A DNA stretch of 35,934 nt from an uncultured Ectothiorhodospiraceae bacterium (GTDB taxonomy: Bacteria; Pseudomonadota; Gammaproteobacteria; JAABTG01), in contig CALMKJ010000015.1 in the NCBI GenBank assembly GCA_937867305.1, positions 1 to 35,934 of the forward strand. Direction: 5' to 3'. Both the position numbers and the translations under genes were made by a program. The notes under the pieces were generated by a model, which was not told where the DNA came from, searched no databases, and worked only from the letters and a program-made list of their open reading frames with translations. Shown here piece after piece: positions 1 to 35,934 of the stretch (positions are counted from its first letter, which is position 1; every line of letters starts with the position of its first letter).

Positions 1-195
1 TACCAGGCCGCGACCATCGAGCTCATGCTGATGCACGTGGACCTGACCGCGCGAAAGTCGTCCCCGTTGCCTGCCGGGGTGCGCGACCGCATCGGGCGCC
101 TCGCCGCCGCGCACGCGACGCTTGCGCGCCCCGCGGAAGTGGGGCGGGTCATCGCGCTGCCGACGCGCCCTGGCGAGGCCAGCGCGCCAGGATGA
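1..195 (+). CDS. Thioesterase-like (hotdog fold) protein, C-terminal fragment
   Basis: The frame is open from the first base and ends in TGA at 193-195, giving the last 64 residues of a protein whose start lies outside the window. The fragment reads MHVDLTARKSSPLP, then an Ala-rich helix with AAAHATL and a VGRVIALP ending. This resembles the C-terminus of 4HBT/YbgC-type acyl-CoA thioesterases, which carry a 'HVD...R....P.P' strand followed by a helix. The family call rests on this short stretch only. The stop overlaps the nuoA start (ATGA at 192-195), so the gene is co-transcribed and probably translationally coupled with nuoA. It could alternatively be another hotdog protein with a different substrate. 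Confidence 0.5.
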   Translation, partial: YQAATIELMLMHVDLTARKSSPLPAGVRDRIGRLAAAHATLARPAEVGRVIALPTRPGEASAPG

Positions 196-557
196 ATCCA
201 TACGTCGTCTTCCTGCTGTACCTCCTGGCGATCCTGGGCTTCGTCGGCGTCACCCTGTTGTTGAACCGGCTGCTCGGGCCGAAGCCGGTCCCCTCGGAGA
301 TGAAGCTCGAGCCCTTCGAATGCGGCGCCACGCCCGTGGACCCGTTGAATCTGAAGGCCGTCCCCATCAAGTACTACGCCGTCGCGATCGTCTTCATCCT
401 CTTCGATCTGGAGACGGTCTTTCTCTACATCTGGGCCCTCGGCGCGCAGCCGCTGACCGGTTTCATGGTGGGTACCTTCGCCTTCTTCATCTTCCTGTTG
501 TTGCTCATCCTGTTCTACGTGTACAGGTCCAGGCTCCTCGAGGGCGTCACGGAGTGA
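192..557 (+). CDS. nuoA: NADH-quinone oxidoreductase subunit A (NuoA)
   Basis: This is a small membrane subunit of complex I, located at the junction of the peripheral arm and the membrane arm. The 121 residues contain three hydrophobic segments (about 4-27, 62-83 and 90-112). The conserved loop ECGATPVDP (about 43-51) is present; its Cys lies in the conformationally mobile region near the quinone cavity. The acidic pair in FDLETVFLYIW (Asp72, Glu74) corresponds to the conserved membrane carboxylates of the family. Length is normal. The ATG at 192 overlaps the upstream thioesterase stop by four bases. The stop (555-557) lies three bases before the nuoB ATG, marking the start of the complex I operon. 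Confidence 0.95.
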   Translation: MNPYVVFLLYLLAILGFVGVTLLLNRLLGPKPVPSEMKLEPFECGATPVDPLNLKAVPIKYYAVAIVFILFDLETVFLYIWALGAQPLTGFMVGTFAFFIFLLLLILFYVYRSRLLEGVTE

Positions 558-559
558 CG

Positions 560-1063
560 ATGGATCCGCAGCCCGATTCGTCGGGACGCACCGGGGCCTT
601 CGAGTACATCTCGACGAGGAAGGACGAGCTCGTCGGCTGGGCGCGGAAATTCTCGCTGTTCCCCTATCCGTTCGTCACGGCCTGCTGCGCCATGGAGTTC
701 ATGGCCGTGAGCGCCACCCCCTACGACACCGACCGGTTCGGGGCCGCGCTGCCGAGGTTCTCGCCGCGCCAGTCCGACCTGCTGATGGTGGTCGGCACCA
801 TCACGCACAAGCAGGCGCCGATCCTGCGGAAGGTGTACGAGCAGATGTGCGAGCCGAAGTGGGTCATGGCCTTCGGCGCGTGCGCCGTGAGCGGCGGGTT
901 CTACCAGAACTACGCGACGCTGCAGGGCATCGACAAGATCATCCCGGTGGACATCTACATCCCCGGCTGCCCGCCCCGCCCGGAGACGGTGATCGACGGC
1001 ATCATGAAACTCCAGGACCGGATCGCCCGCTCGAAACACGTGATTCTCACGAAGGACTTCTGA
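560..1063 (+). CDS. nuoB: NADH-quinone oxidoreductase subunit B (NuoB)
   Basis: NuoB carries the terminal [4Fe-4S] cluster N2 that passes electrons to quinone. In the 167-residue product the four ligands are visible as the tandem pair Cys42-Cys43 (TACCAMEF), Cys108 (FGACAVSGG) and Cys137 (IPGCPPRPE). The spacings of 65 and 29 residues equal those of the E. coli protein. The motif VVGTITHKQAP sits between them. I chose the ATG at 560, two bases after the nuoA stop. An in-frame GTG at 554 overlapping that stop would add only two residues. The N-terminus is short compared with E. coli NuoB but typical of the alpha/gamma-type form. nuoC begins two bases after the stop. Confidence 0.95.
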   Translation: MDPQPDSSGRTGAFEYISTRKDELVGWARKFSLFPYPFVTACCAMEFMAVSATPYDTDRFGAALPRFSPRQSDLLMVVGTITHKQAPILRKVYEQMCEPKWVMAFGACAVSGGFYQNYATLQGIDKIIPVDIYIPGCPPRPETVIDGIMKLQDRIARSKHVILTKDF

Positions 1064-1065
1064 CG

Positions 1066-1554
1066 ATGCGGGAAGACCTGCTCCAGCGGGTGCGGGAGGT
1101 CATGGCGCCTCTCGTGGAGCGCTTCGATCTCGCGCACGGGATGCCGGTCCTCACGCTGGCGCCCGGGCGGCTCCTGGAGACGGCGCGCCGGCTGAAAGAG
1201 GAGCTGGGGTTCGATCTGTTCCTCGACGTGACCGCGGTGGACTGGCCGGGCAACGAGCGGCGCTTCGAGGTGGTCTACCACTTCTACTCCGCGCGCCAGC
1301 GCGTGCGGCTGCGGGCGAAGACGCGCGTTGCGGAGGGCGAGCCCGTCGTCGACTCCCTGGTTTCGCTCTACGGCTCGGCCGGCTACATGGAGCGGGAGTG
1401 CCACGACATGTTCGGGATCGGTTTTCGCGGCAACCCCGACCTGCGTCCGGTCCTGCTGTACGAAGGCTTCGTGGGCCACCCGCTGCGCAAGGACTACCCC
1501 AAGGACCGGGAACAGCCCCTCGTGCCCACCCGGACCCGAGAGGAGCAACCGTGA
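1066..1554 (+). CDS. nuoC: NADH-quinone oxidoreductase subunit C (NuoC)
   Basis: This is the 30-kDa peripheral-arm subunit that packs against NuoD. The 162-residue product shows the family core: FLDVTAVDWPG, a beta strand with RFEVVYHFYS, and the signature YMERECHDMFGIGFRGNPDLRPVLL (about residues 105-129). It ends with GHPLRKDYP, the segment joining NuoC to NuoD in species where the two are fused. Here they are separate genes. The ATG at 1066 is two bases after the nuoB stop. The nuoC stop overlaps the nuoD GTG start by three bases (GTGA at 1551-1554). Length is slightly short but complete. Confidence 0.95.
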   Translation: MREDLLQRVREVMAPLVERFDLAHGMPVLTLAPGRLLETARRLKEELGFDLFLDVTAVDWPGNERRFEVVYHFYSARQRVRLRAKTRVAEGEPVVDSLVSLYGSAGYMERECHDMFGIGFRGNPDLRPVLLYEGFVGHPLRKDYPKDREQPLVPTRTREEQP

Positions 1555-2768
1555 GCGGGCCGCTGCCGAGCCCCGTGCGACCGGCCTTCGAGGTCGGCTC
1601 TCGCGAGGGCGCGCTAATCGTCAACATCGGGCCCTCGCACCCCGCCACGCACGGCACCGTCCAGATCATCGCGGAGCTGGACGGGGAGAAGGTGGTGCGC
1701 GCCGACGTGCACTGCGGCTACCTGCACCGGGGCTTCGAGAAGGAATGCGAGTGCCACACCTGGCACAACGTGATTCCCTACGTCGATCGCCTGAACTACT
1801 CCTCGCCGCTGCTCAACGAATTCGCCTACTGCGATGCGGTGGAGACGCTGCTCGGGATCGAGATCACGCCCCGCTGCCGCCATCTGCGCACGCTGCTCGC
1901 GGAATACTCTCGCATCGCCGACCACCTCACGTGCGTGGCGGCCCTGCTGATGGAGATGGGGGCGATGACGGCCTTTCTCTATCTCGTCACGCTCCGCGAC
2001 TTCATCTACGAGCACACCGCGGCACTCACGGGGGCGCGGGTCACGCACACGTACGGCCGGATCGGGGGCCTTGCGCGCGACCTGCCGGACGGTTGGCTCG
2101 AGCGACTGGAGGAGATCCTCGAGGAGTACGAGGTGTACGTGGGGCGGATCCACGGCCTGATGGACCGCAACCGGATCTTCATCGACCGGACGCGGGACGT
2201 GGGCGTGCTGTCCCCCGAGGAGGCGATCCACTGGGGCTTCACGGGTCCCGTCCTGCGCTCGACCGGGGTCGCGCGCGACGTGCGCAAGGACACGCCCTAC
2301 CTCGCGTACGGGGAGCTCGACTTCGAGGTACCGGTCGGGATCAAGGGCGACAACTACGACCGGTACTACGTGCGCATGCGGGAGATGGACGAATCGGTGC
2401 ACATGATCCGGCAGTTGATGGAGAGGCTCGCCCCCGGCCCCGTCAACGTGGACGATCGGCGCTGCGTGCTTCCGGAGAAGCCGCTCGTCTATTCCGAGAT
2501 CGAGTCGCTCATCAACCACTTCAAGCTGATCACCGAGGGGCCGAGGGTCCCCGCCGGCGAGGTGTACGTGGCGCACGAGGCGGCCAACGGCGAGCTCGGC
2601 TTCTACGTCGTCAGCACGGGAGAGGGCACGCCGTACCGGGTGCACGTGCGCGGCCCGAGCTTCGTGCACATGGGCGGCCTGCACCGCATGCTGGAAGGCT
2701 ATCAGCTCGCCGACCTCGTCCCCACCTTCGGATCGGTGAACATGGTCGGCGGGGAGTGCGATCGGTGA
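1551..2768 (+). CDS. nuoD: NADH-quinone oxidoreductase subunit D (NuoD)
   Basis: This is the 49-kDa subunit, which forms the quinone-binding cavity with NuoB and is related to the large subunit of NiFe hydrogenases. The 405-residue product contains NIGPSHPATHGT (about 23-34), the quinone-site His loop, then HCGYLHRGFEKECE, and YVERLNY-like YVDRLNYSS. The C-terminal GSVNMVGGECDR replaces the hydrogenase metal-ligand end. The hydrogenase Cys ligands are absent, as expected for NuoD. The start is the GTG at 1551, which overlaps the nuoC stop and places the N-terminus just before the conserved region. The stop overlaps the nuoE GTG. Confidence 0.95.
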   Translation: MSGPLPSPVRPAFEVGSREGALIVNIGPSHPATHGTVQIIAELDGEKVVRADVHCGYLHRGFEKECECHTWHNVIPYVDRLNYSSPLLNEFAYCDAVETLLGIEITPRCRHLRTLLAEYSRIADHLTCVAALLMEMGAMTAFLYLVTLRDFIYEHTAALTGARVTHTYGRIGGLARDLPDGWLERLEEILEEYEVYVGRIHGLMDRNRIFIDRTRDVGVLSPEEAIHWGFTGPVLRSTGVARDVRKDTPYLAYGELDFEVPVGIKGDNYDRYYVRMREMDESVHMIRQLMERLAPGPVNVDDRRCVLPEKPLVYSEIESLINHFKLITEGPRVPAGEVYVAHEAANGELGFYVVSTGEGTPYRVHVRGPSFVHMGGLHRMLEGYQLADLVPTFGSVNMVGGECDR

Positions 2769-3229
2769 AGCACCTCATCCCCGAGTGCGAGGCACTCAAG
2801 GCGCGCCTGCCGCAAGGGTTCGAGTCCACCCTGGTGCTGCCGTGCCTGCGCCGGGTTCAGGAAGAGCGGGGCTACGTCGCGGACGGCGACATCGACGCGC
2901 TGGCGCAGTATCTCGGGGTGCCTCGGGTCCAGATCGAGGAGGTGTTGAGCTTCTACACCCAGTTTCGGCGCCAGCCCATCGGCCGCTGGCACCTGCAGGC
3001 CTGTCACAACGTCTCCTGCTCCCTGCGGGGCGCCGGGAGCCTGCTGGACCGGCTTCGGGAGCGCCTCGGCATCGAGCCCGGGCAGACGACGCCGGACGGG
3101 CGTTTCACCCTGTCGACGGTGGAGTGCCTGGGGTCGTGCGGGACGGCGCCGGTGCTCGTGGTGAACGAGGTCTACCACGAGTCCATGACGCCGGAGAAGC
3201 TGGACGCCCTCCTTGAGGGGCTCGAGTAG
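2765..3229 (+). CDS. nuoE: NADH-quinone oxidoreductase subunit E (NuoE)
   Basis: NuoE is a thioredoxin-fold subunit of the NADH dehydrogenase module and carries [2Fe-2S] cluster N1a. The 154-residue product has all four ligands: Cys80 and Cys85 (ACHNVSC) and Cys121 and Cys125 (ECLGSC). The N-terminal helical part contains LPCLRRVQEERGY, followed by SFYTQFRRQPIGR. The GTG start at 2765 overlaps the nuoD stop by four bases (GTGA). The stop is one base before the nuoF GTG. It forms the 24/51-kDa pair with NuoF. Confidence 0.95.
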   Translation: MKHLIPECEALKARLPQGFESTLVLPCLRRVQEERGYVADGDIDALAQYLGVPRVQIEEVLSFYTQFRRQPIGRWHLQACHNVSCSLRGAGSLLDRLRERLGIEPGQTTPDGRFTLSTVECLGSCGTAPVLVVNEVYHESMTPEKLDALLEGLE

Positions 3230-3230
3230 C

Positions 3231-4607
3231 GTGAGCGGAGGAAAGCTCATCACCGGCTTCGCCGTGACGGCGACCTCGCACACGCTCGGCGAGTACCGCG
3301 CCCGCGGCGGGTACCAGGCGCTGGAGCGGGCGCTGCTGGGGATGAAGCCGGAGGAGGTCACCGGCGAGATCACCGCGTCCGGCCTGCAGGGCCGGGGCGG
3401 CGCCGCATTCCCGGTGGGGCGCAAGTGGTCGGTGATCCGCCCGGACGACGGCGAGACGCACTACCTCTGCGCCAACGCCGACGAGGGCGAGCCCGGCACC
3501 TTCAAGGACCGCTGGGTCCTCGAGAACGCGCCGCACCTCCTGCTCGAGGCGATGCTCATCGCCTCGTACGCCCTCGGGGTCCGGCACAGCTTCGTGTACA
3601 TCCGGGGCGAGTTCGACCTGGCCTACCGCCGCCTCGCCGGGGCGGTGGAGGAGGCGTACGGGGCGGGCCTCTTCGGGAAGGACATCTTCGGTAGCGGCTT
3701 CTCCTGCGACGTCTTCGTCGTCCGCGGCGCGGGCTCCTACGTCTGCGGCGAGGCCTCGGCGCTCATCACGTCCATCGAGGGCAAGAAGGGCTACCCGCGC
3801 AACCGGCCCCCGCGGCTCACGGTGCGCGGGCTCTACCAGAAGCCGACCGTCATCAACAACGTCGAGACGCTCGCCAACATCCCCTGGATCATCGCCCACG
3901 GCGCGCAGGCCTACCGGACCTTCGGGACGACGAAGAGCCCCGGGACGCGGCTCGTTTCCGTCTCGGGGCACGTGACCCGCCCGGGCGTCTACGAGGTCGA
4001 GCACGGCTACCCCGTGGGCCGCTTCATCCACGAGGACTGCGGCGGGGTGCTCGGGGGGAGGGCGCTGAAGGCCGTCATCCCCGGCGGGATTTCCACCAAG
4101 GTCCTGACCGCGTCGGAGATCGAGCCGCACCGTCTCGGCCACTTCGGCGACTGCGAGGACCGCCGCGTGCTTCCCCAGTCCGCGGGGATACCCCACCTGG
4201 AGCCCCTCGTCTTCGAGGGCGAGTCCTTGCAGGCGGCCGGCTCCTCGCTGGGGTCGGGCGGGATGATCGTGATCGCGGAAGGCACCTGCATGGTCCGCGT
4301 GCTGCAGGTGATGCTGCGGTTCTACCACCACGAGTCCTGCGGTCAGTGCACGCCCTGCCGCGAGGGCATGGGCTGGCTGCACCGCATCGTCGATCGGATC
4401 GTGTCCGGTCGGGGCCGGCCCGAGGACGTCGACCGGCTCTACGAGATCTCCCGGGCCAACGACGGCACCACGATCTGCGGCCTCGGCGACGCCGCCGGCT
4501 ACGCGACGGTCGGTATCCTCGACAAGTTCCGCTGCGAGTTCGAGTACTTCATCGCGCACGGGCGCTCACGCTACGACGGTTGCCTCGAATGCCTCGGATC
4601 TTCATAA
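3231..4607 (+). CDS. nuoF: NADH-quinone oxidoreductase subunit F (NuoF)
   Basis: NuoF oxidises NADH with FMN and passes electrons through [4Fe-4S] cluster N3. The FMN/NADH region reads GLQGRGGAAFPVGRKW, then NADEGEPGTFKDR and GAGSYVCGEASAL. The N3 ligands are Cys370, Cys373, Cys376 (ESCGQCTPCREG) and Cys416 (TICGLGDAA). Translation from the GTG at 3231, one base after the nuoE stop, gives 458 residues, a normal length. The last residues, YDGCLECLGSS, are a slightly unusual Cys-containing tail. This tail is encoded in the 19-base overlap with nuoG (4589-4607), the longest overlap in the operon. Confidence 0.95.
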   Translation: MSGGKLITGFAVTATSHTLGEYRARGGYQALERALLGMKPEEVTGEITASGLQGRGGAAFPVGRKWSVIRPDDGETHYLCANADEGEPGTFKDRWVLENAPHLLLEAMLIASYALGVRHSFVYIRGEFDLAYRRLAGAVEEAYGAGLFGKDIFGSGFSCDVFVVRGAGSYVCGEASALITSIEGKKGYPRNRPPRLTVRGLYQKPTVINNVETLANIPWIIAHGAQAYRTFGTTKSPGTRLVSVSGHVTRPGVYEVEHGYPVGRFIHEDCGGVLGGRALKAVIPGGISTKVLTASEIEPHRLGHFGDCEDRRVLPQSAGIPHLEPLVFEGESLQAAGSSLGSGGMIVIAEGTCMVRVLQVMLRFYHHESCGQCTPCREGMGWLHRIVDRIVSGRGRPEDVDRLYEISRANDGTTICGLGDAAGYATVGILDKFRCEFEYFIAHGRSRYDGCLECLGSS

Positions 4608-6019
4608 ACGGGCACCCGGTCGAGGCCGAGAAGGGCCAGACCGTGCTGCAGGCCGCGCTGGCCCACGGGTTCTTCATCCCGTACTTCTGCTGGCACCCCG
4701 CGCTCTCCGTCTCGGGCAACTGCCGGATCTGCGCCGTGGAGGTGGAGGGCGAGGACCTGGACATCGCCTGCAACATGCCGGTGCGCGAAGGGATGCGGGT
4801 GCTGACGGACTCCGAAGCGGTCCAGGCGTGGCGCAAGCGCATGATGCAGTTCATCACGCTGAACCACCCGGTGGACTGCGGCATCTGCGACAAGGCGGGC
4901 GAGTGCACGCTGCAGGACTACCACTACGAGTACAACGGCGAGCCCTCGGTGTCCCGGGAGCCGAAGGTCCACGCCACGAAGTTCTTCCGGCTCTCCGCGC
5001 GGGTCCTGATCGACAACGAGCGCTGCATCCTGTGCTCGCGCTGCGTGCGCTTCACCCACGAGGTCTCGCGCTCCCGGGCGCTCGGCATCCAGAACCGGGC
5101 CGACTCCTCCCTCGTGCGGGCATCGGAGGACGGCCGCTTCGAGGATGACCCCTACTCGGACAACGTGATCGACCTCTGTCCGGTGGGCGCGCTGTTCTCG
5201 CCCTCGCTGCTCTACCGGCACCGGGTCTGGTACCTCCAGGCCACGCCCTCGGTGTGTCCGGGGTGCGCGCGCGGGTGCACGGTGCGGATCTGGCACCGCC
5301 GCCCCGACTGGGCGCTCCACGCGCTCGACGGGCGCCAGAACGAGGCAATCGCGCGGGTCACCCCCCGCGAGAACCCCGCCGTCAACGGTCCGTGGATCTG
5401 CAACAAGGGCCGGGACCTCGCCCGGATCTTCGAGCGCCCCCGGGCCACGCAGGCGATGCTGAAGGGTGAGCCGGTCGCGCTCGGCACCGCCGTCGACGCG
5501 GCGCGCCGGCTGCTCGAGGGCGCGCGCCGGCCGGTGGCGCTGGTGTCCAACTGGGGCTCGAACGAGGAGCTCGAGGCCTTCCAGCGCGCGCTCGGCGGGC
5601 GCGTGAGGGCCTTCGTCAAGGAGGACTTCTCGCCGGCCCCCGGGGAGCCGGTCGAGGACGACCTCCTGATCCGCGCCGACAAGAACCCGAATACGGCCGC
5701 GGCGCGGGCGCTCTTCGGGGACGCGCCACCCGCCTTCGAAGACGGGACCGACCTGCTGCTCGTCTGGGGCGAGGGGCTCGACTTCTCCCGCCTGCCGACC
5801 CGGGTGCCCATCATCTGCCTGAACGCCTACCTGCAGCCCGAGAACGGCCACGCCGACGTGTTCCTGCCCGTGAGCGTCCAGACGGAGCGGGCGGGTCACT
5901 ACACGAACTTCCAGGGCGTGGTGAGCGCCTTCGAGCCCTGCTTCGCGAAGAGGGATTCGGTGGCGCACGCCGAGTCGCTCTTCGCCGCGCTCGCGTCGCC
6001 CCCGGGGCCGTCCCCATGA
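4589..6019 (+). CDS. nuoG: NADH-quinone oxidoreductase subunit G (NuoG), compact form
   Basis: NuoG is the Fe-S subunit that wires electrons from NuoE/F to NuoI. Ligand sets appear in order: [2Fe-2S] Cys34, Cys45, Cys48, Cys61; N5 His93, Cys97, Cys100, Cys106; N4 Cys146, Cys149, Cys152, Cys197; and an N7-type set Cys223, Cys226, Cys230, Cys271. The product is only 476 residues, against roughly 700-900 in most bacteria. After the Fe-S part only about 200 residues remain of the molybdopterin-oxidoreductase-like domain. The end still looks family-like (HADVFLPVSVQTERAGHYTN, then a short tail). The shortening is therefore internal, and there is no stop or frameshift. The ATG at 4589 overlaps nuoF by 19 bases; nuoH overlaps the stop (ATGA). 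Confidence 0.92.
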   Translation: MPRIFINGHPVEAEKGQTVLQAALAHGFFIPYFCWHPALSVSGNCRICAVEVEGEDLDIACNMPVREGMRVLTDSEAVQAWRKRMMQFITLNHPVDCGICDKAGECTLQDYHYEYNGEPSVSREPKVHATKFFRLSARVLIDNERCILCSRCVRFTHEVSRSRALGIQNRADSSLVRASEDGRFEDDPYSDNVIDLCPVGALFSPSLLYRHRVWYLQATPSVCPGCARGCTVRIWHRRPDWALHALDGRQNEAIARVTPRENPAVNGPWICNKGRDLARIFERPRATQAMLKGEPVALGTAVDAARRLLEGARRPVALVSNWGSNEELEAFQRALGGRVRAFVKEDFSPAPGEPVEDDLLIRADKNPNTAAARALFGDAPPAFEDGTDLLLVWGEGLDFSRLPTRVPIICLNAYLQPENGHADVFLPVSVQTERAGHYTNFQGVVSAFEPCFAKRDSVAHAESLFAALASPPGPSP

Positions 6020-7164
6020 TCCAGGACCTGGTGATCCACGTCGTCTTCATCGCCTACGCGATGGCGGTGCTCGTGCTGTTCGGCCTCCTGCTCACCTGGG
6101 TGGAGCGCAAGCAGGCGGCGATCATGTCGGACCGGCTCGGGGCCAACCGGGCCTACCTGCGCATCCCGTTCACGCAGGTGAAGCTCGTCTGGTGGGGCCT
6201 TTTCCACGGTCTCGCCGACGGGCTGAAGATGCTGTTGAAGGAGGACTTCAAGGCCAGGTCGCACGACTGGTACGCCTACGCCGTGGCGCCGTGGGTCGTG
6301 TTCACGCCGGTTCTGCTCGTGTTCGCGGTGATCCCCTTCGGCGGGACGCTGGTCCCGGGCGAGCTCGGCGCGAGCCTGGCCGAGTGGTTCGGGGACAGGA
6401 GCTACCCGATGCAGATCGCGCGGGTGGACGCGGGCCTGCTGATCGTCTTCGCGTTCGGCGGGATGACCACCATCGGGGCGATGCTCGCGGGCTGGTCGTC
6501 CTCCAACAAGTTCTCGCTGCTCGGGGCGCTGCGCGCCGGCTCCCAGATGATCTCCTACGAGCTGGTGCTCGCCCTCACGCTCCTCGGGCTCGTCCTCGTC
6601 TACGGCACGCTCGACCTCGGGGACGCGGTGCGCCAGCAGTCGGGGGTGGCGCTCGGCTTCCTCCCGGCCTGGGGCATCGTGTACCAGCCCTTCGCCGCCA
6701 TCCTCTTCCTCACCGCGGCCATCGCGGAGAACAAGCGCATTCCCTTCGACCTGCCGGAGGCGGAGTCGGAGCTCATCGCGGGGTATTTCACCGAATACAG
6801 CGCGATGAAGATGGGCCTCTTCATGTTCGCCGAGTTCATCGAGATCGCCATCATCGGCGCCCTCTTCACGACGCTCTTCCTCGGCGGCTACAACCTGCCG
6901 TTCATGACCGACTCGGGCTTCGTGCTCCCCGGCGGGCACGCCCTGCCCATGAGCCACGGCGCCGTGGTGGCGACGCAGCTGCTGGTGTTCCTGGCGAAGG
7001 TTCTGTTGATGTGCAGCTTCCAGATCCTGGTGCGCTGGTCCCTGCCGCGCTTCCGCTACGACCAGGTCCTGCACTTCGCCTGGAAGTTCCTCCTCCCCCT
7101 GACCCTGGCCAACCTGGTGGTGACGACCTTCGCGGTGTGGGCGATCCGTGGGGGGGCCGCGTGA
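6016..7164 (+). CDS. nuoH: NADH-quinone oxidoreductase subunit H (NuoH)
   Basis: NuoH is the membrane subunit at the peripheral-arm interface and forms the entrance of the quinone channel. The 382-residue product has about eight membrane segments. Conserved stretches include LTWVERKQAAIMSDRLGANRA near residue 30 and the charged loop IPFDLPEAESELIAGYFTEY near 245, rich in the acidic residues linked to quinone coupling. It is longer than the 325-residue E. coli protein, mainly through the hydrophilic loop around residues 85-140 and the loop before the last two helices. The ATG at 6016 overlaps the nuoG stop. The stop overlaps the nuoI GTG. Confidence 0.95.
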   Translation: MIQDLVIHVVFIAYAMAVLVLFGLLLTWVERKQAAIMSDRLGANRAYLRIPFTQVKLVWWGLFHGLADGLKMLLKEDFKARSHDWYAYAVAPWVVFTPVLLVFAVIPFGGTLVPGELGASLAEWFGDRSYPMQIARVDAGLLIVFAFGGMTTIGAMLAGWSSSNKFSLLGALRAGSQMISYELVLALTLLGLVLVYGTLDLGDAVRQQSGVALGFLPAWGIVYQPFAAILFLTAAIAENKRIPFDLPEAESELIAGYFTEYSAMKMGLFMFAEFIEIAIIGALFTTLFLGGYNLPFMTDSGFVLPGGHALPMSHGAVVATQLLVFLAKVLLMCSFQILVRWSLPRFRYDQVLHFAWKFLLPLTLANLVVTTFAVWAIRGGAA

Positions 7165-7742
7165 GCACCCGACGCCACCGCCGGAAGGTCTACTGGAACG
7201 AGCCCACCATGTCCTGGTGGGAGCGCATGTACCTGCCGGAGATCGTGCGCGGCCTCTCCATCACCGGAGGGGTGTTCCTGTCCAACCTGTGGCGCTGGGC
7301 GACCGGACGCAAGGGCGCGGTCACCACGTTCTACCCCGAAGAGACCCGCGCCGACTACGCCCCCGCCAATCGCGGCAAGCACATCCTGACCCGGCGCCCC
7401 GACGGCAGGCCGCAGTGCGTCGCCTGCAACCTGTGCGCGACCGTCTGTCCGGCCCGGGTCATCGAGATCGAGGCGGGTTTCGACCCCGACGATCGGGCAC
7501 ACCCCAAGTACCCGTTGCGTTTCGAGATCGACTACTCCCGCTGCGTCTTCTGCGGGCTCTGCGTGGAGGCCTGCCCGGAGGACGCCCTGCGGATGCTCCC
7601 GGAGGTCCCCGACCTGCCCGGACACGATCGCGACCGGATGTGGATCGGCCGGGAGGAGCTGCTCGACTGGAGCCCGCGCGGCGACGTCGCGAAGCCCTAC
7701 CCCCCGGGTGGGGAGCAGGTCAGGCCCGGAGGGGCGCACTGA
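7161..7742 (+). CDS. nuoI: NADH-quinone oxidoreductase subunit I (NuoI)
   Basis: NuoI is an 8Fe ferredoxin-like subunit holding [4Fe-4S] clusters N6a and N6b, between NuoG and NuoB. In the 193-residue product the two binding motifs are Cys86, Cys89, Cys92, Cys96 (CVACNLCATVCP) and Cys128, Cys131, Cys134, Cys138 (CVFCGLCVEACP). The N-terminal amphipathic helix region (about 20-50) probably lies on the membrane. The GTG at 7161 overlaps the nuoH stop by four bases. There is a longer N-terminal basic stretch (STRRHRRK) than in many homologues. The stop overlaps the nuoJ ATG by one base. Confidence 0.95.
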   Translation: MSTRRHRRKVYWNEPTMSWWERMYLPEIVRGLSITGGVFLSNLWRWATGRKGAVTTFYPEETRADYAPANRGKHILTRRPDGRPQCVACNLCATVCPARVIEIEAGFDPDDRAHPKYPLRFEIDYSRCVFCGLCVEACPEDALRMLPEVPDLPGHDRDRMWIGREELLDWSPRGDVAKPYPPGGEQVRPGGAH

Positions 7743-8266
7743 TGGAATGGCTGCTGGAGCACCTGGACCGTCTGCTCCTCTACGTCTTCGGGGCCGGCGC
7801 GCTCGTCAGCGCGCTCCTGATGCTGGTCCTGCGCCAACCGATGCGGGTCGCCCTGGCCCTCATCTCGGCCATGGTGTTCCTGGGGGGGATCTACGGGCTG
7901 CTCGGGGTCCACTTCATCGCCGCGTTCCAGGTGCTCATCTACGTCGGGGCGATCATGGTCTTCATGGTCTACGTGATCATGATGCTCGACCCGCGCGACC
8001 CCTCGTGCGCGGAGCGCTTCTCGGTCCTCGTCCTCCCCGCGGTCGTGGCCTTCGTGCTGCTCGTGGGCGTGCTCGGCTACGTGGTGTGGGCGGGGGCGCC
8101 CGCCCTCGCCGGTGGCGCGTACGGGTCGGTGTACGAATTGCGCCAGTTCGCCGCCTCGTTCCTGAAGGAGTACTGGCTGCACTTCGAGCTCACCTCGGTG
8201 CTGCTCGTCGTGGCGGTGGTCGCCGCCGTCGCGGTCATCCAGGTGCACCGGGGGAGACATGACTGA
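7742..8266 (+). CDS. nuoJ: NADH-quinone oxidoreductase subunit J (NuoJ)
   Basis: NuoJ is a membrane-arm subunit next to NuoK; its third helix contains the pi-bulge involved in coupling. The 174-residue product has five hydrophobic segments. The conserved third-helix region reads FQVLIYVGAIMVFMVYVIMM (about 62-81). The loop between helices 4 and 5 is Gly/Ala-rich. Length is normal. The ATG at 7742 shares one base with the nuoI stop, and the gene overlaps the start of nuoK by eight bases. Confidence 0.94.
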   Translation: MEWLLEHLDRLLLYVFGAGALVSALLMLVLRQPMRVALALISAMVFLGGIYGLLGVHFIAAFQVLIYVGAIMVFMVYVIMMLDPRDPSCAERFSVLVLPAVVAFVLLVGVLGYVVWAGAPALAGGAYGSVYELRQFAASFLKEYWLHFELTSVLLVVAVVAAVAVIQVHRGRHD

Positions 8267-8561
8267 CGCGCAGGTCCTGCTCACGTTGGCCGTGGCGCTG
8301 TTCGCCATCGGGTTCCTCGGCGTCGTCGTGCGCCGGCACATCCTCATCATGCTGATGTGCATGGAGCTCATGCTGAACGGCGTCAACCTGAGCCTGGTGA
8401 CGTTCGCCCACGAACAGGGGTCGCCCCTGGGCGCGGTCCTGGTGTTCCTGATCTTCGTGGTGGCCGCCGCCGAGATCGCCATCGCGATCCCGATCGCCCT
8501 GCTCCTGGTGCGGCGCAAGCGCACCGTGGACCTCTACGCCTACACCGACCTGAAGGGTTAG
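8259..8561 (+). CDS. nuoK: NADH-quinone oxidoreductase subunit K (NuoK)
   Basis: NuoK is an MrpC-like subunit with three membrane helices that takes part in proton translocation. The 100-residue product has Glu36 (MCMELMLNGVNL) and Glu72 (VVAAAEIAIAIP). These are at the same positions as the two buried glutamates known to be important in E. coli NuoK. Length matches the family exactly. It overlaps nuoJ by eight bases and precedes nuoL by three. Confidence 0.95.
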   Translation: MTDAQVLLTLAVALFAIGFLGVVVRRHILIMLMCMELMLNGVNLSLVTFAHEQGSPLGAVLVFLIFVVAAAEIAIAIPIALLLVRRKRTVDLYAYTDLKG

Positions 8562-8564
8562 ACG

Positions 8565-10445
8565 GTGTCTCACCTGCTCGTCTGGATCGTCCTTCTGCCC
8601 CTCGCCGGCTTCCTGTTCAATGGGCTTGCCGGCGACCGCCTCGGGGCCCGGGCCGTCTCCCTGGTCGGCTGCGGGCTGCCCATCGGGTCGTTCACGCTGA
8701 CCGTCGCGGGGGCCATCGCGCTCGCGGCGGCGGGTGGGGAGCCGCGGGTCGAGACGGCCTTCACCTGGGCCACCGTCGGCGACCACTCCTTCGAGGTCGC
8801 CTTCTACCTGGACCGGCTGAGCGTGGTCATGGCGCTCGTCGTCACCGGCGTCGGGTCGCTCATCCACGTCTATTCGACCGGGTACATGCGGGACGACCCG
8901 GGGTACGCCCGGTACTTCGCGTACCTGAACCTCTTCCTGTTCTTCATGCTGGTGCTGGTGCTGGGACGCTCGCTGCTGGTCCTGTTCGTGGGCTGGGAGG
9001 GAGTGGGGCTCGCCTCGTACCTGCTGATCGGCTTCTGGTTCCAGGACCCGGAGAAGGCCCGCGCCGGGAAGAAGGCCTTCATCACCAACCGGGTCGGGGA
9101 CGCGGGGTTTCTCCTCGGGATGTTCGTGCTGTTCCAGGCCGCCGGCACCCTGGAGATGGACCGGGTGAACGCGGTCTTCTCGACCGGCGCCCCGGCCGGT
9201 TTCTCCGCGAGCCTGATCGGCGTCCTCCTGTTCGTCGGTGCGACCGGAAAGTCGGCGCAGATCCCGCTGCACGTGTGGCTGCCGGACGCCATGGCGGGCC
9301 CGACGCCGGTATCCGCGCTGATCCACGCCGCCACCATGGTCACCGCGGGCGTGTACATGGTCGCCCGGCTCTCGGGGATCTACGGGCAGGCGCCCGAGGC
9401 CTCCGCGGTGATCGCCGCGGTGGGGGTGCTGACGGCCCTGTTCGCCGCGACGGTCGCACTCACCCAGAACGACATCAAGAAGGTGCTCGCCTACTCGACC
9501 ATCTCCCAGCTCGGGCTCATGTTCCTCGCCCTGGGGGTCGGGGCCTACGGCGTGGCCGTCTTCCACCTCTACACCCACGCCTTCTTCAAGGCCTGCCTGT
9601 TCCTCGGGGCCGGGAGCGTGATCCACGCCCTCGGGGGCGAGCAGGACATCCGCCGCATGGGGGGGCTCGCGCGCCGGGTCCCGACCACCTTCGCGACGTT
9701 CGCGGTGGCCGCGGCGGCCATCGCCGGGATCCCGCCGCTCGCGGGTTTCTTCTCCAAGGACGAGATCCTGTGGTTCGCGCTGGCGAGCCGGTCGGGAGGG
9801 GCGCTCTGGCTCTGGGCGCTCGCCGCGCTGACGGCGTTCCTCACCGCCTTCTACATGGCCCGGCTCCTGTGGTTGACGTTCCTGGCCCCCTCGCGCGTGG
9901 ACGCCGAGACCGCCCGCCACGTGCACGAATCGCCGCGCTCCATGACCGGAGTCCTGATCGCGCTGGCGGCGCTCTCGGCGGTCGGAGGCTTCGTGGGCGT
10001 GCCCCACCTGCTGGAGCCCCTGCTGCCGCTCCCCGAGGTGCGCCCCGGGCTCGACGCCCTGGAGACCCCGCTCGTCCTGCTCTCGGTCCTCCTGGCCGTG
10101 GGGGGGGTGGGCGCGGCCGCGTACGTGCTGGCGGCCGGGGAGGACCCGGCCGAGGTGTTTCGCCGGCGTTTCCCCGGGCTGCACCGGCTGGTGGCCGGCA
10201 AGTACTTCGTGGACGAGGCCTACGAGCGCTGGGTCACGCGCCCGCTGTACTGGGTTTCGGACCGCGTGTTCCTGCGATTCTCCGACCGCAGGGTCCTCGA
10301 CGGCTCCCTGCACGCCCTGGCGGCGCTCGCGGAGCGCAGCGCGGCCCGCTTGAGCCGGGCGCAGACCGGGAACCTCCAGCTCTACGCCTTCCTCGTGCTG
10401 GCGGGGATCGCGGCCGGGCTCTTGTGGAGCCTGCGCCATGTCTGA
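8565..10445 (+). CDS. nuoL: NADH-quinone oxidoreductase subunit L (NuoL)
   Basis: NuoL is the distal antiporter-like subunit of the membrane arm and carries the long lateral helix. The 626-residue product shows the proton-channel residues Glu145 (VGWEGVGLASYLLIG) and Lys229 (ATGKSAQIPLHVWLPDAM), close to or identical with E. coli numbering. Next comes PTPVSALIHAATMVTAGVYM and, in the second half, the QNDIKKVLAYSTISQLG signature. The C-terminal region after about residue 500 contains the lateral helix and ends in a final membrane segment. The start is a GTG at 8565, three bases after the nuoK stop. The gene overlaps nuoM by eight bases. Confidence 0.95.
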   Translation: MSHLLVWIVLLPLAGFLFNGLAGDRLGARAVSLVGCGLPIGSFTLTVAGAIALAAAGGEPRVETAFTWATVGDHSFEVAFYLDRLSVVMALVVTGVGSLIHVYSTGYMRDDPGYARYFAYLNLFLFFMLVLVLGRSLLVLFVGWEGVGLASYLLIGFWFQDPEKARAGKKAFITNRVGDAGFLLGMFVLFQAAGTLEMDRVNAVFSTGAPAGFSASLIGVLLFVGATGKSAQIPLHVWLPDAMAGPTPVSALIHAATMVTAGVYMVARLSGIYGQAPEASAVIAAVGVLTALFAATVALTQNDIKKVLAYSTISQLGLMFLALGVGAYGVAVFHLYTHAFFKACLFLGAGSVIHALGGEQDIRRMGGLARRVPTTFATFAVAAAAIAGIPPLAGFFSKDEILWFALASRSGGALWLWALAALTAFLTAFYMARLLWLTFLAPSRVDAETARHVHESPRSMTGVLIALAALSAVGGFVGVPHLLEPLLPLPEVRPGLDALETPLVLLSVLLAVGGVGAAAYVLAAGEDPAEVFRRRFPGLHRLVAGKYFVDEAYERWVTRPLYWVSDRVFLRFSDRRVLDGSLHALAALAERSAARLSRAQTGNLQLYAFLVLAGIAAGLLWSLRHV

Positions 10446-12033
10446 CGCGACGGTCCTGAACCTGGTGCTCTACCTGCCCGTGCTCGGCGCCCTGGCGCTG
10501 CCGGCGATCCCGGTGCGGCGCGAGGACCTGACGCGGGCGCTGGCGCTTGCCGTGATGGGGCTCCAGTTCCTGCTGACGGCCTACCTCTACGCCCGCTTCG
10601 ACCCCGCGGTCGCAGGCCTGCAGTTCGAGACCCGGCTGCCCTGGATCCCCTCCTGGGGCGTCTCCTACCAGATCGGGCTGGACGGCTTCAACGTCCTGCT
10701 CGTGCTCCTCACCGCCTTCCTCGGGCCGCTCGTGGTGGCGGGCGCGTTCACGGCCATCCGCAAGGACGTGAAGCTCTTCCACGCGATGGTGCTCCTCCTC
10801 CAGTTCACCATGCTGGGGACGTTCCTCGCCCAGGACCTGTTCCTGTTCTACCTGTTCTGGGAGGCGATGCTCATCCCCATGTTCCTCATCATCGGGGTCT
10901 GGGGCGGGGAGCGCCGCGTCTACGCCACCGTGAAGTTCGTGCTCTACACCGCCTTCGGCAGCATCCTCATGCTCGGGGCGGTCATCTACCTCGCCTACGC
11001 GGCGCACGCCGGGAGCGGGGTGAGCTCCTTCGCCTTCGCCGACCTGTACCGCACGACGCTCCCGGTGCCGGCGCAGACCGTGTTGCTCGCCGCTTTCGCC
11101 CTCTCGTTCGCCATCAAGGTCCCGATGGTGCCCTTCCACACGTGGCTGCCGGACGCGCACGTGGAGGCGCCGACCGCGGGCTCCGTGATCCTCGCCGGCG
11201 TCCTGCTGAAGATGGGGACGTACGGTTTCCTGAAGCTCGGTTTCCCGCTTTTCCCCGACGCGACCCGGCTGTTCACGCCGGCGATCATGACGCTCTCGGT
11301 GGTGAGCATCCTCTACGGGGCCGGCCTTGCCCTGGTGCAGACGGACATCAAGAGGGTCATCGCCTATTCCTCCATCAGCCACCTCGGGTACGTGATGCTC
11401 GGGCTCGTCAGCGCGGACCTGTTGGGCATCCAGGGCGCGATCCTCCAGATGGTGAGTCACGGGCTCACCGCCGGTGGGCTCTTCCTCCTGGTGGGGATGA
11501 TCTACGAGCGCTGCCACACCCGGGAGCTGGCTGCGTACGGTGGTCTGGCCCGGATCCTCCCAGTCTACTCGGTGTTCTTCATGATCCTCACCCTCGCCGC
11601 CATCGGCCTTCCCACCACCAGCGGTTTCACGGGTGAGTTCCTGGTGCTCCTCGGCGCCTTCAGCGCGGCCTGGCAGCAATACGAGCTGGGCGCGGTCCAG
11701 CCCCTCGCCCTGAGCGGCGCGGCGGTCCTGGGCGTGGTGCTGGGGGCGCTCTACATGCTTCGGCTCGCGGGGCGCCTCCTCTTCGGGGAGGCCAGGGTTC
11801 CCCACCAGCCCGTGGTCGACCTGGCCCTGCGCGAGAAGCTCGTGCTGGGGGCGATCGTGGCCGGGGTGTTCGCGCTCGGCCTCTACCCCCAGGAGCCCCT
11901 GCGCAAGAGCGAGCTCGCGGCCCGCCAGTACCAGGAACTGCTCGCCAGGGGGGTGGGCGCGGGAGGCCCGGCGCGGGCGCCGGAGGCCAGACCGCCCCGG
12001 CCCGCCGGCCAGACCGCGGGGAAGACCCCGTGA
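10438..12033 (+). CDS. nuoM: NADH-quinone oxidoreductase subunit M (NuoM)
   Basis: NuoM is the second antiporter-like proton-pumping subunit. The 531-residue product has Glu142 (YLFWEAMLIPMFLIIG), Lys227 (FAIKVPMVPFHTWLPDAH) and the later VQTDIKRVIAYSSISHLG motif, all family hallmarks. It has about 14 membrane segments. The last 35 or so residues after the final helix are a Gly/Pro/Ala/Arg-rich tail (GVGAGGPARAPEARPPR and on) that is low in complexity and longer than in E. coli. The ATG at 10438 lies inside the end of nuoL. The nuoN GTG overlaps its stop. Confidence 0.95.
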   Translation: MSDATVLNLVLYLPVLGALALPAIPVRREDLTRALALAVMGLQFLLTAYLYARFDPAVAGLQFETRLPWIPSWGVSYQIGLDGFNVLLVLLTAFLGPLVVAGAFTAIRKDVKLFHAMVLLLQFTMLGTFLAQDLFLFYLFWEAMLIPMFLIIGVWGGERRVYATVKFVLYTAFGSILMLGAVIYLAYAAHAGSGVSSFAFADLYRTTLPVPAQTVLLAAFALSFAIKVPMVPFHTWLPDAHVEAPTAGSVILAGVLLKMGTYGFLKLGFPLFPDATRLFTPAIMTLSVVSILYGAGLALVQTDIKRVIAYSSISHLGYVMLGLVSADLLGIQGAILQMVSHGLTAGGLFLLVGMIYERCHTRELAAYGGLARILPVYSVFFMILTLAAIGLPTTSGFTGEFLVLLGAFSAAWQQYELGAVQPLALSGAAVLGVVLGALYMLRLAGRLLFGEARVPHQPVVDLALREKLVLGAIVAGVFALGLYPQEPLRKSELAARQYQELLARGVGAGGPARAPEARPPRPAGQTAGKTP

Positions 12034-13439
12034 GCGCGGAGACGGTGTTGACCGCGTTGCTGCCCGAGGTTCTCCTCCTGGCCGGGCTCCTCCTGCTGAT
12101 CGGTCTGGAGATCGCAGTCCCCCGCCACCGGGGTGCCTTCGCCGTCTCCCTGCTGGCCGTGGCGGCGGCCGCCGCCGCTGCGGCGTGGCTCTCGGCGGGG
12201 GGATCTTCCGCGGCCCCGTTCCCCGGTCATTACTCGGTCGGCCCCGACACCTTCGCGGCCAAGGCGGTCGTGCTCGCGCTGGCGGTTCCCGTCCTGCTGC
12301 TCGCGCGCGGCGAATTCCCCGGCGGGCCGTTCTACCCCCTTCTGGTCTCCTCGCTCCTCGGTGTCTGTCTGGTGGTGTCGGCCGACAGCTTCCTCACCCT
12401 CTTCCTCGGGGTCGAGCTCATGTCGATCCCCGTGTACGTCCTCGTCGTGCTCGCCTTCCAGCGTGAGGAGAGCGCCGAGGCCGCGTTGAAGTACCTGGTG
12501 CTGAGTGGCACCGCGAGCGCCACGTTCCTGCTCGGGGTCTCGCTGCTCTACGGGGGAAGCGGGTCGCTCGCGCTCTCCGCGTTCAGTACGGCGCTGGGCT
12601 CCCGGGACGTGCTGGCCACCGCCGGCGTCGTGCTCGTGCTCTCCGCCTTCTTTCTGAAGGCGGCCGTGGTGCCGTTCCACACCTGGGCCCCCGACGCGTA
12701 CGAGGCCGCCAGCGTCCCGGTGACGGCCTACATGGCGGCGGTGGTCAAGGCCGGGGTCCTCTTCGCGGTGTTGCGCCTGTTCGCCCTGGCGCCGGCCGAG
12801 CGGCCCCTCGTCGACCTCCTCGCCCTGCTGCCACTCGCCTCGATGGTCTGGGGCAATCTGGCGGCGATGCGCCAGGACGGCCTCCGGCGCCTGATCGCGT
12901 ACTCCTCGATCGCCCACGCCGGCTATCTGTTCTACGCGTTCCTCGGGGACGGTCCCGGCCGCTTCCAGGCCGTCACGTTCTACCTCCTCGCCTACGGCCT
13001 GATGAACGTGCTGGTGCTCGCCGCGCTGCCGCCGGCCGGGGACGACGTCGCGCGGGATCGTCTCGAGCGCCTGAAGGGACTGTTCCAGCGCCAGCCGTAC
13101 GCCGCGTGGATGATCGCGGTGGCGATGCTCTCCCTGGCCGGGATCCCCCCGTTCCCCGGTTTCGTCGCGAAGTTCCTCGTCTTCAAGAACGTGGTCGCGG
13201 CGGGTTATCCGGTCTACGCGGTCCTGGGCCTCGTCGGCAGCTACCTCGGCCTCTACTTCTACCTGCGGGTGATCCAGTATCTGTTCATGGCCCCCCCGCC
13301 CCCGGCCGAGGAGGCGTCGGCGGCGGAGGGGGAGGGCGCCCCCAGCCGCCTGGCGCTGGCCGCCACGGTTCTGTGCCTGCTTCCTGCCATCCTGATCGCG
13401 CTCTTCCCCGGATGGGTCATCGACCGCCTCGGCGGCTGA
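12030..13439 (+). CDS. nuoN: NADH-quinone oxidoreductase subunit N (NuoN)
   Basis: NuoN is the third antiporter-like subunit and the last gene of the operon. The 469-residue product has Glu129 (LFLGVELMSIPVYVLV), Lys210 (SAFFLKAAVVPFHTWAPDAY) and MRQDGLRRLIAYSSIAHAGY, the family's conserved lysine-rich region. The acidic cytoplasmic loop before the last helix contains PPPPAEEASAAEGEG. The GTG start at 12030 overlaps the nuoM stop by four bases. No obvious intrinsic terminator follows; a 16-bp palindrome lies 15 bases past the stop. Confidence 0.95.
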   Translation: MSAETVLTALLPEVLLLAGLLLLIGLEIAVPRHRGAFAVSLLAVAAAAAAAAWLSAGGSSAAPFPGHYSVGPDTFAAKAVVLALAVPVLLLARGEFPGGPFYPLLVSSLLGVCLVVSADSFLTLFLGVELMSIPVYVLVVLAFQREESAEAALKYLVLSGTASATFLLGVSLLYGGSGSLALSAFSTALGSRDVLATAGVVLVLSAFFLKAAVVPFHTWAPDAYEAASVPVTAYMAAVVKAGVLFAVLRLFALAPAERPLVDLLALLPLASMVWGNLAAMRQDGLRRLIAYSSIAHAGYLFYAFLGDGPGRFQAVTFYLLAYGLMNVLVLAALPPAGDDVARDRLERLKGLFQRQPYAAWMIAVAMLSLAGIPPFPGFVAKFLVFKNVVAAGYPVYAVLGLVGSYLGLYFYLRVIQYLFMAPPPPAEEASAAEGEGAPSRLALAATVLCLLPAILIALFPGWVIDRLGG

Positions 13440-13453
13440 GGCAGGCCCAAGGG

Positions 13454-13469
13454 ATAAGGATATCCTTAT
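13454..13469. repeat. 16-bp perfect palindrome after nuoN
   Basis: The bases ATAAGGATATCCTTAT read the same on both strands. The site is AT-rich in a 70% GC setting. It has no loop and no following T-run, so it is a poor terminator and looks more like a protein-binding dyad. It lies between the nuoN stop and the 35-aa gene at 13594. Confidence 0.6.
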
Positions 13470-13593
13470 GGCGCAGGTGCCCCCGGGTGGGCTAGCCTCC
13501 TTGCGGTAGGTTAAGCGAGTCCGCTGGTCCCGGTTCCACCGCGAGGGGTGCTGGCGGGACCCGAACCCCGCCGGTTGCCCTCCAGGAGGTGCC

Positions 13594-13701
13594 ATGACGA
13601 CCACGCTGGTCCTGCTGCTCGGGTTCTTTGCCACCTTCGTGATGCTGGGCGCTGCCGTGCGGGCCCTGAACCGGTGTTCCTGCCGGCAGCGGGAGGGCTG
13701 A
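13594..13701 (+). CDS. 35-aa single-pass membrane protein, unknown function
   Basis: A short frame reads MTTTLVLLLGFFATFVMLG followed by AAVRALNRCSCRQREG. It consists of one hydrophobic helix (about residues 4-24) and a short basic, Cys-containing tail (CSC), so the tail would probably be cytoplasmic. The start is supported by a near-perfect Shine-Dalgarno (AGGAGGT at 13584-13590) four bases upstream, the strongest ribosome site in this part of the window. It lies about 150 bases after nuoN, with a palindrome and possible leader structure in between. I do not recognise a family. The main doubt is its small size; the ribosome site argues that it is translated. Confidence 0.5.
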   Translation: MTTTLVLLLGFFATFVMLGAAVRALNRCSCRQREG

Positions 13702-13782
13702 GAAGGGAGACCGGCCCCGGGGGCGGCCCGTTATGGTAGGGTGACGGGCGGAGAGGAGCGCGCGGCGTCCTCGGGTCCGGGC

Positions 13783-14364
13783 ATGAATCGATTCCAGTGT
13801 GCGGTGCTGGCGGTCGTAGCGGTGGCCGGCACGGTCCTCGGCGGCTGTCAGTTCCTGATGCCCTCGGGAAAGACCGAGGTCGTGTCAGGCTGGGCGAGCT
13901 TCGAGGAGGCGGAGGCGGTCCTCGCCACCGTGGAGCCGTACCGGACCACCCGGGACGAAGTGCACGCCGCCGGTTTGGACCCGAAGACCGACTCGACCGT
14001 CTCCATCCTCAATTTTGCCGACATCCTGCAGCGCTTCTCCGTCAGCGCGCTGGCCGATCCCAACGGCTTCGAGCGCGGGATCCAGGACTGCCTGCGGGCC
14101 GGGCAGCGCTGCGCGGCCTACGCGGTCAAGGCCGAGAAGGTCCGCAGCAAGCGGGTGGGCAACTTCTGGTTGGACCTGCTGAATTTCAAGCGGGAAACGG
14201 AATCCTCAGGCTGGAATTTCAACGCGCTGGTCGTGTTCGTCGACGACCTGGTCGTGTACCGGATCACGGGTGGTCAGCCGCGCCTCCACTCCTACGAGGT
14301 GAGGCGCCAGCCCCTCGGTCCGCTGCAGAACATCGGCGAGTCCCTGCGCCCCACCATTCCCTGA
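13783..14364 (+). CDS. Conserved hypothetical lipoprotein
   Basis: The 193-residue product begins with a lipoprotein signal (MNRFQCAVLAVVAVAGTVLGGC). The lipobox is LGGC, so the mature protein should start at Cys22 with attached lipid. The residue after the Cys is Gln, which favours outer-membrane sorting under the usual +2 rule. The mature part contains the stretches VEPYRTTRDEVHAAGLDP, SILNFADILQRF and VRSKRVGNFWLDLLNFKR, and ends QPLGPLQNIGE. I recall similar lipoproteins of unknown function in beta- and gammaproteobacteria, but cannot assign a role. I prefer the ATG at 13783 to the GTG at 13741 because it places the signal peptide at the N-terminus. It is convergent with purC. Confidence 0.8.
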   Translation: MNRFQCAVLAVVAVAGTVLGGCQFLMPSGKTEVVSGWASFEEAEAVLATVEPYRTTRDEVHAAGLDPKTDSTVSILNFADILQRFSVSALADPNGFERGIQDCLRAGQRCAAYAVKAEKVRSKRVGNFWLDLLNFKRETESSGWNFNALVVFVDDLVVYRITGGQPRLHSYEVRRQPLGPLQNIGESLRPTIP

Positions 14365-14379
14365 AGCGCCGTGTACCCT

Positions 14380-14435
14380 GCTCGTCAGGCGCTGCCGGTC
14401 AGGTGACGCCGGTCAGGCGGTACCGGTCAGGCGAT
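14380..14435. repeat. 14-bp tandem repeat at the purC 3' end
   Basis: Four consecutive 14-base units start at 14380, 14394, 14408 and 14422. Three share the core CCGGTCAGG; the first has CTCGTCAGG. On the purC strand each unit contains TGA. Because 14 is not a multiple of three, each copy shifts the frame. The annotated purC stop is the TGA inside the third unit (14413-14415). Confidence 0.75.
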
Positions 14436-15300
14436 GGAGCGCCTCCCGATACTTCTCGCTGGTCTTCGCGACCACCTCGGGGGGCAGTTGCGGCCCCGGG
14501 GCCTGCTTGTTCCAGCCGATGCTCTCGAGCCAGTCCCGCACGTACTGCTTGTCGAAGCTGGGGGGGGTCGCCCCCGGTGCATAGCTCTCGGCCGGCCAGA
14601 AGCGGGAAGAGTCGGGCGTCAGGGCCTCGTCGATGAGGTAGAGCACGCCTGACTCGTCGAGCCCGAACTCGAACTTCGTGTCCGCGATGAGGATGCCCCG
14701 GCCGGCGGCGTACTCGGCCGCCTCGCGGTACAGGGCGACCGCCGCGTCGCGGACCTGACGGGCGATGGCTCTGCCCACGATCTCCTCCGCCCGCTCGAAA
14801 CTGATGTTTTCGTCGTGGGTGCCCGCTTCGGCCTTGGTGGACGGAGTGAACAGCGGCTGGGGCAGCTTCTCGGCCTCGCGCAGGCCGGGAGGCAGGGGAA
14901 TGCCGCTCACGCTCCCGTGGCGCTGGTACTCCTTCCACCCGGACCCCACCAGATACCCGCGCACGATCGCCTCGATGGGCAGGGGCCTCAGCTTCTTCAC
15001 CACGACGGAGCGCCCCGAGACCTGAGGGCGTTCCTCCGCCGGGACCACCGACTCCGGCGCGATGCCGGTCAGTTGATTGGGGATGAGGTGGCCCAGCCGC
15101 GAGAACCAGAAATCCGAGATCCGCGTCAGCACCTCGCCCTTCCCGGGAATCGGGGTGGGGAGCACGACGTCGAAGGCCGACAGGCGGTCGGTGGTGACGA
15201 TGAGGAGCAGGTCCTCGCCGACCGAATAGATGTCCCGCACCTTGCCGCGGGCCACCAGCGGCAGGCTGTGCAGGTGGGATTGGAACAGCACGCTCGCCAT
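14413..15300 (-). CDS. purC: Phosphoribosylaminoimidazole-succinocarboxamide synthase (PurC)
   Basis: PurC condenses CAIR with aspartate using ATP to form SAICAR in purine synthesis, in the cytoplasm. The 295-residue product contains the ATP-grasp-like N-terminal motif [19 protein letters not shown] (about 15-33) and [19 protein letters not shown]. The central part has [19 protein letters not shown] and GSGWKEYQ. The signature [10 protein letters not shown] and [15 protein letters not shown] lie at about 205-240. Length fits the roughly 290-residue long form rather than the 237-residue E. coli form. The C-terminus runs into the 14-bp repeats, so the last three residues may vary between strains. 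The ATG at 15300 is supported by homology. Confidence 0.96.
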
Positions 15301-15379
15301 CTGGGCTCCCGACGTTCGTGGTGAGGGGGGCGGCCGCCTGCCGCTCGGCGCCGCTACTCGCGGCGGGTGGGGGGGAGGG

Positions 15380-15694
15380 TTATGGGGGAGTGGAAGGAGG
15401 CCCCGGGTCGGGCTGTTGCCGGCACTCCTTCTGATAGCGTTCCCAGAGCGCCGCCTTGCGTTGGGGCTGGAAGTGCAGCTGGTCCAGCTCCCGCCGCATC
15501 GCCGAGCACTCGGGGTCCGGGTCCTGGCGGAGCAGCTGCTGCACCGAGGCGCCCATGTTGAGGTCGCGGGCGGGGGAGGGCACCGACGTTTCGGGCGCGG
15601 GGACCGGACCCCCGGGTTGGGCCAGCACGCCGAGCGGTGCCAGGGCCAGGGCCAAAGCCAGGGCCAGCCCCCGGGGTTTGCGTATCCTCATCAT
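15380..15694 (-). CDS. Small exported protein of unknown function
   Basis: The 104-residue product starts [26 protein letters not shown], a clear Sec signal peptide with a predicted cut after VLA. Its hydrophobic core is an Ala-Leu repeat encoded by an imperfect CCAGGG-type DNA repeat. The mature part is Pro-rich, then has a charged helical stretch ([20 protein letters not shown] and [11 protein letters not shown]) with two Cys that could form a disulfide, and a Pro-rich end. AGGAG lies about six bases before the start at 15694. It follows the Crp/Fnr gene on the same strand (119-base gap) and precedes purC. I do not recognise a family. Confidence 0.6.
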
Positions 15695-15813
15695 GGCCAC
15701 TCCTGTCGCTCGGCGGGACGCGCGCCAGAGTGTGACGCGCAGGACCAGCGTCGGCAACACCCCCTGCGGAGCGCCCCGCGCGCGGCCTCCCGAGGAGGGC
15801 GGGGCGTTGCGCC

Positions 15814-16656
15814 CTACCCGTCGACCTGGCGGCGGGGTTGGGTGAGCAGTCCCTGCAGGGCCTCGGGCTCGCGAACCAGGATGTCGTGGTCGGCCGTCAG
15901 GATCCACCCCTCGCGCCGGAACCTGGCCACCACACGACACAGGGTCTCGGTCGTGACCCCCAGGATGGATGCCAGGTCCGAGCGCCGGACCGGTAGCCGG
16001 GTCACGGCCTTCCCCGGCTCGTCGGGGTCGTGGTTGTCCAGAAGGAAGGCCGCAAGGCGCTGTTCGGCGCTGTGCAGCGTGACGCTGCGGACCTGGTCGA
16101 CTGCGTAGTGCAGCCGGCGACTCATCACCGCCAGGATCTGCCAGCTGAGCTCCGTGTGCTGGCGCAGGAAGCGCAGCAGGGAGAAGGCGTTGATGGCCAC
16201 CACGCTCGTGTCCTGCAGCGCCATGGCGCTCGCCACGTAGCCCTGGCCGGAGAACAGCGCCGTTTCCCCCAGGGTGCGGCCCGGTGGAATGAACGCCAGG
16301 GCCTTCTCCCGCTTCTCGGGCCCGCAGACGTAGAGCTTCAACAGACCGCTCACCACGCAGTACACGGCGTGGCAGGACTCGCCCTCGTGGAAGAGGACCT
16401 CCTTCGCCGCGAGCTCGGTCCTTCTGGAGAACGCGCAGACCGTATCGAGGTCTGCCTCGCTAAAGGCCGAGAAGAGTGGTGTGGAGCGCAGCACCCCCGG
16501 CAACCCTTCCGGTGTTGCGTCGGAAAAGTCCCTGGCGCCGGTGAAATCGTCCACGTTCGTAGGAGAGGCTCCGCCTCGCGGGTGGAAATGCCAGAAGACT
16601 GCGGGGGCGCCGTTGGGGCTTGCCGCGCGCAAGTGACATGCCTGCGGGCAGGACAT
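15814..16656 (-). CDS. Crp/Fnr family transcriptional regulator
   Basis: The 280-residue product has a cyclic-nucleotide-binding-type beta barrel (about 55-175; STPLFSAFSEADLDTV, then VLFHEGESCHAVYCVVSG and PPGRTLGETALFSG). A long dimer helix and a C-terminal winged HTH follow (about 200-270; SDLASILGVTTETLCRVVARF). The recognition helix keeps Glu and Arg in the E-x-x-x-R arrangement of Fnr/Dnr proteins, but Cys replaces the usual Ser. The Fnr Cys set (C-x2-C-x5-C at the N-terminus) is absent. N-terminal Cys3 and Cys7 are present but not arranged that way. A Dnr- or FixK-like sensor is therefore more likely than true Fnr. An Fnr-type box lies upstream. The start is uncertain: a GTG about 34 codons downstream is possible. 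Confidence 0.88.
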   Translation of the reverse strand: MSCPQACHLRAASPNGAPAVFWHFHPRGGASPTNVDDFTGARDFSDATPEGLPGVLRSTPLFSAFSEADLDTVCAFSRRTELAAKEVLFHEGESCHAVYCVVSGLLKLYVCGPEKREKALAFIPPGRTLGETALFSGQGYVASAMALQDTSVVAINAFSLLRFLRQHTELSWQILAVMSRRLHYAVDQVRSVTLHSAEQRLAAFLLDNHDPDEPGKAVTRLPVRRSDLASILGVTTETLCRVVARFRREGWILTADHDILVREPEALQGLLTQPRRQVDG

Positions 16657-16691
16657 GGCCGCCCCCGACGAGGGCTCGCCGGATGACGAAG

Positions 16692-16727
16692 CGGGATCAC
16701 TCTAGGGTGCTCCCGGGGACACGACAA
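16692..16727 (-). promoter_or_regulatory. Predicted promoter of the Crp/Fnr regulator
   Basis: On the minus strand TTGTCG (16727-16722) and TAGAGT (16704-16699) are separated by 17 bases. Each matches the sigma-70 consensus at 4 of 6 positions. This predicts transcription from about 16692, some 36 bases before the ATG. The centre of the Fnr-like box is then about 60.5 bases upstream, close to the class I activator position. This is a prediction from pattern only. Confidence 0.4.
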
Positions 16728-16745
16728 TCCGGAGCCTCTGGTTTT

Positions 16746-16759
16746 TTGATCTAGGTCAA
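16746..16759 (-). promoter_or_regulatory. Fnr/Dnr-type binding site
   Basis: TTGATCTAGGTCAA matches the consensus TTGAT-N4-ATCAA at 9 of 10 fixed positions. It sits upstream of the Crp/Fnr gene and just past the 3' end of the 61-aa gene, so autoregulation is the simplest reading. A second dyad, CTAGGT-N6-ACCTAG (16751-16768), overlaps it. Confidence 0.65.
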
Positions 16760-16780
16760 ATTACCTAGGCCCGGGGCGGG

Positions 16781-16966
16781 TCAGGGGCCCGGGGGACGGT
16801 CCGAGTTGTCGGGGGGCAGCAGGGTCCGCCGGAGCCACTGGTAGGCCCGGGTGGCGAGCGACGCAAAGATCTGCAGAGCCCGGTCCTGGAGGGACACCGC
16901 CCAGGGCGGGCGGGGAAGGTTCCAGCCAATGAGTGCGCCGAGGAGAAAGATCAGGAGCGTGTCCAT
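16781..16966 (-). CDS. Small membrane-anchored protein, 61 aa, unknown
   Basis: The product starts MDTLLIFLLGALIGWNLPRP, a single hydrophobic helix with a GxxxG-like face. An amphipathic, basic helix follows (about 27-48, LQDRALQIFASLATRAYQWL), then a Pro-rich tail. GAGGA lies about seven bases before the ATG at 16966. It is upstream of the Crp/Fnr gene on the same strand, with the Fnr-like box between them, and divergent from the sulfur-globule-like gene. No family is recognised. Confidence 0.55.
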   Translation of the reverse strand: MDTLLIFLLGALIGWNLPRPPWAVSLQDRALQIFASLATRAYQWLRRTLLPPDNSDRPPGP

Positions 16967-17107
16967 TGCGGGGTCCTCGCGGGCGGGTTGTGTTCGGACT
17001 GACAGACGGAGTGTAGGCGCTGGCGCGGAGGCGTGGGAGAAGGGGTGATGGAAAGGGCCTGATAGAAGGGGTTTATGGGTAATGGCCTGTCGATAGGAAT
17101 CTTTTAT

Positions 17108-17140
17108 TTGAAGTATTAGAAGTTACTAATATACTAATAC
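17108..17140 (+). promoter_or_regulatory. AT-rich promoter/operator region of the sulfur-globule-like gene
   Basis: TTGAAG (17108-17113) and TATACT (17130-17135), spaced by 16 bases, form a plausible sigma-70 promoter (4/6 and 5/6 matches). Between and over them are TATTAG (17114-17119) facing CTAATA (17126-17131), and a further CTAATA at 17134-17139. The last two form the tandem octamer TACTAATA at 17124-17131 and 17132-17139. This stretch is strikingly AT-rich against its surroundings and is the likely control region. Confidence 0.45.
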
Positions 17141-17172
17141 TCACAGAGGGCCCACGGGCTCCCAGAAACCCC

Positions 17173-17192
17173 AACCAACCTTAACCAACCTT
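17173..17192 (+). repeat. 10-bp tandem repeat in the 5' leader
   Basis: AACCAACCTT occurs twice in direct succession. If transcription starts near 17142, the repeat is in the untranslated leader about 20 bases before the ATG at 17214. It leaves an unstructured, C/A-rich leader ahead of the AGGAGA ribosome site. Confidence 0.6.
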
Positions 17193-17213
17193 CACATCCA
17201 GGAGATACTGAAA

Positions 17214-17492
17214 ATGAAGACCCTTGCGAAAACACTGGCTGCTGTCGCGATTGCCGCTGCATCCGCCGCTCCGGCCCAGGCGTGGTGGGGCCCGTGGGGC
17301 AACACCGGCTACGGTGGCGGGCCCTGGAACGGCTTCGGTGACGCGTTCGGCGACATGAGCTTCAGCTTCTCGATGCGCGGCTGGGGCCGTGGGAACGGCT
17401 ACGGATATCCGTACTACTACGGGAATCCCTACGGCTATGGCCTGCCCTACGCGCCGGTAGCCCCGGTGGCCCCGGCCGAGACGACGAAGTAA
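17214..17492 (+). CDS. Sulfur globule protein-like exported Gly/Tyr/Trp-rich protein
   Basis: The 92-residue product starts with a signal peptide (MKTLAKTLAAVAIAAASAAP then AQA, cut after AQA). The mature chain of about 68 residues is dominated by Gly, Tyr, Trp, Pro and Asn: WWGPWGNTGYGGGPW, then DMSFSFSMRGWGRGNG, then GYPYYYGNPYGYGLPY and a Pro/Ala/Val end. This composition and order match the envelope proteins of periplasmic sulfur globules in purple sulfur bacteria (SgpA/SgpB/SgpC type, described in Allochromatium vinosum). They are thought to form the protein coat around stored sulfur. It has a ribosome site (AGGAGA), its own promoter region and a strong terminator, as expected for a highly expressed structural protein. 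Which Sgp class it belongs to cannot be told here. Confidence 0.75.
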   Translation: MKTLAKTLAAVAIAAASAAPAQAWWGPWGNTGYGGGPWNGFGDAFGDMSFSFSMRGWGRGNGYGYPYYYGNPYGYGLPYAPVAPVAPAETTK

Positions 17493-17517
17493 CGGGACCC
17501 ATTCCCGGTGTGCATAA

Positions 17518-17547
17518 GGGGGCACCTTCGGGTGCCCCCGTTTTTTT
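17518..17547 (+). terminator. Rho-independent terminator of the sulfur-globule-like gene
   Basis: A 9-bp GC stem (GGGGGCACC / GGTGCCCCC) with the stable tetraloop TTCG is followed after one G by seven T. It lies 26 bases past the stop and between this gene and the convergent transaldolase gene. Confidence 0.93.
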
Positions 17548-17581
17548 GGTGCGCCCGACAGCGCGCACCCACCCGAGCGAA

Positions 17582-18658
17582 TCAAGCGACGGCCTCGACC
17601 AGCTTGTCGTAGGATTCGGAGAAGAGCCGCAGTCCATCGGTCTGCAGGGTGTCGCCCAGGTTGGCGACGTCGAGCCCCAGTGAGTCCATCGCCGCCATGT
17701 GCGCCTGGGCCTCCGGTACGCCGAGCTCCAGGGTGGGCGCAACCCGTCCGTGGTCGAGCAGCGCGTCCAGGGTCTTGTCCGGCAGCGTGTTGATGGTCTG
17801 CGGGCCGATCAGTGGCTCCACGTAGAGCAGGTCGGGGTAGGCCGGGTTCTTGGTGCCGGTGCTCGCCCACAGCAGGTATTGCGGCCTGACGCCGGCGGCG
17901 CGCAGCGACGCGAAGGCTGGACCCCCGAACAGTTCCTGGTAGCGCTGGTAGGCGACCTTGGCCAGTGCCACGGCCGTCTTCCCCTGCAGACCCTGCGCCT
18001 GCGCATTGTCGAGGGCCCCCAGGGCCTGGTCGGCCAGGGTGTCGACGCGCGACAGGAACAGGCTGGCCACCGCCTTCAGCCTCCGGGGCTCGCCGCCCCC
18101 CTCGACCCAGCGGCGTGCGCCGCGCAGGTAGGCCTCGAAGGTCTGCACCGTCTGGCGCAGTGAGAAGAGCAGCGTCACGTTGACCCGCAGACCCTCGGCC
18201 GTCAGTTGCTCGAAGGCCGTCAGCCCCGCCGGCGTGCCGGGCAGCTTGATCAGGAGGTTGTCGCGATGGACCAGCGCCGCCAAGCGCTTCGCCTCGGCGA
18301 CCGTTCTCGGCGCGTCGTGGGCGAAGCGCGGCGCGACCTCGAGACTCACGTATCCGTCGTCCCCGAGGCTTGCGTCGTAGACGGGGCGCAGCATGTCGCA
18401 GGCCGCGCGCACGTCTTCCGCCGCCAGCGCCTCGTAGCGGCGCTCGGGGTCGGGCTCCGAGCCCTTCCGTCGCGCCAGGGCGTCGCGATAGTACGGGCTC
18501 TCCGTCAACGCCTTGTGGAAGATGGTGGGGTTGGAGGTGATGCCGGAAACGCCCAGTTCGACGAGCCTGCCGAGCGTGCCCTCCCGCAGGTGGGTGCGGG
18601 TCAGATTGTCCAGCCAGATGCTCTGGTCATGGCGCTTCACTTCCCGGAGATTTGCCAT
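17582..18658 (-). CDS. tal: Transaldolase
   Basis: Transaldolase transfers a dihydroxyacetone unit between sedoheptulose-7-phosphate and glyceraldehyde-3-phosphate in the pentose phosphate pathway (cytoplasm). The 358-residue product has the N-terminal motif GVSGITSNPTIF (about 36-47) and the Schiff-base lysine Lys138 in NLLIKLPGTPAG. RVNVTLLFSL follows, then LLWASTGTKNPAY and a YVEPLIGPQTINTLP motif. It belongs to the longer Tal type found in cyanobacteria, actinobacteria and many sulfur oxidisers rather than the 317-residue E. coli TalB type. It converges with the sulfur-globule-like gene and diverges from fur. A TAGAGT element at 18697-18692 could be its -10 box. Confidence 0.95.
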   Translation of the reverse strand: MANLREVKRHDQSIWLDNLTRTHLREGTLGRLVELGVSGITSNPTIFHKALTESPYYRDALARRKGSEPDPERRYEALAAEDVRAACDMLRPVYDASLGDDGYVSLEVAPRFAHDAPRTVAEAKRLAALVHRDNLLIKLPGTPAGLTAFEQLTAEGLRVNVTLLFSLRQTVQTFEAYLRGARRWVEGGGEPRRLKAVASLFLSRVDTLADQALGALDNAQAQGLQGKTAVALAKVAYQRYQELFGGPAFASLRAAGVRPQYLLWASTGTKNPAYPDLLYVEPLIGPQTINTLPDKTLDALLDHGRVAPTLELGVPEAQAHMAAMDSLGLDVANLGDTLQTDGLRLFSESYDKLVEAVA

Positions 18659-18818
18659 TTCCTGCGTCCCCCTCAGCCCGATCGCGGGAGCACTCTAGAC
18701 GGATGCGGCGGGAGAAACCAGCGGCCCGCGGGGGCCGGCACCCCCGCGCACCTTCTCGCGGCGCCAGGGCGTAGACTTGGGGCCTCGCGCGTTGGCAGTC
18801 GGGCGGAGTGGACGGGTG

Positions 18819-19271
18819 ATGGTGGAATCGGAAGACCTGCACCGTGCCGGGCTGAAGGTCACCCAGCCCCGGCTGCGCATCCTCCATCTGTTGGCCACGA
18901 GCCCGGATCGGCACCTGACGGCGGAGGAGGTCTACCGCATGCTGCTGGAGTCCGGTGAGGACGTGGGTCTGGCGACCGTCTACCGTGTCCTCACCCAGTT
19001 CGAGGCCGCCGGGATCGTGATTCGGCACCATTTCGAAGGGGGGCAGGCGACCTTCGAGACGAGCGCCGGAGCCCATCACGACCACATCGTGTGCAACCAA
19101 TGCGGGCGCATCGAGGAGTTCGTGGACGAGGGCATCGAGCGCGCCCAGCAGGAGGTGGCACGGCGCTCCGGCTTCACCGTGCGCGGCCACTCCCTCATCC
19201 TCTACGGGGACTGCGAGCGCTCGGACTGTCCGCACCGTCCGCTCCGTCCCGGAAAGACTCCCCCACGCTGA
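18819..19271 (+). CDS. fur: Ferric uptake regulator (Fur)
   Basis: Fur is a metal-dependent repressor that binds Fur boxes when loaded with Fe(II). The 150-residue product has the winged HTH (about 10-75; KVTQPRLRILHLL and DVGLATVYRVLTQF). The metal-site loop is AGAHHDHIVCNQCGRIEEF (His86, His87, His89, Cys92, Cys95), followed by a second Cys pair, Cys132 and Cys137 (DCERSDCPH). Cys92/Cys95 with the C-terminal pair suggests a structural Zn site. The ATG at 18819 fits the family N-terminus. The stop shares one base with the trmO start (TGATG), so the two are probably translated together. A Fur-box candidate lies at 23089 in this window. Confidence 0.93.
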   Translation: MVESEDLHRAGLKVTQPRLRILHLLATSPDRHLTAEEVYRMLLESGEDVGLATVYRVLTQFEAAGIVIRHHFEGGQATFETSAGAHHDHIVCNQCGRIEEFVDEGIERAQQEVARRSGFTVRGHSLILYGDCERSDCPHRPLRPGKTPPR

Positions 19272-19807
19272 TGTCCGCGAGACGCGAGAATTCGAGACCG
19301 GTGAGCATCCGGGTGGTCGGAACCATCCGGACGCCTTTCCCCCAGGCGTCCGGCACCCCGATACAGGCCGTCTACGGTGAGGGCATCGAGGCCCGGGTCG
19401 TGGTGGACGAGGAGTATTCCCCGGCCCTGGACGACATCGACGGCTTCGATCGCATCTGGCTCATCTACTGGATGGACCGCGTGGAGGCGTTCCGGCCGAA
19501 GGTCATTCCCTACCGGGACATTCGGGAGCGCGGGCTCTTCGCCACCCGGTCACCGACGCGCCCGAACCCCATCGGCATGTCCGTGGTCCGCCTGCTGCGC
19601 CGCGAGGGCAACGTCCTGCACGTGGCCGACATCGACACCCTGGACGGCACCCCCCTGCTCGACATCAAGCCCTACGTCCCCGAATTCGACGCCCACCCCG
19701 GCTCCCGCGCCGGCTGGCTGGATGCCCCCGGCATGGACCGGCGCCACGCGGACGCCCGGTTTCACGCGGAGGTTCCCGGGGAGCCGGAAGACGACGGGAC
19801 CAGGTGA
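19271..19807 (+). CDS. trmO: tRNA (N6-threonylcarbamoyladenosine-37-N6)-methyltransferase TrmO (TsaA/YaeB)
   Basis: TrmO methylates t6A37 in tRNA-Thr using S-adenosylmethionine. The 178-residue product shows the UPF0066/TsaA beta-barrel motifs: VVGTIRTPFP near residue 16, FDRIWLIYWMDRV near 60, the signature SPTRPNPIGMSVV (about 95-107), and DIDTLDGTPLLDIKPYVPEFD. The E. coli protein is longer (235 residues). The short form seen here, ending soon after the barrel, is common. The ATG overlaps the fur stop. The last 46 bases overlap the 3' end of the broken antiporter gene on the other strand. Confidence 0.92.
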   Translation: MSARRENSRPVSIRVVGTIRTPFPQASGTPIQAVYGEGIEARVVVDEEYSPALDDIDGFDRIWLIYWMDRVEAFRPKVIPYRDIRERGLFATRSPTRPNPIGMSVVRLLRREGNVLHVADIDTLDGTPLLDIKPYVPEFDAHPGSRAGWLDAPGMDRRHADARFHAEVPGEPEDDGTR

Positions 19808-20633
19808 TGGGGTAGGAAGAAGGCGTTGGCGATGAGCGTCGGGATCACGGCGCTGCCGATGACCGCCAGGATGAGTAGCGAGTACTGGTCCTGGTCGATG
19901 ATGCCGTGGGAGAGCCCGAAGAGCGCCGAGATGCTGCCGAAGGTGAGCCCGGTCGACATCAACAGGGTGGTGTAGGTCGCCTGGCGGTGGGGCGAGCCGT
20001 AGCGGCGCGCCACCGGATAGACCCCCAAGAGCTTGGTGGCCATCTTCGAGCCGAGCAGCACGAGAAAGGCGACGGGAGCTGCCGCCAGCGCCGGCAGGGA
20101 CACGAACGAGCCGGCGCGGATGAAATAGAAGGGGGTGAGCAGGCCGAGGGTGAGTGTGCGCAGGCGGCGGATGAGGGCGTGCTCCCTGCCCACGGTGCCC
20201 GCCAGCACCATCCCGGCCAGGTAGGCGGGCAACACCGCCTCGCTGTCCGCCCAGGCCGCAAGCCCACCCAGCCCGAACAGGACCAGCAGCAGGAACTTGG
20301 TCTCGAGCTCCGCAGGCCGGTCGCCGAAGCGGCGGAAGAAGCGCGGCGTCACCGAGGGCAGGACCGCGAAGGCGACGGCGCTCACGGCGAGGAACACGAG
20401 CGTGCGGTAGCTGAAGGGCGCGAACAGCAGACCGAGCGCCACCACCGTCCCCAGGTCGGTGATGAAACAGGCCGCGAGGACGGTCTTGCCGTAGTCGGTC
20501 CGATGGCGAGCTGGGCCACGACCCCGACCGCGATCTCGGAGAGTGCGGTGGCGATGCGCAGGTGGATGGAAACGAGCGCCGCGGTCAGGGCGAGCCCCAG
20601 CCACAGGGCCGCGAGCAGCCAGACGTCTGTCAT
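19762..20633 (-). pseudogene. CPA2-type Na+/H+ (Kef-like) antiporter, broken by internal deletion and frameshift
   Basis: The N-terminus reads MTDVWLLAALWLGLALTAAL, then IATALSEIAVGVVAQLAIG in the frame starting at 20633. At about 20497-20507 the sequence jumps, in a different frame, to DYGKTVLAACFITDLGTVV, which is normally about 100 residues further into such antiporters. From there the frame is intact to the stop at 19762, with about six membrane segments and a final HHLVPSSSG tail. An internal segment covering roughly three to four helices is therefore missing and the junction shifts frame. The gene should not give a working transporter. The decay looks recent because both flanks keep clean coding sequence. 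The deletion could also be an assembly artefact. Confidence 0.8.
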
Positions 20634-20649
20634 GTCTTCTCCGGGGTGG

Positions 20650-21258
20650 TCAGCGACGGTACGGCGGGAGCGAAAGGTTCCAGCGGATGGCGGCGAGGCG
20701 CAGCCCCGTGCTCGCGATGAACGCGACCCCGGCAGCGAGCCACGGGCCGACCCCGATGGCGTCGAGCCCCACGTACAGGCCGCTGCCCAACAGTGCCGCC
20801 AGCGCGTAGACTTCCTTCTGCAATACCAGAGGGACTTCGTTGCAGAGAACGTCCCGGATCATCCCGCCCGCGATCGCGGTTGTGACTCCCATCATGACGG
20901 CGATCTCCCCCTGGGCGCCGGCCGCGAGTCCGACCTGCGTTCCGGAGACGGCAAAGAGGCCCAGTCCGAGGGCATCGGCGACCGTCAGCCAGAGGAGCCG
21001 CGACTCCAGGAGGTGCGCCCCCAGGAAGGTGAAGGCTGCGGCCGAGAGGCAGACGACCAGGTAGGACGGGTCCGCGATCCAGGCCACCGGGTGCAGGTCG
21101 AGCAGCAGGTTGCGCAGCGTTCCCCCGCCGAGCCCGGTCACGATGGCGACCACCGCGAAGCCGAACGGGTCGAGGCGGATCCTTGCCGCGGCGAGTCCGC
21201 CGGACAGCGCGAAGACGAAGGTGCCGGTGAGGTCCAGGAAGTGAACGAGAGGCGCCAT
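20650..21258 (-). CDS. TRIC-family (UPF0126/YicG-like) cation channel protein
   Basis: The 202-residue product has seven hydrophobic segments arranged as two similar three-helix halves plus one. Each half carries the family's glycine-arginine motif: GLGGGTLRNLLLDLHP in the first and AIAGGMIRDVLCNEVPLVL in the second. Prokaryotic TRIC proteins form trimeric, mainly potassium-conducting channels in the inner membrane. I chose the ATG at 21258, which places LVHFLDLTGTFVFALSGGL at the N-terminus; an ATG at 21276 would add six residues. The antiporter relic begins 16 bases downstream on the same strand, suggesting a former ion-transport operon. Confidence 0.88.
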   Translation of the reverse strand: MAPLVHFLDLTGTFVFALSGGLAAARIRLDPFGFAVVAIVTGLGGGTLRNLLLDLHPVAWIADPSYLVVCLSAAAFTFLGAHLLESRLLWLTVADALGLGLFAVSGTQVGLAAGAQGEIAVMMGVTTAIAGGMIRDVLCNEVPLVLQKEVYALAALLGSGLYVGLDAIGVGPWLAAGVAFIASTGLRLAAIRWNLSLPPYRR

Positions 21259-21351
21259 TGGGCGAGATCGTATCATCAGTGCGCCGTGTAGACTCCGAGA
21301 CCGCTCCTCACCACCACCCCTCACCCGGGCGCGCACCGCACGAGACCGACG

Positions 21352-22164
21352 ATGTCAACCATCCTCGCCACGGAACACCTCACCCGCCGGTTCAACAGCG
21401 TCGTGGCCGTCGATGACCTGACCCTCAGCGTCGAGGCGGGCGAGGTCTTCGGTCTGCTCGGGCGCAACGGCTCGGGCAAGACCACGCTGATCAAGATGCT
21501 CACGACCCTGTTGTTGCCGAGCGCCGGTGCCGCGCGGGTCGGGGGCTTCGACGTCGTCCGCGAAGCCGCCGAGGTCCGCCGCCTCATCGGCTACGTGCCG
21601 CAGGCCCTGTCGGCGGACGGGGAATTGACCGGTTACGAGAACCTGCGCGTATTCGCCGCGCTCTACGACATCCCGCGCGCGCAACGGGAGGCGCGCATCC
21701 GGGAGAGCCTGGGCTTCATGAACCTGATCGAGCACAAGGACAAGATGGTGAAGTCCTACTCGGGGGGCATGATCCGGCGGTTGGAGATCGCGCAGGCCAT
21801 GCTGCACCATCCCCGGCTGATGTTCCTGGACGAGCCGACCGTCGGGCTGGACCCGGTGGCGCGCGAATCGGTCTGGGAGCACGTGGCTCAATTACGCGCG
21901 GACTACGGCACCACGATCTTCTTCACCACGCACTACATGGAAGAGGCCGAGCACTCCTGCACGCAGGCGGCGATCCTGCGCCAGGGTCGACTGACGGCCA
22001 TCGGCACCCTGGGCGCGCTCAAGGCGGCGACCGGCAATCCGGGCGCCAGCATGGATCAAGTCTTTACCTATTACACGGGGGACACGGTGGATACGGTGGA
22101 GGAGAACAGCGCCTATCTGGAGACCGCGGCCATGCGCCGGGCCACCCGGAAACTCGGCCGCTGA
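21352..22164 (+). CDS. ABC transporter ATP-binding protein (DrrA-type exporter)
   Basis: The ATPase of an ABC-2 exporter. The 270-residue product has Walker A GRNGSGKTT (37-45), a Q-loop in GYVPQALSADGELTG, the signature YSGGMIRRLEIAQ near 136, Walker B RLMFLDEPTVGLDP and the switch His in FFTTHYMEEAEH. The order and the short C-terminal extension match the daunorubicin-resistance/Nod-type (DrrA, NodI) exporters that pair with a single ABC-2 permease. The substrate is unknown. The ATG at 21352 is 93 bases from the divergent TRIC gene. The permease starts eight bases past the stop. Confidence 0.93.
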   Translation: MSTILATEHLTRRFNSVVAVDDLTLSVEAGEVFGLLGRNGSGKTTLIKMLTTLLLPSAGAARVGGFDVVREAAEVRRLIGYVPQALSADGELTGYENLRVFAALYDIPRAQREARIRESLGFMNLIEHKDKMVKSYSGGMIRRLEIAQAMLHHPRLMFLDEPTVGLDPVARESVWEHVAQLRADYGTTIFFTTHYMEEAEHSCTQAAILRQGRLTAIGTLGALKAATGNPGASMDQVFTYYTGDTVDTVEENSAYLETAAMRRATRKLGR

Positions 22165-22172
22165 TCGCTGCC

Positions 22173-22955
22173 ATGAGGACCACGCCCGCAGGTTTCCTCG
22201 CGAAGACGCTTGCTGTCGCCGAGATGGAGGTGCGCAAACTGCGCCATGACCCGACGGAATTGCTCACTCGCGCTGTGCAACCGGCCCTGTGGCTGCTCAT
22301 GTTCGGGCAGGTCTTCAGCCGTACGCATCTCATCCCGAGCGGCACGTTGAGCTACATGGATTTCCTGATGCCGGGGATCCTGGCGCAGAGCGTGTTGTTC
22401 GTCGCCATCTTCAACGGCATCTCGATCATCTGGGAGCGGGATCTCGGAATCGTCCACAAGTTCCTGGTGAGCCCGACGCCGCGCACCGCGCTGGTTCTGG
22501 GCAAGTCCGTCTCCGCCGGCGTGCGGGCGATTGCCCAGGCGGCGCTCATCTACCTGCTGGCCTTTGCCCTGGGTGTGCACATCAACTGGAGTCCGGTGGC
22601 GCTCCTCGGTGTGCTGTCGTTCGTGTTGTTGGGGGCGACCCTCTTCTCGACCTTCTCGCTGATCATCGCCTGCCTGGTGAAGACGCGGGAGCGCTTCATG
22701 GGCATCGGCCAGGTCATCACCATGCCGCTCTTCTTCGGCAGCAACGCGATCTATCCCACCGAGATCATGCCGGAGTGGCTCAGGACGATCGCGCACCTCA
22801 ACCCGCTGACCTACGAGGTCGACGGTCTGCGGGCGCTGACCGTGGTCGGCGCCCACAGCGCGATGGGTCTCGCCGTCGACTACGCGGTCCTGGGCGCTGT
22901 CCTCCTGGTGTTGGTCTTCATAGCCGGCTGGGTCTACCCACGCATCATTTCCTGA
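22173..22955 (+). CDS. ABC-2 type transporter permease
   Basis: The 260-residue product has six membrane segments in the ABC-2 (DrrB/NodJ-like) arrangement. Helix 1 follows RAVQPALWLLMFGQVFS. The conserved coupling region is IWERDLGIVHKFLVSPTPRT, and the late motif PLFFGSNAIYPTEIMPEWL with NPLTYEVDGLR is typical of this family. It is co-transcribed with the ATPase gene upstream. Together they would form a homodimeric exporter of unknown substrate in the inner membrane. The gene ends before a C-tract spacer with no clear T-run terminator. Confidence 0.92.
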   Translation: MRTTPAGFLAKTLAVAEMEVRKLRHDPTELLTRAVQPALWLLMFGQVFSRTHLIPSGTLSYMDFLMPGILAQSVLFVAIFNGISIIWERDLGIVHKFLVSPTPRTALVLGKSVSAGVRAIAQAALIYLLAFALGVHINWSPVALLGVLSFVLLGATLFSTFSLIIACLVKTRERFMGIGQVITMPLFFGSNAIYPTEIMPEWLRTIAHLNPLTYEVDGLRALTVVGAHSAMGLAVDYAVLGAVLLVLVFIAGWVYPRIIS

Positions 22956-22970
22956 CGTAAGACCCTTCCC

Positions 22971-22998
22971 GCCCCCCGCCCCCCGCCCCCCGCCCCCC
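22971..22998. repeat. GCCCCCC heptamer repeated four times
   Basis: Four perfect GCCCCCC units follow one another. The minus strand carries four runs of six G separated by single C, a textbook G-quadruplex-forming pattern. It lies in the 227-base spacer between the ABC permease and the porin gene. A C7G7 palindrome (23044-23057) lies further on. Confidence 0.85.
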
Positions 22999-23088
22999 GC
23001 CCGCGCGCCGGGCTCGCTCACCGTCCCGGTCACACCCCCCGCTCCCCCCCGGGGGGGGTGGATGAGTATCAATTCCCTTGTTGCAAAT

Positions 23089-23107
23089 GCAAATGCGACT
23101 GATTATC
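23089..23107 (+). promoter_or_regulatory. Fur-box candidate upstream of the porin
   Basis: The 19 bases GCAAATGCGACTGATTATC match the classical Fur box (three GATAAT-type hexamers) at 13 of 19 positions, with the right-hand ATTATC half perfect. It lies 76 bases before the porin ATG, in a locally AT-rich stretch where a promoter is expected. The window also encodes Fur. Confidence 0.5.
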
Positions 23108-23182
23108 GTTTCTCTCGACCAGAACCCGGTGCCCCCCATGACGACCCGACCAGTCCCCCCACAAGCTGATGGGGGACGGCAG

Positions 23183-24280
23183 ATGTATGCAAGACACGTG
23201 CTGGTGACGGCGTTCGCGCTCGGCCTCGGGGTCTCGGCGCGGGCCTACGATGTGAACGAGAATTTCTCGATCGGGGCGACACTGGCCGGTGCCGTCCAGT
23301 GCCAGGAAGTGGCCGAAGGCGGCGATGCCACGGACGGGTGTCGCGGGGCGGTGCCGCTGCAACTCGAGCTCAGCCTGCGGCCGACCGGGGCGGATGAGCT
23401 CTTCGTGAAGCTCGGCTTTGCGGCGGGCAAAGCCCTGAATTCTGCCTCGCCCTTCGTGCTTGCTCCCTGGGCGGCGGACCTGGAGGACGACGTCGAGGAC
23501 ATCAACGGTCGCAACCGGGACCACCTGCTCGCCGCCTGGTACCGGCACACCTTCGCATGGGCCGGCGAGGGCAGTCTTGCCACGAGCTTCGGCATCCTCG
23601 ACGCGACCGATTACCTGGACGGCAACGAGTACGCGAACGACGAGTACGGCCAGTTCATGAACGAGGCGTTCGTGAACGCCGGGACCTACGGCCTGCCGTC
23701 CTACGACACCGGCGCCGCGGTCGAGTGGCAGGGCGGCGCCTGGTCCGCCAGCGCGCTTGCCATGAACGTGGGCGAGAACGATGACGGCAGCCACTACGAC
23801 TTCTGGGGCCTGCAGGCGGGCTACCAGGCCGAGACGGGTTTCGGGACCGGCCACTACCGGTTCATCGTGACCGGCGCAAGCCGGGACTTCCTCGACCCCG
23901 AGGGGGTCGACCAGGAGCCCCGCCTGGGCTGAGGGCTCTCCTTCGACCAGGCCTTCGGCGAGTTCGTGGGCGGTTTTCTGCGCCTGGCCTGGCAGCGGGA
24001 CGACGCGGCCGTCGACCACCGGGCGATGTACTCGGGAGGGCTGAGCCTCGAGGGCGCCGCCTGGGGGCGGGAGAACGACCGGCTCGGCCTCGGCTACGCT
24101 TACCTGAGGGGCGGCAACCTGGACCTGGACCGCACTCACGTGGTCGAGGCCTATTACCGCCTCGGGTTGAGCGAACACCTGGTGCTCACGGCGGACGTGC
24201 AATACCTGCGGGACGACTACGAGGACGGCGCCGCGGTGAAGGGCTGGGTCATCGGGATGCGGGCCGTCGCGGCATTCTGA
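23183..24280 (+). pseudogene. OprB-like carbohydrate/anion porin interrupted by one in-frame TGA
   Basis: The product begins with a signal peptide (MYARHVLVTAFALGLG then VSARA). An outer-membrane barrel of the OprB-like type follows: DVNENFSIGATLAGAVQ, FVKLGFAAGKALN, DDVEDINGRNRDHLL, FGILDATDYLDGNEYANDEY and RDFLDPEG. At codon 250 (23930-23932) there is a TGA. The same frame continues without any further stop through GLSFDQAFGEFVGGFL, a set of alternating barrel strands, and the final Phe (AVAAF) that outer-membrane barrels need for assembly. Full length would be 365 residues. TGA is one base from TGG (Trp). A recent nonsense mutation or a base error is likelier than programmed readthrough. 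A Fur box precedes it and a sulfatase follows after 51 bases. Confidence 0.75.
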
Positions 24281-24331
24281 GCCTCTCCACGAGGTTACGG
24301 AGCCGGTCACGGACGGCCAGGGAGGTCGACC

Positions 24332-26755
24332 ATGACGAGGAACGCCTCACAGAACCCCATCAGCCTCGCGTTCGGCGCGGCCTGCGCGGCGGTGGCCGCG
24401 GCCCCCCTCGGCGGCGACGCCGCCGCCCAGGAGGTCCTGCCCGCGCCGCCCGCCCCGTTCCAGGGGCACATCGGGCTGGGCGTGAAGGACTCGAAATCCG
24501 ATTTCCCCCGACCGGTGCAGGCCCCCCCGGGGGCCCCCAACGTCGTCCTGATCCTTCTCGACGACGTGGGATTCGGTGCCTCGAGCACCTTCGGCGGGCC
24601 CATCGCGACCCCGACGCTCGAGCGCCTCGCCCGGAACGGTCTTCGCTACACGCAATTCCACACCACCGCGCTCAGCTCTCCCACGCGCGCGGCGCTGCTC
24701 ACGGGCCGCAACCACCACTCGGCCCACACCGGCACGATCATGGAGACGGCCACGGGCTTCCCCGGTTACGACAGCCTGATGGGGAAGGACACGGCCACGG
24801 TCGCGGAAGTCCTGAGACAGAAGGGCTGGAACACCGCCTGGTTCGGCAAGAACCACAACGTGCCCGACTGGCAGACCAGCCAGGCCGGGCCCTTCGACCT
24901 CTGGCCCACGGGCCTCGGCTTCGAGAAGTTCTACGGGTTCATCGGGGCCGAGACGGACCAGTGGCGGCCCGCGGTCTTCGACGGGACCGTTCCCGTGGAG
25001 CCCTACCTCGGAAACCCCGATTACCACTTCGACTACGACATCGCGGACCACGCCATCGAGTGGGTGCGCCACCAGAAGGCGGTGGCCCCCGACAAGCCGT
25101 TCTTCCTCTACTACGCGCCCGGCGCCACCCATTCCCCCCATCACGCGAAGAAGGAATGGGTCGCCCGATACAAGGGCAAGTTCGACCAGGGCTGGGACCG
25201 GGTGCGCGAGGAGACCCTCGAGCGCCAGAAGAAACTCGGCATCGTCCCGGCCAACACCCGGCTGACCCTGCGCCACCCGGAGGTCCCCGCGTGGGACACC
25301 CTCGGCGCCGATCAGAAAGAGCTCTCCGCCTACATGATGGAGGTGTACGCCGGCTTCCTCTCCCAGACGGACTACAACGCCGGCCGGGTCCTGGATGCCA
25401 TCGACGAGCTGGGCCTGGGCGAGAACACCCTGGTCATCTACATCGTCGGCGACAACGGGGCGAGCGGTGAGGGCAACATCGCCGGCTCACTCAACGAGAT
25501 CGCCTCCCTCAACGGAATCCCGGAGGACGTCCAGGAGATGCTCCGGCGCAGGGACGAGCTGGGCACGTGGAAGACCCACAACCACTACCCCGTCGGCTGG
25601 GCCCACGCGATGTGCGCGCCCTTCCAGTACCTCAAGCAGTACGCCTCGCACTATGGCGGGACCCGCAACGGGATGGTCGTCTCGTGGCCCGCCCGCATCA
25701 CGGACCGGGGCGGAATCCGCCCCCAGTGGCACCACACGATCGACGTCGCCCCGACCATCCTGGAAGCGCTGGGGCTTCAGCAGCCATCCGTCGTCAACGG
25801 GGTGGCCCAGAAGCCCATCGAGGGCGTGAGCATCGCCTACAGTTTCGCCGACGCCGGCGCGCCGTCGGCACGCAGGACCCAGTACTTCGAGATGTTCGGG
25901 ATGCGCGCGATCTACCATGACGGCTGGGTCGCCTGCACGCGGCCCCTCGCGCCGGTGGGGGATCCGAGGGACCCCACCGTCGACGTCATCGACGGCTACC
26001 GGTGGGAGCTCTACGACGTCGCAAACGACTTCAGCCAGGCCGTCGACCTCGCGGACAGGTATCCCGACAGGCTGCGCGACCTGCAGCTCCTCTTCTACGC
26101 CGAGGCCGCCCGGTACGACGTGCTGCCGCTGGACCACGACCGGATGTACCGGATGGACGTCTCCATCCGGCCGAGCCTGAAGGCAGGACGCAGCGAGTAC
26201 GTCTACCACGGAGGCATCGCGCGCATACCGGAAGCCGCGGCCCCCGACCTCAAGAACAGGTCCTTCCGCATCGAGGCGGACGTGGTGCTGCCCAGGGGGG
26301 GCGAAGAGGGGGTCCTGGTCACGCAGGGTGGGATCAGCGCGGGGTACGCGCTGATGCTGGAGGCCGGGAGGCCCGTGTTCCACTACAACTTTGCGAGCGT
26401 CGCGCACTACCGGATCGCCGCCGAAAAGGCCCTGCAGCCCGGCCGGCACAGCATCGTCTTCGACTTCGCGCACGACGGGGGTGGCCTCGGCAAGGGCGGC
26501 ACCGGCACGCTCAGCGTGGACGGGGAGCCGGTGGCGCGGGGCCGGATCGAAAAAACGGTACCGTTCCGGATCTCGCTCGACGAGACGTTCGACGTGGGGC
26601 GGGACACCGGCACTCCGGTGACCGACTCCTACGACGTGCCGTTCCGGTTCACCGGCCAGATCGAAAAGCTCATCGTGAAACCTGGTGATCGGGCTGCCGC
26701 CGGTCCCGAACTCCGGGGCCCGCAGCGAGCGGCGGAAAGGCGCGCGGCGGACTGA
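24332..26755 (+). CDS. Secreted arylsulfatase, Ser-type active site
   Basis: Sulfatases hydrolyse sulfate esters using a formylglycine made from Cys or Ser. The 807-residue product has a long signal-like N-terminus (to about AAAQ, residue 33). The metal site is LILLDDVGFGASSTFGGP (Asp77, Asp78). The active-site motif ALSSPTRAALLTGR places Ser115 where most relatives have Cys. Other family stretches are FGKNHNVPDWQ, GPFDLWPTGLGFEKFYGF and YIVGDNGASGEG. The last 200 residues form a beta-rich domain of the kind found in large arylsulfatases. Ser-type enzymes need the radical-SAM maturase anSME (AtsB); none is visible here. It follows the porin on the same strand and may share its iron control. 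Confidence 0.88.
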   Translation: MTRNASQNPISLAFGAACAAVAAAPLGGDAAAQEVLPAPPAPFQGHIGLGVKDSKSDFPRPVQAPPGAPNVVLILLDDVGFGASSTFGGPIATPTLERLARNGLRYTQFHTTALSSPTRAALLTGRNHHSAHTGTIMETATGFPGYDSLMGKDTATVAEVLRQKGWNTAWFGKNHNVPDWQTSQAGPFDLWPTGLGFEKFYGFIGAETDQWRPAVFDGTVPVEPYLGNPDYHFDYDIADHAIEWVRHQKAVAPDKPFFLYYAPGATHSPHHAKKEWVARYKGKFDQGWDRVREETLERQKKLGIVPANTRLTLRHPEVPAWDTLGADQKELSAYMMEVYAGFLSQTDYNAGRVLDAIDELGLGENTLVIYIVGDNGASGEGNIAGSLNEIASLNGIPEDVQEMLRRRDELGTWKTHNHYPVGWAHAMCAPFQYLKQYASHYGGTRNGMVVSWPARITDRGGIRPQWHHTIDVAPTILEALGLQQPSVVNGVAQKPIEGVSIAYSFADAGAPSARRTQYFEMFGMRAIYHDGWVACTRPLAPVGDPRDPTVDVIDGYRWELYDVANDFSQAVDLADRYPDRLRDLQLLFYAEAARYDVLPLDHDRMYRMDVSIRPSLKAGRSEYVYHGGIARIPEAAAPDLKNRSFRIEADVVLPRGGEEGVLVTQGGISAGYALMLEAGRPVFHYNFASVAHYRIAAEKALQPGRHSIVFDFAHDGGGLGKGGTGTLSVDGEPVARGRIEKTVPFRISLDETFDVGRDTGTPVTDSYDVPFRFTGQIEKLIVKPGDRAAAGPELRGPQRAAERRAAD

Positions 26756-26806
26756 GCGTGTCCGGCATCCACGGGGTGGCCAAGCCCGTGCGCCCCCGGG
26801 TTCCGG

Positions 26807-27757
26807 CTAGCTCAGCAGCGCGATCCACACCGGCAGGGTGACCAGGAAGGCGAGGCTGCTCCAGCTGGCGGTCAGCGCCGCGGCGCGCACGTCCAGGTTG
26901 AAGCGGTCCGCGAAGCCGGCGGCCATGACCATGGTGGGCATGGCCACCTCGAGGATGGCGGCGTTCTGTGCGGGGTGCAGGTCTCCCAGCGCGAGCCGCG
27001 TCAGGCCCCAGACGACGAGGGGCGCGACGGCGAGCTTGACGGCGACCGCGGCCAGCACCGGGCGGGTGGGTCTCAGGTCGCCCCAGGGAATCGACAGCCC
27101 CAGGGTGAAGAGCATGACGGGGATGGTGGCCTGGCCCATGAACCGGGCGGCCTTCACCAGGGGATCCAGCCCCAGGCCGGCGAAGTTCACCACGAAGCCC
27201 AGCACGTAGCCCCACACCGGCGGCAGGGTCAGCACGGTGCGGAAGAGGCTGTGGGCCCGTCCGCCGGGGTGGCCCAGGCCGGTGGCGATCCAGACCCCGA
27301 GGGTCCAGAGCAGGGGGGTGGAGGCCAGCACGTCGGCGAAGGCGGCGTAGGTGCCGCCGGCGTCGCCGTACAGGAAGGTGAGGGTGGGGTACCCCATGAA
27401 GAGCACGTTGCTGAAGCTCCCGGCCAGAAGGATGGCGGCGCGGGACTCGGGGCCCAGGCCCGCACCCAGGCGGGTGCGGTAGAGCAGGGTGTGGAGCAGG
27501 GCCAGGCCGACGAGGATGCCGGCCGCCATGATCACCGGCACGGTCAGCATCTGCCGGTCGACCTGGGCCTGGGCGGCGAGGGCGAACAGCAGGGGCGGGG
27601 CGAACACGTCCACCACCAGGCGGTTCAGGTCGACCCGCAGCCTGGCGGCGGGAAAGGCGTCGGCCCGGTAACGGGTCCACAGGCCGCCCGCGGCCACCAG
27701 CAGGGCGATGGGCAGCCAGACCTGCAGCAGGAGCTGGACCAGGAATTCCGTCGTCAA
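26807..27757 (-). CDS. AEC-family (auxin efflux carrier-like) permease
   Basis: The 316-residue product is a membrane protein of about ten helices in two halves. It shows the AEC/PIN-type features [10 protein letters not shown] near residue 55, [21 protein letters not shown] near 110, [17 protein letters not shown] and the conserved late motif [21 protein letters not shown]. Bacterial members export malonate, malate or other organic anions; the substrate here is unknown. The start is a TTG at 27757 that overlaps the recD2 stop by four bases (TTGA). Expression therefore probably depends on translation of recD2. It converges with the sulfatase gene, 51 bases away; a 6-bp stem at 26770-26790 is the only hairpin seen there. 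Confidence 0.88.
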
Positions 27758-29928
27758 GGTCGCGCCTCCCCTGCCAAGCGCTCGCGCAGGCGGGTGATCC
27801 GCCGCCGGGACTCGTGGCGGCGCACCGCCGTCCGCAGGGCCTTCGGCTCGGCGATGACGACGACCAGCTTCTTCCCGCGCGTGACCGCCGTGTAGAGCAG
27901 GTTGCGCTCCAGTAGCCGATAGTGCTGCATCGCCAGGGGGATCACCACCGCGGGGTACTCCGAGCCCTGGGACTTGTGGATGCTGGTCGCGTAGGCGAGG
28001 GCCAGCTCGTCGAGCTCCGCGACCTCGTAGGGCACCGCGCGGCCGTCGAAGTCCACGGTGACCGTGTGCTTCTCCAGGTCGATCGCCGAGATCCGGCCGA
28101 TGTCGCCGTTGAACACCTCCTTCTCGTAGCTGTTCACCCGCTGCACCACCTTGTCGCCGACCGCATAGGTCGTCCCGAACCTCTGCACCCGCGGCTCGCC
28201 GGCCGGGTTGAGCCGCTGCTGCAGCTCCAGGTTGATGGCCTGCACGCCGAGGCCGCCCCGGTTCATGGGCACCAGGACCTGGACGTCCTCGATGGGGTGG
28301 AGGCCGAATCGCCGGGGGATGCGGGTGGTGACGGTGGCGTAGAGCTTGGCCGCGACGTCCTCGGCGTCGGCCGCCTCGATCAGATAGAAATCGCTCGCCT
28401 CGCCCTTCTCCGGTGCCTGGGGCATCTCCCCGCGGTTGATGCGGTGCGCGTTGGTGATGATCCGGGAGCTGAGCGCCTGGCGGAAGATCTCGGTCAGGCG
28501 CACCGTGGGCACTGCCCCCGAATCGATGAGGTCGGCGAGCACCGCGCCGGGGCCGACCGACGGCAGCTGGTCCACGTCGCCGACGACGAGGAGCGCGGCG
28601 CGGTCCGGCACTGCGCGCAGCAGCTGGTTCATCAACACCGTGTCCATCATCGACGCCTCGTCGAGCACCAGCAGATCGGTGTCGAGGGGATGCTCGGCGT
28701 CGCGCTTGAACTGGAAGCTCGTGGGGTCGAGCTCCAGCAGCCGGTGCACCGTCTTCGCCTCGACCCCGGTCGTTTCGCTCAGGCGCTTGGCGGCGCGCCC
28801 GGTGGGCGCGGCCAGCAGGACGGAGACCCGCTTCGCCCGCAGGATCCGCAGCAGGCTGTTGACGAGCGTCGTCTTCCCCACCCCGGGCCCACCCGTGATG
28901 ATGCAGACCTTGCTCCGCACCATCACGGTGACCGCCTCCCGCTGGGACGGGGAGAGCGTGAGGTGGGTCTGGGCCTCCACCCAGGGCAGCGCCCGGTCCG
29001 GGTCGATGGCGCCCCAGGGGGGCGGCCCCCGGAGCAGGCGCTGCACGTGGGCCGCGCAGCCGAGCTCCGCCCGGTACAGGGGTGCGAGATAGAGCAGGTC
29101 CCCGTCGAGGATCAGGTTCTCGGCGGCCTGCTCGCTCGCGAGCGCCTGCTCGACGATCTCCGCCGGGATCTCGAGGAGCTCGACTGCCATTTCCCTCAGC
29201 TTCTGCGGCGTCGCCGCACAGTGGCCCTGCTCCGACCAGAGCTGCAGGACGTGCCGCACGCCCGCCTGGGCGCGGATCAGGGAGTCACGGGGAACCCCCA
29301 GGCTCTGGGCGATGAGGTCGGCGGTCTTGAACCCGATCCCCCAGACGTCGAGGGCCAGGCGGTAGGGATTCTCGGTGACCTTGACGATGGCCTCGTCGCC
29401 GTAGGCCTTGTAGATCCGGACGGCGCGGCCCGTGCCCACCCCGTGGGACTGCAGGAACACCATGATCTCGCGGATGACCTTCTGCTCGGCCCAGGCCGCG
29501 ACCACCTGCTGCCGACGCTTGGGGCCGATCCCCTCGAGCTCCTCGAGCCGCTCCGGGGTCCGGTCGATGACGTCGAACACCGCCTCGCCGAACGCCCGCA
29601 CCATCTGGCGCGCGAAATGGGGGCCGATCCCCTTGACCATCCCGGAGCCCAGGTACTTCTCGATCCCCTCCAGGGTGGTCGGCGGCACCACCGTCAGCCG
29701 ATCGGCCCGAAACTGCAGTCCGTGCTGCCGGTCGTTGACCCACTCGCCGTGGGCCTCGATGTACTCGCCGGCCGAGACGGCCGCGGCGTTGCCGATGACC
29801 GTGACCACGTCCCGCTGGCCTCTGACCTGCACCCGCAGCACGCAGAACCCCGACTGCTCGCTGTGAAAGGTGACGCGCTCGATGCTGCCGCTCAGGCGCT
29901 CGTGCGGGGCGGGCGGGTTGGGGGACAT
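27754..29928 (-). CDS. recD2: RecD2-type SF1 DNA helicase / ATP-dependent exonuclease subunit
   Basis: RecD2 is a 5'-3' superfamily 1B helicase found without RecBC. The 724-residue product begins with an OB-like domain ([20 protein letters not shown]). Helix-hairpin-helix repeats follow ([20 protein letters not shown] and [17 protein letters not shown]), as in Deinococcus RecD2. The helicase core has Walker [10 protein letters not shown] with Lys352, motif Ia [13 protein letters not shown], Walker [12 protein letters not shown], motif [16 protein letters not shown], and the SH3/UvrD-like end [19 protein letters not shown] and YTAVTRGKK. Length is standard. It is divergent from the ArdC-like gene and overlaps the AEC gene. 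RecD2 proteins act in repair and replication-fork processing. Confidence 0.95.
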
Positions 29929-29949
29929 GGCGCGGATTGTATCGTGCCG

Positions 29950-29999
29950 CCCGGCCTGCCCGGCCTGCCCGGCCTGCCCGGTCCGCCTGGCCCGCCCGG
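29950..29999. repeat. 9-bp tandem repeat between recD2 and the metallopeptidase gene
   Basis: CCCGGCCTG is repeated three times perfectly (29950-29976), then decays through two more partial copies. On the plus strand it would encode Gly-Leu-Pro / Gly-Pro-Pro in one frame. It sits in the 123-base divergent intergenic region, directly beside the recD2 start. Confidence 0.75.
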
Positions 30000-30051
30000 G
30001 GCCGCGCGGGTACGTTATCCTTACGGGGAAGGCCCGCACGAGGAGGCCCGC

Positions 30052-31182
30052 GTGGAAAACACCCCGGACAGACCCGAGCCCGCTGGTGAAGTGCTGCTGC
30101 ACCCGCACCGCATCGGGCGCGTGAAGGGCGTGGTGCTCGCCCTGTTGCGCGCGGGCTTCCAGCCATCGCCCCGGCAGTTGCTGGAGTCGGTGGAGAGAGA
30201 GGTCGAGTGGCTGGCCCGCTGGGACCTGCGGGACGCGCTCGGAGAGCTCGCCGAAGACCGCGCCCTCACGACGGGGTGCCGCGAGTACTGCCGCTTGGTC
30301 GGCCAGTCGCCCGACCTGAAGGAGGCGCTTGCCGGCAGCGGTGCGCCCGAGAAGGAAATCGTCTCCACCATCGACCCCCGCCTGAGGCGGACCCGCGCCT
30401 ATCGAGGCCGCGCGGAGTTCGAGGAGACGGTGACTTTCATGGCCCGGTTCAAGGAGTACGCGCCGTTCAACAACATGCTGGTGCGCCTCCAGAGCCCCGA
30501 GTGCCGCTACTACGCCACCGAGCGGGACTGGCGGGAACGGTTCGGGCGCACTCCCCGGGAAGACGCCAGACCGATGCTCATCCTGGCCCCGCGGCACCCC
30601 GTGCTGCTCGTCTACGATCTGGAAGAGACCAGCGGGCGCCATTTCCCGAAGGAGTCCCTGGAGCTCGAGGAGCTCGAGGGCGAATGGCACCCGCAATGGC
30701 TGTCGCGCCTGGGTGAGAACGCGGAGACGCACGACAGGATCAAGGTCGACTTCAAGGCCCTCTCCTCCACGCTCGCCGGGCACTCCACCATCGCGGCAGG
30801 AGATCGCGGCCACAAGATGAGGATTCGCATTCACGACGGCCTCGACGAGCCGGGCCGTTTCGCAGTGCTCTGCCACGAGCTGGCGCACGTCTACCTGGGG
30901 CACTTCGGCAGTGACCCCGACCACTGGTGGCCGTGGCGGCGCGAGCTGGACCATCGGACGGTCGAAGTGGAGACCGAGGCGACCGTGTACATCGTCTCGG
31001 CCCGAATCGGGTTGAAGGGGACGGGAGCGGAGTACGTGTCGCGGCACCTGGGGGAGGGCCCCGTGCCCGAGCACGTGTCGCTGGACCTCGTCGCGAAGGC
31101 GGCGAGCCGCATCGAGAGAATGGCTCGAGAGCACCTGCGCCCCCGCCGGGAACCGCGGCGAAGGGCGGGCAGGGTCGCCTGA
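30052..31182 (+). CDS. ArdC-like / ImmA-IrrE-type zinc metallopeptidase
   Basis: The 376-residue product has three parts. An N-terminal helical region (about 14-100) is unassigned. A central domain (about 125-200) with [20 protein letters not shown], then [20 protein letters not shown], resembles the ssDNA-binding N-terminal domain of ArdC anti-restriction proteins. A C-terminal zincin domain has [11 protein letters not shown] (His275, Glu276, His279) and a downstream [17 protein letters not shown] helix that could supply the third ligand (Glu305-309). The GTG at 30052 is preceded by AGGAGG at 30041-30046, which decides the start. A TATCCT element near 30016 may be the -10. Function is unknown. 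IrrE/ImmA relatives cleave repressors and ArdC protects DNA from restriction. Confidence 0.7.
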
Positions 31183-31230
31183 CGCCGGCGGGGCGGAGGA
31201 GAAGGTGACCGGGACGAAACGGGAGGGCCC

Positions 31231-32800
<1,570 letters not shown>

Positions 32801-32807
32801 CCGGAGA

Positions 32808-32834
32808 GGGCGCAGCCCTCCGGCGGCTGCGCCC
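32808..32834. terminator. Hairpin between convergent modA and the His-rich gene
   Basis: A perfect 10-bp stem (GGGCGCAGCC / GGCTGCGCCC) with a 7-base loop lies eight bases after the modA stop and 18 bases past the end of the opposing gene. No T-run follows on either side, so it may act as an mRNA-protecting hairpin or a weak, bidirectional terminator. Confidence 0.5.
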
Positions 32835-32852
32835 CGTCCCGCGGACCGTGGA

Positions 32853-33230
32853 CTACCACCACCCGCCAGAGAAACGGCCGCCTCTGGGGTCGCGCTTGTG
32901 GTCCCTGCGGGGGTGGAAGTCGCGGTGCCCGCCGTCGCGATGGTCGTTCCTCGCGCTGTGCCGGAGCGAGGGGTGACCGCGGTCGCCGTCGTAGCGATGG
33001 TGGCTCGCGCGGTCCATCCGGTGACCGGCACTGCCCCCGCGGGCCTCCGGACGCCGGTCGTGCTGACGCAGGTCCATGCGATCCCCGAGCCCGCGCGGCT
33101 GGGCACGGGTTTCCGTGAACCCGCGCTGCGGGCCAGCGTCTCCGCGTGTGTGGTCCCGGGCCTCCGCGAAGTGGGACAGTCCCAGAGTCGCAACGGCGAG
33201 GGCGACGACCGTGTACTGGATGCGGTTCAT
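32853..33230 (-). CDS. His/Arg/Asp-rich exported protein, unknown function
   Basis: The 125-residue product starts with a signal peptide (MNRIQYTVVALAVATLGLSH then FAEA, cut after AEA). The mature chain of about 101 residues is made almost wholly of Arg, Asp, His and Gly, with about 11 His in motifs such as ASHHRYDGDRGHP, RNDHRDGGHRDFHP and RRDHKRDP, and ends GGWW. It has no predicted fold and looks disordered. Metal binding is a natural guess from the His/Asp content, but nothing proves it. AGGAG lies about ten bases before the ATG. It is transcribed against modA and divergently from modE. A 7-bp-stem hairpin (33251-33272) lies in its leader and an 11-bp-period direct repeat lies further upstream. 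Confidence 0.65.
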   Translation of the reverse strand: MNRIQYTVVALAVATLGLSHFAEARDHTRGDAGPQRGFTETRAQPRGLGDRMDLRQHDRRPEARGGSAGHRMDRASHHRYDGDRGHPSLRHSARNDHRDGGHRDFHPRRDHKRDPRGGRFSGGWW

Positions 33231-33298
33231 TGTCTGCTCTCCTCTGTCCTGGCGAAGGCGTTTGGCTTCGCCTGCGCAGTGAGACTAGGGATACGGCG

Positions 33299-33316
33299 CT
33301 GAACGAGACCTGAACG
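33299..33316 (-). promoter_or_regulatory. Direct repeat, candidate OmpR-family response regulator site
   Basis: On the minus strand CGTTCAG occurs twice with an 11-base period (33316-33310 and 33305-33299). This one-helical-turn spacing is typical of OmpR/PhoB-class regulators. TATCCC and TAGTCT lie about 6-17 bases further on, where a -10 box would be. It is 69 bases upstream of the His-rich gene start. Confidence 0.45.
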
Positions 33317-33361
33317 GGGAAGCGGTCCGTCGTGCCGACGCCTCTCCCCGGGCGACCGGGG

Positions 33362-33390
33362 ATGACAGGGCAACGTTTTCTGGTTATATA
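33362..33390 (+). promoter_or_regulatory. Predicted modEBC promoter
   Basis: ATGACA (33362-33367, 5/6 match) and TATATA (33385-33390, 4/6) are spaced by exactly 17 bases. The ModE palindrome overlaps the -10 box, as at modA, which predicts autorepression. Confidence 0.5.
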
Positions 33391-33404
33391 GGCCTCTATA
33401 TAAC
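33383..33404. promoter_or_regulatory. ModE-binding palindrome upstream of modE
   Basis: GTTATATAG and CTATATAAC are perfect 9-bp inverted arms around GCCT. The overall 22-base layout equals the site upstream of modA (31969-31990). It lies 23 bases before the modE ATG. Confidence 0.85.
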
Positions 33405-33427
33405 GGAGGCACGGAGGCGGCACCGGT

Positions 33428-34012
33428 ATGGGGCAGGCGCAGCGCGACGAGCTACGGGTGGCCGGGCGGGTGTGGCTCGAGGTCGGGGAGCGGCCCTACC
33501 TCGGCCGGGGCCGGATCGAGCTCCTGGAGCGCATCGCCGAGACCGGCTCGATCTCCGCCGCCGCCCGCGCCATGGGCATGAGCTACAAGGCCGCCTGGGA
33601 CGCGGTGGACGCCGTCAACAACCTGAGCGCCACCCCCCTGGTGGTGCGGACCACGGGGGGGCACCACGGCGGCGGGACGGTGCTGACCGAGGAGGGCCGG
33701 CGGGTCGTCGACGCCTTCCGGGCGATGGAGACGGAGTACGGGCGGTTCCTGGAGGAGCTCCGCGCCTCCTGGGTGATCCTGACGAGCGCCGAGGGCGCTC
33801 CGCGCACCAGCGCCCGCAACCGGCTCTGCGGCAAGGTGAGCCGCTGCGTGGAGGGGGCGGTGAACTCCGAGGTCGTGCTCGAGCTCCCCGGCGGCAAGAC
33901 GGTCACCGCCATCGTCACCAACGAGAGTGTGCGCGAGCTGGGGCTCGCGGTCGGCGTGTCGGCCTGCGCGCTCGTCAAGGCCTCGCACGTCATCCTGGCC
34001 GTTGAGGACTGA
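33428..34012 (+). CDS. modE: Molybdate-responsive regulator ModE, single-Mop form
   Basis: ModE binds molybdate and then DNA, usually repressing molybdate uptake genes. The 194-residue product has the winged HTH (about 20-110; [20 protein letters not shown], then [20 protein letters not shown] and [15 protein letters not shown]). One Mop domain follows (about 124-192; [20 protein letters not shown] and on to [14 protein letters not shown]). E. coli ModE has two Mop domains and 262 residues; here only one is present, so ligand sites would have to form between subunits. A GGAGG lies nine bases before the ATG. It heads the modE-modB-modC unit; the stop is seven bases before modB. Confidence 0.93.
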
Positions 34013-34019
34013 TCGCGCG

Positions 34020-34697
34020 ATGGATTTCAGTGACGCGGACCTGGGGGCGGTGTGGCTGACGCTGAGGCTGGCGACGGTCACCACCGTGCTCCTGCTGCTG
34101 GTGGGCACGCCGGTCGCGTGGTGGCTCGCACGCACCCGTTCCCGCTGGAAGGGGCCGGTCGGCGCGGTGGTGGCCCTGCCGCTCGTGCTCCCGCCGACAG
34201 TGCTCGGCTTCTACCTGCTGGTGGCGATGGGTCCCCACGGTCCGGTTGGCCAGCTGACCCAGTGGCTCGGCCTCGGGACCCTGCCCTTCACGTTCCCCGG
34301 GTTGGTGGTGGCCTCGGTGGTCTACTCCATGCCCTTCGTGGTCCAGCCGGTCCAGAACGCCTTCGAGGCGGTCGGCGACCGCCCGCTCGAGGTGGCCGCC
34401 ACGCTGCGCGCATCGCCGCTCGACCGCTTCTTCACCGTGGCCCTGCCGCTCGCCCGCCCGGGCTTCATCACCGCCTCCATCCTGGGTTTTGCCCACACCG
34501 TGGGCGAGTTCGGGGTGGTGCTGATGATCGGAGGCAACATCCCCGGGGTCACCCGCGTGGTGTCGGTGCAGATCTACGACCACGTGGAGGCACTGGAATA
34601 CGGCGAGGCCCACTGGCTGGCCGGGATGCTGATGGCGTTCTCCTTCGTGGTCCTGCTCGCTCTCTACGGCTTCCGGCCGGGCCGATGGCAGCGCTAG
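34020..34697 (+). CDS. modB: Molybdate ABC transporter permease (ModB)
   Basis: ModB is the inner-membrane channel of the molybdate importer. The 225-residue product has five to six membrane helices. It includes the N-terminal [36 protein letters not shown], and the coupling (EAA) loop [20 protein letters not shown] that docks on ModC. The late stretch [20 protein letters not shown] is typical of ModB/CysT. The ATG at 34020 is seven bases after the modE stop. An upstream in-frame extension would overlap modE and has no family similarity. It overlaps modC by 13 bases. Confidence 0.95.
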
Positions 34698-35773
34698 GCG
34701 CGGACGCGATCCGGGCCGTCTTCCGGCTCGGCTGGCCCGGCTTCACCCTGGACGTCGACCTGACCCTGCCGGGCCGGGGCGTGACGGGCCTCTTCGGTCC
34801 GTCCGGCTCCGGCAAGACCACCGTCCTGCGCTGCGTGGCGGGCCTCGAGCGGGCGCCCGGGGGCCTGCTCACGGTCGCCGGCGAGGTCTGGCAGGACGGG
34901 GAGCGTTTCGTGCCGACCCACCGCCGGCCCCTCGGCTATGTGTTCCAGGAGGCGAGCCTGTTCCCGCACCTGAGCGTGCGCCGCAACCTGGAGTTCGGCC
35001 TGAAGCGGGTGCCCGCGGCGCAGCGGCGGGTCTCCCTGGAGCGCGCCATCGAGCTCCTCGGCATCGGCCATCTGCTGGACCGCCGGCCGGACCACCTCTC
35101 CGGGGGCGAGCGCCAGCGGGCGGGGCTCGCCCGGGCGCTCGCCGTGAGCCCCCGCCTGCTGCTGATGGACGAGCCGCTCGCGGCCCTGGACCACGCCCGG
35201 CGGCGGGAGCTCTTGCCCTACCTGGAGCGCCTGCACGAGGAGCTCACGGTGCCCGTGCTCTACGTGAGCCACGCCCCGGACGAAGTGGCGCGCCTGGCCG
35301 ACCACGTGGTGGTGATGGACGGGGGCCGGGCGGTGGCGAGCGGACCCCTCACGGAGACCCTGGCGCGGCTCGACCTGCCGGTCCGGCTCGGCGAGGACGC
35401 CGGCGTGGTGCTGGAGGCGGTGATCGGCAAGCGTGACTCCGACTGGAGTCTGGCGCGCGCCGACTTCCCCGGCGGCGGCCTCTGGGTGGAGGACACCGGC
35501 CTGCCCGTCGGAAGGCGGGTGCGGGTGCGCATCCTCGCCCGGGACGTGAGCCTCGCCCTGGAGCGCCCCGAGCACACCAGCATCCAGAACCTGCTGCCGG
35601 GCCAGGTGGCGGAGGTGCGCGGAGAGACCCAACCGGCCCTGACCCTGGTCAGGGTCCAGGTGGGGGACTCCCCCGTGATCGCCCGCATCACCCGGCGCTC
35701 GACCGCCCAGCTGGGGCTGGTCCCGGGCAAACGGGTGTGGGTGCAGGTGAAGGCGGTGGCCCTCATCGGCTAA
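34685..35773 (+). CDS. modC: Molybdate ABC transporter ATP-binding protein (ModC)
   Basis: ModC is the ATPase of the molybdate importer. The 362-residue product has Walker [10 protein letters not shown] (38-46), the Q-loop [17 protein letters not shown], the signature [15 protein letters not shown], Walker [13 protein letters not shown] and the switch His in [12 protein letters not shown]-terminal Mop/TOBE domain (about 295-360; [17 protein letters not shown] and on) can bind molybdate and sense its level. The ATG at 34685 lies inside the end of modB, giving a 13-base overlap. It completes the modEBC unit; modA is transcribed separately. Confidence 0.95.
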
Positions 35774-35855
35774 TCTCAATCTGGGTGCTGCGCGTCACCG
35801 GGCTGCGATCGGTCCCGGGGCCTCATCCGCGCGGTTCCCCAGGAGTTGACCCCCG

Positions 35856-35934
35856 ATGTGCGGTCGATACGCCACGCCCGACGAGGCCGCCCTGGAGCGG
35901 TACTGGACCATCGACCGGCGCAGCGGCAACCCCC
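35856..35934 (+). CDS. SRAP-domain protein (HMCES/YedK family), 5' fragment
   Basis: The frame starts with MCGRYATPDEAALERYWTID and runs off the window end after 26 codons. MCGRY is the hallmark of SRAP proteins: after removal of Met, Cys2 becomes the catalytic N-terminal residue that crosslinks abasic sites in single-stranded DNA. AGGAG (35841-35845) lies ten bases before the ATG. Only the N-terminus is visible, so the rest of the active site (Asn, Glu, His) cannot be checked. The 82-base gap after modC shows no terminator with a T-run. Confidence 0.85.
   Translation, partial: MCGRYATPDEAALERYWTIDRRSGNP

What the first reader, a model, noticed from the sequence alone, without database searches (positions are those of the whole stretch)
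27754..31182. ArdC-like metallopeptidase divergent from recD2: possible DNA-protection module
The product joins an ArdC-like ssDNA-binding-type domain, an HELAH zincin site and an unknown N-terminal region. It shares a control region with recD2. ArdC protects incoming DNA and IrrE/ImmA relatives trigger DNA-damage or mobile-element responses. A chromosomal copy beside a helicase suggests an undescribed repair, anti-restriction or defence role.
Basis: partly seen in the sequence, partly recalled or inferred. Interest (0 to 1): 0.52.

Follow-up and report, generated by a model that had tools for sequence, protein, structure and literature searches.

The report
Orphan ArdC-type protease of restriction systems
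This gene encodes a predicted DNA-binding zinc protease resembling the plasmid anti-restriction protein ArdC; its relatives often sit inside bacterial anti-virus operons built around DNA methylation, while this copy stands alone between housekeeping genes and is not lastingly tied to its helicase neighbour.

Summary
The gene is real: window 30052-31182 (+), 376 aa, 123 bp from the divergent recD2 (27754-29928, -). No curated family claims it (Pfam ArdcN and Peptidase_M78 both below cut-off). The predicted structure matches both domains of R388 ArdC (Z 11.6, 225 residues), preceded by a ~100-aa helical domain without a clear known fold. Metal ligands, general base and active-site Tyr are kept; two species of the genus retain the gene under purifying selection.

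The recD2 pairing does not recur beyond the genus in what I sampled. Instead, relatives are often built into methylation-based defence operons: BREX-1 (between pglX and pglZ, with ATGA overlaps on both sides), type I R-M, DUF1156/DUF499 and MADS-like loci. Such genes lay in the fetched flanks of 10 of 22 loci outside the genus; 3 of 8 whole-genome loci had an N6-methyltransferase within 8 kb (P 8e-5 under uniform placement). The window genome lacks N6_Mtase, SWI2_SNF2 and PglZ matches, so this copy is an orphan.

Best reading: an ArdC-fold protease lineage that modulates methylation-based restriction, here solitary. The mechanism is inferred, not shown. New variant of a known kind.

The parts
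30052..31182 (+). ArdC-like metallopeptidase gene, 376 aa, GTG start (GAGGAGG at 30040-30046)
   Evidence: full-length homologs; dN/dS
30052..30363 (+). N-terminal domain (residues 1-104): five predicted helices, no Pfam match for the window member and no clear known fold; found in this genus, L001 (BREX-1), L021 (phage contig) and L022 (type I R-M)
30367..30651 (+). ArdC-N-like domain (about residues 106-200); residues 153-195 match the Rad4 BHD hairpin, Z 5.9, rmsd 1.3 over 42 residues
30673..31143 (+). zincin metallopeptidase domain (about residues 208-364)
30874..30888 (+). HELAH active-site motif (H275, E276, H279)
   Evidence: kept in 24 of 24 family members, except R for H275 in L010
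30964..30966 (+). E305, aligned to the metal-binding E229 of R388 ArdC; Y328 (31033-31035) aligns to ArdC Y255
   Evidence: alignment; both invariant in 24 of 24; ArdC roles from passages of PMC7213743
29929..30051 (.). divergent intergenic region between recD2 and the gene, with 15-mer GGGTACGTTATCCTT (30008-30022) shared with the congener
27754..29928 (-). recD2 helicase (724 aa), neighbour, not shown to be a functional partner
31231..31926 (+). QueC-like gene downstream (48-bp gap here, 568-bp gap with a short transporter-like ORF in the congener); named by recall from the translation

Best explanation
The gene encodes an ArdC-fold, single-strand-DNA-binding zinc metallopeptidase of a lineage that repeatedly forms part of methylation-based defence operons (BREX-1, type I R-M, BREX-related DUF1156/DUF499, MADS-like). 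In those operons I propose that it acts as a built-in restriction modulator: it is recruited to ssDNA made during damage, repair or DNA entry and clips or displaces the restriction/translocation machinery, so that unmethylated self or newly entered DNA survives. It would thus do locally what ClpXP does for EcoKI. The window copy has lost any linked system and persists alone on the chromosome, presumably still as a ssDNA-directed protease that protects DNA. Shown here: gene, predicted fold, intact active site, purifying selection, defence-operon context of relatives, absence of three R-M/BREX marker families from the window genome. Inferred: DNA binding, proteolysis, substrate, and the alleviation role.
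For: Fold: ArdC over both domains, Z 11.6 and 10.8, next rows about 6; ArdC is also the best PDB sequence match to the family profile (E 0.18). Active site kept in 23 of 24 family members, L010 having R for H275. Purifying selection. Context: L001 homolog, 53% identical, lies between pglX (PDLC02528, 1450.9 bits) and pglZ (NF033450, 867.1 bits), with ATGA overlaps at both junctions; L022 homolog follows hsdR-hsdM-hsdS; L011 gene 28 bp after hsdR; L025 gene inside an operon with a NOV_C helicase and DUF1156 (gaps 23 and 18 bp); L013 DUF1156+DUF499; L014 MAD2/MAD5-like; L050 HsdM and HsdR downstream; L015 ATGA overlap with a 1647-aa methyltransferase; L017 methylase/helicase operon. Enrichment: 3 of 8 whole-genome loci within 8 kb of an N6_Mtase, P 7.5e-5 under uniform placement. 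The five full-length homologs form a clade (UFBoot 100), in which the window pair is sister to L022, L021 and L001. Precedent: ArdC counters HsdRMS (PMC7213743, passages); ClpXP degrades HsdR for restriction alleviation (PMC11109961, passages).
Against: 12 of 22 examined loci outside the genus have no recognised R-M/BREX gene in the fetched flank, although several sit at contig ends. The window genome has no N6_Mtase, SWI2_SNF2 or PglZ match, so the window copy has no obvious restriction system of these kinds to modulate; the congener has a type I-like locus, but on another contig. In R388 ArdC the metal-ligand mutant E229A still worked in conjugation (PMC7213743), so a conserved protease site does not prove that antirestriction is proteolytic. 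Mobile-element cargo co-localises in general, and the uniform-placement control does not allow for that. Foldseek alone gave no hit at E<=0.001 in PDB.
Confidence: 0.42

Rival explanations
1. Passive ArdC-type anti-restriction: the protein coats DNA through the ArdC-N-like domain and blocks restriction without proteolysis; R-M- or BREX-bearing elements carry it to establish in new hosts, and the window copy is a leftover that still aids DNA uptake.
For: Best structural match is ArdC; R388 ArdC needs no protease function for antirestriction (PMC7213743, passages); homologs on plasmids and phage-like contigs.
Against: Metal ligands, general base and Tyr are conserved in 23 of 24 members, which suggests that catalysis matters; translational coupling inside the BREX operon suits a system component better than hitch-hiking.
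Confidence: 0.25
2. IrrE/ImmA-like regulatory protease: when bound to ssDNA it cleaves a repressor and switches on defence or repair genes, perhaps including recD2 across the shared intergenic region.
For: IrrE is the next structural match (Z 6.3); divergent layout with recD2 and a 15-mer shared by both congeners; WYL-type regulator genes near the homologs in L015 (annotated) and L026 (by sight).
Against: Peptidase_M78 below cut-off (17.1 vs 22); I recognised no XRE-type repressor next to the window gene (by sight); recD2 linkage is confined to the genus in the sampled data.
Confidence: 0.14
3. Defence effector or anti-anti-restriction factor: once the methyltransferase system senses foreign DNA, the protease cleaves phage or host proteins, such as phage anti-restriction proteins.
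For: Occurs inside BREX-1, type I, DUF499 and MADS-like operons.
Against: It is an optional gene (7 of 369 genomes of the class carry a family member, the window genome and its congener included); the ArdC lineage is known from mobile elements that defeat restriction (PMC5512222, passages); a solitary chromosomal copy needs another explanation.
Confidence: 0.14

Closest known systems
ArdC of plasmid R388 (PDB 6I89, 6SNA; PMC7213743, abstract and passages seen)
   Same: Two-domain fold (ArdC-N-like plus zincin), HExxH with Glu and Tyr at the positions of E229 and Y255.
   Different: Sequence barely related (ArdcN 12.4 bits, cut-off 22.6); extra N-terminal helical domain; chromosomal setting; lineage tied to R-M and BREX operons.
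Polyvalent-protein MPTase/ArdC-N families (PMC5512222, passages seen)
   Same: ArdC-N followed by a zincin domain in one polypeptide.
   Different: Stand-alone protein, not a large multidomain polypeptide; gene often beside or within a methyltransferase operon.
IrrE/PprI and ImmA (Peptidase_M78)
   Same: Zincin core with HExxH; IrrE Z 6.3.
   Different: Pfam score below cut-off (17.1 vs 22); carries an ArdC-N-like part.
SprT/Spartan
   Same: Zincin core, Z 4.7-4.9 for 6mdw and 6mdx.
   Different: Third ligand is Glu-type here and His in Spartan (PMC7213743, passage); Pfam SprT-like 13 vs 25.6.
BREX, type I R-M, DUF499 BREX-related and MADS systems
   Same: Homologs are encoded in such operons.
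   Different: The window gene has no such neighbour. The words 'zincin', 'IrrE' and 'HEXXH' occur 0 times in the main text of the 2026 BREX survey PMC12839542 (word searches).

Membership tests
ArdC | Pfam ArdcN at gathering score | tested here: not met
   12.4 bits vs 22.6
ArdC | two-domain ArdC fold | tested here: met
   6sna_A Z 11.6, rmsd 6.0, 225 residues; 6i89 Z 10.8, 229 residues, predicted model pLDDT 79.9
ArdC | gluzincin active site (HExxH, Glu ligand, Tyr) | tested here: met
   H275, E276, H279, E305, Y328 align to ArdC, conserved in the family
ArdC | non-specific ssDNA binding | not testable with these tools
   needs a binding assay
ArdC | antirestriction against HsdRMS | not testable with these tools
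   needs an in vivo assay
ArdC | carried by a conjugative plasmid | tested here: not met
   contig carries the respiratory complex I operon and recD2/queC; chromosomal by inference
IrrE/ImmA (Peptidase_M78) | Pfam gathering score | tested here: not met
   17.1 bits vs 22; 0 matches in the whole genome at E<=0.001
SprT/Spartan | Pfam SprT-like gathering score | tested here: not met
   13 bits vs 25.6
Component of a BREX or type I R-M system (window copy) | linked methyltransferase, restriction or PglZ gene | tested here: not met
   no N6_Mtase, SWI2_SNF2 or PglZ match in the whole genome; none among the ten window genes scanned
Component of a BREX or type I R-M system (full-length relatives) | operon with pglX/pglZ or hsdRMS | tested here: met
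   L001 and L022 yes; L021, cut at a contig edge, no
recD2-linked repair module | recurrent recD2 neighbour outside the genus | tested here: not met
   G002, L001, L021, L022 and two plasmid recD2 loci lack the pairing; RecD2-like helicase near the distant homolog L023 noted

The most novel reading that the evidence does not exclude
There is an unrecognised family of ArdC-fold metalloproteases that serve as in-operon restriction-control proteases, shared by BREX, type I R-M, DUF499 and MADS-like systems. What these systems have in common is the need for self-protection when unmethylated DNA is exposed. The window genus has detached such a protease and kept it as a stand-alone chromosomal DNA-protection factor.
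Probability: 0.28. Interest if true: 0.75.

Novelty: new variant of a known kind. Interest (0 to 1): 0.5.

Why it matters
BREX, DISARM-like and DUF499 systems have no known counterpart of ClpXP-driven restriction alleviation (recalled, not searched). A translationally coupled ArdC-type protease inside a BREX-1 operon, and relatives in type I and BREX-related operons, give a concrete candidate that can be tested by a clean gene removal. It would also recast ArdC-like proteins, so far read as weapons of plasmids, as parts of the defence systems themselves.

Tried and rejected
RecD2 partnership: looked for in the sister-genus genome, in the full-length homologs and on plasmids, and not found beyond the genus, apart from the RecD2-like helicase near L023. 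Gene-queC operon: rejected as a conserved unit, because the congener has a 568-bp gap with a short transporter-like ORF. N-terminal domain: its own model against PDB gave no Foldseek hit at E<=0.001, best VIA Z 6.2 on scattered helical proteins; winged-helix-like rows at Z about 3-5 are not evidence; Pfam gave 0 matches for the window member. More full-length homologs: viral scans with L001 (none) and L022 (only itself) added nothing; A4 returned the same two contigs; a second class search drew largely the same genomes. Phage records: two weak hits each, not opened. A promoter scan found nothing. Literature: searches found no report of ArdC-like genes as BREX or R-M operon members. That claim rests on those searches, on search listings, and on passages of PMC5512222, PMC7213743, PMC9122589, PMC9009780, PMC11109961 and PMC12839542; no paper was read whole.

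Rows dropped before the 22-locus count: viral hits L030-L049 (weaker; L030 was looked at, no R-M gene recognised by sight), the second Haematobacter plasmid and the weaker plasmid hits (H6-H15, H22-H35), phage hits H16, H17, H41, H42; loci that repeat the same places (L019, L020, L057, L058, L061-L063, L066-L072) were not counted again.
Full report
What is there. The gene covers window 30052-31182 (+) and encodes 376 aa. It starts at GTG, 5 bases after GAGGAGG. The minus-strand neighbour is recD2, 27754-29928 (TIGR01448, 863.7 bits), 123 bp away and divergent. The 1086-aa ORF includes antisense read-through of recD2. The downstream gene, which I name queC by recall, starts 48 bp later.

Is it real? 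The only other genome of the genus held (G001) has the same recD2 | gene | queC layout. The proteins are 87% identical. NG86 dN/dS is 0.065/0.237 for the gene, and 0.033/0.254, 0.048/0.138 and 0.026/0.143 for queC, the AEC transporter and the recD2 C-terminal part. The gene is under purifying selection, somewhat looser than queC and recD2. Of 56 genomes searched (the window's own included), only the two of the genus have it.

What it encodes. Curated profiles give only sub-threshold hits: Peptidase_M78 17.1 (cut-off 22), SprT-like 13 (25.6), ArdcN 12.4 (22.6); NCBIfam has none. PADLOC gave one match, to the C-terminal part of an RT_III-A profile (E 8.5e-6). AlphaFold2 with a 15-row alignment gave pLDDT 79.9 and pTM 0.71. 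The VIA-align second look placed ArdC first, over both domains: 6sna_A Z 11.6, rmsd 6.0, 225 residues, model 106-364; 6i89 Z 10.8. IrrE followed at Z 6.3. The Rad4 hairpin matched at residues 153-195 with rmsd 1.3 over 42 residues. Foldseek by itself had no PDB match at E<=0.001. A family profile against PDB sequences put ArdC first, but weakly (E 0.18). That alignment pairs H275, E276, H279, E305 and Y328 with H201, E202, H205, E229 and Y255 of ArdC, the residues that PMC7213743 assigns to the active site (passages). In a 24-member family alignment E276, H279, E305, E309 and Y328 are invariant and H275 is R only in L010. Residues 1-104 form a five-helix domain present in only five homologs found (window, G001, L001, L021, L022), with no clear structural relative.

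Where relatives live. I examined 22 loci outside the genus: 8 from whole genomes (L010-L014, L050, L064, L065), 1 from genome contigs (L001), 9 from viral contigs (L021-L029) and 4 from plasmids (L015-L018). Methyltransferase-type defence genes were found in the fetched flank of 10 of 22: L001 (BREX-1: PglX 1450.9, PglZ 867.1, BrxL 641.6 bits), L022 (HsdR, HsdM, HsdS), L011 (HsdR, HsdS), L050 (HsdM, HsdR), L013 (DUF1156, DUF499), L025 (DUF1156; NOV_C helicase), L014 (N6_Mtase; MAD2-like 252.9 and MAD5-like 107.7 bits, both below cut-off), L015 and L017 (large methyltransferases and helicases), and, more weakly, L026 (HsdR-like, 2.4 kb away on the other strand). The other 12 (L010, L012, L016, L018, L021, L023, L024, L027, L028, L029, L064, L065) had none that I recognised; several lie at contig ends, and for most I judged by ORF listing and sight, with annotation for L016 and L018. 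L018 has an annotated DNA adenine methylase about 2 kb away, not counted. In L001 the gene overlaps the pglX stop and the pglZ start by 4 bases each; in L015 it overlaps the methyltransferase stop in the same way.

A numerical control. For the 8 whole-genome loci, N6_Mtase matches were mapped in the same genomes; 3 of 8 homologs (G338, G251, G699) lie within 8 kb of one. With locus counts merged by hand and rounded genome sizes, 0.09 would be expected under uniform placement; P(>=3) is 7.5e-5. This does not correct for clustering of mobile cargo.

The window copy is an orphan. Whole-genome searches found no N6_Mtase, no PglZ and no SWI2_SNF2 as in HsdR in G000; G001 has N6_Mtase and SWI2_SNF2 matches on another contig. 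In the tree the five full-length proteins form a clade (UFBoot 100), the window pair being sister to the group of L022, L021 and L001 (78 for that group). An ancestral place in a defence operon is plausible but not proven.

RecD2. The sister-genus genome G002 has two recD2 matches and no such gene beside either, though one is at a contig edge. RecD2 of this type is common on plasmids (268 records at E<=1e-100); the two plasmid loci opened lack the gene. L023 carries a RecD2-like helicase (200 bits to TIGR01448, cut-off 500) two genes upstream of a distant core homolog. The pairing looks like local synteny of one genus.

Mechanism. ArdC counters HsdRMS, and its E229A mutant still does so (PMC7213743, passages). 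EcoKI alleviation works through ClpXP proteolysis of HsdR on unmethylated self DNA (PMC11109961, passages). A conserved protease on an ssDNA-binding fold, translationally coupled to methyltransferase systems, fits a built-in modulator of restriction best. This is inference. Passive DNA cover, an IrrE-like switch, and an effector role remain open, with the weights given.

Known or new. ArdC and the polyvalent MPTase proteins are known (PMC5512222, PMC7213743). I found no report of this family as a member of BREX or R-M operons in the searches listed; the 2026 BREX survey PMC12839542 has no occurrence of 'zincin', 'IrrE' or 'HEXXH' in its main text.

Noticed in passing
P0001 residues 248-355 (window 30793-31116) vs PADLOC PDLC02944 (RT_III-A), positions 481-589: The C-terminal zincin part matches the C-terminal region of a reverse-transcriptase profile linked to type III-A CRISPR (E 8.5e-6; L001 homolog E 8e-4), which hints at RT-zincin fusions.
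   Followed up: no
L023 1242-6831: Viral contig with a 1251-aa RecD2-like helicase, an ADP-ribosylglycohydrolase-like gene (by sight) and a core homolog in a row.
   Followed up: partly
L058 66-10080: Contig classed as viral (DnaB-like helicase by sight) that carries a full type I R-M operon plus the full-length homolog.
   Followed up: partly
window 27754-29928: RecD2 of this type is frequent on plasmids (268 plasmid records at E<=1e-100), up to 70% identical.
   Followed up: partly
L010 6335-7255: Homolog with R in place of the first HExxH histidine; possibly inactive.
   Followed up: no
L004 13625-14192: In the congener a short transporter-like ORF (EamA-like by sight) lies between the gene and queC.
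   Followed up: no
window 122-13436: Complex I (nuo) operon on the same contig.
   Followed up: no
window 31965-31990: AT-rich near-palindrome upstream of a modA-like gene in an otherwise GC-rich contig, resembling a ModE box (recalled).
   Followed up: no
window 29950-29985: Short GGCCTGCCC tandem repeats in the recD2-gene intergenic region, absent from the congener.
   Followed up: no
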